From the NCBI GenBank assembly GCA_017451915.1, contig JAFTNJ010000012.1, positions 1-47,706 of the forward strand: a stretch of DNA of 47,706 nt, written 5' to 3'. The translations under genes were made by a program, and so were the position numbers. The DNA is from Clostridia bacterium (GTDB taxonomy: Bacteria; Bacillota; Clostridia; Oscillospirales; CAG-272). Positions 1 to 47,706 of this stretch are shown piece after piece. Numbering within the stretch: the stretch's first letter is position 1; the number at the start of each line of letters is the position of its first letter. The notes below the pieces were generated by a model. That model was given only the letters and a program-made list of their open reading frames with translations, was not told the origin of the DNA and did not search any database.

Positions 1-50
1 CCTCATCCACCACCTACGGTGGTCCCCCTTCTCCCACAGGAGAAGGCTTA
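1..50. repeat. End of a GGAGAAGGC-type intergenic repeat
   Basis: The window opens inside a repeat whose end reads CTCCCACAGGAGAAGGCTTA. It resembles the end of the repeat at 43758-43900 (CTCCCGGAGGAAGGCTTT), including a preceding short palindrome (CCACCTACGGTGG at 10-22). It looks like one half of a non-coding interspersed palindromic repeat; the other half lies outside the window. No coding potential is seen. Confidence 0.5.
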
Positions 51-446
51 TGTTACATCTGCTCCAAGAACAAGGGTAAAACCTTTGTCGCCCACCCGCA
101 TAGCGGGTGGTTGTCTGTTTCGCGTCAAGCGCTCCACTGCCGAAAGGCATTAATATAAACAGCGACCTGCCACAGGGCAGGTGTTCAAAAACGGATTTTT
201 TGAAACATGAATTGTGGTAGGCCATGGTTTGGCAAGGTCGGGCACAGTTCGTTCATTTCAATCTTGAAAAAACGTGTTCTTTTTGTTATTAACTACTTTC
301 AAAACAAAAGGGGAGCCCCCGTTAAGACACCTCCCTTTGTTGTTAGCCTCCTTGCATGTTCTTTTCTCTTCTCTGCTGACAAGAGGGCAATGCCCAAAAG
401 TGGCATTGCCCTCGAAAGTATTATGGGATAGGGGAGATCTACTTAA
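51..446. other. Gene-free region with clustered hairpins
   Basis: No convincing gene is present. Several perfect palindromes sit close together: CCACCCGC-at-GCGGGTGG near 92-110, TGCC-gaaa-GGCA near 138-149, and ACCTGCC-ac-GGCAGGT near 166-182. Such a cluster resembles subterminal hairpins of IS200/IS605-type elements or their non-autonomous derivatives, but no transposase is visible, so this is only a suggestion. Short open frames at 207-462 have no ribosome site and no recognisable product. Confidence 0.4.
383..413 (-). terminator. Inverted repeat downstream of the PH-like membrane protein gene
   Basis: A perfect 12-bp inverted repeat (GAGGGCAATGCC / GGCATTGCCCTC, 7-base loop) lies 34 bases past the stop of the minus-strand gene at 447. 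It lacks a good U-tract on that strand, so it may be a weak terminator or an mRNA 3' stabilising hairpin. Confidence 0.45.
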
Positions 447-1649
447 TCAAAGATCGCCGTAGTTATAATCTTCTGATGCGTCGATGCCTGCAATAGGAAT
501 TTCTCCCGTACGGACGCCATCGAAAGCAAGTGTAGCCAAATCTGCGCAAGGAACCAACAGAATATAGCTTGTATTTTTGCTTTGGAAAGCAAATCCATCT
601 TTGTAGGCCGTTGCAGCGGTAATGTTTTGGTGTTTCAGTTCAAAACCTTTCTGATTACTAAAAAAGATAATTCTTTCATTTGTGATTATAAATTCTCCGG
701 GGTATTGCATGGAAACATTCCCGTAAATAGATTTACTGCTACTTCCACCGGTATGTATCGACAGTCCTTTGGCAATGCGAATTGTTCCGCCGCCATAATT
801 TCCCGTTTTTCCGATAACACGATTTTTCGTTTCTTGGCGAGTTGCCTGTGAGTGGTATACTGCGACTTCACCATGATTTAGAAATACCGGAGTGTCAACA
901 ATGGGCAACTCGACTTTTTGTTCGAGTTTTTCAATTTGTTCTCTTGTCAAATACACACCTTTAATTCGCCTTGCTTGTTCTGCTTTTCTCATTGCACCGG
1001 ACAAAGACAGAACACCAAAAACACCAATAGCGATGCCGCCAATCAACAACCCCAAAGGATTACTTTCATAATTGTAATTCATCTCCAAAACGGCAATCAA
1101 AACGAATAACACTCCAAAGAAAACAAAAAGCGTGCCAAATATTCGATGTGATAAGGGGGCTTTGTTCTTTTTTCTTTTGGTGTAAGGTGTTTCTTTTTTT
1201 ATCGACTGATTATCCTTCGGTTGTTCGGTGATAGTAGGGACTTCTTGTGGGATGTTGGCAACACTCTCACCATTGCTTCTCAATGGTAGATTATCTAAAA
1301 CCCTCGGAGTTACTTTTGCCATTTCCGAATCAGTTTCTTGCTTCAACCAATCATTTTCTTCTTTAATTCTTTGCAACCGTATAGCTTCTTCTTTCCTCTG
1401 TTGATTAGCAACAAACTCTGCTTCAAGTTTTCTTATTTTTGCTTCATTTCTTGCTTTAACCCATATAGGATTCTTTTTACGTTCAATTAATATTGCAGGT
1501 AGCAAGAAGAAAATAGCCATGATTGGAAAGGAGTAAACGAATTGTGAAGCATCAAATCCTGCTCCTGCTGAACCAAAGAAAACCCACAGGACAACCAGAA
1601 CTCGACTTATAATTTTCGTTCCCTTTAAAAATTGCATAATCTTATCCAT
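447..1649 (-). CDS. Membrane protein with coiled coil and PH-like C-terminal domain
   Basis: I do not recognise a named family for the whole 400-residue protein. Two hydrophobic segments lie at about residues 13-31 and 37-55. They are followed by a charged Lys/Glu/Arg-rich stretch (about 58-110) that should form a coiled coil, a polar linker, and two more hydrophobic segments at about 168-192 and 198-222. The C-terminal 150 residues look like a bacterial PH-type fold: the segment reading GEFIITNERIIFFS, then KGFELKH and YILLVPCADLATLAF, resembles the strands of membrane-protein PH domains that bind lipids or surfaces. The start is preceded by a weak GAGGT site about 11 bases upstream. It stands alone, separated by 79 bases from the DMT gene. 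Function is unknown; a membrane or cell-envelope sensing role is only a guess. Confidence 0.75.
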   Translation of the reverse strand: MDKIMQFLKGTKIISRVLVVLWVFFGSAGAGFDASQFVYSFPIMAIFFLLPAILIERKKNPIWVKARNEAKIRKLEAEFVANQQRKEEAIRLQRIKEENDWLKQETDSEMAKVTPRVLDNLPLRSNGESVANIPQEVPTITEQPKDNQSIKKETPYTKRKKNKAPLSHRIFGTLFVFFGVLFVLIAVLEMNYNYESNPLGLLIGGIAIGVFGVLSLSGAMRKAEQARRIKGVYLTREQIEKLEQKVELPIVDTPVFLNHGEVAVYHSQATRQETKNRVIGKTGNYGGGTIRIAKGLSIHTGGSSSKSIYGNVSMQYPGEFIITNERIIFFSNQKGFELKHQNITAATAYKDGFAFQSKNTSYILLVPCADLATLAFDGVRTGEIPIAGIDASEDYNYGDL

Positions 1650-1728
1650 CGATCAGATACCTCGCTATCATTCCAATTTTTTCGGTGTGTACTTTGCTAT
1701 ATTTTGTTTTTTGCCATCCAGCAGGCAC

Positions 1729-2661
1729 CTATGTCCGTCCCCGACGCTCCGCGAACAGCTGGGGGAGTTGCGCCAGAATGATGGCGAGGAAAACCAAGGC
1801 GCAGCCGAGGAATTCCCGGGAGGTGAGGGTGTTCCCAAGGATCACCCAGCCACCAAGGGCCGCAAATACGCTCTCCAGGCTCATGGAAAGGGAGGCAATG
1901 GCGGGCTCGGCGTACTTTTGGCCAACGATCTGCAGGGTATAGGCCACGCCGCTGGATAGGATGCCCACGTACAAAATATCAAAGGTGGAGAGCAGAACCT
2001 TCTCCCAAACCACGGTCTCGGTTGCCATGGAAAGCACTCCCGAAAGGAGTCCGCACACGGCAAATTGGAGCATGGAGAGAAGAATCCCGTCCACCGAGGC
2101 ACCAATGTGGTCCACGGTGAGAATATGGAAGGAGAAGCTCAACGCACAGCAAAGCATCAGCAGGTCGCCAAGGTAAATGCTGTCCAGGCCGTCCGAGAGG
2201 CAGAGGAGATAAAAGCCCACGATGGAGATCAGCACCGCACCCACCACGGGGAGCTGGAGCCTCTTTCCCAAAAAGATGGCAAGCAGGGGAACGATTACCA
2301 CGTAAAGGGCGGTGATAAAGCCGCCGCGTGCCTCGGTGGCGGTGCCTGCGGGGTAGCTGGCAATCCCGATCTGCTGGAAGTTGACGCTCACCGTCAGCAG
2401 TATGCCGCATAGCAGGCCGCTAAGGAGCGACCGACGGCGGGAGGGGGCTTCGGTGGGGAAGATCCTGCGCTTGGTCATTGCCTTTCGAACAAGAAGCACA
2501 CCAAACAAAAAGATGGCGGCTACGAAAGAGCGCAGGCTGTTGAACAGAAAAGGCGGCACGTTTTCGGCGGCGCTGCTCTGCGCCACAAAGGCCAAGCCCC
2601 AAATCAGGGATGCGAAGCAGAGGATCAGGCTTCCCTTGAGATTGTTGCGTTGTGTGGACAT
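1729..2661 (-). CDS. EamA/DMT-family transporter
   Basis: A 310-residue integral membrane protein of the drug/metabolite transporter superfamily, with about ten hydrophobic helices arranged as two EamA repeats. Typical features are the opening LILCFASLIWGLAFVAQS, the pattern LRSFVAAIFLFGVLL, and in the second half SGVAYTLQIVGQKYAEPAIASLSMSLESVFAALGG, which is a classic EamA ending. Such carriers export amino acids, nucleotides or other small metabolites; the substrate cannot be told from sequence. The open frame extends upstream, but the ATG at 2661 has a GGGAGG site 7 bases ahead and a promoter just upstream, so I chose it. It is divergent from the FAD oxidoreductase gene, and both promoters share the short intergenic region. 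Confidence 0.9.
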   Translation of the reverse strand: MSTQRNNLKGSLILCFASLIWGLAFVAQSSAAENVPPFLFNSLRSFVAAIFLFGVLLVRKAMTKRRIFPTEAPSRRRSLLSGLLCGILLTVSVNFQQIGIASYPAGTATEARGGFITALYVVIVPLLAIFLGKRLQLPVVGAVLISIVGFYLLCLSDGLDSIYLGDLLMLCCALSFSFHILTVDHIGASVDGILLSMLQFAVCGLLSGVLSMATETVVWEKVLLSTFDILYVGILSSGVAYTLQIVGQKYAEPAIASLSMSLESVFAALGGWVILGNTLTSREFLGCALVFLAIILAQLPQLFAERRGRT

Positions 2662-2691
2662 AAAAAACCTCCCGTGAGCAAATACCCTATT

Positions 2692-2720
2692 ATCATACCA
2701 CGATTTGTCCTTTTTTTCAA
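2692..2720 (-). promoter_or_regulatory. Promoter of the DMT transporter gene
   Basis: Minus-strand TTGAAA (2715-2720), 17-base spacer, TATGAT (2692-2697). It lies just upstream of the chosen start codon and fits a sigma-A promoter. Confidence 0.7.
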
Positions 2721-2748
2721 GGTTTTGAAGCAATTTTTTTGACGGCTA

Positions 2749-2777
2749 TTGAAAACAAGAAGCATCTGTGCTATACT
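2749..2777 (+). promoter_or_regulatory. Promoter of the FAD oxidoreductase gene
   Basis: TTGAAA (2749-2754), 17-base spacer, TATACT (2772-2777), about 30 bases before the start codon. It sits about 30 bp from the divergent promoter, so expression of the two genes may interfere or be co-regulated. Confidence 0.7.
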
Positions 2778-2807
2778 GAACGCAGAAAAAGAAATGGAGG
2801 AGTTACT

Positions 2808-4505
2808 ATGAATTCCATGCTCTTCAAAAAAGAATACCGCGTAGACCTCTGCGTGGTGGGCGGCGGCCTGGCCGGTCTTGCCACTGCCATTGCCGCGGCG
2901 CGCCACGGTGCCCGCGTGGCCCTGCTTCAGGATCGCCCCATGCTGGGAGGAAATTCCTCCTCCGAGATCCGTATGTGGGTTGGCGGTGCCAAGGGCAAGG
3001 ATAACCGGGAGGGAGGACTGATCGAGGAATGGATGCTGGAGAATTATTTTTCCAATCCCGGGGCCAAATTTACCCTTTGGGACGCCACGCTGTACGATGC
3101 GGCCATTCGGGAGCCAAATCTTACGCTTCTTCTCAATTCCTCCGTGTTGGATGCCGATTGCGAGGGGGACAGAATTCGTAGTGTAACGGCCTGGCAGTCC
3201 AATGCCGAGACCTTCCATACCGTCCATGCGACCTATTTTGCCGATTGCTCGGGAGATTCGATCCTGGCACCCCTTTCGGGAGCCGAGTACCGCTACGGCC
3301 GTGAGGCGCAGAGCGAGTTTGGTGAGCGGATCCCTCCCGTAGTTGCCGACCGAAAGACCATGGGCATGAGCTGCCTGTTCCAGATCCGTGAGACCGACCA
3401 CAAGGTGGAGTTTACCCCTCCCGATTGGGCCTATTCCTATCCCACCGAGGAGGATCTGCCCTATAAGGATCACGAGCTGACCAACAACTTTTGGTGGATC
3501 GAGGTGGGGGGCACCGCCGACTGTATTCACGATACCGATGCCTGCCGCGAGGAGCTGATTAAAATTGCCTACGGCGTGTGGGATCATATCAAGAACCACG
3601 GAGACCACGGAGCCGACAACTGGGAGATGGAGTGGCTCGGCTTTCTTCCCGGCAAGCGGGAGAGCCGTCGCTACGTGGGCGAGTACACCGTGACCCAGAA
3701 CGACGTGGAGGCCGAGGGACGATTTTCCGACCTGGTGGCCTACGCCGGCTGGTCTATGGACGACCATTTCCCTGAGGGCTTTTACTATCGGGAGGGGCAC
3801 CCTACCATCTATCATCCCGCCCCTCGTCCCTGGGGATTGCCTCTGCGGTGTATGATCTCCAAGAATATTCAAAATCTGGTCTTTGCGGGACGCAACATCA
3901 GCGTTACCCACGCCGCCCTCTCCTCCAGCCGCGTTATGGCGACCTGCGCCATCTTGGGGCAGGCACTTGGTACGGCGGTGGCGCAGAGTATTACCGACGG
4001 TGTGGATATTCGCGCCCTGGACATTCCCCGCCTCCAGCAGACCCTGATGGCCGACGATTGCTATCTGCCCTGGCAGGAGCGGAAGGTGTCGCCTCTATCG
4101 TTGCGTGCCGTATGCAACGCCGAGGTGGTGCGCAACGGGCGTGACCGCGGGGATGAGAACCTTTGGAGTGGTGCTCCGGGAACGGCGTTGGAATATTCCT
4201 TCGATGCGCCCACCTACGTGGATTCTGTCCGCATTGTGTTTGACAGTAACCTGAATCGCAAGGGGTACAATATGCCCTGCCGATACACCCTTTCGGATCC
4301 CTTAAGCCGGATCCCCGGTACTCTGGTTCGCCGTTTTGCCCTGGAATGGGAGACGGCCGACGGACGGGTGGAGCGCGTGGAGCTGGAGAATCATCAGCGA
4401 CTGCGTCGGATCCCCCTGGGAAAGACGGTGCAACGCGTCCGCTTGATTCCCCAAACCACCTGGGGAACCGAGGACGCCCGCGTCTTTTCCTTTGAGGTTT
4501 TGTAA
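2808..4505 (+). CDS. FAD-dependent oxidoreductase (FAD_oxidored family)
   Basis: A 565-residue predicted flavoprotein. Near the N-terminus it has the dinucleotide-binding motif VVGGGLAGLATAIAAARHGARVALL (GxGxxG type), followed by the family-typical PMLGGNSSSEIRMW. The second FAD-contact region appears as NLVFAGRNISVTHAALSSSRVMATCAILGQALG at about residues 355-395. This family occurs widely in gut and soil bacteria, often near sugar-use genes, but its substrates are mostly unknown. The last 120 or so residues (after about 440) are beta-rich and look like a separate accessory domain. The ATG at 2808 is chosen because GGAGG lies 7 bases upstream; the upstream in-frame TTG at 2739 precedes the promoter -10 box. 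It is a single-gene unit ending in a bidirectional terminator. Confidence 0.88.
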   Translation: MNSMLFKKEYRVDLCVVGGGLAGLATAIAAARHGARVALLQDRPMLGGNSSSEIRMWVGGAKGKDNREGGLIEEWMLENYFSNPGAKFTLWDATLYDAAIREPNLTLLLNSSVLDADCEGDRIRSVTAWQSNAETFHTVHATYFADCSGDSILAPLSGAEYRYGREAQSEFGERIPPVVADRKTMGMSCLFQIRETDHKVEFTPPDWAYSYPTEEDLPYKDHELTNNFWWIEVGGTADCIHDTDACREELIKIAYGVWDHIKNHGDHGADNWEMEWLGFLPGKRESRRYVGEYTVTQNDVEAEGRFSDLVAYAGWSMDDHFPEGFYYREGHPTIYHPAPRPWGLPLRCMISKNIQNLVFAGRNISVTHAALSSSRVMATCAILGQALGTAVAQSITDGVDIRALDIPRLQQTLMADDCYLPWQERKVSPLSLRAVCNAEVVRNGRDRGDENLWSGAPGTALEYSFDAPTYVDSVRIVFDSNLNRKGYNMPCRYTLSDPLSRIPGTLVRRFALEWETADGRVERVELENHQRLRRIPLGKTVQRVRLIPQTTWGTEDARVFSFEVL

Positions 4506-4514
4506 TAAAAAAAT

Positions 4515-4550
4515 ACCCGCTCTTTCCCTTGGGAGAGAGCGGGTGATTTT
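4515..4550. terminator. Bidirectional terminator between convergent genes
   Basis: Stem ACCCGCTCT (4515-4523) / AGAGCGGGT (4536-4544), flanked by an A-run on the left and GATTTTTT on the right. It can stop the plus-strand oxidoreductase transcript and the minus-strand phosphatase transcript. Confidence 0.85.
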
Positions 4551-4579
4551 TTGGTTCCTACCTGCCGAGACGTGGGGCG

Positions 4580-5107
4580 TCAAAATTCGTAGATCTCCAG
4601 CTTGGCATTTTCTTTTTGATAGTGGAGCAATTCTTCGTTGGTCATGTTGCAAAAATAGGTTCGAAGAATACGGCAAAGACCGCCGTGGGTGACCAGAAGA
4701 ATACTTTTGTGGGCATAGGTTTCCTTTATCTCGTCGAGGAATCCGTAGATCCGATGGGCCACGTCAAATGCCGATTCTCCCATGGGGTGGCGGCAGGCGG
4801 GATTGCTCTTTACCTCCCAAAATGCCGCGTCGTCACGATGGATTCCTTCGTGCGTGCCGTAATTGTGTTCGACCAAACGGGCGTCGGTTTGCATGGGAAT
4901 GCCACACCGCTCCGATACGATGCGCGCAGTTTCTAAGGCTCGTCCCAAAGGGGAGGAAATGATCAGATCCACCGATGTTTTCATTACCTCTTTTGCCAGG
5001 GCATCGGCTTGCGCCCGTCCTTCCTCGGTGAGCGCAACATCCGTGACACCGCAGATCCGACCTTGTACGTTCCATTCGGTTTGTCCGTGTCTCGCAACGT
5101 ATAACAT
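4580..5107 (-). CDS. Histidine phosphatase family protein (phosphoglycerate mutase-like)
   Basis: A 175-residue protein opening with the RHG motif ARHGQTEWN. The catalytic His is in this motif; the second catalytic His lies in LLVTHGGLCRILRTY near residue 145, and SPLGRALETA is the usual third conserved block. These enzymes transfer or hydrolyse phosphate through a phosphohistidine, and members include cobalamin phosphatases, broad-range sugar phosphatases and phosphoglycerate mutases. The short length points to a phosphatase rather than a glycolytic mutase. The open frame continues upstream into the groEL terminator, so I take the ATG at 5107, directly before the RHG motif, although its ribosome site (AAAGAGAG) is poor. 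Confidence 0.88.
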   Translation of the reverse strand: MLYVARHGQTEWNVQGRICGVTDVALTEEGRAQADALAKEVMKTSVDLIISSPLGRALETARIVSERCGIPMQTDARLVEHNYGTHEGIHRDDAAFWEVKSNPACRHPMGESAFDVAHRIYGFLDEIKETYAHKSILLVTHGGLCRILRTYFCNMTNEELLHYQKENAKLEIYEF

Positions 5108-5161
5108 ACTGTTTTCTCTCTTTCTTTTGGATGGATTGGATGGATAAACAAATCGCAAAAC

Positions 5162-5196
5162 CGCGGGGGAAGAACCGATATGGGTCTTCCCCCGCG
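5162..5196 (-). terminator. Terminator of the groES-groEL operon
   Basis: A perfect 12-bp stem (CGCGGGGGAAGA / TCTTCCCCCGCG, 11-base loop) 12 bases past the groEL stop. On the minus strand it is followed by GGTTTTGCGATTTGTTT, a modest U-rich tail. Confidence 0.75.
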
Positions 5197-5207
5197 AGGT
5201 GCGGTTA

Positions 5208-6842
<1,635 letters not shown>

Positions 6843-6854
6843 TTACCTCCAAAA

Positions 6855-7142
6855 TTACTGAACTACGGCGAGAATGTCGCTCTGCTTTACAATGGTGTAT
6901 TCCACGCCGTCAAACTTTACCTCGGTGCCGGCATACTTGGATGCGATCACCTTATCTCCTACGGCAACCTCCATAGGAATCAGGTTTCCGTTATCGTCAC
7001 GGGCGCCGGGGCCAATGGCAACAACCTCTGCTACCTGGGGCTTTTCCTGCGCCGAAGCGGTCAAAAGAATTCCGGTCTTGGTTTTTTCCTCGGCCTCAAC
7101 AAGCTTCAAAACCACTCTGTCGGCCAACGGTTTGATATTCAT
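6855..7142 (-). CDS. groES: Co-chaperonin GroES
   Basis: A 95-residue co-chaperonin. It opens NIKPLADRVVLKLVEAEEKTKTGILL, which contains the mobile loop that contacts GroEL, and ends with DGVEYTIVKQSDILAVVQ, typical of the family. The longer open frame would start inside the CIRCE operator, so the ATG at 7142, with AAGGAGG about 8 bases upstream, is the right start. It forms the heptameric lid of the GroEL chamber. Confidence 0.98.
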   Translation of the reverse strand: MNIKPLADRVVLKLVEAEEKTKTGILLTASAQEKPQVAEVVAIGPGARDDNGNLIPMEVAVGDKVIASKYAGTEVKFDGVEYTIVKQSDILAVVQ

Positions 7143-7183
7143 ATTCAAAATCCTCCTTGCAAGTGGGGGAATCCCCACGAATG

Positions 7184-7210
7184 TTAGCACTCAAAAGTTT
7201 GGAGTGCTAA
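7184..7210. promoter_or_regulatory. CIRCE operator (HrcA binding site)
   Basis: A perfect CIRCE: TTAGCACTC (7184-7192), 9-base spacer, GAGTGCTAA (7202-7210). It lies between the groES promoter and start codon. In Bacillota this inverted repeat is bound by the repressor HrcA, which is titrated by GroEL during heat stress. hrcA is not in the window. Confidence 0.97.
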
Positions 7211-7221
7211 TTCATGCTCTT

Positions 7222-7249
7222 ATTTTATACCGTTTTTTGGAAAAATCAA
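7222..7249 (-). promoter_or_regulatory. Promoter of groES-groEL
   Basis: Minus-strand TTGATT (7244-7249), 16-base spacer, TAAAAT (7222-7227), immediately upstream of CIRCE, so that bound HrcA would cover the transcription start. Confidence 0.65.
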
Positions 7250-7288
7250 GTCCTTTTTCGCATTATTCACATTCTTTTAACAAATTTA

Positions 7289-7318
7289 TTGGTTTTGGTT
7301 TGCCTCGGGTGCTAAAAT
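7289..7318 (+). promoter_or_regulatory. Possible promoter of the AGCS symporter gene
   Basis: TTGGTT (7289-7294), 18-base spacer, TGC-TAAAAT (-10 at 7313-7318, extended type). Moderate match only. Confidence 0.4.
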
Positions 7319-7394
7319 TCGACGGAGAATCCGAAGAATAGAAAAAAACGAGTGCTCATAGAATCAAACAGAAGGGTTGTGGGAGGTGTTGGAT

Positions 7395-8726
7395 ATGATG
7401 AAATGGTTATTGACGGGAGGCCTGGTGCCGCTGCTTCTTTTGGGGAGCGGAGCCTTTTTTTGCGTTTATCTGCGGGGCTTGCCCCTGCGTCGACCCGGAC
7501 GGATGCTGGCGTCCTTGAGAACCCCCACGGAGGGGACGGGGACCTCGCCCTTTCGCGCCGTAATGCTTGCCCTGGCAGGGACGCTGGGGGTGGGAAACAT
7601 TGTGGGAGTGGCCAATGCCATTGCGGTGGGCGGTGCGGGTGCCGTCTTTTGGATGTGGATCTCGGCTCTGTTTGCTATGCTCTTGAAGTATGCCGAAATT
7701 CTTTTGGCGGTACTGCACCGACGGATCGGCCCCCACGGCTTCTTTGGCGGGGCCTACTATTATATAAAGGATTGCTTTGCCGCCCGCCGTTGGAAGAAAA
7801 CCGCGGCGGTGCTGTCCTCGCTTTTTGCTCTGTTTATGATCGTGGATGCCCTGAGCATGGGATGCGTTATTCAGGTCAACGCGGTCAGCGCGGCGTTCTC
7901 CGGGGTGTTAGGCATCCCCCCCTGGGTCAGCGGTCTGCTCCTGGTGCTCCTCACGCTGCCGGTCCTGTTGCGGGGAAGTCGAGGGATCGCGGGGCTGACC
8001 GAGATCCTGGTACCCATCATGACGGGAGGCTACCTGATCCTTTCCATTGGGGTCCTTCTCCTGAAGCGTGACGCGGTTGGAGAGGCTTTGGGAATGATTT
8101 TTCGGGAGGCCTTTTCGGGAGAGGGGATCGCCGGCGGTGTGGTTGGTTTTTTGACCTCCAAGGCCTTGCGGGTGGGAACCATGCGGGGATTGCTTTCCAA
8201 CGAGGGGGGCTGCGGAACCGCCCCCACAGCCCATGCGGCGGCCAACGTCCGCTCGGGGGCGACCCAGGGGATCTGGGGTATTTTTGAGGTTTTTGTGGAT
8301 ACCATTCTGCTCTGCACCGTTACCGCTTTGGTGATCCTGGTCAGCCTTCCGGAGGTGTCCATGCTTGGAGAAGACGGCGTAATGATGACGATTCGTGCCT
8401 ATTCCTGCGTACTGGGGAAGTGGGCGGAGGGCTTTTTCTGTGTTGCCGTATTCTGCTTTGGCTACGGGACGGTGCTCTGCTGGGCCAATTACGGACGGGA
8501 GAGCCTGCGTTTTCTTACTTGCCGCCAACGTTACGGTGTTTTGTACCTTTTGTTGGTGGGGATCTGCGTGTTTTTGGGAGCTGTTGCCGCGCCGCAACGG
8601 GTGTGGACGCTTGCCGATCTTGCCCTGACGATGCTGACTACGGTCAACGTGATCACGCTGATGCTTCTTCGTCGGGAGGTTCGTCGGGAGACGTTGGAGT
8701 GGGCGATGGATAAGGGGACTTCGTGA
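7395..8726 (+). CDS. AGCS-family sodium:amino-acid (alanine/glycine) symporter
   Basis: A 443-residue membrane protein of the alanine/glycine:cation symporter family with about eleven helices. Diagnostic parts are FRAVMLALAGTLGVGNIVGVANAIAVGGAGAVFWMWISALFAMLLKYAE near residues 57-105 and LRVGTMRGLLSNEGGCGTAPTAHAAA near 260-285. It would import alanine or glycine coupled to sodium at the cell membrane. The ATG at 7395 sits 8 bases after GGGAGG. The gene is monocistronic: a new promoter for endonuclease III begins just after it, and no clear terminator is visible between them. Substrate among small amino acids is uncertain. Confidence 0.92.
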   Translation: MMKWLLTGGLVPLLLLGSGAFFCVYLRGLPLRRPGRMLASLRTPTEGTGTSPFRAVMLALAGTLGVGNIVGVANAIAVGGAGAVFWMWISALFAMLLKYAEILLAVLHRRIGPHGFFGGAYYYIKDCFAARRWKKTAAVLSSLFALFMIVDALSMGCVIQVNAVSAAFSGVLGIPPWVSGLLLVLLTLPVLLRGSRGIAGLTEILVPIMTGGYLILSIGVLLLKRDAVGEALGMIFREAFSGEGIAGGVVGFLTSKALRVGTMRGLLSNEGGCGTAPTAHAAANVRSGATQGIWGIFEVFVDTILLCTVTALVILVSLPEVSMLGEDGVMMTIRAYSCVLGKWAEGFFCVAVFCFGYGTVLCWANYGRESLRFLTCRQRYGVLYLLLVGICVFLGAVAAPQRVWTLADLALTMLTTVNVITLMLLRREVRRETLEWAMDKGTS

Positions 8727-8748
8727 TTTGAATTCCATGGCTTCTCTC

Positions 8749-8777
8749 TTGACTTTTTTCGACCTTTTTGTTATAAT
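8749..8777 (+). promoter_or_regulatory. Promoter of nth
   Basis: TTGACT (8749-8754), 17-base spacer, TATAAT (8772-8777), about 33 bases before the start codon. A near-consensus sigma-A promoter. Confidence 0.85.
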
Positions 8778-8809
8778 GAGGATAACGAAAGAACGAGAAG
8801 GAGCGGCTC

Positions 8810-9466
8810 ATGACAAAACGGCAAAAGAGAGAGCGAATGTTGCAGATCTGCGAAAAGCTGAAGGAGGTCTATCCCGAGGCGATCTGCGCCCTGGAGTGGG
8901 GCGGGGATCCTTGGAAGCTCCTGATTATGGGACGGCTCTCGGCGCAATGCACCGACGCGCGGGTGAACCAGGTCTGTCGCGCGCTTTTTGCCGCCTATCC
9001 CACCCCCGAGGCCATGGCCGACGCTCCCATTGAGGAGATCGAAAAATACGTGCATTCCTGCGGACTGTATCACGTCAAGGCGCAGAACACCAAGGATGCC
9101 TCTCGGATGCTGGTGGAGGACTTTGGCGGCGTTCTGCCCGACACCATGGAGGAGCTTTTGAAGTTCCCCGGCGTGGGGCGCAAGGTGGCCAATCTGCTCC
9201 TGGGGGACATCTTCCACAAGGGCGGCATTGTTGCCGACACCCATTGCATTCGTATCTGCGGACGCTTTGGAATGTACCCCCAGACCATGAAGGATCCCGT
9301 CAAGGTGGAGAGAATCATGGGCGAGCTGCTCCCACAGGAAGAACAGAGCGATTTTTGCCACCGCATCGTGCAATTTGGCCGTGACGTCTGCTCGGCACGC
9401 GCTCCCAAGTGCGGGGAGTGCCCACTGAGGGAGTTGTGTGAGATGGGGAAAGGGAACTTGAAATGA
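8810..9466 (+). CDS. nth: Endonuclease III (base-excision DNA glycosylase/AP lyase)
   Basis: A 218-residue enzyme that removes oxidised pyrimidines from DNA and nicks the abasic site. The helix-hairpin-helix reads FPGVGRKVANLL and contains the catalytic lysine. The catalytic aspartate is in ADTHCIRI. The [4Fe-4S] cluster ligands are at the C-terminus as C-x6-C-x2-C-x5-C (from CSARAPKCGEC to ELC). Length and motif order match the family. It has its own promoter and is followed after 25 bases by the HIT-family gene, which may be co-transcribed. Confidence 0.95.
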   Translation: MTKRQKRERMLQICEKLKEVYPEAICALEWGGDPWKLLIMGRLSAQCTDARVNQVCRALFAAYPTPEAMADAPIEEIEKYVHSCGLYHVKAQNTKDASRMLVEDFGGVLPDTMEELLKFPGVGRKVANLLLGDIFHKGGIVADTHCIRICGRFGMYPQTMKDPVKVERIMGELLPQEEQSDFCHRIVQFGRDVCSARAPKCGECPLRELCEMGKGNLK

Positions 9467-9491
9467 AATACCAAAGGAGTGTGTCAACACT

Positions 9492-9950
9492 ATGTGTTTT
9501 ATTTGCAGTAGAATTAACATGATTAAAGATGGGACGAACCCATATTTTGTTAAGGAATTGGAAACCGGCTATGTGGTTATTGGGGATAATCAACATTTCA
9601 AAGGATATACGTTATTTCTTTGCAAAGAGCACAAAACAGAATTGTTTGAATTGGACTACTCCACAAAAATGAAATTTTTGGAGGAAATGTCTATTGTAGC
9701 AGAAGCCGTTTCCAACGCATTTGGCGCGGAAAAGATGAATTATGAATTGCTGGGAAACGGTGATTCTCATGTTCATTGGCACTTATTCCCGAGAACCAGC
9801 GGGGATATCGAAAATTACGGAAATAAGGGAAAAGGCCCCGTTTGGTGGTATCCGATGGAGAAAATGTACAGCCCTGATAATCGGCCATCTGATATCGAAT
9901 TAAAAGAAATGAAAGAAAAACTATTGAAAGAATTAGAAAAGCTTTTATAA
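9492..9950 (+). CDS. HIT-family nucleotide-binding protein
   Basis: A 152-residue protein with the histidine-triad motif HVHWHLFPR near residue 95, where the central His forms a nucleotidyl intermediate. The N-terminal CFIC is a usual zinc-ligand-like start of HIT hydrolases. Members hydrolyse dinucleoside polyphosphates or nucleoside phosphoramidates. The substrate of this one is unknown. An AAGGAG site lies 13 bases before the ATG. Base composition is clearly more AT-rich than the preceding gene, which may indicate separate acquisition; read-through from nth is likely as no other promoter is evident. Confidence 0.88.
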   Translation: MCFICSRINMIKDGTNPYFVKELETGYVVIGDNQHFKGYTLFLCKEHKTELFELDYSTKMKFLEEMSIVAEAVSNAFGAEKMNYELLGNGDSHVHWHLFPRTSGDIENYGNKGKGPVWWYPMEKMYSPDNRPSDIELKEMKEKLLKELEKLL

Positions 9951-9967
9951 CGCTATAATTTCTCAAC

Positions 9968-10238
9968 GTGTCATCCTGAGCGGAGAAAACAGCCCGGGGG
10001 GCTGTTTTCGTAGTCGAACCCGACCCGAGGGAGGGCAGCATGCGTAGCATGACGGGATCTTGTAACGAGTTTTGCTATCCCCGCTTTTCTAAGGATGTAA
10101 GTTTACGGTGGAAAGCTATTGGAATCCCTTCGTAGATCCCGCATCGTGGCAAGCCACTCGCGCTTTTGCTCATTTCTGCGCTCTGCGCATCCAATCGCAA
10201 AAGTTCGGCGCGCGCTCCGCGCTTGCTCAGGATGACAC
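9968..10238. mobile_element. MITE-like element with perfect 14-bp terminal inverted repeats
   Basis: GTGTCATCCTGAGC at 9968-9981 is repeated in exact inverted form, GCTCAGGATGACAC, at 10225-10238, bounding a 271-bp non-coding element. The interior contains a strong GC hairpin (AACAGCCC-gggg-GGCTGTT near 9989-10007). No transposase is encoded. This is the usual look of a non-autonomous element or of the TCATCCTGAGCG-type repeats seen in many Clostridia; the mobilising enzyme is unknown. Confidence 0.6.
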
Positions 10239-10271
10239 ATAGAATTCACGTAAAGCTTTAGAATGAACAAG

Positions 10272-10319
10272 GTAGGGGCGAACTGCGTTCACCCGCGGGA
10301 GACCACAGGTCTCCCCTAC
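10272..10319. repeat. GTAGGGG palindromic repeat, copy 1
   Basis: A 48-bp unit bounded by GTAGGGG and its inverse CCCCTAC, with an inner palindrome GGGAGACC-aca-GGTCTCCC. Related copies lie at 42531-42557 and 43958-44005. Non-coding. Confidence 0.65.
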
Positions 10320-10357
10320 GCATGAAACCAATTTTTTGATTTTAGATAAAAGAAATG

Positions 10358-10387
10358 CCGCGCCCCTCCGATTTTGGAGGGGCGCGG
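10358..10387 (-). terminator. Terminator-like hairpin downstream of the aldolase gene
   Basis: A perfect 12-bp GC-rich stem (CCGCGCCCCTCC / GGAGGGGCGCGG, loop GATTTT), 20 bases past the aldolase stop. The minus-strand tail CATTTCTTTTATC is only partly U-rich. Confidence 0.7.
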
Positions 10388-10407
10388 TTTATACGTTGAT
10401 GTATTTT

Positions 10408-11004
10408 TTATTTTCCGATGGTCTCCCAGATCTTCTTGCAGTTGGCAACGATGTCGCCCTTCATCATGAAGCTTCCGCCAACGGCCGCGATCTTATCAAA
10501 CGCCAGGAACTCGTTGATGTTGTTCAGATCTACGCCGCCCGTGGGCAGGAAACGAACCTGAGGGAAGGGGCCCGAAAGAGCCTTGAGGGCACCGAGGCCT
10601 CCGTATACGTTTGCGGGGAAGAACTTGACGGTGGTGATGCCAAGCTCGATGGCCTGCATGATCTCGGTGGGGGTCACGCAACCGGGAAGGTAGGGAATGC
10701 CTGCCTCCTCGCAGACCTTCGCCACGTCAACCGAAAGGCCGGGGGAAACGATGAACTTCGCGCCTGCCTTAACGGCAGCCTTTGCCTGCTCGCCGTTGAT
10801 GACGGTGCCGGCACCAATGTTCATCTCGGGGAACTTCTTCACGCCCTCGCGGATGGCGTCAGCGGCGCAAGCGGTGCGGAAGGTGATCTCGGCTACGGGT
10901 ACGCCACCGTCGCAGAGAGCCTGCAGGGTGGGAATGGTATCCTCGAGGTTTTGAATGACCACTACGGGTACTACGGGACATTTTTCAAAATTGGGTTGAA
11001 CCAT
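10408..11004 (-). CDS. eda: Bifunctional KDPG/KHG aldolase
   Basis: A 198-residue class I aldolase that splits 2-keto-3-deoxy-6-phosphogluconate to pyruvate and glyceraldehyde-3-phosphate, and often also 4-hydroxy-2-ketoglutarate. It serves the Entner-Doudoroff or uronate pathways. Family blocks include PVVVIQNLEDTIPTLQALCDGGVPVAEITFRT, the catalytic Glu/Arg region, IGAGTVINGEQAKAAVKAGAKFIVSPGL, and the Schiff-base lysine in GITTVKFFPAN near residue 130. The ATG at 11004 has AAGGAGA 8 bases ahead and a strong promoter upstream; the longer frame would run into the promoter. It is monocistronic, with no kdgK or uxa genes nearby, so the pathway it serves here is not clear. Confidence 0.93.
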   Translation of the reverse strand: MVQPNFEKCPVVPVVVIQNLEDTIPTLQALCDGGVPVAEITFRTACAADAIREGVKKFPEMNIGAGTVINGEQAKAAVKAGAKFIVSPGLSVDVAKVCEEAGIPYLPGCVTPTEIMQAIELGITTVKFFPANVYGGLGALKALSGPFPQVRFLPTGGVDLNNINEFLAFDKIAAVGGSFMMKGDIVANCKKIWETIGK

Positions 11005-11077
11005 GATGAAATCTCCTTTTTGATCAAAATTGAAGCGGTGCGAACAACGCGTGGCTATCGCATCTTTTATCCTCTTC

Positions 11078-11106
11078 ATTCTATCACACAACGGGGAAAT
11101 TGTCAA
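11078..11106 (-). promoter_or_regulatory. Promoter of the KDPG aldolase gene
   Basis: Minus-strand TTGACA (11101-11106), 17-base spacer, TGA-TAGAAT (-10 at 11078-11083, with an upstream TG). Strong sigma-A match, about 75 bases before the start. Confidence 0.8.
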
Positions 11107-11184
11107 GAACGATGATAAAAAAACTCTTTTTTTCGCATTCAGAAAAGATTTCTCCAAAAAAAAGAAAAAAAATAAAAAAAACTA

Positions 11185-11213
11185 TTGCAATTTCCATTGG
11201 AATGTGGTACAAT
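11185..11213 (+). promoter_or_regulatory. Promoter of secG
   Basis: TTGCAA (11185-11190), 17-base spacer, TACAAT (11208-11213). It is divergent from the aldolase promoter. Confidence 0.75.
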
Positions 11214-11291
11214 GTAGTGTATTATGAAAGCGTATGTCCGGAGGATGGAATGACTCCGACAGAAAAAGCTTTATTTTTTTCGGAGGTTATT

Positions 11292-11564
11292 ATGGCTCAA
11301 CTTCTTGCATCCGCCACCCTGGTTTGGCAGTACGTGCTTGGTTCGATTTTGATTTTGCTTGCGATTGCTCTGGTTCTTCTGGTTTTGAAGCAGTCCGGCA
11401 AGGAAAAGGGACTTTCCGGTACCATTGCCGGAGGTGCTGACACCTTCTTTAGCAAAAATCAAAGCAAAACGACCGATAAGCTGCTTTCCAAGCTGACCAT
11501 CATCGGTTCCATTGTCTTCGTTGTTATCACCGTTGCTCTGGTGATCATCGTTTCGATGGGTTAA
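11292..11564 (+). CDS. secG: Preprotein translocase subunit SecG
   Basis: A 90-residue inner-membrane protein with two hydrophobic helices (about 8-30 and 66-88). Between them is the SecG-type loop LKQSGKEKGLSGTIAGGADTFFSKNQSKTTDKLLSKLT, which matches the conserved K-GL-G-GG-F family pattern. It is the accessory subunit of the SecYEG protein export channel. GGAGG lies 5 bases before this ATG; the long upstream extension of the frame is part of the leader and is not translated. It is a single gene with its own promoter and terminator. Confidence 0.93.
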   Translation: MAQLLASATLVWQYVLGSILILLAIALVLLVLKQSGKEKGLSGTIAGGADTFFSKNQSKTTDKLLSKLTIIGSIVFVVITVALVIIVSMG

Positions 11565-11581
11565 TTGAAGCGCACGAGAAA

Positions 11582-11612
11582 AACACCGCAAGGATTTGCG
11601 GTGTTTTTTCTT
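11582..11612. terminator. Bidirectional terminator
   Basis: Stem AACACCGCAA (11582-11591) / TTGCGGTGTT (11596-11605), followed by TTTTCTTTT and preceded by an A-run. It serves secG on the plus strand and the HD-domain gene on the minus strand. Confidence 0.9.
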
Positions 11613-12197
11613 TTATTCTTTTTGTTGCGCATCCTTTTTGGCATCCTCCAGCTTTTGGAGGGAGTCGGCCAGGAGCTCTCGGCGCAAAGCACGGGTCCAT
11701 TCTGACCAGGCCGCGCTCTCGTTGCCGTACACCAGGTTTTCTTCGTATTCCAATGGGATCCAAGTGGAAAGCGGGGCCTCGTTGTGCGAGAGGACGGCCT
11801 CCATATTATCCAATGCTTTAAAGAGCTTGGCCTCGGGGGTGCGTAGGGCCTCCATTTCCTCAAAGAGCGGGGCGAGCTCGGCCGCCGTGGAGGCGGGTAG
11901 CATTCCCAACAGCTCGGCAATCGCATGGCGCTCCTTTTCTTCGTCGGCGTCGGTCTTGTAGAACGAGGGAACGTCCCCGGTCAAGGCCTCGCCAAAATCG
12001 TGGATCAAGCACATACGGAGCACCTTGTTGATGTCCAGCGCGGGGTATTCGTCGGCGCAGAGCAGAGCCATAAGACAAAGACGCCAGGAGTGCTCGGCCA
12101 CGCTTTCGTGGCGTCCCGCAGAGGACCAGGAGTGGCGGGTACGGTTTTTCAGAGCTTCCACGGTGCTCAAAAATCGAATATAGGTGCGGGGATCCAT
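11613..12197 (-). CDS. HD-domain nucleotidase (YfbR/HDDC2-like)
   Basis: A 194-residue HD-superfamily phosphohydrolase. Metal ligands are visible as the H in SVAEHSWRL and the HD doublet in MCLIHDFGEALTGDVPS. The pattern N/H-S-W-S-x-AGRHESVAEHSWR is typical of the YfbR/HDDC2 group, which dephosphorylates deoxyribonucleoside 5'-monophosphates, so a role in nucleotide-pool clean-up is likely but not proven. The ATG at 12197 has AAGGAGA 5 bases ahead. It lies 96 bases downstream of the rRNA methyltransferase gene on the same strand. Confidence 0.85.
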   Translation of the reverse strand: MDPRTYIRFLSTVEALKNRTRHSWSSAGRHESVAEHSWRLCLMALLCADEYPALDINKVLRMCLIHDFGEALTGDVPSFYKTDADEEKERHAIAELLGMLPASTAAELAPLFEEMEALRTPEAKLFKALDNMEAVLSHNEAPLSTWIPLEYEENLVYGNESAAWSEWTRALRRELLADSLQKLEDAKKDAQQKE

Positions 12198-12260
12198 AAG
12201 CTTCTCCTTTCTTGCAAACTTACCCACAAAAGCAATCATACAGTGGGTGAATTTAAGATT

Positions 12261-12290
12261 ATTTTAGAATAATATTAATTCTTTTTCCAA
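12261..12290 (-). promoter_or_regulatory. Possible promoter of the HD-domain gene
   Basis: Minus-strand TTGGAA (12285-12290), 18-base spacer, TAAAAT (12261-12266). Moderate match; read-through from the upstream methyltransferase gene is also possible. Confidence 0.4.
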
Positions 12291-12293
12291 AAA

Positions 12294-13523
12294 TCAGACG
12301 ATTTGGAAGATAAAGAATTTAAGATAATCGGTTTCCGGGACGTTCCAAAGAATGGGATGGTCGGGAGACTGCTGACGGGCCTCGATCTGGCGCAGTCCCA
12401 CGCCGGCGTCCTCAGCGGCGTTGTGAAGCATCTGCTTAAAGTAGGTCTCGGTCATAAAGTGAGAGCAGGAGCAGGTGGCAAGATAACCGCCGCGCGGGAG
12501 CAGCTTCATCGCCTTGAGGTTGATCTCCTTGTAGCCGCGAATGGCGTTCTTCAGGGTGTCCCGACTTTTGGTAAAGGCGGGGGGATCGAGAATGATAAAA
12601 TCGTAGTCCCTCTTTCCTTGGGCGGCCATCTCGGTGAGGAGCTCAAAAACATCGGCGCAAACAAAGTCCATGGTTCCGTCCAGAGCGTTGCGGGCGGCGT
12701 TCTTTTTGGCCATATCAATGGCGTCGGCGGAGATGTCCACCGAGGTTACGTGGGCGGCACCGCCGCGGGCTGCGTTGAGGCCAAAGGAGCCCGTGTGGGT
12801 AAAGCAATCCAGTACCCGACGTCCCTTTGCAATCTTGGCAATGGCATCGCGGTTGTATTTTTGATCCAGGAAGAAGCCCGTCTTTTGCCCATTGATATAG
12901 TCCACCTCGTAAACAATGCCGTTTTCGGTGATCTCGGTCAGGCCGTCGGTGTTGGTCAGGAGCCCATCCCCTTGCCAAAATCCTTTGTACTGCTCCATGC
13001 CCTCCAGGGCGCGAATGGCAACGTCGTTGCGCTCGTAGAGGACGTCGATCTTGGCCCCGAATTCCTCACGGAGTAAACGGAGCAGGCAGGTGTAGAGCTT
13101 GTCCTTGATGCACTCAATGCCAAGGGAAAGCACCTGGGTGACGATGACCGACCCAAAGCGATCCACGGTGAATCCCGGGAAAGCATCGGCTTCGCCGAAG
13201 ATCAGGCGACAGCAGGAGAAATCGGCCTCTCCCATCACGGTGCGGCGGTAGTCGAGAGCCCAGCGGAGCTTGCGCTCCCAAAAGGCGTTGTCAAAGCGGT
13301 CGTTGGCATTTTTGGAGACCACGCGGACGCGGATCTTGGAGTGATCGTTATAGAAGCCGGTGCCCAGATATTTTCCTTTTTGCGAGCGGACGTCCACAAG
13401 GGAGCCGTTCTCGGGCGTGCCGTCAAGGGCTGTGATCTCATCGGCGTAGACCCAGACGTGGCCTCCCGTGAGCATTTTTTCGCCCTTGGACGTGATAGTA
13501 ACGGTGGGATAGGTTCTTGGCAT
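12294..13523 (-). CDS. RlmI-type class I SAM-dependent rRNA methyltransferase
   Basis: A 409-residue enzyme with an N-terminal PUA RNA-binding domain (TITSKGEKMLTGGHVWVYADEI at the start), a central RlmI-like region, and a Rossmann methyltransferase domain. Motif I is RRVLDCFTHTGSFGLNAARGGA near residue 225. The catalytic motif LDPPAFTKS near residue 300 is typical of RlmI/RlmL-type enzymes that methylate a large-subunit rRNA base. RlmI makes m5C1962 of 23S rRNA in E. coli; the exact target here is inferred. The ATG at 13523 has AAAGGAA upstream and a good promoter beyond it. Confidence 0.9.
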   Translation of the reverse strand: MPRTYPTVTITSKGEKMLTGGHVWVYADEITALDGTPENGSLVDVRSQKGKYLGTGFYNDHSKIRVRVVSKNANDRFDNAFWERKLRWALDYRRTVMGEADFSCCRLIFGEADAFPGFTVDRFGSVIVTQVLSLGIECIKDKLYTCLLRLLREEFGAKIDVLYERNDVAIRALEGMEQYKGFWQGDGLLTNTDGLTEITENGIVYEVDYINGQKTGFFLDQKYNRDAIAKIAKGRRVLDCFTHTGSFGLNAARGGAAHVTSVDISADAIDMAKKNAARNALDGTMDFVCADVFELLTEMAAQGKRDYDFIILDPPAFTKSRDTLKNAIRGYKEINLKAMKLLPRGGYLATCSCSHFMTETYFKQMLHNAAEDAGVGLRQIEARQQSPDHPILWNVPETDYLKFFIFQIV

Positions 13524-13566
13524 AAAGCGTTCCTTTCCGGTAAATGATTTAAAATGTGTTACCCAC

Positions 13567-13595
13567 ATTATAGCATGAAACAAGGATTTTGTAAA
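13567..13595 (-). promoter_or_regulatory. Promoter of the RlmI-like gene
   Basis: Minus-strand TTTACA (13590-13595), 17-base spacer, TGC-TATAAT (-10 at 13567-13572, extended). About 45 bases before the start codon. Confidence 0.8.
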
Positions 13596-13615
13596 GAGGG
13601 AAGAGGACGAAAAAA

Positions 13616-13757
13616 AGGGGAGTGAGTCAAATGCCAAAATGCATTTGGTACTCACCCCCGTCGTTTTTGCTTTGCGGCAGGAAGCCGCAACACCCGCGCG
13701 TAAAAAAGCCTACCGTCGGCTTTTTTCAGGGGCTGCGTCATTGACGCAGCCCCTGAA
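13616..13757. terminator. Cluster of terminator hairpins after the polysaccharide operon
   Basis: Four hairpins are packed here. GGGGAGTGAGT... pairs with ...ACTCACCCCC (13618-13662). TGCGGC-aggaa-GCCGCA lies near 13674-13690. AAAAAAGCC (13702-13710) / GGCTTTTTT (13718-13726) is a bidirectional terminator. CAGGGGCTGCGTCA-TTGACGCAGCCCCTG (about 13728-13757) lies next to the stop of the last minus-strand gene. The AAAAAAGCC/GGCTTTTTT hairpin is the best terminator for the operon. Confidence 0.75.
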
Positions 13758-13762
13758 AGAAT

Positions 13763-14908
13763 TTATTTTAGCCCTAACGTACTGCACAAATGCTTTACAC
13801 TGTTGACCTTTTCTTGGGAGATCGAGGCACTTACTTTGATTTCTTGACGTGCGCGCTTTTTGTCCTTTTTGAAAACAAAATTGACCCAACGCTTCACTTG
13901 ATACAAGGGGATCAACATCTTATTCCGTTCCACCCCGGGATACAGACGCTTTAATTTTTCGTAGGGCAGGAATATCCGATGAAAAATATAGTTGGACTTT
14001 CCTTTATCATTCCCTTGGTTTAACGCAATGTTGTTCTCCATGGTTCCATAGATGCCTGCACCGATTACAAAATTCTCCATTTCAAGGGTCAAGCTCGTAT
14101 GAGTACCGCTTTCCAGCCATACGCTTACCAAATTTTTTGTTTGAAAATAGAACTCCGACAAGCCCACCTGCTCGCAAAGCTTTACAACCGTCGCCTCATC
14201 GTAACCCATTTTCGTATTTATCACCCACAGGTCAATAAAGGGGCGGATCCCGCAGCCGCCGTGAACAAAGTGCTCTGCCATATGCGTAAGATGGTAAAAC
14301 ACAAAAAATTCGTTGTTCATCAAATATTGATGGGATTTGTTTGCGGCTAAAATGCAATGTTCCCAAACCGTTGAAAGAATTTGGGAGTACCGATCCTCCG
14401 ACGTTAAATCAAAGTGAAGCTCCAGGTGTATTTTGCCTTTTGAAAACAAGGAGATATCGTGCAGCCCGCGTTCCTTAAACGTATAGCCGTATTTTTCTAC
14501 AAGCAACCGTACCGCTTTATCCAAATCCTGATTTCTGACAAGGATATCGATATCACAGCTGGTCCTCAACCAGGCTTCGGGATAATAGTTGCGAAGCACA
14601 GACCCCTTTAAGGGAATAAAATCGATCCCCTCGTTTTCAAAAATCTCGATCAGAGAATTCAGCTCATATTCTGTTTGTATATGTCTGTAGATGGCTAACG
14701 TCTGCATTTTTTTAAATTTTTGCAGCATCAAGCTACCGTCGGGGCAGGTGATTTGCTCCAATCCCTTCGATATAATATGAGACACGTCATGCTTTTGAGA
14801 AATACTCCACAGGTATTTTAAATCATCTTCAGACATTTCTTCAACCGCAATTTGCTTATCACAAATGATATTCGCAATGATGTCAAATACGATTGCCGGT
14901 TTTTCCAT
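13763..14908 (-). CDS. Nucleotidyltransferase-fold protein (NTP_transf_5-like) in polysaccharide operon
   Basis: A 381-residue protein with the signature IPLKGSVLRNYYPEAWLRTSCDIDILV near residues 97-122. This is the nucleotidyltransferase-fold pattern (D-x-D in DIDILV) of the uncharacterised NTP_transf_5 group. HLELHFDLTS and HMAEHFVHGGCGIRPFIDLWV are further conserved blocks of that group. Such genes recur in polysaccharide and natural-product clusters; the transferred group and acceptor are unknown. It is the last gene of the surface polysaccharide operon, 127 bases after tagD, and has a GAGGA ribosome site. It could modify the sugar or the glycerol-phosphate side group. Confidence 0.78.
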   Translation of the reverse strand: MEKPAIVFDIIANIICDKQIAVEEMSEDDLKYLWSISQKHDVSHIISKGLEQITCPDGSLMLQKFKKMQTLAIYRHIQTEYELNSLIEIFENEGIDFIPLKGSVLRNYYPEAWLRTSCDIDILVRNQDLDKAVRLLVEKYGYTFKERGLHDISLFSKGKIHLELHFDLTSEDRYSQILSTVWEHCILAANKSHQYLMNNEFFVFYHLTHMAEHFVHGGCGIRPFIDLWVINTKMGYDEATVVKLCEQVGLSEFYFQTKNLVSVWLESGTHTSLTLEMENFVIGAGIYGTMENNIALNQGNDKGKSNYIFHRIFLPYEKLKRLYPGVERNKMLIPLYQVKRWVNFVFKKDKKRARQEIKVSASISQEKVNSVKHLCSTLGLK

Positions 14909-15035
14909 ATAGGCAGTCCTCGTTATTCTTGTAATTTTAAACTGATTTTGCCTTATTCCTACCCGGTATCACATTTCAATATTTTTTAATGAAGCTGTCA
15001 AATGCAATATTGTCCTGCGAACCTTATGGAACAGC

Positions 15036-15443
15036 TTACTGCTTTTTTTGTCCGCTCATGATGTCCTGTTTGATTTGGGTGGTTGAAATTTCCGGTGTTC
15101 TTGACAAATAGACCACCTCGCAGCCTTCTTCGGCTAAATAATCAAACTTTCCTTTCCAGTCATCGCCAATCACGAAGGTATCAATATGATATTCATGTAT
15201 ATCGGTTCGTTTTTGTTCCCAGCAGGTTTCGGGAATCACCAAATCAACGTATCGAATGGACTCCAACAAGGCCTTTCTTTTTTCGTAAGAAAAATAGCAT
15301 TTCTTGTTTTTTTCATTCAAATTAAATTCATCCGTTGAAAGCACAACAATTAAGTAATCTCCCAACTCCTTGGCTCTTTTCAACAGATTTATATGGCCAT
15401 AATGTAATAAATCAAAAGTACCGTAAGTAATAATGCGTTTCAT
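15036..15443 (-). CDS. tagD: Glycerol-3-phosphate cytidylyltransferase
   Basis: A 135-residue enzyme with the cytidylyltransferase motif YGTFDLLHYGHINLLKRAKELGDYLIVVLSTD (HxGH nucleotide site) and the C-terminal RTPEISTTQIK (ISTT motif). It converts CTP and glycerol-3-phosphate to CDP-glycerol. It starts 1 base after the stop of the upstream CDP-glycerol transferase gene, so donor synthesis and use are co-expressed. Length is normal for TagD (about 130). GGAGA lies about 8 bases before the ATG. Confidence 0.93.
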   Translation of the reverse strand: MKRIITYGTFDLLHYGHINLLKRAKELGDYLIVVLSTDEFNLNEKNKKCYFSYEKRKALLESIRYVDLVIPETCWEQKRTDIHEYHIDTFVIGDDWKGKFDYLAEEGCEVVYLSRTPEISTTQIKQDIMSGQKKQ

Positions 15444-15444
15444 T

Positions 15445-16677
15445 TTATTTATCTCCTGCTTTATTTTTGAATACCGTTTGAAGGATATATTTTGCTACTC
15501 TTTCCGAGGAATTTTCATCATCCACATAACCAAAGTTCTTTATCAGGCTACGCACGCCCTCTGTGTACGTTTCCTCGCGGAACCCGTCGATCTGATCGAT
15601 TAAGGCTTTAAAATCGGTTGCGATTGGGAAAGGCAGCGTGGCAATGTCACAATAAAAACCGCGCTCCACATCCTTGTAGTGGTCAAGATCGGGGAAGTAC
15701 AAAAAGCATGGCTTATGAGTTAGCATATAGTCGAACATGGAGGAGCTCGCATCGGTAATCAAAACGTCGGTGCAGGCCAAATATTCCGCCATATCGTCAT
15801 GCAAATTGCCGTTGATGATGCGACCGTGATACTGCTTGGATAACGATTCCCAATCCACCATGCTCTCTACGTGATAATGGAATCGGCAAACCAGAACCCA
15901 CTCGCCGCCAAACTTTGCGGACAACGTGCGAAACAGCTGTTCAAAATCCATTTCTTTTAATTGATTTAATCCGCTTCGGTGAATATTCTTTCCCTCCACG
16001 TCTTTGCCGTCATTTCGGAAGGTTGGTGCATACAAAATCACTTTTTTATCCACCGGCAAATCCAGTGCTTCCTTGATGGCGTTTGTGGGAACCGATTTGC
16101 TGCAAAGGAGATCGTTTCTCGGTGTTCCCAACAGCTTCATCGGAACCTTTTCAAAACAAAGCTTATGCATGATATCCAGCGTAAACTGGTTGCCTAACAC
16201 CATCGTTGTATTGGGACATGAAAAATCAACAACGGTATTGCCGATTTGATCTCTTCCCATTCTCTTCAAAGGCGTTCCATGCCAGGTCGTAAAAACATAC
16301 TGCCCGTGCTTCTTTTTTAAAAAGGAGACCAAAGAAAAGATCATTTTGTCAAATTTATATTTTCCGGCCTGCGAAAATTCCTTCTGGCCGTAAACATTAT
16401 CGACAATCACATGGGCCATGCCTCTATAAAGCAAATTGTCAAGGCCCTTGTTTCGTTTGCATACAACATACGGTGGGGGCGCCGACATCCACTTATCGTC
16501 TAACAACCATACAATTTTGATGTCATCGCACAGCTCATGGATCTTTTGGGAGATATATTTGGGACTGTCGGAATAATGACCGTGAAAGGAAGTAAACACA
16601 AAAACGTTCTTGCGAACGGGAATCATTTTTTGCACGGTCAATGATAAAATTTGCTTTGCGTAAGACAAAAGTTTCAT
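15445..16677 (-). CDS. CDP-glycerol glycerophosphotransferase (TagB/TagF-type)
   Basis: A 410-residue membrane-associated transferase that adds glycerol-phosphate from CDP-glycerol to a lipid-linked glycan. Visible family marks: VFVFTSFHGHYSDSPKYI near the start, TTWHGTPLKRMGRD (catalytic-type His), and the CDP-glycerol phosphate-binding block DVLITDASSSMFDYMLTHKPCFLYFPDLDHY near residues 310-340. It is shorter than processive TagF polymerases, which suggests single additions (TagB-like priming or capsule decoration). The ATG at 16677 has AGAGGAC ahead. It is directly upstream of tagD and downstream of the flippase gene. Confidence 0.9.
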   Translation of the reverse strand: MKLLSYAKQILSLTVQKMIPVRKNVFVFTSFHGHYSDSPKYISQKIHELCDDIKIVWLLDDKWMSAPPPYVVCKRNKGLDNLLYRGMAHVIVDNVYGQKEFSQAGKYKFDKMIFSLVSFLKKKHGQYVFTTWHGTPLKRMGRDQIGNTVVDFSCPNTTMVLGNQFTLDIMHKLCFEKVPMKLLGTPRNDLLCSKSVPTNAIKEALDLPVDKKVILYAPTFRNDGKDVEGKNIHRSGLNQLKEMDFEQLFRTLSAKFGGEWVLVCRFHYHVESMVDWESLSKQYHGRIINGNLHDDMAEYLACTDVLITDASSSMFDYMLTHKPCFLYFPDLDHYKDVERGFYCDIATLPFPIATDFKALIDQIDGFREETYTEGVRSLIKNFGYVDDENSSERVAKYILQTVFKNKAGDK

Positions 16678-16773
16678 AATGTCCTCTCTGCGTTCAAAAT
16701 AAAATGGGGAATGGCTTGGGGGCAATGATATATCCATTCATAATTGCCGTTCTTGAGCTGCTTTGCGCTCTGG

Positions 16774-18015
16774 TTAAACAAACATTTTTTTGTAATGAAC
16801 GACCATTCCTCCGCGTACAAGTAAAAGCACAAGCTCCGTAAAGCAGCGCAGTATTGCCAAATTGATGATATTGAATTCTCCAAGGATCAGCAACAACACG
16901 ATGCCCAAAACCTGCGTTATCGCAGCAATGATCGTTGACGTTGTTGTTTCCTTTACTTTACCAACCGCTCCCAGCGACGGCCAGCCCAATACCTGTGCCG
17001 GGAAGCTGAAGAAGAGGATCGGTATCATATATCGGAACAGTACAAATCCATCTACGTATTTTTCTCCGCCAATAATGCCGAGTACCAGATCCGCTTCTAC
17101 ATAGCAAATCAAGCAACCGACAATTACGATGGGCATGAATATAAGAAGGACTTTTTTGATAAAATTCAAGGATTTTGCTTTGATCATGTGCGGATATACG
17201 CTGTTGCAGATGGGGGCGTATAAGCCCTGGATTGCCGCAACGATATTCAAGCACAGGCTCCATAGAGCTACCTGGGTCAGATCCGTAATATAAATTCCGA
17301 TCAAAACCGTGTTCAATGCGGAAAAAGCGGTGGTAGCGATGTTCGACAGGAAATAAGAAAACGAATCCTTGATCATCATCAATGCTTTTTTAATACTGAA
17401 AATTCGAATTTGGATGTCCAATTTCCGAATAATCAGGAAAGAGATAACAACCGCTACGATGGAACTGAAAATATCCAGGATCGGAATAAGGAGGATCTGC
17501 GCATCGTTCTTAACAAAAATGAACGTAAAAATGGTGGAGAGGCCCTTCATAACAACAAACGTGATGGTTATGAAATGCATTTTTTCGATACCGCGGAAAA
17601 GGAAGTCTGCTAAAAAGGAGGCAATAACTACCCCTACAAAGCTGCATACCGTATACAGAATATTCAGCTTTAATATGTCAATATAAACACACATTACAAG
17701 CAGTACAACACCCGCGGTGACGCTTAAAAACATCTTTGCCAAAAAGGTGTGGCCTACGATGCTGCCAATCTCTTTTTTGTCTTCGTTTGCTTTGACAATA
17801 TCCTTTACCGATGATAAAATAAATCCAAAGTCGATGATCATTTGCATATAAGACATGCAGGATTTGACATAGGATACCACGGCGTAGGATTCTTCGGAGA
17901 GGACTCTTGTCAAATATGGCAGTGTCAGCAAGGGGAAAATTAATTTTGCAAAGGTCATCAGGTAAAGCATAACGGTATTACCGACGACTTTTGTTTTCAA
18001 AAATCCTATTTTCAT
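16774..18015 (-). CDS. Wzx-type polysaccharide flippase
   Basis: A 413-residue membrane protein with about twelve helices, opening GNTVMLYLMTFAKLIFPLLTLPYLTRVLSEESYAVVSYVKS, which is the standard start of O-antigen/capsule flippases of the MOP superfamily. It would move undecaprenyl-linked repeat units across the membrane. Its start overlaps the GT32 stop by four bases (ATGA), indicating translational coupling. Together with the Wzy-like polymerase it defines a Wzx/Wzy-dependent pathway. Confidence 0.92.
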   Translation of the reverse strand: MKIGFLKTKVVGNTVMLYLMTFAKLIFPLLTLPYLTRVLSEESYAVVSYVKSCMSYMQMIIDFGFILSSVKDIVKANEDKKEIGSIVGHTFLAKMFLSVTAGVVLLVMCVYIDILKLNILYTVCSFVGVVIASFLADFLFRGIEKMHFITITFVVMKGLSTIFTFIFVKNDAQILLIPILDIFSSIVAVVISFLIIRKLDIQIRIFSIKKALMMIKDSFSYFLSNIATTAFSALNTVLIGIYITDLTQVALWSLCLNIVAAIQGLYAPICNSVYPHMIKAKSLNFIKKVLLIFMPIVIVGCLICYVEADLVLGIIGGEKYVDGFVLFRYMIPILFFSFPAQVLGWPSLGAVGKVKETTTSTIIAAITQVLGIVLLLILGEFNIINLAILRCFTELVLLLVRGGMVVHYKKMFV

Positions 18016-18785
18016 TTCTTCAATCTCTTGGTAGTTTCTTGAAATACTGCCTTCATTCCTCTAAATTTTTTGATTGCAATGATTCTTGCAATCATTCCCG
18101 ACAGCCTGGTCGGTAAGAATTTTTGAATTTTCTTTCTCAGGCGGAACGTATATTTGTCTTCCTCGTCATACCAGGAGGAGTCATAATGATGTATGGAATA
18201 CGTGTTGTCGGTAATATTCAATGCCCCGGTGAAGAAATCCTTGGGGCAAAAATATTCGGTTGGGAAGACCGTGGTTCCCGCAACCGTTTGCAATGTTCCG
18301 TTCAGCTTTAATCCGTATTCCCGCAAGAGTTCGGTTTCTCTTGCGCACACGGTGCGGGTATTGAACGTACCGTCGTCCAAAACAAAACGGTCGGCTTGGT
18401 AGGACTCCATCATTTTTTGACAAATGAGATCGCCGATATCGGCTCCGCGAATCAAACCGCTTGCCACCAGCTTGTCGCTTTCAAAGCCAACAAAGGTGTG
18501 AGGCAGATCCGAGATGCTTCGGATCAGCTCCACGTCTGTGTCAACGTAGATGCCGCCGTTCTCGTACAATATTTGAAAGCGTGCGTAATCGGATACAAAC
18601 GCCCATTTTTTATTGTTATAAGCTTCCTCAACGTATTTGCAGCAGTGAATGTCGAAATTGCTTTCGTTCCATTCAATGATCTCATAGTCGGGGCATTCTT
18701 TTTTCCAGCTGGCAATACACTTTTTTATAATGTCGGAAAGGGGATTTCCGCCAAACCAGCAATAGTGAATTTTCTTAATGGGCAT
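18012..18785 (-). CDS. GT32-type glycosyltransferase
   Basis: A 257-residue glycosyltransferase of the capsular/OCH1-like type. It begins PIKKIHYCWFGGNPLSDIIKKCIASWKKECPDYEIIEWNE and has the metal-binding DxD motif in YENGGIYVDTDVELI near residue 80, both diagnostic. It would transfer a hexose or related sugar to the growing lipid-linked repeat. The ATG at 18785 has AAGGAGA about 9 bases ahead; an upstream in-frame start lacks a site. It overlaps the end of the polymerase gene by 11 bases and the flippase start by four. Confidence 0.92.
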   Translation of the reverse strand: MPIKKIHYCWFGGNPLSDIIKKCIASWKKECPDYEIIEWNESNFDIHCCKYVEEAYNNKKWAFVSDYARFQILYENGGIYVDTDVELIRSISDLPHTFVGFESDKLVASGLIRGADIGDLICQKMMESYQADRFVLDDGTFNTRTVCARETELLREYGLKLNGTLQTVAGTTVFPTEYFCPKDFFTGALNITDNTYSIHHYDSSWYDEEDKYTFRLRKKIQKFLPTRLSGMIARIIAIKKFRGMKAVFQETTKRLKK

Positions 18786-19842
18786 TTTCAACGTTCTCCT
18801 TGTTGTAAATATATCCAACAACAATCATGACCATGTATTTTAAGAATATAACTTCCATAAAAGCTACGGAAAACAAAGAAATCAGTACAACGGCGTCTTT
18901 GTTCGTCAGATGCCGGCTTCTTTTTCGTATAATCAGGAACGAATACATCAGCGTGTATAAAATACCCTTTGTTAAAAGCATATGCAGATATGCGTTGTCA
19001 AAGGACACTGCCTCCAATTTGCTGTTACCAAACAAGGTCATTCCGTAGGAAAGAAAGGCCTTACCGTGTGCCAATCTTCCCGTAAATATATCGTCTAAAT
19101 TCGTGTTGGCAAAATACAGGGGGAGGATAATGGCCAGAGCAAAAATAATGAAAAAGGTTATGGGGGCGATTTTGCCTAAAAACGTAACCTTATCTTCGAA
19201 TTTGAAGATCTTAAACAATACCAGTAATACTAAAATCACGGATATAGCATAAAAGAAGGTTCTACTTTGGGTTTCTACATATACAAAATAGTTTACGCCC
19301 AAAACCAGCGCATAAACAATCAGGTTTTTTGACAGAAGAAGAATCAGCAGGGAAGTGCAGAACAAATACAGCATACATCTGTTCGCATTCACAAAGCCAA
19401 GACCCTTTTGCAGAATAAAACACATATTTACTCTGTCCCAACTGGTCAGGTCATAGGATTGATTGTAACCAAAAAGATAATACGCCATTACGACAACGGC
19501 AAAAAAGAGCCCCATAATAAAGGTGACTACCTTGATTGATTTTTTGGAATACAGTTCCTTTGTTTCTAAAAACAGAAAAAACACAAAAATGGAGATTCGA
19601 TCAACCGTAAACGTTCCCGCCATCTGCAGAATAACAAACAGAACCAATACCACGTCCATGATCTGAATGCGATTGGTTTTGTTAAGAAACCAATAGACGC
19701 ACAAAATACCTGATGTCAATAAATTAAACAGCAGGTATTGATTCGGAAATATTTCCAAAAGGCAAGTGAATACGATTAAAAGGCTTAACAGCGCAGTTCG
19801 CCCTTTGTTTTTTGTTTTTGTTTTTACCGTTATATGTCCCAC
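18775..19842 (-). CDS. Wzy-like O-antigen/capsule polymerase
   Basis: A 355-residue polytopic membrane protein with about ten hydrophobic helices and a larger external loop (about residues 235-290, containing NTNLDDIFTGRLAHGKAFLSYGMTLFGNS). This is the usual layout of Wzy/O-antigen polymerases, and the GR...FG pattern in the loop is typical. It would join repeat units outside the membrane. The start is GTG and shares one base with the GT2 stop (TAGTG). No internal ATG near the N-terminus would fit better. The assignment rests on topology and context because Wzy proteins are poorly conserved. Confidence 0.82.
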   Translation of the reverse strand: MGHITVKTKTKNKGRTALLSLLIVFTCLLEIFPNQYLLFNLLTSGILCVYWFLNKTNRIQIMDVVLVLFVILQMAGTFTVDRISIFVFFLFLETKELYSKKSIKVVTFIMGLFFAVVVMAYYLFGYNQSYDLTSWDRVNMCFILQKGLGFVNANRCMLYLFCTSLLILLLSKNLIVYALVLGVNYFVYVETQSRTFFYAISVILVLLVLFKIFKFEDKVTFLGKIAPITFFIIFALAIILPLYFANTNLDDIFTGRLAHGKAFLSYGMTLFGNSKLEAVSFDNAYLHMLLTKGILYTLMYSFLIIRKRSRHLTNKDAVVLISLFSVAFMEVIFLKYMVMIVVGYIYNKENVENAH

Positions 19843-20759
19843 TATTTTAAATCACCCGTTTCCTCAAAAGGCTTGTTTGTTATGCTTTGCTCTAATATCT
19901 TGGCGTCCACCAAGGTCCGATACCACCGATGGTACATGTAGTGGTATACAAAGCCCTCTTTTCCATCCAAAAAGCCCAATTTGAATATGTAATTATAAAT
20001 AAATAACAGCCAGCATCTGAAAAACAAAGGGAACTTATAGTAAAACCCAAATTTCTTTTTGCGCGTGCTGAGAGTGACCGAATCATTTCCTTCGATTTCG
20101 TAGGAGCTTCCATTTTTAAAATCGTAGTAATCCTGCATTTCGCGGGTTGCATACCAGTTCATTTTATTGATCCAATGGTTCAGATCCTTAAAATCGTAGT
20201 GAATGAAACGCTCTTTGCAATAGATGCTTTTTCCTTCGGAAAGGACCGTATGCTCGTCCATTTTCCGGTTCTCTATTCTTGCCTTTCCGGTTTTAAACAA
20301 CATGATCTTTCGTTTGTTGTGACAACCGTGCTTTATCTTTCTGCCCATAAAGTAGAGCCAGGCTTCCATGGATACACCGTTTACGTCGTCCTGATCGTGC
20401 TCTTGAATGATTTTTCTCAATTCGTCGCACAATGCCGGGGTGAGACGCTCGTCTGCGTCCAGACGGAAGGACCACTTGGTATCTATGTTGGTATGATCAA
20501 TTCCCCAATTGAATTGCGTTGCGTAATTTACAAAAGGATTCACATATACGTCGGCGCCCATTTCCCGCGCAATGCTGCAAGTGTTGTCGGTGCTTCCGCT
20601 GTCCACAACAACCACTCTTTTTGCAAAGCCCCGAATGGAATTCAAGCAATCCACAATATTTATCTCTTCATTTTTCGTCAAAATAATGAAAGTGACGTCA
20701 ACGACGCCGGAATTCACTTCTGCTTCATTCGTCTTTTTTTCAACCGCTAAAGGTGACAT
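19842..20759 (-). CDS. GT2 glycosyltransferase
   Basis: A 305-residue family-2 glycosyltransferase. The GT-A start is TFIILTKNEEINIVDCLNSIRGFAKRVVVVDSGSTDNT and the metal-binding DxD is in SFRLDADERLTP near residue 100. The C-terminal half, including WINKMNWYATREMQDYYDF, resembles WaaE/KdtX-like relatives. It would add a sugar to the lipid-linked intermediate at the cytoplasmic face. A GGAGGAG ribosome site lies 4 bases before the ATG. It is the second gene of the operon, 62 bases after the initiating sugar transferase. Confidence 0.93.
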   Translation of the reverse strand: MSPLAVEKKTNEAEVNSGVVDVTFIILTKNEEINIVDCLNSIRGFAKRVVVVDSGSTDNTCSIAREMGADVYVNPFVNYATQFNWGIDHTNIDTKWSFRLDADERLTPALCDELRKIIQEHDQDDVNGVSMEAWLYFMGRKIKHGCHNKRKIMLFKTGKARIENRKMDEHTVLSEGKSIYCKERFIHYDFKDLNHWINKMNWYATREMQDYYDFKNGSSYEIEGNDSVTLSTRKKKFGFYYKFPLFFRCWLLFIYNYIFKLGFLDGKEGFVYHYMYHRWYRTLVDAKILEQSITNKPFEETGDLK

Positions 20760-20821
20760 ATTCTCCTCCTGCTTGAGGGTACAAGCCCCCGTTTTATTGG
20801 CTTTTCAACGACTTGTACGGA

Positions 20822-21571
20822 TTATTTTTTGCTTCCCTTATCGTATTGATTGCCTTTGCACTTCAGTACGACCATAACGGTTTGGAACATCAGCTTCAAG
20901 TCGAGCCAAACGGACGCCTTTTTTACATACTCGGCATCCAGAATTGCTTTGTTTTTGTAATAGACATCATCTCTGCCAAGCACTTGCGCGTATCCGGAAA
21001 TGCCGGGTCTGACCGAGAATACATTGAGTCTGCGGCGCATTTCGTGGCATTTTTCCTCGGTCAATACCAAGGGTCTGTAACCGATGATCGACATGGTGCC
21101 GATGAAAACACACCACAACTGAGGCAGCTCGTCCAGGGAGGTCTTGCGCAAAAAGCGTCCAATGCGAGTTTGATATTGCTCCGGATTTTGCAAACGGGAG
21201 GTCGCGCAATCTCGCGGCGCATCGGTTCTCATAGATCGGAATTTGTAACAATAAAAGGGTTTTCCGTTTTTGCCCATACGCTTCTGCTTGAAAATCGGGT
21301 TGCCCTTTGAGTCGCATCGAATGGCAATGGCAATGATCAGCATGATCGGACACAACACGATAAGCATAAGAAGTGAGACAACAATATCAAAGCTTCTCTT
21401 CACAAACCGATAGAACAACCGCTTCTTTTGGTTGGGAACAAAGCTTTCGATGTACTGCTCATAGTAAGCATCGGAATGCTCTACCGTATAGTCAAATGTC
21501 TCTCCCGCAATATACTGTTCTTCTAAAAGGTCCTCATTTACATTTTCGAGCTCTTCTGTTAAAACACTCAT
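20822..21571 (-). CDS. Polyprenyl-phosphate sugar-1-phosphate transferase (initiating enzyme)
   Basis: A 249-residue bacterial sugar transferase that starts repeat-unit synthesis by moving a sugar-1-phosphate to undecaprenyl phosphate. Marks are one N-terminal helix (KRSFDIVVSLLMLIVLCPIMLIIAIAI), QKRMGKNGKPFYCYKFRSM, RFLRKTSLDELPQLWCVFIGTMSIIGYRPLV and RPGISGYAQVLGRD. It is the short single-helix type without the large WbaP N-terminal region. The N-terminal 50 residues are acidic and variable. I take the ATG at 21571, since AAAGG lies about 9 bases upstream; in-frame starts at 21580 and 21631 are possible. First gene of the operon. Confidence 0.9.
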   Translation of the reverse strand: MSVLTEELENVNEDLLEEQYIAGETFDYTVEHSDAYYEQYIESFVPNQKKRLFYRFVKRSFDIVVSLLMLIVLCPIMLIIAIAIRCDSKGNPIFKQKRMGKNGKPFYCYKFRSMRTDAPRDCATSRLQNPEQYQTRIGRFLRKTSLDELPQLWCVFIGTMSIIGYRPLVLTEEKCHEMRRRLNVFSVRPGISGYAQVLGRDDVYYKNKAILDAEYVKKASVWLDLKLMFQTVMVVLKCKGNQYDKGSKK

Positions 21572-21754
21572 TTTCGTCATCCTTTTTCGTTCCTGAATTT
21601 CTTCCATGGGACATTCTGATTCGGTTACCACCCGTTTTGGAGTATTACACGGGGGAATGAATCACGGCCTTTTTCCGGTTCGTAATACCTTGGATGGCCC
21701 AATGCCCTCTCTTTTGTATCGAAGTCCAAAGCATAAATAGCCACAATCTATGAT

Positions 21755-21783
21755 ATTATATCATATTATGTAGAAAATTACAA
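21755..21783 (-). promoter_or_regulatory. Promoter of the surface polysaccharide operon
   Basis: Minus-strand TTGTAA (21778-21783), 17-base spacer, TATAAT (21755-21760). This predicts a leader of about 180 bases before the first gene. Confidence 0.75.
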
Positions 21784-22084
21784 GTCCTTTTTGAGAATTT
21801 TAAAAATAATAATAAAGGCAAATTTGGTTCATACCCCCAATTATCTATACCGTGATGCCTTTTTCTGACAAAAAGGCATTAATTGGCGGATTTTTTTTGA
21901 TGTTTAGAAATCAACAACGAAGGGAGGATGCACAATACCGGGGAGGGGGATATCAAGGCAGGTTGGTTTTTTTGTGGATCATTTTCAAAGGATTGGACCT
22001 CGCTTCTTTTAAAATCACAAGTGGAGGCGGATTTCTTGCCGGTTTTGTTCACAGAAAGTTAACAACGAAAATGCGACAGAATCC
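21784..22084. other. Intergenic region between polysaccharide operon and sufC
   Basis: No gene is seen. A nested inverted repeat is present: outer CCAATTA (about 21837) with TAATTGG (about 21878), enclosing ATGCCTTTTT-ctgac-AAAAAGGCAT (21853-21877). It could be a structured RNA end or a protein site. The rest is unremarkable AT-rich sequence. Confidence 0.35.
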
Positions 22085-22113
22085 TTGCAATTTAGTGGAA
22101 AAAGGGATAAAAT
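22085..22113 (+). promoter_or_regulatory. Candidate promoter of sufC-sufB
   Basis: TTGCAA (22085-22090), 17-base spacer, TAAAAT (22108-22113), about 45 bases before the sufC start. Confidence 0.6.
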
Positions 22114-22157
22114 AAATAGGATTGACAAATATAAAACAAAACAGGATTGATAAAGCT

Positions 22158-22877
22158 ATGTTAGAACTCAAAAACCTATCTTATCAAACGTCGGAGGGCA
22201 AGGAGATCCTTCGCAACGTCAGCCTGAAAATCGATGATCGCTTTGTGGCCATCACCGGCCCCAACGGCAGTGGTAAATCCACCCTTGCCAAGCTGATCGC
22301 AGGCATCTATACTCCTACCTCGGGCCAAATTCTGCTCGACGGTGAGGATATTACCGATCTTTCCATCACCGAGCGTGCCAACCATGGCATCAGCTTCGCT
22401 TTTCAACAGCCCGTGCGCTTTAAGGGCATTACGGTCAAGGATCTGATCTCCATTGCCTCCGGCAAGAAGATCTCGATTTCCGAGGCCTGCCAGTACCTCT
22501 CCGAGGTGGGGCTTTGCGCCAAGGACTATATCAACCGCGAGGTGGACGCCTCTCTTTCGGGAGGCGAGCTGAAGCGCATTGAGATCGCTATGATCAACGC
22601 CCGCGGCACCAAGATCTCGGTGTTTGACGAGCCCGAGGCGGGAATTGACCTGTGGAGCTTCAACAACCTGATCCAGGTTTTCAAAAGCATGTACGAGCGC
22701 ACACGCGGAACCATTCTCATCATCTCCCACCAGGAGCGTATTTTGGACATTGCCGACAAGATCGTGGTGATTGCCGGTGGGGAAGTGGCCGCCTACGGTG
22801 CCAAAAACGAGATCCTTCCCGAGCTTCTCGGAGCCCAGGCGGGATGCAGATTTACGGCAAAGGAGGCGCGTGCGTAA
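22158..22877 (+). CDS. sufC: SufC-type ABC ATPase of a minimal SUF (SmsC-like) Fe-S system
   Basis: A 239-residue ABC ATPase with no membrane domain. Walker A is GPNGSGKST near residue 40, the ABC signature is LSGGELKRIEIAM, Walker B is ISVFDEPEAGID, and the switch His is in IISHQ. The DEPEAGID variant and the absence of a permease partner are typical of SufC, which powers Fe-S cluster assembly on SufB. Its stop overlaps the next ATG by one base (TAATG), so the two proteins are translationally coupled. The ribosome site is weak (AGG about 14 bases upstream). No sufD, sufS, sufU or sufE is adjacent, so the pair matches the two-gene SUF-like minimal (SMS) type. Confidence 0.9.
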   Translation: MLELKNLSYQTSEGKEILRNVSLKIDDRFVAITGPNGSGKSTLAKLIAGIYTPTSGQILLDGEDITDLSITERANHGISFAFQQPVRFKGITVKDLISIASGKKISISEACQYLSEVGLCAKDYINREVDASLSGGELKRIEIAMINARGTKISVFDEPEAGIDLWSFNNLIQVFKSMYERTRGTILIISHQERILDIADKIVVIAGGEVAAYGAKNEILPELLGAQAGCRFTAKEARA

Positions 22878-23794
22878 TGGATAAGATTCAAAAGCATCTT
22901 CTGGAGGAGATTGCCGATCTCCACGAGGTTCCCCAGGGGGCCTATTCTCTGCGCATTAACGGTAGCCTCTACGGTAAAAACGATTCCGAGAACATTTCCA
23001 TTGTTAAAAAAGAGGACAAGCCCGGCATTGACATTTACATTCGTCCCGGCACCAAGAACGAGAGTGTGCATATCCCCGTGCTTCTTTCTCAAACCGGTCT
23101 TAAGGAGCTGGTTTACAACGATTTCCACGTGGGCGAGGATTGCGACGTGACCATTGTTGCTGGCTGCGGCATTCACAACAGCGGCTCCGCCGAGAGTGAG
23201 CACAGCGGTATTCATGCCTTCTATCTTGCCAAGGGGGCCAAGCTCAAGTATGTAGAAAAGCATTACGGCGAGGGCGACGGCTCGGGCAAGAACCTGATGA
23301 ATCCCACCACCATCGTTGTGATGGAGGAGAACAGCTATATGGAAATGGAGACCGCCCAGATCAAGGGTGTGGATTCCACCAAGAGAGCTACCACCGCCAC
23401 TCTTGCCGACGGTGCGACGCTGATCGTCCGTGAGAAGATCATGACCCACGGTGAGCAGTTTGCCGAGACCGACTTTACCGTCGATCTCAATGGGGAGAAC
23501 TGCGGAGCCCACGTGGTGTCCCGCTCGGTGGCAAAGGACAACAGCCGCCAGACCTTCCTTTCCCGCGTGCGCGGTAACAACAAGTGCTCGGGCCACACCG
23601 AGTGCGATGCCATCATTATGGATGACGCCCAGGTCACTGCGCTGCCCCAGATCGAGGCCAACCACGTGGATGCTTCTTTGATTCACGAGGCTGCCATTGG
23701 AAAGATTGCGGGGGAACAGCTCATCAAGCTTATGACCCTGGGGCTGACCGAAAAGGAAGCCGAGGAGCAGATTGTCAACGGATTCTTAAAGTAA
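22877..23794 (+). CDS. sufB: SufB/SufD-family Fe-S scaffold protein (SmsB-like)
   Basis: A 305-residue protein, much shorter than the usual SufB (about 470), and matching the single SufB-like subunit of minimal SUF systems. The beta-helix core and C-terminus are recognisable: FLSRVRGNNKCSGHTECDAIIMDDAQVTALPQIEANHVDASLIHEAAIGKI, where the Cys in TECDA aligns with the essential SufB core Cys and HEA-GKI is the conserved C-terminal block. An additional Cys lies in TIVAGCGIHNSG. It probably forms a homodimeric scaffold with SufC ATPases. Databases may label it SufD. It follows sufC with a one-base overlap. Confidence 0.88.
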   Translation: MDKIQKHLLEEIADLHEVPQGAYSLRINGSLYGKNDSENISIVKKEDKPGIDIYIRPGTKNESVHIPVLLSQTGLKELVYNDFHVGEDCDVTIVAGCGIHNSGSAESEHSGIHAFYLAKGAKLKYVEKHYGEGDGSGKNLMNPTTIVVMEENSYMEMETAQIKGVDSTKRATTATLADGATLIVREKIMTHGEQFAETDFTVDLNGENCGAHVVSRSVAKDNSRQTFLSRVRGNNKCSGHTECDAIIMDDAQVTALPQIEANHVDASLIHEAAIGKIAGEQLIKLMTLGLTEKEAEEQIVNGFLK

Positions 23795-23806
23795 TTTTCG
23801 CCTTGG

Positions 23807-23857
23807 CAGGCAGCGGAACGTGCCGGATTACGCGCGTTCTGCCGCCTGTTTTTTTGT
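23807..23857 (+). terminator. Terminator of sufC-sufB
   Basis: An imperfect GC stem between CAGGCAGCGGAACG (23807-23820) and CGTTCTGCCGCCTG (23835-23848), followed by a run of T (TTTTTTTG). Confidence 0.75.
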
Positions 23858-24136
23858 TTGTTTTTTTACCCAATTTTTGGAAAATGTGGCGAAAAAATGC
23901 AAAACAAGAGAAAAAAGGATGGAAAATTCCGGCTTTTGTGCAAAATGCGCAGATGTAGAAAAAAGAAGCCCGAAAATGTGCAACCTGCACAAAGCAGTCG
24001 CGTGATTTTTGCATAATTTCACGCCGGAACCCTTTTGGAAACTGGTAAATAATATTTACCATTTAAGAATCATGCAAAAAAACGAAGAAAAAAGGTCGAA
24101 AAAAATAAACAAAAATCGAGGGCTTGGCGGGCCCTA
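23858..24136. other. AT-rich intergenic region upstream of the uptake operon
   Basis: No gene is seen. The sequence is rich in A-runs and holds the first operator-like palindrome (listed separately). Short open frames on both strands have no ribosome sites. Confidence 0.4.
24043..24061. promoter_or_regulatory. Operator-like perfect palindrome, copy 1
   Basis: TGGTAAATAATATTTACCA is a perfect 9-bp inverted repeat around one central base. A second, slightly degenerate copy lies 106 bases downstream, in front of the large uptake operon. A homodimeric repressor is likely; none is encoded nearby. Confidence 0.55.
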
Positions 24137-24165
24137 TTGACAAAAACGCCGTAAACTATATTTAC
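24137..24165 (+). promoter_or_regulatory. Upstream promoter candidate with overlapping operator copy 2
   Basis: TTGACA at 24137-24142 is followed by GTAAACTATATTTAC (24151-24165), a one-mismatch version of the GTAAA-N5-TTTAC palindrome. The -10 would be TATTTA at 16-base spacing or TATATT at 14-base spacing, so it is imperfect, but the operator overlaps it either way, which suits repression. Confidence 0.45.
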
Positions 24166-24302
24166 CTACCCGGTTTTTGCAAAAAAAGAAGGGAAGAGGT
24201 CAAGCGATTGAATGTAAACTTTTTGAAACATCGCTTTTGCAAAATCGTGAATTCTTGAACTTTTTGCGATTTTTGGGTGATGCTTTTGCGGATGGTTTCA
24301 TC

Positions 24303-24331
24303 TTGACAAAACAGGCGTTTTGTGGTATGAT
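24303..24331 (+). promoter_or_regulatory. Main promoter of the seven-gene uptake operon
   Basis: TTGACA (24303-24308), 17-base spacer, TATGAT (24326-24331). The spacer itself contains the palindrome ACAAAAC-aggc-GTTTTGT (24307-24324), a possible operator. It predicts a leader of about 245 bases. Confidence 0.75.
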
Positions 24332-24337
24332 TACTAT

Positions 24338-24585
24338 ATCTAAATGGGGATATTCTGCCTGCGGGAGCCGTTCCAAGGGTGGAAGGCCCGATTTTATCGG
24401 AAGCAGAAGATGGGTTTTCGGCTCTGTGCCATGTTGGCAGACACGGATACAGGGTCGGCAATGTATTTTATGCAACCGAACCGCGCAAAGGGCGGGGCGC
24501 TCCGGGCCATTGGGAGCGTTGCGTACCGGCGCACAAAAAAGCGAGCGGGGTGACCCGCTTGGAATATTTGCAGGAGGAAACGCAA
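24338..24585 (+). other. Long GC-rich leader of the uptake operon
   Basis: The untranslated region between the main promoter and the first start codon is far more GC-rich than the upstream DNA. It holds potential stems, including GCGGG-gtga-CCCGC (near 24545-24559) just ahead of the AGGAGG site at 24572. It could be a structured regulatory RNA, but I do not recognise a riboswitch class. No small ORF with a ribosome site is evident. Confidence 0.35.
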
Positions 24586-27500
24586 ATGAGAAAAACGAAA
24601 TTCACAAGATTGCTTTGCTTAACCCTGGCAATGCTTCTTCTTGTGAGCAGCGCTGTTTTGTCCGTTAGTGCAGACGAACGAAACAACACCACGGACAAGT
24701 CGATTACCGACTATGTCGACGAACTCAATACCATCTCCTACGAAGAGTACATGGCTATGTATTCGGACTACTTCAGCGGAAGCATGGCGCCTGCGAAGGT
24801 GACCGTTGAGTTTGATGCTACAAAGGATTGGTCGTTCCGCGACGAAAAGGGAAATACCATTACCATCGCCGATGGCAAGTGGACCATGACCCTGAAGGCG
24901 GACGGAACCACCTACAACACCCTTGACGAGGCGGTCGTTGCCGGCTATAAGAAGAGCGAGTTGGTTTACGTGACCGACGAGTTCGAAGGCAAGTCGGCGA
25001 TCTACACGCCCAGTATGGGAGCCACCACCTGGACGTTGGATCTCGGTGCATACGGCATTACCAATACGGCCTTGTACAACATTAGTCTGGTGTACTACCC
25101 CGTATCCGGTAAGTCGGTTGCCATCGAGCGTGAGTTCTACATCAACTCCGAGGCCCCCTTTGCCGAGGCGCGTTCTTTGTCTCTGGCAAAGATCTGGGCA
25201 CTCCGCGCAACCGATGGCTCCTCGGCCCTGACCGGAACCTACGTTCTGAAGGACAGTGACGATATCAACACCGTGATCGCGGATGCAAACGCCGCCGGCG
25301 TAACCTACAAGGTTGCCGAGGATGGCTCTTCGATTACTGTGGAGCAACCCAGGGTGATCAACTCTGCCATTAACGCATTCGTAAATAAGTACAGTCTGCG
25401 TTTCTTTACCACCGATATGGGCAACAACGAGATGCGTCCTTCCATGCAGCAGGCTCCCGAGTGGACCAGCTACACCATGCATGACAGTGACGGCTTCTAC
25501 GGTGACGACTTTGGATTCGCTCTGAAGCCCGACGCCAACGGTGAGTTGAATCTGACTCTGGAGGGCGTAAACGAGCCCATGGCCATTGCGCAGATCATTC
25601 TTACTCCTTATACCACCTCCATTACCTACGAGGAGTATTTGAAGAGAGTATCTGCTCAGGTCAGCACCGAGGAGGGAACCGACGTGGTGAAGATTGAGGC
25701 GGAGTACCCCACCAACACCTCCACCAACGTAGTATTCCCCGTAGAGGACAGAACCTCGGCGCTTACCTCTCCTGCCGATACCCACAGAACGCTTCTCAAT
25801 ACCATCGGTACCGAGAAGTGGGCAACCGCAGGACAGTGGATTCAGTATCAGTTCAGCGTAAACGATTCGGGTATGTACGATATCTACTCCCGTTTCCAGC
25901 AGAGCTACCTGGACGGTATGTACGTCAGCCGTATTCTGAAGCTCTACACCGATTGCGAGAGCGTACAGGCCTACACCGCAAAGTACGGTAACAATGCCGG
26001 CTACTACAACGGCGTACCCTTTGCAGAGGCTTCGGCACTCCGTTACAACTATTCCTCCGGCTGGCAGGTAACCAACCTGACCAACGACAGTGTTTCTTCC
26101 TATAAATTGTATCTGGAGGCAGGCGTTGTTTACACCCTGCACCTGGAGGTAACGCTGGGAACCATGAGCAGCCTGGTACAAGAGGTTGAGGATATTCTTA
26201 CCATCCTGAACAACGACTACCTGAGCATCATTAAGCTCACCGGTTCTTCTCCCGACGATTACCGTGACTACAACTTCAACCGTCTGCTGCCCGATACTCT
26301 GATGAGTATGTACGATCAGTCCAAGCGGTTGGCTGTGGTTTCTCAGTTCCTGAAGGACACCTCCGGTGACGCATCTACCTACACCGGTATCTGCGATAAG
26401 CTGGTTGACCTGTTGAAGAAGATGGTTGCCGATGAGGATGCCATCGCAAAGAACCTGGATAACTTCAAGAGCTACGTTGGTTCTTTGGGTACCTTCCTTA
26501 CCGACGCCAAGACCCAGCCTCTGGAGCTGGACTACATCACCATTCAGCCCTCTACCGTGGAGCCTCCCAAGGGCGATGCAGGCTTCTTCAAGTCTCTGAT
26601 CCACGAGCTGAGCAGCTTTATCCAGTCCTTCTTCCGTGACTACAACCACATGGGCGCAATGGAGACCTCCGACGCTGTTGAGACCATCAGCGTGTGGGTT
26701 CCTTACGGCCGTGACCAGGCAAACGTTATTCGTAACCTGTCCACCAACCAGTTCACCCAGGATACCAAGATCTCGGTAGACCTGAAGCTGGTCGTTGGTA
26801 GCACCCTGCTTCCCTCGATTCTGGCAGGCATGGGCCCCGACGTTTACCTTGGATTGGGCCAGGCGAGCGTAATTAACTACGCGATCCGTGGCGCATTGAT
26901 CAATATTGAAGATATGGAAGGCTTCGACGAAGCCACCGCGAACTTTAATGACGCGGCTATGCTGGTTCTTGGAACCTATGACGCAGACGGTGAGTTGCAC
27001 TACTACGGTCTGCCCGAGAACCAGGAATTTGCGATGATGTTCGTTCGTGTTGACATCCTCGCAGAGTTGGGTATCGAGATCCCCACCACTTGGGAAGAGA
27101 TCTACGTAGCACAGTCCAAGCTGGAATCCAATAACATGGAGATCGGTGTTACCACCAGCTACAAGATCCACCTCTACCAGATGGAAGGTGAGCTCTTCGC
27201 AGACAACGGTATGAGAATCAACCTGGATTCCATCGTCGGTTTGAACGCCTTCGAAACCATGTGCGATATGTTCACTCAGTTCTCCTTCCCCTACAAGTAC
27301 GATGCGGCCAACCGTTTCAGAACCGGTGAAATGCCCATCATCATTTCCAACTATACCTCCCTTTATAATAAATTGAAGGTTTACGCAACCGAAATTGAAG
27401 GCTGTTGGACGTTCGTTCCCGTTCCCGGTTATGAGCATACCGACGAGAACGGCAACACCTACCTCAACAACGAGTCGGTTGCAAACGTGGACGCAACGGT

Positions 27501-28308
27501 TATGATCTCCGGTGTAAAGAACAAGCCCGCCGCTTGGGAGTACATCAAGTGGTACACCGGTGCCGCGTGTCAGGTTGCATACGCCAACGAGATGGTTGCT
27601 ATCATCGGTGACTCCGCAAAGCATCCTACCGCAAACCGCGTAGCGCTTGAGAGTATGCCTTGGACCCGTGAGGAGTACGAGGAGGTTTCCAAGCAGTACG
27701 AGAACCTTGCATCGGTTCCCAACTACCCCGGTTACTACATCATCGACCGTTACACCGACTTCGCGTTCCTTTCCGCTTACAACGATGACGCCGATCCCAG
27801 TACCGAGATCCTGAGCTACATCAACACCATCAACAAGGAAATCACCCGTAAGCGCGAAGAATTCAAGCTGGAAACTCTCGAGATCGGCCAGACCCTGGCA
27901 GACAAGAGAAAGGATCAGGCTCTGGAGGCAATGAAGGTATTGGAAGAGATCAATGCTTCCAAGTACTCCGCTATTATGAATAGCGCTAAGTACGCCATTG
28001 CAAACGAGAAGATCAATCAGCTTAAGGAAGTTGCCGATAACTTCTCCGCTCTCCTCTCCTACGACTACCTGAAGGATATTCGTGCCATCGAGGCAAACAA
28101 GGCCTTGATCGAGGCAGAGATCACCACGGCAAAACAAACGGTTTCCAACAAGGTAAAGACCCAGACCTACTACATGAACGTTACCAAGCAGACGGCCGAG
28201 CCTAAGAACGGCGGTTACAGCATTGATAGCCTGAATGAGGAGCAGCTGGTATACTTTATCTCGGTATGTCTTGACGACATGGCCACGGCAATCGCTTCCT
28301 ACCAGTAA
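24586..28308 (+). CDS. Giant multidomain extracellular substrate-binding protein
   Basis: A 1240-residue secreted protein. Residues 1-29 form a signal peptide cleaved at SVSA/DE; no lipobox Cys is present, unlike normal Gram-positive binding proteins. Residues 31-360 are beta-rich and unassigned. Residues 365-525 (VVKIEAEYPTNTST ... AGQWIQYQFSVNDSGMYDIYSRF ... LEAGVVYTLHLEVTLG) resemble a carbohydrate-binding jelly roll. Residues 525-655 are helical. Residues 700-1090 form a family-1 solute-binding domain (ISVWVPYGRDQANVIRNL, LLPSILAGMGPDVYLGLG, YYGLPENQEFAMMFVRVDILAELGI, WEYIKWYTG). Residues 1090-1240 are helical, probably coiled coil. Usual binding proteins are about 430 residues. The ATG follows AGGAGG by 8 bases. 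First gene of a seven-gene operon; a sugar or oligosaccharide ligand is inferred. Confidence 0.9.
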   Translation: MRKTKFTRLLCLTLAMLLLVSSAVLSVSADERNNTTDKSITDYVDELNTISYEEYMAMYSDYFSGSMAPAKVTVEFDATKDWSFRDEKGNTITIADGKWTMTLKADGTTYNTLDEAVVAGYKKSELVYVTDEFEGKSAIYTPSMGATTWTLDLGAYGITNTALYNISLVYYPVSGKSVAIEREFYINSEAPFAEARSLSLAKIWALRATDGSSALTGTYVLKDSDDINTVIADANAAGVTYKVAEDGSSITVEQPRVINSAINAFVNKYSLRFFTTDMGNNEMRPSMQQAPEWTSYTMHDSDGFYGDDFGFALKPDANGELNLTLEGVNEPMAIAQIILTPYTTSITYEEYLKRVSAQVSTEEGTDVVKIEAEYPTNTSTNVVFPVEDRTSALTSPADTHRTLLNTIGTEKWATAGQWIQYQFSVNDSGMYDIYSRFQQSYLDGMYVSRILKLYTDCESVQAYTAKYGNNAGYYNGVPFAEASALRYNYSSGWQVTNLTNDSVSSYKLYLEAGVVYTLHLEVTLGTMSSLVQEVEDILTILNNDYLSIIKLTGSSPDDYRDYNFNRLLPDTLMSMYDQSKRLAVVSQFLKDTSGDASTYTGICDKLVDLLKKMVADEDAIAKNLDNFKSYVGSLGTFLTDAKTQPLELDYITIQPSTVEPPKGDAGFFKSLIHELSSFIQSFFRDYNHMGAMETSDAVETISVWVPYGRDQANVIRNLSTNQFTQDTKISVDLKLVVGSTLLPSILAGMGPDVYLGLGQASVINYAIRGALINIEDMEGFDEATANFNDAAMLVLGTYDADGELHYYGLPENQEFAMMFVRVDILAELGIEIPTTWEEIYVAQSKLESNNMEIGVTTSYKIHLYQMEGELFADNGMRINLDSIVGLNAFETMCDMFTQFSFPYKYDAANRFRTGEMPIIISNYTSLYNKLKVYATEIEGCWTFVPVPGYEHTDENGNTYLNNESVANVDATVMISGVKNKPAAWEYIKWYTGAACQVAYANEMVAIIGDSAKHPTANRVALESMPWTREEYEEVSKQYENLASVPNYPGYYIIDRYTDFAFLSAYNDDADPSTEILSYINTINKEITRKREEFKLETLEIGQTLADKRKDQALEAMKVLEEINASKYSAIMNSAKYAIANEKINQLKEVADNFSALLSYDYLKDIRAIEANKALIEAEITTAKQTVSNKVKTQTYYMNVTKQTAEPKNGGYSIDSLNEEQLVYFISVCLDDMATAIASYQ

Positions 28309-28341
28309 ACCCTTTGAATTATTAAAGAAGGAGAAAGAGAA

Positions 28342-29289
28342 ATGGCAAAAACATCGGCAGAATATCAAGCTGTTGCCAGAAAAGACATGACCTATCGCCA
28401 ATGGATCTGGAAAGAGATGAAGCGCAACTGGTTCGCGTACGTTATGATCGCGCCCTACATGCTCATCTTCTCCATGTTTACCATCGTGCCTGTGGCCCTG
28501 TCCATGGTAATCAGCTTTACAGACTTTAACATGCTCCAGATGCCGAATATCGTATGGTTTGAGAACTACATCAACCTGTTCTTTGCAGACGATATCTTCT
28601 TGATCGCATGTAAAAACACTCTTATTTTCTCGGCTGTTGTAGGACCTGCTTCCTACTTGATGGCATTCCTGATCGCTTGGTTTATCAATGAGCTGGGTCC
28701 CCGGATCCGTTCCGTTGTTACCTTGATCTTCTACGCTCCCTCCATTTCGGGTCAGGTTTACCTGATTTGGGCAACGCTGTTTGACGCCGACGCCTACGGT
28801 TGGGTCAACGCAACGCTGTTGGAGATCGGATTTATTGACGAGCCCATTGCTTGGTTCCAGGATGCGGACTACGTTATGCCCTTGTGTATCGTGGTTGCGC
28901 TGTGGACCTCGCTGGGTACCACGTTCCTGGCGTTCATCGCGGGCTTGCAGGGTATTGACCGTGCACAGTACGAGGCAGGCGCCGTGGACGGCGTTAAGAA
29001 CCGTTGGCAGGAGCTTTGGTACATTACCTTGCCCAACATGAAGCCTCAGCTGATGTTCGGTGCAATTATGGCAATTACCAACGCCTTCGGCTTTGGCGGC
29101 GTTGTTACCGCCCTGGCCGGATTCCCCTCGGTTGACTATGCGGCGCATACCATCATGCACCACTTGGATGACTACGGCGGACAACGTTACGAGATCGGTT
29201 ATTCCTCTGCTATTGCAGTAATCCTCTTCCTGATCATGATCGGTGCAAACGGTCTGGTTAGAAAGATGCTCTCAAAGGTAGGTACGTAA
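28342..29289 (+). CDS. ABC sugar-type permease, UgpA/LplB-like (pair 1)
   Basis: A 315-residue membrane permease with six helices. Marks include KRNWFAYVMIAPYMLIFSMFTIVPVALSMVISFTDFN at the N-terminus and the cytoplasmic coupling (EAA) loop YEAGAVDGVKNRWQELWYITLPNMKPQ near residue 215, which contacts an ATPase. It belongs to the carbohydrate uptake group and pairs with the next gene, which starts one base after its stop. Spacing to the upstream binding protein is 33 bases, with a GGAGAAAG ribosome site. No ATPase gene is in the operon, as is common where a shared MsmX-type ATPase serves several importers. Confidence 0.93.
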   Translation: MAKTSAEYQAVARKDMTYRQWIWKEMKRNWFAYVMIAPYMLIFSMFTIVPVALSMVISFTDFNMLQMPNIVWFENYINLFFADDIFLIACKNTLIFSAVVGPASYLMAFLIAWFINELGPRIRSVVTLIFYAPSISGQVYLIWATLFDADAYGWVNATLLEIGFIDEPIAWFQDADYVMPLCIVVALWTSLGTTFLAFIAGLQGIDRAQYEAGAVDGVKNRWQELWYITLPNMKPQLMFGAIMAITNAFGFGGVVTALAGFPSVDYAAHTIMHHLDDYGGQRYEIGYSSAIAVILFLIMIGANGLVRKMLSKVGT

Positions 29290-29290
29290 T

Positions 29291-30163
29291 ATGGCAAAAT
29301 TAAGAACAAGAAAGCATAAGGTTGTCCTCTCCCGCTCTGCGGGAGGCGACGCCGGTATCGTCGTATTGCTGGTACTGCTGGGCGCATTCATGGTGCTTCC
29401 CATGGTTTACGTTATCATGCAGTCTCTCAAGCCTTTGGATGAGTTGTGGAACTATCCTCCCCGTTTCTACGTTGTAAATCCCACCCTGAAGAACTTCCGC
29501 GATTTGTTCATTCTGATGAACGACTCCTGGGTTCCGTTCTCCCGTTACATCTTTAATACCGTCTTTACTTCGGTAGGCGGTACCTTCGGTCACTTGTTCC
29601 TGGCGTCTATGTGCGCTTACGCCCTGGCAAAGATCAAATTCCCGGGCGCCAAGGGAACCTTTAAGCTGATCCGTACCTCGCTGATGTTCCACGCTACCGT
29701 TACCGCGGTTGCAAGCTTCATTCTGATGAGTACCTTCAAAATGGTAGATACCTACTGGGCAATCATCATTCCCGCATGGGGTGATACTTTGGGTCTGTAC
29801 CTGATGAAGCAGTTTATGGACAGTAACGTTCCCGACACCGTGCTGGAAAGTGCGCGTTTGGACGGTGCCAGCGAGCTCCGCACCTACTGGATCATCGCAA
29901 TGCCCATGGTTAAGCCCGCATGGCTGACCCTGATCATTGAGTGCTTCCGTAAGCTGTGGAACGCAGGTTCTTCCATTTACATTTACTCCGAGCAGTTGAA
30001 ATCCTTCAACTACGCCATCGGACAGATCACCGCCGGCGGTATTAAGCGTGCCGGTGCATCCGCTGCAGCAACCGTGTTGATGATGATGGTACCGATCCTG
30101 GTATTCGTTATTTCCCAGTCCAACATCATCGAAACCATGGGCTCCAGTGGTATGAAGGACTAA
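29291..30163 (+). CDS. ABC sugar-type permease, UgpE/LplC-like (pair 1)
   Basis: A 290-residue partner permease. GIVVLLVLLGAFMVLPMVYVIMQSLKPLDELW forms the first helix region and LESARLDGASELRTYWIIAMPMVKPAW is the EAA coupling loop. The external region before FMDSNVPDT is of normal length, in contrast to the homologous gene at 37099. The start lies one base after the previous stop, using GGTAGGTA inside that gene as ribosome site, so the two permeases should be made in equal amounts. Confidence 0.93.
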   Translation: MAKLRTRKHKVVLSRSAGGDAGIVVLLVLLGAFMVLPMVYVIMQSLKPLDELWNYPPRFYVVNPTLKNFRDLFILMNDSWVPFSRYIFNTVFTSVGGTFGHLFLASMCAYALAKIKFPGAKGTFKLIRTSLMFHATVTAVASFILMSTFKMVDTYWAIIIPAWGDTLGLYLMKQFMDSNVPDTVLESARLDGASELRTYWIIAMPMVKPAWLTLIIECFRKLWNAGSSIYIYSEQLKSFNYAIGQITAGGIKRAGASAAATVLMMMVPILVFVISQSNIIETMGSSGMKD

Positions 30164-30173
30164 GGAGGGCAAT

Positions 30174-32315
30174 ATGAAAAGAATTACATCTGTTTTGCTG
30201 ATTGTATTGTCTCTCGTGATGATGGCATCAGCATTCACCCTGGGCGCCGGAGCTTCTTCGGCATACCAGACCTACACCTATTCCATCAACGGTGAGGCTC
30301 TGTATTCGCCTGACGCGTACAGCGCGACCGGAACCTACGACTACCTGCAGATGGGATTGGATCTGAATCTGAACGGCCCCGGTGACATGGTTACCGACGC
30401 CAATCAGAAGGTCTACATCGCCGATACCGGTAATAACCGTATCCTGGTGCTGGACCGCTACTATAAGTTTGAGTTCCAGATCGACGAGTTTATCAACGAG
30501 CAGGGTAACAACGACGCCCTTGCCGGCCCTCAGGGTGTCTTCGTAACCGAGGATTCCATCTGGGTCTGCGATACCGATAAGAACCGTCTGGTGCAGTTTG
30601 ACCTGGCCGGTAACTTCGTTCGCATTCTGGATGCTCCCGAGAGCCAGCTGTTTGATGACGACGCGGTTTACAAGCCCGTGGCTATGGCCATCGACCAGTA
30701 CGGCCGAATCTACGTCGTATCCTCCACCACCTATCAGGGTATCATCGTGATGGACTCCGAGGGCGGATTTGTTGGATTCATCGGTGCGCAGGCCGTTACC
30801 ATCAGCGCGTGGGAGATCATCTGGAGAAGATTCCAGACCGACGAGCAGCAGAAGCTGACCTCCTCCTACGTATCCACCGAGTTTAACAACATCACCATTA
30901 CCGCCGACGGCTTTGTTTACGTTACCACCTCCTCCATTAAGGAGAGCTCGGTTCGTAGCGCCATCAACAGCAAGACCAAGTCGGGTACCTACATGCCCGT
31001 TAAGCTCTTGAACCCCGCCGGTGACGAGATCATGAGAAGAAACGGCTTCTGGCCTCCCGCAGGTGAGATCGACTTCTCCACCATCAGTACCGCGGAGTAT
31101 TCCGGTGTTTCCACCGTTACCGACGTAGCGGTTGGCCCCGAAAAGACCTGGACTATCATCGACTCCAAGAGAAACAAGCTTTACACCTACGACTACAACG
31201 GCAACCTGCTCTTTGCCTTTGGTGATAAGGGCGCAATGCTGGGTAGTATCTCCAACATTGAGGCGGTTTGCTACCAGGGTACCACCATGCTGGTATTGGA
31301 TAAGGGTAGTAACTGTATCGTCGTTTACGAGCGCACCGAGTACGGTGATATGCTCCTGGAGGCGATTGCCGCCGAGAACTCTCTGGACTACAACTACGCA
31401 ATCGATTGCTGGGAAGCCGTTCTCCAGAGAAACTCCAACTTTGACGCTGCTTACGTTGGTATTGGTAACGCTTACTACCGTAGCGGTGAATACAAGCAGG
31501 CTCTGGAATACTTTGAAATTGCTTACGACACCGAGGGGTGGTCCAACTCTTACAAGGAAGTTCGTAAGGAATGGATGTCCGATTGGTTCCTGCTGATGAT
31601 CCTGATCATTGTAGCCGTAATCATTGCCATTGCCAAGTTCTTCGGCTACGCCGCCAAGGTCAACAAGCGTGTTGCTACCGACGGTAAGGCAAGAAAGACC
31701 TTTGTTCAGGAGCTGCTGTACGGCTTCTACGTAATCTTCCATCCCTTTGACGGTTTCTATGACCTGAAGCACGAGCACCGCGGTTCGGTAAGAGCCTCTC
31801 TGGTGTTCCTCGGCCTCACCATTGTTACCTTCTTCTACCAGGGCATTGGTCAGGGTTACGTTCTCAATCCTACCGGCAAGACCACTACCATTTTCTCGCA
31901 GGCCATTTCTGTTCTGGTTCCTTTGTTCCTGTTCGTACTGGGTAACTGGTGCCTGACCACTCTGTTTGAGGGTGAAGGTAGCTTTAAGGATATCTTTATT
32001 GCATCCTGCTACTCCTTGTTGCCCTTGATCATGATCAATATCCCCGCAACCGTTCTTTCCAACTGGGTTACCAAAACCGAGGCAAGCCTGGTTACCTTTG
32101 TAGGTACGCTGGCGTTCATTTGGGTATTCATCCTCTTGTTCTTCGGCACCATGGTAACGCACGACTACTCCATGGTGAAGAACTTTATCACCATTCTGGG
32201 TACGGTGGTTGCAATGGCTTGTATCGTATTTATCGTACTGCTGTTTAGTATGTTGCTGTCCAAACTGGTAAGCTTGGTTTCCAATATCGTAACAGAGATC
32301 CAGTATCGAATGTAA
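30174..32315 (+). CDS. NHL-propeller / TPR / YIP1-domain membrane protein
   Basis: A 713-residue protein with an unusual domain chain. Residues 1-28 are a signal peptide. About 55-385 hold at least five NHL-type propeller blades, e.g. GPGDMVTDANQKVYIADTGNNRILVLD and PQGVFVTEDSIWVCDTDKNRLVQFDLAGNFVRIL. About 390-450 form a tetratricopeptide hairpin pair (YNYAIDCWEAVLQRNSNFDAAYVGIGNAYYRSGEYKQALEYFEIA). A helix follows at about 470-490 (FLLMILIIVAVIIAIAKFF), then a C-terminal YIP1-type membrane domain with several helices, opening at IFHPFDGFYDLKHEHRGS. The propeller should face outward. I infer a membrane-anchored scaffold that holds the soluble binding protein and the DUF5696-type protein near the permeases. 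It starts 10 bases after the permease gene with AGGAGGG. Confidence 0.85.
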   Translation: MKRITSVLLIVLSLVMMASAFTLGAGASSAYQTYTYSINGEALYSPDAYSATGTYDYLQMGLDLNLNGPGDMVTDANQKVYIADTGNNRILVLDRYYKFEFQIDEFINEQGNNDALAGPQGVFVTEDSIWVCDTDKNRLVQFDLAGNFVRILDAPESQLFDDDAVYKPVAMAIDQYGRIYVVSSTTYQGIIVMDSEGGFVGFIGAQAVTISAWEIIWRRFQTDEQQKLTSSYVSTEFNNITITADGFVYVTTSSIKESSVRSAINSKTKSGTYMPVKLLNPAGDEIMRRNGFWPPAGEIDFSTISTAEYSGVSTVTDVAVGPEKTWTIIDSKRNKLYTYDYNGNLLFAFGDKGAMLGSISNIEAVCYQGTTMLVLDKGSNCIVVYERTEYGDMLLEAIAAENSLDYNYAIDCWEAVLQRNSNFDAAYVGIGNAYYRSGEYKQALEYFEIAYDTEGWSNSYKEVRKEWMSDWFLLMILIIVAVIIAIAKFFGYAAKVNKRVATDGKARKTFVQELLYGFYVIFHPFDGFYDLKHEHRGSVRASLVFLGLTIVTFFYQGIGQGYVLNPTGKTTTIFSQAISVLVPLFLFVLGNWCLTTLFEGEGSFKDIFIASCYSLLPLIMINIPATVLSNWVTKTEASLVTFVGTLAFIWVFILLFFGTMVTHDYSMVKNFITILGTVVAMACIVFIVLLFSMLLSKLVSLVSNIVTEIQYRM

Positions 32316-32335
32316 GACAGATAGGAGGTTATGAA

Positions 32336-35300
32336 ATGAAATTCTGCAAAAAAATATTTTCGACACTCTTAGCTGTCATGATGCTTCTCAGCGTTGTTTC
32401 CACCTTTGGAATCAGCGCGAGTGCTGCCGAGGAAGAATTGACTGCGGATCAGATCATCCAAAATCAGTACCTCGGTGTGATCTACAATACCCCTGAGGAA
32501 AAGCTGGCTACCATGACGATGATGCTGGAGCGCGACGGCTTTCAGCTTTGGGTAGACGCAACCAGCGGCGAGGTCGCAACGGTGGAGATCGCCAGTGGAA
32601 ACATTGCCTTCTCCAACCCCTACGACGTAGCGGGTCCCTTGCTGGATCCCAAGCTCAACGGTTCGGATTCTACCAAGAAGCAGATCCTGTCCCAGCTGAT
32701 CGTTCAGTATATTGATAACGGTACCACGAAGTATCTGTACAGCTTTGAAGAGGCTGCAATGCGTGAGCAGATCAACGTGCTCTCCATTAAAAACGGTGTG
32801 CGTATTGAGTACACCATTGGTCGTGAAGAGACCAGAAAGCTGGTTCCTAGAACCCTTTCGGTAGAGAGCTATGAGACGTTGTTGAAAGCTCCTCTGCAGA
32901 CCGCGGTAGACAACGGGGAAATCTCCAAGTTCTACTTTGATAAGTTCAACGCGTTCTATGATTTTACGTCTCTGGATGAACAGAGATCGCAAAAGGCAAA
33001 GGACAATCTGCTCATCACCTATCCCATTTGCGCCGAGATGGATATTTACGTATTCGCAACCGACGCATCTGCGGTAGAGCTGAACTGGGTAGAGGCTCTC
33101 GTTAAGGCATACTGCGAGGATTACACCTTTGAGCAGATGGATGCCGACCACGAGGAGACCGGCTACGTTGCCACCGATGAGAAGTACCCCGTGTTCAAGA
33201 TGGCTCTGGAGTACTCTCTGGACAAGAACGGCATGAACGTTCGTATGCCCTGTAACGGTCTTCGTTATGACATGGGCACCTACACCCTGGAGAACCTCAC
33301 CATCCTGCCTTACTTTGGCGCAGGTAACAGTGAGAACCCCGGCTACAACTTCTATCCCGACGGTTCCGGTTCTCTGTTTGATTTTGAGCAGCTGAATACC
33401 AAGTCCACCACCACCATCCGCGGTAAGGTGTACGGTATCGACTACGCATATCATACCATTAACGGTACTTACCAAAAGGCGATCCGTTACCCCGTTTACG
33501 GTACGGTTGCCACCGAGACCATTTACTCCTTTACTTGCGCTAACGCCGCAGGTGAGACCGAAAACGTTCGCGTTTCCAATTCCATTATGGACCTGGAGGA
33601 GATCCAGACCTGGCTTGAGACCAACGGTTTGACCATGACCTCCGAGATCTCTGAGGAGACCTACAAGCGCGGATACGTTGCAATGATTGAGTCGGGCGAA
33701 TCCCTGGCCGAGATCGCAACCTATCACGCAGGCTCCTTGAGCTCTTACAACACCATGATGAACTACTTTAACCCGAAGCCGAAGGATAGCTACGATATTT
33801 CCGATGCCATTTCGGTAAGTAACGCGGGTTCGATCTGGACGGTTGTTTCCGAACGTAAGTACACCGGCAACATCAAGATCCATTACTCTCTCCTGAGTGA
33901 CAAGGCCATTGGCGAAGCCACCAGAGCAGAGAACGCAAACTACAAGTACTACGAGGCATCCTGGTTGGGTATGGCCGAGGCTTACCGTGATTATCTGGTA
34001 GATAACGGCACGCTGACCAAGCTGACCGAGGACGAGGTTCAGGAGGGTATTCCGCTCTACATTGAAACCTTTGGCGCACTGCTGACGCAGCAGACCATTG
34101 CTACCATCCCCGTAGACGTAATGACTCCTCTGACCACCTTTGACGACGTTCTTACCATGTACACGGCACTGTCGGATAAGGGTGTAAAGAACATCAACTT
34201 TAAGCTCACCGGTTATGCAAACGGCGGTATGTACTATACCGTTCCTTCCTCCCTCAAGTGGGAGAAGGCCGTTGGCGGCAAGGATGGCTTCCGTGAGTTG
34301 ATCTCCGAGTCCCAGGCCATCAATAACCTCGGTGACGGAAGTCACCTGGGTCTGTTCCCGGATTTTGACTTCGCTTACATTCAGGGCAACACTCTGTTTG
34401 ACAGCCTGAACCTGCAGGACGACGCGGTTAAGACCATCGATAACCGTTACACCTCCTACAGACAGTACAGTGCTACCCAGCAGACCTACGTAAGCTTCTA
34501 TCAGCTGGCCGTATCGCCTGCCCGTTACAGCAAGTTCTACACCAAGCTGATCGATAAGTATTCCGCATACGGCTTGAACACCATGTCGGTTGCTTCTCTC
34601 GGTACCGCGCTCAACTCCGACTTTGACGAGGATGAGCCCTACAACCGTGAGGACAACAAGGAGTTCACCGTTCAGGCATTCTCCGATCTGAAGAACGCCG
34701 GCTACAGCCTCATGACCGACGGCGGTAACGCTTACACCTGGGGCTACGTAGACCACATCATCAACGTAGATCTCGACTCCAGCCGTTACATCAAGTCCAG
34801 CGCATCCGTGCCTTTCATCGGTGCTGTACTCCACGGCTACATCGAGTTCGCAGGTACTCCCTTCAACGAGGAGGGTGATACCGACTACGCAATCCTCCGC
34901 GCCATCGAGAACGGTGCCGGAATGTACTTTGTTCTGTCTTACCAGAACACCAACGAGCTGAAGGAGGACTTCTTCCTCAGCCAGTACTACTCGGTTCGTT
35001 ACGACATTTGGGAGGACGACGTTGTTAACTACTACAACATGCTCAACGAGGCATTGAAGGACGTTCAGACCAAGGTGATTATCGATCACGGATTCCTGAC
35101 CGGTAAGCGCGTATTGGATAAGGACGAACTCCTGGCCGAGATCGAGCAGAGCCTGAAGGATGCTGCCGAAGCCGAGCAGCAGAAGCAGGAGGATCTGAAG
35201 AACGCACAGATCGTTCAGGTTGCCGATGCTTGGAACAGCGCAGAAAACGCAAGAACCAACATCCTGGCCCTGATCCAGGCAATGAATGATAAGAACGACG

Positions 35301-36085
35301 AGCTGCTGAAGAACTACAACCTGGTAGTAAGCTTTGCATCCAACGGTGTAAAAGACGCTCTGGTTACCCAGATGCTGAAGATGGGAGACGATGAGGAGGC
35401 CAACGCAAAGGCAATTGCCAATATGCAGGCTTACATTGACTCCATCAAGACCACCGCTGCTAACGTGCTGAAGTGCTACGAAGAGCAGAAGCTCCTGCTG
35501 CAGGAGGTTTACCAGGTGATCGCTGACGTAGAAGCTGCGTCCGATATCATCATGAATTCCGATCTGAGTGACGAGGTTAAGACCAACCTGGTTGACTACA
35601 TTGCTCAGTGCCTGACAGATGCTCAGACCCTGATCGGTGATGCCGAGGCTTTGGTAGACGTTCACCTGGATCTGGTGAAGGACGATACCAGTGACAAGGC
35701 TGTTACCAGAATTGCAACCACCTGCCGCGAGACCGTAGAAGGCTACCGCACCGTTATGGAAGAGTACATCGCTCACGTGGATACTCTGAAGGCTGCTTGC
35801 GAGAGCCACTACTTTACCGTGGAGGATGTTCGTGCCGCTGTTAAGCTGGATGACGGCAATGCAGGCATCGACAAGGACGATACCACCGACGGCTTTGACA
35901 AGTACTTTGTGGACAACAAGAAGATCGTTGTTGTAACCTACGGTGACCGCAACGATACCACCGGTGTTAAGACCGCGTACAAGAGCTTTATCCTGAACTA
36001 CAACACCTATGCGGTTGTGGTTGAGTATGAAGACGTTACCTACACCATTCCGAGCGGCGGATACGTCGTTCTTTACGAAAACTAA
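32336..36085 (+). CDS. DUF5696-type giant secreted protein with helical region
   Basis: A 1249-residue exported protein. Residues 1-30 form a signal peptide (ends SASA/AEEE); there is no lipobox and no clear membrane anchor. The N-terminal half is beta-rich and contains the family-typical NPGYNFYPDGSGSLFDF near residue 345. A central TIM-barrel-like segment (about 570-930, with IPLYIETFGALL, GVKNINFKLTGYANGG, LGLFPDFDFAYI, GYSLMTDGGNAYTWGYVDHIINV) looks like a glycoside-hydrolase fold, but I cannot name catalytic residues. Residues about 945-1175 are a long, charged, helical and probably coiled-coil stretch. The end (KIVVVTYGDRNDTTGVKTAYKSFILNYNTYAVVVEYEDVTYTIPSGGYVVLYEN) is a small beta domain. 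It may bind or trim the glycan taken up. A GGAGG site precedes this ATG. Confidence 0.85.
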   Translation: MKFCKKIFSTLLAVMMLLSVVSTFGISASAAEEELTADQIIQNQYLGVIYNTPEEKLATMTMMLERDGFQLWVDATSGEVATVEIASGNIAFSNPYDVAGPLLDPKLNGSDSTKKQILSQLIVQYIDNGTTKYLYSFEEAAMREQINVLSIKNGVRIEYTIGREETRKLVPRTLSVESYETLLKAPLQTAVDNGEISKFYFDKFNAFYDFTSLDEQRSQKAKDNLLITYPICAEMDIYVFATDASAVELNWVEALVKAYCEDYTFEQMDADHEETGYVATDEKYPVFKMALEYSLDKNGMNVRMPCNGLRYDMGTYTLENLTILPYFGAGNSENPGYNFYPDGSGSLFDFEQLNTKSTTTIRGKVYGIDYAYHTINGTYQKAIRYPVYGTVATETIYSFTCANAAGETENVRVSNSIMDLEEIQTWLETNGLTMTSEISEETYKRGYVAMIESGESLAEIATYHAGSLSSYNTMMNYFNPKPKDSYDISDAISVSNAGSIWTVVSERKYTGNIKIHYSLLSDKAIGEATRAENANYKYYEASWLGMAEAYRDYLVDNGTLTKLTEDEVQEGIPLYIETFGALLTQQTIATIPVDVMTPLTTFDDVLTMYTALSDKGVKNINFKLTGYANGGMYYTVPSSLKWEKAVGGKDGFRELISESQAINNLGDGSHLGLFPDFDFAYIQGNTLFDSLNLQDDAVKTIDNRYTSYRQYSATQQTYVSFYQLAVSPARYSKFYTKLIDKYSAYGLNTMSVASLGTALNSDFDEDEPYNREDNKEFTVQAFSDLKNAGYSLMTDGGNAYTWGYVDHIINVDLDSSRYIKSSASVPFIGAVLHGYIEFAGTPFNEEGDTDYAILRAIENGAGMYFVLSYQNTNELKEDFFLSQYYSVRYDIWEDDVVNYYNMLNEALKDVQTKVIIDHGFLTGKRVLDKDELLAEIEQSLKDAAEAEQQKQEDLKNAQIVQVADAWNSAENARTNILALIQAMNDKNDELLKNYNLVVSFASNGVKDALVTQMLKMGDDEEANAKAIANMQAYIDSIKTTAANVLKCYEEQKLLLQEVYQVIADVEAASDIIMNSDLSDEVKTNLVDYIAQCLTDAQTLIGDAEALVDVHLDLVKDDTSDKAVTRIATTCRETVEGYRTVMEEYIAHVDTLKAACESHYFTVEDVRAAVKLDDGNAGIDKDDTTDGFDKYFVDNKKIVVVTYGDRNDTTGVKTAYKSFILNYNTYAVVVEYEDVTYTIPSGGYVVLYEN

Positions 36086-36100
36086 AGGGGGGAATTACAG

Positions 36101-37081
36101 ATGACAAAAGATGTAAAGCTGGGTGCTGATATCGCGGCGCCTAAGAGAAGAAAAATCGCCTCCCTGGACCGTAAAAAGGCCCGTGCAGGATGGTTGTTCG
36201 TTCTTCCGTTTATCCTGGGATTCATCATTATTTATCTTCCCATGGTTTACGAGTCGCTTCTCCTGAGCTTCCACAAGGTAAGCATTGTGGGCGGCGACGC
36301 CGGTGGCTACACCACCACCTTCGTTGGCTGGGAAAACTACATGAACGCACTGTTCGTTGACCCTGATTTTGTCCAGACCCTGGTTTCGGGTCTGGGCCAG
36401 ATGGCCTTCGATATTCCCGCAATCCTGATCTTCTCTCTGTTCATGGCAGTTATGCTGAACCAGAAGATGGCAGGTAGAGCTGCATTCCGTGCAATCTTCT
36501 TCCTTCCCGTTATTCTTTCCACGGGTATTATGGAGAGCATTGCCGCCCAGGATATTTTGGGTGAGGAAATTGAGGAAGGCGGCGGTATTGATACCGGTAC
36601 CGAGGAAAATGCCTCCGAGCAGCTGGTTTCCAGTATGGACCTGGAGCGCTTGTTTGCCAACATGAAGGTTGGTACCGAGCTGGTTACCTACGTAACCACC
36701 GCAATTAACAACATTTACGACATTGTAAACCGTGCCGGCGTACAGCTGCTGATCTTCTTGGCAGCTCTGCAATCGATTTCTCCCGCCATTTATGAGGCCT
36801 GCAGAATCGACGGCGCAACCTCCTGGGAAACCTTCTGGAAGGTTACGTTCCCCATGATCAGCCCCATGATCCTGGTAAACGGTGTGTACACCATCATCGA
36901 CTCCTTTACCACCGAGAGTAATGAAGTCATGGTTTACATTTCCAACGTTTACTCCGAGGCTGACGGTGACGTTTTGAGCTCGGCAATGGCGTGGATCTAC
37001 TTCTTGATCGTAATTGCGATCGTTGCCATTATCGCTTCGGTAATGTCCGCGTTCGTCTTCTACTCAAGAAAGAATGACTAA
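36101..37081 (+). CDS. ABC sugar-type permease, UgpA-like (pair 2)
   Basis: A 326-residue permease. ARAGWLFVLPFILGFIIIYLPMVYESLLLSFHKVSIV is the first helix region and YEACRIDGATSWETFWKVTFPMISPM the EAA coupling loop. Between RAIFFLPVILSTG and LIFLAALQS it carries an acidic, glycine-rich segment (DILGEEIEEGGGIDTGTEENASEQ), somewhat longer than the usual external loop. It is a second, clearly different copy of the UgpA type in the same operon as the permease at 28342. A GGGGGG-type ribosome site lies 8-10 bases before the ATG. Confidence 0.92.
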   Translation: MTKDVKLGADIAAPKRRKIASLDRKKARAGWLFVLPFILGFIIIYLPMVYESLLLSFHKVSIVGGDAGGYTTTFVGWENYMNALFVDPDFVQTLVSGLGQMAFDIPAILIFSLFMAVMLNQKMAGRAAFRAIFFLPVILSTGIMESIAAQDILGEEIEEGGGIDTGTEENASEQLVSSMDLERLFANMKVGTELVTYVTTAINNIYDIVNRAGVQLLIFLAALQSISPAIYEACRIDGATSWETFWKVTFPMISPMILVNGVYTIIDSFTTESNEVMVYISNVYSEADGDVLSSAMAWIYFLIVIAIVAIIASVMSAFVFYSRKND

Positions 37082-37098
37082 GGAAGGAGGAGAAATAC

Positions 37099-38283
37099 AT
37101 GAATTCGCAAAACATTGATAACAAGCCGGCGGTAAAGCGCGAGACCAAAAACCGCATCCGTGTGGATTTTGACCGTACCCCGCTGAAAGAACGTCTTAAG
37201 GCAAAGTTCCTGTCCTTCTACTTCCTTACCAAGCTGGTTTACTGGATCTTCCGCTTGGTACTGATGGTAGGTATTTCCTACATCGTTATCTTCCCGTTTA
37301 TCACCAAGATCGCAGGTTCCTTCATGGCTCCTGAGGATTTTGTTGACGTAACGGTACAGTTGATTCCCAAAAACTTCTCTCTGGATATTTACCGGGCCGT
37401 TTTGACCGAGTTGAATTACTGGAGCGCGTTTGCTACTACCTTTACACTTTCGCTTTCCACCGCGCTGGTGCAAACCTTTATTTGCTGCTTGATCGCGTAC
37501 GGATTTGCAAAGTTTAAGTTCAAGGGCAGAAACCTCCTCTTCCTCTTGGTTATTCTTACCATGGTAATTCCTCACCAAACCCTGCAGCTTTCCATGTTCA
37601 TGGAGTTCCGTTACTTTGATCTTTTCGGAATCATCAAGCTGTTGAAGGGCGGCGGAATTGAGGTCTTTGGACACAACATTAAGAATCTGGGTGAGGGTGT
37701 TGCGGCATTCTTTGAAAAGCTGGACATCCTGCCGGATGAGATCAAGTGGGGCGCTTATAAGACCGCCCGCGGTATGACCAAGTATAAGGTACAAATGGAT
37801 ATTACCCAAGCGGGTATTAACCTGTGTAACACCTACTTCCCGTTGATCCTGTTGTCGCTGGGTGGCTTGGCGTTCAAGAACGGTTTGTACATTTTCATGC
37901 TTCGTCAGTTCTTCCGCGGCGTGCCGGACGAGTTGGAGGAATCCGCATACATGGACGGCTCCGGTGTTTTCCGCACCTTCGTTCAGATTATTCTTCCTCT
38001 GTCCATCCCCATGATGATCACCGTGTTCCTGTTCGCATTCTGCTGGCAGTGGACCGATGACTTCTACACCAACATGTTCTTCAGCTCTACTGAAGTAAAC
38101 CTGTTGACCAAGATCGTTGATATTCCCAACTCTTTGAAGACGGAATACGCAGGTCAGGCGCTGTACTACACGGCGATCCGTAACACCTGTGGTTTGATGA
38201 TCATTCTTCCCCTGGTGATTCTGTATATCTTCTGCCAGAACTTCCTGGTACAGGGTATCGAGCACTCGGGTATCGCAAACTAA
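37099..38283 (+). CDS. ABC sugar-type permease with large external insertion (pair 2)
   Basis: A 394-residue UgpE-type permease, about 100 residues longer than usual (about 280-290). It has a 50-residue charged N-terminal extension. An insertion of about 65 residues (about 178-243, from KLLKGGGIEVFGHNIKNL to MDITQAGINLC) sits between FDLFGII and NTYFPLILL, a loop that normally lies on the outer face. The EAA loop is LEESAYMDGSGVFRTFVQIILPLSIPMM. The added loop may touch the oversized binding protein or the DUF5696-type protein. Last gene of the operon, with GGAGGAG upstream and a strong terminator after it. Confidence 0.9.
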   Translation: MNSQNIDNKPAVKRETKNRIRVDFDRTPLKERLKAKFLSFYFLTKLVYWIFRLVLMVGISYIVIFPFITKIAGSFMAPEDFVDVTVQLIPKNFSLDIYRAVLTELNYWSAFATTFTLSLSTALVQTFICCLIAYGFAKFKFKGRNLLFLLVILTMVIPHQTLQLSMFMEFRYFDLFGIIKLLKGGGIEVFGHNIKNLGEGVAAFFEKLDILPDEIKWGAYKTARGMTKYKVQMDITQAGINLCNTYFPLILLSLGGLAFKNGLYIFMLRQFFRGVPDELEESAYMDGSGVFRTFVQIILPLSIPMMITVFLFAFCWQWTDDFYTNMFFSSTEVNLLTKIVDIPNSLKTEYAGQALYYTAIRNTCGLMIILPLVILYIFCQNFLVQGIEHSGIAN

Positions 38284-38306
38284 TTGATTTGCGGCAAATA
38301 AAAAGG

Positions 38307-38338
38307 CCGGGCATCTTTCAAAGATGCCCGGTTTTTTT
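38307..38338 (+). terminator. Terminator of the uptake operon
   Basis: A perfect 11-bp stem CCGGGCATCTT / AAGATGCCCGG (loop TCA) followed by TTTTTTT, 23 bases after the last stop codon. Confidence 0.95.
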
Positions 38339-38349
38339 GATTCACAGAA

Positions 38350-38390
38350 AAAACGCCCCCATCCCGCCATTCCGGCGGGGTGGGGGAGGG
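38350..38390 (-). terminator. GC-rich terminator of the ABC exporter operon / repeat
   Basis: A 13-bp stem CCCCCATCCCGCC (38356-38368) / GGCGGGGTGGGGG (38374-38386), with one GU pair. On the minus strand it is followed by CGTTTTTTCTG. The sequence also resembles short GC palindromic repeats found between genes in related genomes. Confidence 0.8.
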
Positions 38391-38396
38391 GTTGGC

Positions 38397-40115
38397 TTAT
38401 TGCGCTACGGTATAGAGGGAATAGAAGTATCCTTTTTTCTCGATCAACTCGTCAAAGCGTCCCGTTTCTACAATAGAGCCGTTCTTAAGGGTCAGGATCC
38501 CATCGTATTGCTTCAAAAGACCGGCGTCCAGAGAATGGGTTACCACAATGGCGGTAATGCCATCCAGATGGAGAATAGCGTCGGTGACCTGGTAGGCGGT
38601 TTGTGCATCCAGGGCAGCGGTGGCTTCGTCTACCAGGAGGACCCGGGAGCGTTTGAGCAGGCTGCGGGCAATGGAGATGCGTTGCTTTTCTCCTCCGGAC
38701 AGGCCGTTCCCGTTCTCACCGCACAGATAATTTTCGCCCTTTTCCTCAATCAGCTGTGACAGTCCCGAGAGACGAATGGCTTCATCGATCTGTTCCCGGG
38801 GGAATTCCCGGAACATGGTGATGTTTTCCTTGATGGTGGCGTTGAAAACGAAGACGTTTTGCTGAATGATGCTTTCAATTTCGTAAAGATTACTGCTGTT
38901 TATGCTTCGCAGCTCGGTATCATCGTAACAAATGGTTCCGTCATAATCAGGATAGGATGCCATTAATAGGTTCAGCATGGTGGATTTTCCACTGCCGGAA
39001 GCACCAACAATGGCATATTTTTTACCAAGAGCAAATGTGCAGTTGATGTTTTTAAGAACTTGCTTTTCGGTCTCATAGCCAAAAGACAGATCCTTTATCA
39101 CAATACCGCGCTCAATCCCGTGGACTTCGGTTTTGCTTTCTTCTCGGATATTGGTATTGAGGGCTTTTGCTATTTTTTCAATCAACGCCTTTGCCGCTTT
39201 TCGCTCCGCAATGCAAGTGGGGATCGTGCCAATCGGGCTGAGTACGTAATTCATTAACTGTACAAAAATCATTGTGATACCCGCGGTTATTCCATTTCCG
39301 GACATTACAAGATACGCACCAAAGAGGAACACACCCAGCTGCGCCGTAATTCCCGCGACCAAACCAAACATCTGAACAAGAATATGCATTTTTTGCTTTC
39401 TGCATTGCGCTTTTGCAAGCTCTTGTACGTTTTCTTTGAAAATACGAATCATCTGCGCCTCGGCCTGAAAGGATTTGATTACAGAAAAGCCTCCCAAGCT
39501 GTCTCTCAACGTGGAGGTGTATGCTTCGTTTCTGTCCGAGACCTTCTTTTCTTCTGCCGCAACCCTGTTGCCCGTCAGAATGGAGGCGATCAGAGGAAGC
39601 AAGGAAAGACCGATTGCGATCAACGTAAGCAGGGGACTGTACCATATCATCAGAATTACGGCACCGAGGAAGGTAAGCAAGCTCTCAAGCATGGAGAAGG
39701 TGTTCCGCAAATACCCCTGCTCAATGGCCTGAATATCATTTGTAAGTGCAGAGATGTAGGTTGAGGAATTTTCACCGGAAAAGGCGGATATGTTTTTCTT
39801 TGTGAGTTCACCAAAAATGAATTCCTTATATTGCGATATTCCTCGGGTAATGAATGTTGGCTTGGAGTGGTAAGAGATCAAATTGGCAACGACGGCTCCC
39901 CCAATTAACCCCAAAGTAATAACGGTGAGTTGAAGCAGGGTGAACCCGGTATCATATCCGCCAATCAGATCCACCAACTGTTGTATTAACCAAGAAACGA
40001 GCAGCGCGCTGATTGCGCTGAGCAGCGTTTCACACAACGCAAAAATAAAATTTGCGATATTTCCTTTGTAAAACTGCCTTGTGTATGGACGAATATCGAT
40101 TTCTTTGTGTTTCAT
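38397..40115 (-). CDS. ABC exporter, fused membrane and ATPase domains
   Basis: A 572-residue type IV ABC half-transporter that should work as a dimer in the membrane. Six helices fill about residues 1-310, followed by the ATPase: Walker A GASGSGKST, signature LSGGEKQRISIARSLLKRSRVLLVDEATAALD (with Walker B), and the switch His in VVTHSLD. The ATG at 40115 has GGAGG ahead and overlaps the stop of the XRE-TPR regulator gene by four bases (ATGA). That coupling suggests the regulator controls or responds to the exported compound, perhaps a peptide or drug. The substrate cannot be read from the sequence. Confidence 0.93.
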   Translation of the reverse strand: MKHKEIDIRPYTRQFYKGNIANFIFALCETLLSAISALLVSWLIQQLVDLIGGYDTGFTLLQLTVITLGLIGGAVVANLISYHSKPTFITRGISQYKEFIFGELTKKNISAFSGENSSTYISALTNDIQAIEQGYLRNTFSMLESLLTFLGAVILMIWYSPLLTLIAIGLSLLPLIASILTGNRVAAEEKKVSDRNEAYTSTLRDSLGGFSVIKSFQAEAQMIRIFKENVQELAKAQCRKQKMHILVQMFGLVAGITAQLGVFLFGAYLVMSGNGITAGITMIFVQLMNYVLSPIGTIPTCIAERKAAKALIEKIAKALNTNIREESKTEVHGIERGIVIKDLSFGYETEKQVLKNINCTFALGKKYAIVGASGSGKSTMLNLLMASYPDYDGTICYDDTELRSINSSNLYEIESIIQQNVFVFNATIKENITMFREFPREQIDEAIRLSGLSQLIEEKGENYLCGENGNGLSGGEKQRISIARSLLKRSRVLLVDEATAALDAQTAYQVTDAILHLDGITAIVVTHSLDAGLLKQYDGILTLKNGSIVETGRFDELIEKKGYFYSLYTVAQ

Positions 40116-41224
40116 TTTGCACCTCCGCAGGATTCTTCTTGGGCGATCGTTTCCCAAATACGCAATAGTTGCTCATTCCAATGTTCCTGTGTAAGCTGTT
40201 TGATTATCGCCGCGCTTGCAGATTCCCCGAGTTCATCGTACGTGGTGGCATTTTGATAATCACCAATGCAGAATTTTATATTTTCCATTTTAAAGGTGGG
40301 GGCAGAATCAAAAAGCATTGCCGCTTTGTAGGCACGTCTCATATATGGCTCCACCTTGTCGGTCTCCCCGAGAAGCAGGGAGAAATTTGCACAATCGCAA
40401 TAACAGGGGGCAATCATTTTATCGACGATGCAAGACGCGCTTGGATCTATTTTCATACGTTCAAGCAGATCTATCATCCAAAGAAGGGTCTCACGGGCGG
40501 AAAAATAATCCTTTTTCCTGCAAAAATAATTTACGTACGCGATCATGGTACGGAGAGAATCCGTTAGAATGGAGGAAAACGCATCTACCATAAACGGTAC
40601 GGCATCTTCCAAATCAAACCCCGTAACGTCTTTGTCCGTTAATGCATTGGCAATCAAAGCGTTGTGCACGCCGCTGACGTTATATTTTTTGAGAAGCTCA
40701 ATTGCTTTTTGTGTTTTGCCGAGGGTAATATAGCATTGGGCAATTGTGTTTTGAATGGACACTTCGCTGATTTTGGGATCGGAGTTTTGTGATAAAAGCA
40801 AAACAGACCGTTCCAAAAGATCAATACAGCGGTATAAATATTTCTCGTTTTTTAATTCGATGCCTGCAAGACCGTAAAGCACCCCCGAACGATATACAAT
40901 TTTGAAATCATTGGGATAACGTAGCAATGCTTTTTCTGCTTCCATGGTAGCTTCATCGTATTTTTTTTGCTGTTGCAAATCGAAGATTCTTTTTTCAAGA
41001 GCAGCCGCGCCACCGTTCAGCACTTCAAATCCCACGAGCGCGTCCAGGGAAACGCCAAACAAATCTGCCATTTGCGCGATCAGGGTTAGCTCCGGTGTGG
41101 CTACACCGCGCTCCCATTTTGAAACGGAAGCGAAGGTAACGCCCAGGGCTTCCGCTAACTGCTCCTGTGTCATGGAGCGTTCTTTTCGTAATTTACTTAT
41201 ATTTGAGGGAAGCGATAAATTCAT
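40112..41224 (-). CDS. XRE-family regulator with TPR-like helical domain
   Basis: A 370-residue protein. Residues 8-62 are a Cro/C1-type helix-turn-helix (ISKLRKERSMTQEQLAEALGVTFASVSKWERGVATPEL). The remainder is an all-helical, tetratricopeptide-like array (e.g. DEATMEAEKALLRYPNDFKIVYRSGVLYGLAG, TIAQCYITLGKTQKAIELLKKY). This build is shared by peptide-sensing RRNPP-type regulators and many clostridial relatives. It is first in a two-gene operon with the ABC exporter, coupled through an ATGA overlap. It probably represses or activates its own operon in response to a ligand; the ligand is unknown. A GGAGG site and an extended -10 promoter lie upstream. Confidence 0.88.
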   Translation of the reverse strand: MNLSLPSNISKLRKERSMTQEQLAEALGVTFASVSKWERGVATPELTLIAQMADLFGVSLDALVGFEVLNGGAAALEKRIFDLQQQKKYDEATMEAEKALLRYPNDFKIVYRSGVLYGLAGIELKNEKYLYRCIDLLERSVLLLSQNSDPKISEVSIQNTIAQCYITLGKTQKAIELLKKYNVSGVHNALIANALTDKDVTGFDLEDAVPFMVDAFSSILTDSLRTMIAYVNYFCRKKDYFSARETLLWMIDLLERMKIDPSASCIVDKMIAPCYCDCANFSLLLGETDKVEPYMRRAYKAAMLFDSAPTFKMENIKFCIGDYQNATTYDELGESASAAIIKQLTQEHWNEQLLRIWETIAQEESCGGAK

Positions 41225-41255
41225 GTTTGCACCTCCGTTTTTCTTTGCATTTATA

Positions 41256-41284
41256 ATTATATCATAAGGTTATGAATAAAGTAA
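41256..41284 (-). promoter_or_regulatory. Promoter of the XRE regulator-ABC exporter operon
   Basis: Minus-strand extended -10 TGA-TATAAT (-10 at 41256-41261) with a weak TTACTT (41279-41284) at 17-base spacing. A weak -35 with an extended -10 is often activator-dependent. Confidence 0.6.
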
Positions 41285-41515
41285 GGCATTATAGGTACAA
41301 ATGGTTTAGAAATATTTATACTACCGGTTTAGTTTGCCAGGGCATAAAAAAAGAAGCCGTCGTGGTTTTTCAACAACGGCTTCTTGTGCGGGGGCAAAGG
41401 TTTTTGCGGTTGAGAGTTGGAGCCGCACTTGACCGCGATCTACGGGGGACAATGCCATGCTTTTAAATAAAGCTGTGTTTTTAAACGGATTTTATCAACC
41501 AATCGTTTATATCTA
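41285..41515. other. Gene-free stretch with an orphan terminator
   Basis: No gene is seen. The stem AAGAAGCCGT (41351-41360) / ACGGCTTCTT (41376-41385) has an A-run on its left, so it works as a terminator for minus-strand transcripts, yet no minus-strand gene lies upstream of it. It may insulate the regulator promoter or be a relic of a lost gene. Confidence 0.5.
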
Positions 41516-41544
41516 TTGACATAAAAACTGTTATATAGTATAAT
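41516..41544 (+). promoter_or_regulatory. Promoter of leader peptide and GNAT gene
   Basis: Consensus TTGACA (41516-41521), 17-base spacer, consensus TATAAT (41539-41544). The strongest promoter in the window. Confidence 0.9.
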
Positions 41545-41580
41545 TGAGATGTCAAAACTTTGGAAAAGGAGGTGGACAAA

Positions 41581-41649
41581 ATGCAAAAGTATATTTCGAT
41601 GAAATCGCATAATATTTGTCCGCTTTCGATTCCACTCCAATTAGGATAA
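41581..41649 (+). CDS. 22-residue leader peptide upstream of the GNAT gene
   Basis: A small ORF (starts MQKYISMKSHN, ends PLQLG) with a near-perfect ribosome site AAGGAGG (41566-41572) 8 bases before its ATG, directly behind a consensus promoter. Such investment before so short a peptide points to a regulatory leader. A terminator follows 7 bases after its stop, ahead of the GNAT gene. Bases 41597-41607 (CGATGAAATCG), inside codons 6-9, can pair with 41661-41671 (CGATTTCGTCG), which is the left arm and loop of that terminator, with a single GU pair. That would be an antiterminator. Ribosome position on the leader could choose between the structures, as in antibiotic-resistance attenuators. 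Homologues were not checked. Confidence 0.7.
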   Translation: MQKYISMKSHNICPLSIPLQLG

Positions 41650-41655
41650 AATATT

Positions 41656-41686
41656 GACGCCGATTTCGTCGGCGCCATTTTTATTT
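41656..41686 (+). terminator. Attenuator terminator between leader peptide and GNAT gene
   Basis: Stem GACGCCGA (41656-41663) / TCGGCGCC (41669-41676), one mismatch, loop TTTCG, followed by ATTTTTATTTTATT. It lies between promoter and gene, so it must be bypassed for GNAT expression. Confidence 0.75.
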
Positions 41687-41703
41687 TATTGAGGAGAATT
41701 TTT

Positions 41704-42444
41704 ATGAAATCAACAGTACGTAACTATTCGAATGAAATGGAAGCCTTTTCAATCAACGCTCTTTATGAACGAACCGGTGTAAGCATACCTTCCCGCGAAA
41801 CTGTGATAACACAATCCAAAGGAACCGAGATTATCCGCATCATTCACAACGCGGGCAGAACATTTGTATCTACACAACAAAAGTACATTCCAATAATTCA
41901 AGAATATCTTCATACAAACGATATGATAGAAAAACTCTGTTCACCATCATTTTACCGTGAGATACTGGACTTGTTGGGTTACGATCCTTGTGAGTTTTTA
42001 TTAGAACCAAGTGAAGAATTTTTGCAGGAGATTCGCTATCACTGTGTTCACATGTTAGACTACGTTTGTACCAAAAATACTTTTGTTCCGCAACGTTCCG
42101 ATCAAATTGAATTGATCCGCCGCGGAGATGAGCGATTTCTTTTAGAGGACAGTTTTGACAGCACGATGTATTGTATAACCGATAACAACCGCATGGCGGG
42201 GTGCAGCTATTACAAACCCAATAAAGGTACGTTTGCAAACACCTGCTCTATGCAAGTGTTTACACGCCCCGAATATAGAGAGAATGGGTACGGAAAAACA
42301 ACCGCTTCTGCCGCTACACAAGCGGTTGTTAAAGAGAATCGGCTTGCTCTTTGGGCATGTCAAGTTGAGAATATTCCTTCTCGAAAGATCGCAGAGTCTT
42401 TGGGATATATATTGCTCGGCGGGGAGCTGCGTATAGTACAATAA
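41704..42444 (+). CDS. GNAT-family N-acetyltransferase
   Basis: A 246-residue protein whose C-terminal half is a GNAT domain. The acetyl-CoA-binding motif A is RPEYRENGYGKTTASAATQAVV (R-x-x-G-x-G type) and motif B is NIPSRKIAESLGY, both near the end. The N-terminal half (about 1-120) is unassigned and matches the longer GNAT_acetyltran group. These enzymes acetylate amines on small molecules or proteins; the target is unknown. GAGGAG precedes the ATG by 7 bases. Expression probably depends on the leader peptide and attenuator upstream, which fits a gene induced by a translation-affecting compound, but drug acetylation is only a guess. Confidence 0.85.
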   Translation: MKSTVRNYSNEMEAFSINALYERTGVSIPSRETVITQSKGTEIIRIIHNAGRTFVSTQQKYIPIIQEYLHTNDMIEKLCSPSFYREILDLLGYDPCEFLLEPSEEFLQEIRYHCVHMLDYVCTKNTFVPQRSDQIELIRRGDERFLLEDSFDSTMYCITDNNRMAGCSYYKPNKGTFANTCSMQVFTRPEYRENGYGKTTASAATQAVVKENRLALWACQVENIPSRKIAESLGYILLGGELRIVQ

Positions 42445-42511
42445 GCGTGCCTTTATAACACACCGTATGCGGTAGTTCGAATCGATACACAATGCCTTTG
42501 CATCTATGTCT

Positions 42512-42573
42512 CAGCAAATAAATCTTGCCGGTAGGGGCGACCTGCGGTCGCCACTACGGTGTAGCGGTTCGAA
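42512..42573. repeat. GTAGGGG palindromic repeat, copy 2 with shared flanks
   Basis: GTAGGGGCGACC-tg-cGGTCGCC-ACTAC (42531-42557). The flanks AGCAAATAAAT.TTGCCG on the left and GTGTAGCGGTTCGAA on the right recur at copy 3 (43939-44021), so the true repeat is longer than the palindrome. Confidence 0.65.
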
Positions 42574-42668
42574 TTTATTCACAGACCCGAAATGCATCTG
42601 CAAAATTCTGAAAACCTTTAGAGTTAAAGAAATGCACGAACGGTTTCGCTCCGTTTGCGCGAAGCGCA

Positions 42669-42877
42669 ACTTCATTGGGTGCAGCCCACATCATTGCGAA
42701 GCACATCATTTGCAACTTGTTGCAACATCGTTCATTTGTGCCGCGGGGCGGCAATGATGTTGACCTGACGGTCAAATGATGTTGCGTGTGCCACGCAAAT
42801 GATGTTAGTGCCTACAAGTTCGCAAAGCGAACTTGGGCACAAATGAAAAAATCCAAGTCTTTCGACTTGGATTTTTT
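42669..42877. repeat. Symmetric multi-hairpin array A (CATCATT / AATGATG linkers)
   Basis: A chain of short hairpins with different stems, separated by a conserved linker. In the left half the linker reads CATCATT (42689, 42703, and ACATCGTTCATT at 42725). In the right half it is the complement AATGATGTT (42753, 42776, 42799). Hairpins between them include TGGG-CCCA, TGCAAC-GTTGCA, GCCGC-GCGGC, TTGACC-GGTCAA and GCGTG-CACGC. Left and right linkers can pair in nested order, giving a branched tree-like fold. It ends with a terminator-like hairpin (42846-42877: 14-bp stem, A-run and T-run flanks, TTTC loop). Non-coding. Confidence 0.7.
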
Positions 42878-42883
42878 GTGATG

Positions 42884-42933
42884 TGTGTCCGATTTAGATG
42901 CAAAACCGTGTGTGTCCGATTTAGATGCACACC
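42884..42933. repeat. Two direct repeats GTGTGTCCGATTTAGATGCA
   Basis: The 20-bp sequence GTGTGTCCGATTTAGATGCA occurs twice in tandem (near 42884 and 42909) about 25 bases apart. Repeated subterminal sites of this length are typical of the ends of IS21-type elements, so this could be a relic end; no transposase is nearby. Confidence 0.45.
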
Positions 42934-43045
42934 GATTTTGAAGAGGGTAGACTAACCCCTTGGCGATGATGAGAGTTGCACTCTGCCGCTATCTTCCGGG
43001 GCGCAACGCCATGCTTGCAACGAGACCTATGTAACAAGAGATAAA
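42934..43045. other. Gene-free stretch before the XRE gene
   Basis: No gene or clear signal is seen. The sequence continues the accessory patch between array A and the minus-strand XRE gene. Confidence 0.3.
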
Positions 43046-43657
43046 TTACAATCGTTCTTTCATAAATATCCATTGGCTGATATGATCATCTATTGCGCTT
43101 TCGTAGCAATTAAGATCAAGGTAATTGATAACATAAATTTGGCAGTGCTCCTTTCCAGTGTGGAGCGTTATAATATTACGTTTATTATAATTACCCCTAT
43201 CGTATGGAAGCCATTTCGTGTCGCTGCCTGTGGGGTTTTTTACATTGATTCTCAGAATACCGCTATTATTTTCAATTCCTAAAAATTCAATAAAGGAATT
43301 ATCGCCGTTTATCTCAAGACGCGCCGTTTCACCTTCTTTTTCGGTAACTCTAATATCACATTCGTTACCCACAATAAACTCAACACGATGAAGCGGTTCA
43401 AAAACAAACTTCTTTTCATTGCCGTGATCCATACGCTCATTCTCCCCTTTGCTTTGTCCGAAAAGAACACCAATGTCAACACCGAAAAGCTCGGCAATTA
43501 GAGGAAACAAGGTGACGTCAGGGTATCCTATGCCACATTCCCACTTGGAAATGGATTGTGGGGCTATGCCCAGCTTTTCAGCCAACATGGTCTGTGTCCA
43601 ACCGCGTTCTTTTCTCAATTCAAAGATAATATTGCAAAATTGATTGAGGTGGTACAT
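43046..43657 (-). CDS. XRE-family regulator, possibly truncated
   Basis: A 203-residue protein. Residues 8-63 are a Cro/C1-type helix-turn-helix (IIFELRKERGWTQTMLAEKLGIAPQSISKWECGIGYPDVTLFPLIAELFGV). Residues about 85-180 are beta-rich (RVEFIVGNECDIRVTEKEGETARLEINGDNSFIEFLGIENNSGILRINV) and recall the DUF4097/adhesin-like beta domains that follow XRE modules in clostridial regulators. Those partners are usually longer and the last 25 residues look unrelated to the beta domain, so the gene may have lost its 3' part. It has AAGGAAG before the ATG and a strong promoter, and stands alone in a repeat-rich patch. Confidence 0.8.
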   Translation of the reverse strand: MYHLNQFCNIIFELRKERGWTQTMLAEKLGIAPQSISKWECGIGYPDVTLFPLIAELFGVDIGVLFGQSKGENERMDHGNEKKFVFEPLHRVEFIVGNECDIRVTEKEGETARLEINGDNSFIEFLGIENNSGILRINVKNPTGSDTKWLPYDRGNYNKRNIITLHTGKEHCQIYVINYLDLNCYESAIDDHISQWIFMKERL

Positions 43658-43682
43658 CAGTTCACTTCCTTTCTGTGGTTAT

Positions 43683-43711
43683 ATTATATCACAGACGTTT
43701 TTCATTTTCAA
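43683..43711 (-). promoter_or_regulatory. Promoter of the XRE gene at 43046
   Basis: Minus-strand TTGAAA (43706-43711), 17-base spacer, TGA-TATAAT (-10 at 43683-43688, extended). Strong match. Confidence 0.85.
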
Positions 43712-43757
43712 TAACCGCAAAGTTGTAAATATTACAACAGTTTGGCAAGCGATTCTC

Positions 43758-43905
43758 AAAAGGCTCCCTCCGGGAGGGAGCTGTCGCGAAGCGACTGAGG
43801 GAGAGCGCGTTGCCGTAAAGTTTATTCGAATTTCAAAGTCGCGCGGGCTCCTTTCGTCACGCTTCGCGTGCCACCTTCCTCCCGGAGGAAGGCTTTCGTT
43901 AGTCC
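43758..43905. repeat. GGCTCCCTCC/GGAGGAAGG-type palindromic repeat
   Basis: Left half: AGGCTCCCTCCGGGAGGGAG, followed by CGCGAAGCG. Right half: CACGCTTCGCGTG, then CCTTCCTCCCGGAGGAAGG. The outer ends are roughly inverted copies of each other. Non-coding, about 145 bp. The right half is related to the start of the window. Confidence 0.6.
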
Positions 43906-43938
43906 AAATCTGTCTAAAATGCCACCCGATCTACGGTT

Positions 43939-44021
43939 TTGCAAATAAATTTTGCCGGTAGGGGCGACCATTGGTCGTCCGCGGGCGTTCGCAGAACGCC
44001 CCTACGTGTGGCGGTTCGAAA
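43939..44021. repeat. GTAGGGG palindromic repeat, copy 3 with shared flanks
   Basis: GTAGGGG (43958) to CCCCTAC (43999-44005), with inner palindromes GACCA-TTGGTC and GGGCGTTC-gca-GAACGCCC. The flanks match copy 2 on both sides, giving a unit of about 80 bp. Confidence 0.7.
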
Positions 44022-44055
44022 CTTTACAGGGTTTTTGTGGTGTGGGGAAGAAAAA

Positions 44056-44232
44056 GTGAAATATTCGGCTTGCGCCGAATGTGAAATAATTTCCTTGCGG
44101 AAATTGTGAAATATTGCTCCTGCGTCGCAATGTGAAATGAAATTTGCCCACATTCGCGTCAGCGAATATTTCACATTTGCAGAGCAAATATTTCACAGCG
44201 AAGCTATTTCACTTGCCCGAAGGGCAAATTTC
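44056..44232. repeat. Symmetric multi-hairpin array B (TGTGAAAT / ATTTCACA linkers)
   Basis: Seven small hairpins with different stems separated by a constant octamer. The left half has TGTGAAAT at 44055, 44080, 44105 and 44131; the right half has the complement ATTTCAC(A) at 44168, 44190, 44206 and a partial copy at 44228. Hairpins: ATTCGGC-GCCGAAT, AATTTCC-GGAAATT, ATTGC-GCAAT, ATTCGC-GCGAAT, ATTTGC-GCAAAT, AGC-GCT, TTGCCC-GGGCAA. Left and right linkers can pair in nested order. The architecture is the same as array A, with unrelated linker and stem sequences. It abuts the tRNA terminator. Non-coding. Confidence 0.75.
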
Positions 44233-44236
44233 GTTG

Positions 44237-44270
44237 AAAAAAGCCATTTGCTTTCGCAAATGGCTTTTTT
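44237..44270 (-). terminator. Terminator of the tRNA-Gln gene
   Basis: A perfect 15-bp stem AAAAAAGCCATTTGC (44237-44251) / GCAAATGGCTTTTTT (44256-44270), loop TTTC, symmetrical for both strands. It lies immediately after the tRNA 3' end on the minus strand. The same A6-stem-TTTC-stem-T6 design caps array A. Confidence 0.9.
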
Positions 44271-44271
44271 C

Positions 44272-44346
44272 TGGCTGGGGTAGCAGGATTCGGACCTACG
44301 AATGCCAGAGTCAAAGTCTGGTGCCTTACCGCTTGGCTATACCCCA
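44272..44346 (-). tRNA. tRNA-Gln (anticodon TTG)
   Basis: Reads TGGGGTATAGCCAAGCGGTA on the minus strand from 44346, with acceptor stem TGGGGTA / TACCCCA, D loop AAGCGGTAA, anticodon stem CCAGA-CTTTGAC-TCTGG (anticodon TTG), T arm GTAGG-TTCGAAT-CCTGC, discriminator G, and encoded CCA (44272-44274). All arms pair. Reads the codon CAA. Confidence 0.97.
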
Positions 44347-44384
44347 ATAAGAATAGTATATCGTGTTTCTGTGTCAACATTCCT

Positions 44385-44413
44385 ATTATATCATAATCTT
44401 CCCCTATTGTCAA
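44385..44413 (-). promoter_or_regulatory. Promoter of the tRNA-Gln gene
   Basis: Minus-strand TTGACA (44408-44413), 17-base spacer, TGA-TATAAT (-10 at 44385-44390). Near-perfect, about 38 bases before the tRNA. Confidence 0.88.
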
Positions 44414-44464
44414 GAACTTTTTTGGAAAAATCATTGAATTTGAAAGGGTATCAGTCAAGATGAA

Positions 44465-44493
44465 TTGACAAATAACTATTTTTGTGATACAAT
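44465..44493 (+). promoter_or_regulatory. Promoter of the AEC transporter-aldo/keto reductase operon
   Basis: TTGACA (44465-44470), 17-base spacer, TGA-TACAAT (-10 at 44488-44493, extended). Confidence 0.85.
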
Positions 44494-44543
44494 AAAGTGA
44501 TACGTAAAAGATTAAGATTTTAGAAGAAAGAGGCTTTTTCATT

Positions 44544-45569
44544 ATGAGTATAACCCAATTGATTCAAAACGTTGCCGTTCTTTTTATTATGATGCTTCCG
44601 GGCCTGATTCTCAAAAAAGGGAAGATGGTTGGCGATGCCTTTGGCAAGGGAATTTCCAATCTGGTGCTCTACATTGCCCAGCCCTCCCTGATCGTTTGTG
44701 CCTACCTGGATTGCACCCTTTTGTTTGCCGACATTTGGAAGAATATTCTTTGGGTCTTTCTGTTCTCTCTGCTTGCTCACGTGATCTTCTCGGTGGTGGC
44801 TTTTCTCTTTTTCAAAAAGGAACCCGAGCAAAAGCAAAAAATGCTTCGTTTTGCCACCATCTTTTCCAACGCCGCCTTTATGGGGATCCCTCTGATCCAG
44901 GCGGTCTGCGGCTCCGAGGCGGCCATTTATGCCTCGATCTACAACATTACCTTTAACCTCTTCCTTTGGACCCTTGGAGTCTATCTTTGCACCCGTGTCA
45001 AGGGCATTGACCACGACGGCGACGGGGACGTGGATCACGTGGACGAGTTGATCGGTCTGCATAAGACCAGCAAGAGCGAGATTTCTTTGGCCAAAGTGTT
45101 GCTGCACCCCGTAACGCTGGCCTCGGTCATCGGCGTGCTCTGCCTGGTGTTCCGCGTCAACCGTTTTACGGTGGAGTTGGGTCTGGTATGGGATTGCCTG
45201 AGTATGCTCAAGGGACTTGTGGCACCTCTTTCCATGGTGGTGATCGGTCTGCGCTTGGCCGACATTCAATGGAAGGGGATCCTGGGGGATCGAGCCATGG
45301 ATTGGTTCCTGCTTTTGCGACATCTGCTTTTACCCCTGGCGGTGTTGGCGATCATGAAGGCGGTCCATTTTGCGGGAGCGTCGATTCCCACCGTTGCCCA
45401 GGACGTGATCATTATTATGGCGGCCACCCCTGCGGCCTCCAGCGCAACCATGTTTGCCGAAAAATACCATTGCGACGCGGCGTACGTCAGTCGCCTGGTG
45501 GTGGTTTCCACCGTGTTGTGCATTGCGACTATGCCTGCCATCATTGGGCTTTCCCACATGATCGGCTAA
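44544..45569 (+). CDS. AEC-family transporter with EF-hand-like loop
   Basis: A 341-residue membrane protein of the auxin-efflux-carrier family with about ten helices in two halves. Marks: MMLPGLILKKGKMVGDAFGKGISNLVLYIAQPSLI at the start, FSNAAFMGIPLIQAVCG, and the C-terminal APLSMVVIGLRLADI and AATPAASSATMFAEKY. Bacterial members carry organic acids such as malate. In the central loop, residues 156-167 read DHDGDGDVDHVD, which fits the EF-hand calcium loop D-x-D-x-D-G-x-V-x-x-x-D; this is unusual for the family. AAAGAGG lies about 10 bases before the ATG. The aldo/keto reductase gene follows after 25 bases. Confidence 0.88.
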   Translation: MSITQLIQNVAVLFIMMLPGLILKKGKMVGDAFGKGISNLVLYIAQPSLIVCAYLDCTLLFADIWKNILWVFLFSLLAHVIFSVVAFLFFKKEPEQKQKMLRFATIFSNAAFMGIPLIQAVCGSEAAIYASIYNITFNLFLWTLGVYLCTRVKGIDHDGDGDVDHVDELIGLHKTSKSEISLAKVLLHPVTLASVIGVLCLVFRVNRFTVELGLVWDCLSMLKGLVAPLSMVVIGLRLADIQWKGILGDRAMDWFLLLRHLLLPLAVLAIMKAVHFAGASIPTVAQDVIIIMAATPAASSATMFAEKYHCDAAYVSRLVVVSTVLCIATMPAIIGLSHMIG

Positions 45570-45594
45570 CTTATAAGAACAAAGGAGAAAGCTT

Positions 45595-46602
45595 ATGGAT
45601 ACCGTACGCCTGGGACGAACCAACCTGGTGGTTAGCAAAAACGGATTTGGAGCGTTGCCCGTGCAGCGCGTTACCATGGAGGAGGCCTGTCGGATTCTGC
45701 GGCGCGCCTTTGAGGGCGGCATCAACTATTTTGATACCGCGCGGATGTATACCGACAGCGAGGAAAAGCTGGGGCAGGCTCTCGGTGACGTGCGTGAGCA
45801 GATCGTGATCTCCACCAAGACCATGTCCACCACCGTGGAGGGCTTTTGGGAGGATCTGCACACCAGCTTGCGGCTACTGAAGACCGACTACGTGGATATT
45901 TATCAGTTCCACAACCCCGATTTTTGTCCCAAGCCCGGGGATGGCTCGGGTCTGTACGAGGCCATGCTGGAGGCGCGGGAGCAGGGAAAGATCCGCTTTA
46001 TCGGCTTTACCAATCACCGTCTTGCTCTGGCAGAGGAGGCGGTGCGCTCGGGGCTTTACGATACTTTGCAGTTCCCATTCTCCTACCTTGCCAGCGAGCG
46101 GGAAGAGGCTTTGGTTCGTTTGTGCGAAGCACAGGACGTGGGCTTTATTTGCATGAAGGCTCTGGCGGGGGGCTTGATTACCCGTTCCGACGTGGCCTAT
46201 GCCTACCTTGCGAATTTCCCGGTGGCACCCATTTGGGGGATCCAGCGCATGAGCGAGCTGGAGGAGTTCTTATCCTACAATGAGGCACCGCCGAAGCTGG
46301 ACGAGGCGCGGCGCGCCTACATCACCCGGGAGCGGCAGGAGCTGGCCGGGGAATTCTGCCGAGGCTGTGGCTATTGTATGCCCTGTCCCGTGGGGATCGA
46401 GATCAACAACTGCGCGCGGATGTCATTGCTGTTGCGGCGGTCTCCCGCGGCGGGACACTTGAGCGAGGCCGGGCAGGCCAAGATGAAGAAGATCGAGGCC
46501 TGCATCGAATGCGGCCAATGCAAGGCCAAATGTCCCTACGGTTTGGACACGCCCGCCCTCCTGAAAAAGAATTACGCCGATTATCAGACCTTTTTGCAAT
46601 AA
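45595..46602 (+). CDS. Aldo/keto reductase with C-terminal 4Fe-4S ferredoxin-type domain
   Basis: A 335-residue fusion-type enzyme. The N-terminal 230 residues are an aldo/keto reductase barrel: GFGALPVQRVTMEEACRILRRAFEGGINYFDTARMYTDSEEKLGQAL with catalytic Asp and Tyr, and the lysine in ISTKT. The C-terminal part holds two cysteine clusters, CRGCGYCMPCPVGI and CIECGQCKAKCPYGLDTP, typical of the anaerobe-associated Fe-S aldo/keto reductase group. It probably couples carbonyl reduction to electron carriers; the substrate is unknown. An AAAGGAGA site is present. It is the second gene after the AEC transporter, which may move its substrate or product. Confidence 0.93.
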   Translation: MDTVRLGRTNLVVSKNGFGALPVQRVTMEEACRILRRAFEGGINYFDTARMYTDSEEKLGQALGDVREQIVISTKTMSTTVEGFWEDLHTSLRLLKTDYVDIYQFHNPDFCPKPGDGSGLYEAMLEAREQGKIRFIGFTNHRLALAEEAVRSGLYDTLQFPFSYLASEREEALVRLCEAQDVGFICMKALAGGLITRSDVAYAYLANFPVAPIWGIQRMSELEEFLSYNEAPPKLDEARRAYITRERQELAGEFCRGCGYCMPCPVGIEINNCARMSLLLRRSPAAGHLSEAGQAKMKKIEACIECGQCKAKCPYGLDTPALLKKNYADYQTFLQ

Positions 46603-46647
46603 CAACAAATTCAACCCACGTTAGAAAAATTCTCTCCAAACAGGTTA

Positions 46648-46675
46648 TTGTTTTTTCCCTCCAATGTGCTATAAT
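46648..46675 (+). promoter_or_regulatory. Promoter of the XRE-TPR gene at 46723
   Basis: TTGTTT (46648-46653), 16-base spacer, TGC-TATAAT (-10 at 46670-46675, extended). Confidence 0.7.
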
Positions 46676-46722
46676 GATATCAGGAAAAGCGCTGATCCAA
46701 TCATTTTTTTGGAGGTACTGTC

Positions 46723-47535
46723 ATGATCAAACTTGGAGAGAAGATCAAATCTTTAAGAAAACAAAAAAATATATCCCAAGAGGTATTTGCCAATTATCTT
46801 GGGGTATCCTTTCAGGCCGTGTCAAAGTGGGAGAACGGAAATACGATGCCCGACGTGACCATGATTCCCGCCATTGCTTCCTTTTTTGGCGTCTCCACCG
46901 ACGAGCTTTTTGATTTTAATCGGTTTGAAACCGAGAAGCAGGTAGATGCGATTTGTAATGAAGCGTATCGGTATCGTTTTACTGACACGGAGAAATCGGA
47001 ACGCATTTTGCGAGAAGGCTTGCAAAGATTTCCGGGGAATGATATTATATTAAACAATCTTCTTTATACGTTGGATTATCAAACCAGAGCCGACGAGGTG
47101 GTAAATCTTTGCAAAACATTGATTGAGTCTACCGAAGATGATTCGGTCAAATACGATGCCTGCCGAATCCTTGCCACGTGTTATCGGGAGAACGGTCAAC
47201 AGGCGTTGGTCCAACCCACGCTTGAGATCATTCCTGAGATCTATTTTACAAAATTGGAGTTGATGGCCACCCTTTTGGAAGGGGAGGAGAGCTATGAAGC
47301 CGCGCAAAAGCAAAAGAATATTTCTGCGGAAGATTTAATTGATATGCTGATCATCATAGGGAAGCACTTAAAGGAAAACGGGGAGCCCGAAAAAGCCGCA
47401 TCGCAATTCCGAATCGCCCAAAAGGTGATCGACGCTTTCGCCGAAGATTTTGTAGAGACGAAATGGTTCAAAGCCACCGTTTACGAGTACACCGGGGAAC
47501 AACGGAAGGAAATTGCACAGCTGTTAATGGAATAA
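46723..47535 (+). CDS. XRE-family regulator with TPR-like helical domain
   Basis: A 270-residue regulator. Residues 5-60 are a Cro/C1-type helix-turn-helix (LGEKIKSLRKQKNISQEVFANYLGVSFQAVSKWENGNTMPDVTMIPAIASFF). The rest is helical and TPR-like (ILREGLQRFPGNDIILNNLLYTLDYQTRADEVVNLCKTLIE, ACRILATCYRENGQQ). It resembles the regulator at 40112 in design but is shorter. A GGAGG site and its own promoter precede it. It has no obvious partner gene before the window end. Confidence 0.9.
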   Translation: MIKLGEKIKSLRKQKNISQEVFANYLGVSFQAVSKWENGNTMPDVTMIPAIASFFGVSTDELFDFNRFETEKQVDAICNEAYRYRFTDTEKSERILREGLQRFPGNDIILNNLLYTLDYQTRADEVVNLCKTLIESTEDDSVKYDACRILATCYRENGQQALVQPTLEIIPEIYFTKLELMATLLEGEESYEAAQKQKNISAEDLIDMLIIIGKHLKENGEPEKAASQFRIAQKVIDAFAEDFVETKWFKATVYEYTGEQRKEIAQLLME

Positions 47536-47706
47536 CCAAATGTTCACTTGTGTGGGCGTGCTTTCAATCAAAACCACCGGTTCAACCGGTGGTTTGCACA
47601 GCCCCTGTAAGGGGCTATTACCGGCTTAACCCCTAAAAGGGGCACCGAATTATATCATCGCATCACACGCACTGCACCCCGTAAACGGGGTTTATCAGAA
47701 AGGCTC
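47536..47706. mobile_element. Palindrome cluster, possible IS200/IS605-type end
   Basis: A run of perfect palindromes: AACCACCGGTT-caACCGGTGGTT (about 47570-47594), AGCCCCT-gta-AGGGGCT (47600-47616), CCCCT-aaa-AGGGG, and CCCCGT-aa-ACGGGG. Such subterminal hairpins are typical of IS200/IS605 elements and of palindrome-associated non-autonomous elements. The window ends here, so any tnpA or tnpB would lie beyond it. Confidence 0.45.

Follow-up and report, generated by a model that had tools for sequence, protein, structure and literature searches.

Carbohydrate ABC importers of the CUT1, or type I, class can use a shared MsmX/UgpC ATPase, as set out in the cited sections of PMC7658222 and, for C. 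phytofermentans, PMC4452783. As presented in those sections, such importers are matched by the operon described here in its UgpA/UgpE-type permeases, its SBP_bac_1 protein, and a candidate ATPase encoded elsewhere; unlike them, the operon has two permease pairs, a 1,240-residue solute-binding protein (SBP), an NHL-YIP1 protein, and a DUF5696 protein. The last can be set beside two enzymes characterized in the cited sections of PMC5698469 and PMC8106489: NagBb, a GH129 alpha-N-acetylgalactosaminidase, and DagB, a GH129-like 3,6-anhydro-D-galactosidase. The barrels of both and an N-terminal segment of DagB align with DUF5696 profiles, while alignment of a C-terminal segment is not significant alone. 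Relative to both enzymes as described there, our DUF5696 protein has Ser for the nucleophile Asp, lacks a GH129 Pfam match, and is tied to permeases. A literature search found no paper on DUF5696 or on the seven-gene set.

The window (the whole 47,706-nt stretch analyzed, contig JAFTNJ010000012.1) comes from a gut bacterium with a seven-gene unit joining two sugar-import machines. From sequence comparisons we favor, with moderate confidence, the reading that this operon encodes a fused pair of CUT1-type carbohydrate importers in one unit, with an orphan UgpC-type ATPase powering both. If correct, this reading would assign a role to DUF5696 and to bacterial NHL-YIP1 proteins, put a name to a glycan-capture system that is frequent in gut Clostridia hard to find in culture, and offer a case in which to test how an enzyme fold became part of a transporter.

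Composition of the operon

Seven plus-strand open reading frames (ORFs) span positions 24586 to 38283, with gaps of 33, 1, 10, 20, 15, and 17 nt. An ORF and Pfam re-check bore out the seven plus-strand genes and 1- to 33-nt gaps of a first-pass annotation. Pfam content also agrees with its four permeases, one SBP, and no ATPase: BPD_transp_1 occurs in four genes, the third gene scoring below the curated cutoff, and no ATPase gene was found among the seven. The two exported proteins that it placed above 1,200 residues are the giant SBP (1,240 aa) and the DUF5696 protein (1,249 aa). Its single enclosing promoter and terminator were both located, the promoter outside the coordinates it had given. 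The promoter (TTGACA-17-TATGAT, 24303 to 24331, plus strand) has 11 of 12 positions and an extended −10; the intrinsic terminator (38307 to 38338, plus strand) has an 11-bp stem and seven T, with a T-run on the other strand too. Promoter-like and terminator-like sites from scans alone were no commoner than in shuffles, and the promoter carries more weight because it is conserved in loci of the genus. An Rfam scan of the leader returned no riboswitch family at the gathering threshold.

The giant SBP (24586 to 28308, plus strand) starts at an ATG preceded by AGGAGG, although the ORF tool begins at an upstream GTG (24379). It comprises an N-terminal hydrophobic segment, a CBM35-like middle, a helical part, an SBP_bac_1 domain (nt 26746 to 27567), and a C-terminal extension, all borders except those of SBP_bac_1 being approximate. 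The domain matches PF01547 (E 4e-13), and in profile comparisons the SBP half matches solved sugar SBPs, as expected of the sugar-type SBP of a CUT1/type I importer. The best match and closest solved relative is Lin1841 (PDB 5ysb; E 5e-32), a 397-aa protein without the long N-terminal part, which we take to come from Listeria innocua and to bind beta-1,2-glucooligosaccharides. For the middle part, profile comparison alone picked out chains of cycloisomaltooligosaccharide glucanotransferase (E 3e-9), matched over what is presumably their CBM35; a phmmer search with part of the N-terminal half found no match among solved structures.

Permeases A1 (UgpA type, 28342 to 29289) and B1 (UgpE type, 29291 to 30163, the gene below the BPD_transp_1 cutoff), both on the plus strand, have EAA-like loops. 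Permeases A2 (36101 to 37081) and B2 (37099 to 38283), on the same strand, have about 60 and 90 residues, respectively, between predicted TM3 and TM4. The operon permeases match UgpA, UgpE, and MalG models with scores below the model cutoffs. Across relatives, the EAA-like pattern was found in B1 (129/129), A2 (127/131), and B2 (121/130); A1 showed it in 0/126 at the same spacer limit and in 125/125 with a longer spacer allowed. The operon thus has the paired permeases with EAA-like coupling loops expected of a CUT1/type I importer. Elsewhere in the genome, contig C27 carries an orphan UgpC-subfamily ATPase (478 bits against a subfamily cutoff of 432), and contig C46 carries a second, OB_MalK-type ATPase beside its own permeases and SBP. 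In Paenibacillus, ugpC lies directly upstream of the seven-gene unit. By analogy with MsmX, the orphan UgpC/MsmX-type ATPase would power both permease pairs, and the substrate is probably a sugar.

Between the permease pairs lies a 713-aa membrane protein (30174 to 32315, plus strand) with NHL propeller and Yip1 matches in Pfam and TPR repeats below the cutoff. It belongs to the Yip1 family by its PF04893 match (E 2e-15) and has six hydrophobic segments past residue 380. Its NHL and TPR protein-interaction regions are probably extracellular, and the protein may act as a scaffold.

Conservation of the gene order

The first-pass annotation had staked its reading on linkage of the large genes across genomes, and the same order does recur: giant SBP, A1, B1, NHL-TPR-YIP1, DUF5696, A2, and B2 are complete, with no inserted gene, in 103 of 118 neighborhoods. 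Of the remaining 15, 14 are truncated where a contig ends, and the last carries an additional permease upstream. The linkage is real and the gene order far beyond chance; the lack of conserved linkage that would have told against the first-pass reading is clearly not what is seen.

A motif scan for permease B1 (PB1), with one genome per species, confirmed at least 586 relatives. All of the best 80 are accompanied by additional unit genes, correctly ordered up to the ends of their contigs. Nearly all of these 80 belong to metagenome assemblies of Clostridia or Bacillota, and herbivore guts are the source of many. The unit thus looks widespread. These 80 loci (L077 to L156) were taken as the closest among the matches listed. 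Three of them repeat contigs already in the set (L077 repeats L058, L078 repeats L065, and L079 repeats L070); the duplicates were kept in the gene-order, nucleophile, EAA, ordinary-SBP, and first palindrome counts and dropped from the per-locus palindrome-copy, promoter, and third-element counts.

Plasmids of Butyrivibrio and Paenibacillus also bear the unit. The order of the window is shared by Butyrivibrio fibrisolvens pNP243, where NHL and YIP1 are split, and by a Paenibacillus cellulosilyticus plasmid. Unlike the window, both have ordinary SBPs downstream; upstream, pNP243 has GH43 and two-component genes and the Paenibacillus plasmid has ugpC.

Two modules and their separability

The operon can be divided into module A, the giant SBP with permease pair 1, and module B, the NHL-YIP1 and DUF5696 proteins with permease pair 2. 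In families f68/f83, each module also stands alone: NHL-YIP1 had no giant SBP within 6 kb at 36/68 places, and the giant SBP lacked NHL-YIP1 at 9/41, some of these places lying near contig ends. The DUF5696 gene adjoins NHL-YIP1 in 64/68 places. An ordinary SBP is adjacent to standalone module B in 10 of 14 loci, so a giant SBP common to both permease pairs is rejected as a general rule. Ordinary SBPs were detected with our own hidden Markov model, built from seven proteins (five or six Pfam-confirmed, one annotated). They were adjacent in 4/116 near loci, contig-cut ones included, versus 14/22 and 10/14 in two far sets; because the far genomes were picked after DUF5696 had been seen there, the far counts do not show how frequent these arrangements are across the phylum. 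We also rejected an origin of the two permease pairs by recent tandem duplication of one of them, as matches across pairs scored 18 to 55 bits versus 186 to 682 within a family (four loci).

This separability bears on the strongest alternative, which we judge possible but on balance unlikely: two independent importers on one transcript, with different substrates and no contact, pair 2 using the giant SBP or an SBP encoded elsewhere. The standalone modules and the ordinary SBPs beside module B favor it, and the genome does hold two other SBP_bac_1 proteins over the cutoff; both, however, adjoin permeases of their own. Moreover, in 116 near loci (picked by DUF5696 or PB1) the seven genes are split or interrupted only by contig ends, an order that simple co-transcription does not need. 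Permease pairs occurring independently with their own SBPs, named by the first-pass annotation as evidence against its reading, were seen in f68/f83 but not in the window's gene order.

A GH129-like protein that probably binds

The DUF5696 protein (32336 to 36085, plus strand; Pfam DUF5696, E 8e-133) is distantly related to GH129 glycosidases, judging from profile alignments. DUF5696 profiles match the NagBb and DagB chains with E values of 1e-7 to 4e-11. Direct correspondence with GH129 is remote (hhalign probability 37, E 3.5e-4) and involves one GH129 sequence, because GH129, sought for a template profile, was found in 1/118 genomes of relatives. In this remote alignment, Ser754 takes the place of the catalytic Asp (NagBb Asp435). 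The aligned position is Ser or Thr in 98/110 near sequences and Asp in 2/110, the window being among the 108 non-Asp sequences; in far sequences it is Asp in 21/36. The DUF5696 protein of Paenibacillus cellulosilyticus is one that retains the Asp. Pfam reported only PF18952 for the protein, with no match to the GH129 model, and PF11308 matched nowhere in its own genome. An ordinary GH129 enzyme is rejected on the nucleophile position and the missing model match. Given the predominance of Ser/Thr in near sequences, DUF5696 in the window's clade is probably a binder, not a cleaver.

Loss of activity is nonetheless not certain, since the acid/base region has an acidic residue nearby (Asp795 in the window) in 73/110 near sequences and in 15/36 far ones. 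The alternative of an active exo-glycosidase that trims the captured glycan ahead of import, perhaps by means of another catalytic pair, would draw on this residue, on the GH129-type homology, on the Asp of far sequences, and on the conservation of Glu858 (144/145), Asp342 (140/144), Asp369 (137/144), and Asp762 (125/146). By the alignments, however, Asp342 and Asp369 lie ahead of the barrel segment matching GH129, and with the nucleophile position as it is in near sequences we consider this alternative improbable. Doubt about processing, raised by the non-Asp residue in 108/110 near sequences, touches the first-pass proposal of polymer capture and processing with two channels; that proposal of a putative surface complex is partly supported, namely in the conserved unit, two EAA-looped permease pairs, one operon SBP, large exported parts, and the NHL/TPR membrane protein.

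Under the fused-importer reading, the CBM35-like part of the giant SBP would hold a glycan, and the SBP domain would hand an oligosaccharide to A1/B1. In module B, the DUF5696 barrel would bind rather than cleave, anchored at the membrane by NHL-TPR-YIP1, and would serve A2/B2. Both pairs would borrow the orphan ATPase, and a dedicated regulator at twin upstream palindromes would set transcription. A bolder version, which we hold to be rather unlikely, has a pseudo-glycosidase DUF5696 with a lost nucleophile replace the ordinary SBP of pair 2, anchored by NHL-TPR-YIP1, fused with the giant-SBP importer, and given a private regulator. It draws on the scarcity, in near relative to far loci, of both the adjacent ordinary SBP and the nucleophile Asp. 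Within the far group, these two traits were not significantly linked (Fisher P = 0.18), and so phylogeny may explain both patterns alike.

Neighboring genes

No glycoside hydrolase was found among ten window ORFs scanned, so the locus does not qualify on this point as a Gram-positive polysaccharide utilization locus, and these ORFs gave no signal from which a substrate could be read. Some relatives do qualify on it, and their hydrolase genes favor the fused-importer reading: in these, GH26, GH28, GH43, GH106, GH78-type, GH127, or apiosidase genes adjoin the unit, and GH31 adjoins two same-genus copies (L066 and L069). The scan of near relatives covered 34 of 37 same-strand upstream and 28 of 38 downstream neighbors; the tallies show 25 of the 52 upstream and 25 of the 49 downstream families. 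Among the families listed, most neighbors were not glycoside hydrolases, which speaks against the fused-importer reading; mnmA (12/34) and SufBD (4/34) were frequent upstream, and one GH123 and one GH27-type gene appeared downstream. This scarcity of catabolic neighbors and the probably extracellular NHL and TPR interaction regions would suit a carbohydrate-sensing or surface-assembly apparatus, with NHL-YIP1 and DUF5696 as receptor and the ABC parts secondary, but four permeases with EAA-like loops, a sugar-type SBP, and the lack of any signaling-domain match in the seven proteins make this very improbable.

Twin palindromes upstream of the promoter

Two GTAAA-N5-TTTAC palindromes, putative operators, lie upstream: a distal one (24045 to 24059), conserved in genus loci, and a proximal one (24151 to 24165) 106 bp from it. 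At least one copy was counted in 20 of 21 genus loci and two in 17; the 21st locus, L062, also has two, missed because they fall within an over-long ORF call. The promoter occurs in 17/21 genus loci, 139 or 148 to 153 bp past the start of the proximal palindrome. Twin palindromes at a fixed distance from a conserved promoter are a new observation and give a handle for finding both regulator and inducer. In nine same-genus genomes, 14 of 15 palindrome sites lie upstream of the seven-gene operon, which suggests a dedicated regulator. A third conserved element, TGTAAACTTTTTG (24213 to 24225, plus strand), is present in 12/21 genus loci, 61 to 64 bp past the proximal palindrome.

Conservation of the seven-gene order

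The operon (positions 24586 to 38283, plus strand) encodes, in order, a giant solute-binding protein (SBP), permeases PA1 and PB1 (UgpA/UgpE type), the NHL-YIP1 protein, the DUF5696 protein, and permeases PA2 and PB2. The first-pass annotation had described these genes, their gaps, promoter and terminator as we find them and had proposed searching other genomes for the same gene order. That order was complete in 103 of 118 mapped loci (36 from relatives, two on plasmids, and 80 from a species collection; three contigs are counted twice), with no inserted open reading frame (ORF) of at least 100 aa. Fourteen loci were cut by contig ends, and one (L115) had the full order plus an additional PB1-like permease upstream. 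Median intergenic gaps were 1 to 34 nt, and the order was kept on plasmids of Butyrivibrio fibrisolvens and Paenibacillus cellulosilyticus. DUF5696 was found in 41 of 60 genomes, comprising 27/35 of the window's genus (own genome counted) and 14/25 others of the family or order. Across the phylum, 26 of 299 genomes had it above its cutoff; among 20 loci read from the carriers, 13 showed the full order, six had NHL-YIP1 through PB2 (module B) without an adjoining giant SBP, PA1, and PB1 (module A), and one had a permuted order. The NHL and YIP1 parts were two adjacent or overlapping genes at L075 (13926 to 16021), L157, and L039.

Two separable modules

Eleven DUF5696-carrying genomes were profile searched for giant SBP, NHL-YIP1, PB1, and DUF5696. 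DUF5696 adjoined NHL-YIP1 in 64 of the 68 NHL-YIP1 places, and nine of 73 DUF5696 places, several at contig ends, had no such neighbor. At 32 of the 41 giant-SBP places, NHL-YIP1 lay no more than 6 kb away. The nine giant-SBP places without NHL-YIP1 and the NHL-YIP1 places without giant SBP (36/68) all lay in families f68 and f83; these separate occurrences may partly be a contig-end effect, chiefly in the fragmented genome G140. Six standalone module A loci (L177 to L182) contained giant SBP, PA1, PB1, and nothing else of the unit, and five had neighbors that were alike as judged by eye. At 14 standalone module B loci, an ordinary SBP directly followed PB2 in nine and preceded NHL-YIP1 in one. 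An ordinary SBP was likewise adjacent at 14/22 other distant loci and at 4/116 loci of the window's clade set (near loci).

Transporter components

The own genome, a 2.2-Mb draft that is 87% complete and has the window as its contig C66, held 13 BPD_transp_1 matches (four in the operon) and three SBP_bac_1 proteins above cutoff (one in the operon). An ATPase on contig C27 scored above the UgpC subfamily cutoff (478 versus 432 bits), and that contig had no permease match; the ATPase on C46 (341 bits) adjoins permeases and an SBP of its own. Predicted TM3 and TM4 are separated by ∼60 residues in PA2 and ∼90 in PB2, stretches that would be extracellular by the usual topology. In PA1 (28342 to 29289), the EAA-like loop spacer was longer than in the other three permeases throughout the set checked.

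The C-terminal half of the giant SBP profile matched solved sugar SBPs, and its middle matched coiled-coil designs and cycloisomaltooligosaccharide glucanotransferase chains, the latter in a part that we take to be CBM35. Of 127 giant SBPs, 114 have a hydrophobic stretch at the N terminus and 13 carry a lipobox-like motif near it; by this rough criterion, the majority are therefore not typical lipoproteins. In NHL-YIP1, a hydrophobic segment at the N terminus is followed by the NHL and TPR regions and then by six hydrophobic segments; if the N-terminal one serves as a signal or anchor, NHL and TPR would be extracellular.

Twin palindromes upstream of the operon

A pattern search located the palindrome GTAAA-N5-TTTAC at 24045 and 24151. 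It was present in 20 of 21 genus loci, with two copies in 17; the 21st (L062) also has two, 115 bp apart, masked by an over-long ORF call. Across near loci it occurred in 50/104, and in none of 15 distant loci. Of 27 pairs, 18 had their copies 103 to 106 bp apart and four had them 113 to 114 bp apart, distances near 10 and 11 turns of the helix. In the same loci, density was 1.06 per kb upstream versus 0.0077 per kb elsewhere, and a slightly looser pattern matched 54/122 upstreams versus a mean of 0.9 for shuffled ones. An extended −10 promoter stood 139 or 148 to 153 bp past the proximal palindrome in 17/21 genus loci. The pattern GTAAAYNNNATTTAC had 15 distinct sites across nine genus genomes, 14 upstream of the operon and one within an ORF on own-genome contig C21; the reversed pattern matched once in total. 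The simplest reading is a dedicated, putative regulator acting at the palindromes. The twin palindromes of the region at 24045 to 24331, ∼105 bp apart and at a fixed distance from a conserved promoter, are nearly private to the operon in these nine genomes.

Remote similarity of DUF5696 to GH129

DUF5696 profiles matched NagBb (GH129) and DagB (GH129-like) with E values of 1e-7 to 4e-11; three DagB segments aligned in the same order, the third nonsignificant alone. Against one GH129 protein of a relative, 344 columns aligned (prob 37, E 3.5e-4). In that protein, Asp383 and Glu426 lie 43 residues apart, as do Asp435 and Glu478 in NagBb. The window residue in the Asp383 column is Ser754; near sequences have Ser or Thr in 98/110 and Asp in two, and distant sequences have Asp in 21/36. 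One report names NagBb Asp435 as catalytic and describes it as the only one of the two NagBb residues conserved in DagB (PMC5698469). Since Ser/Thr dominates the near column, the GH129-type nucleophile has likely been lost in the window's clade, as judged from this remote alignment. Against loss, position 795, close to the acid/base region, is acidic in 73/110 near and 15/36 distant sequences, and Glu858 is kept in 144/145.

DUF5696 ORFs reach ∼1920 to 2060 aa at L081, L091, L093, L097, L098, and L103, versus 1249 in the window. A DUF6259 protein (L074, 7005 to 8984, minus strand; own-genome contig C22) weakly matched DUF5696, which suggests that the families are related.

Genomic surroundings and possible substrate

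Searches of the main text of open papers for DUF5696, or for YIP1, NHL, permease, solute-binding, and Paenibacillus in combination, found none on this gene set. Plant-glycan enzymes neighbor the unit in some relatives: GH26, GH28, GH43, GH106, and an apiosidase in other orders, and GH78-type and GH127 in G046, which belongs to the window's order. Two loci of the genus, L066 and L069, have a GH31 gene downstream of the operon. Ten window ORFs scanned included no plant-glycan enzyme or GH gene. By analogy with relatives and habitat, we would guess that the substrate is plant-derived oligosaccharides. Relatives' upstream neighbors include mnmA (12/34) and SufBD (4/34).

Elsewhere in the window, a minus-strand surface-polymer cluster (13763 to 20759) encodes NTP_transf_5, CDP-glycerol glycerophosphotransferase, a polysaccharide flippase-type protein, and a glycosyltransferase. 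Opposite the operon are minus-strand ORFs at 24619 to 29184 (1521 aa), 30228 to 32366 (712 aa), and 32369 to 35809 (1146 aa), probably shadows of codon usage. Two Gut-1 RNA matches (44054 to 44143, plus strand; 44163 to 44236, minus strand) adjoin a tRNA-Gln gene.
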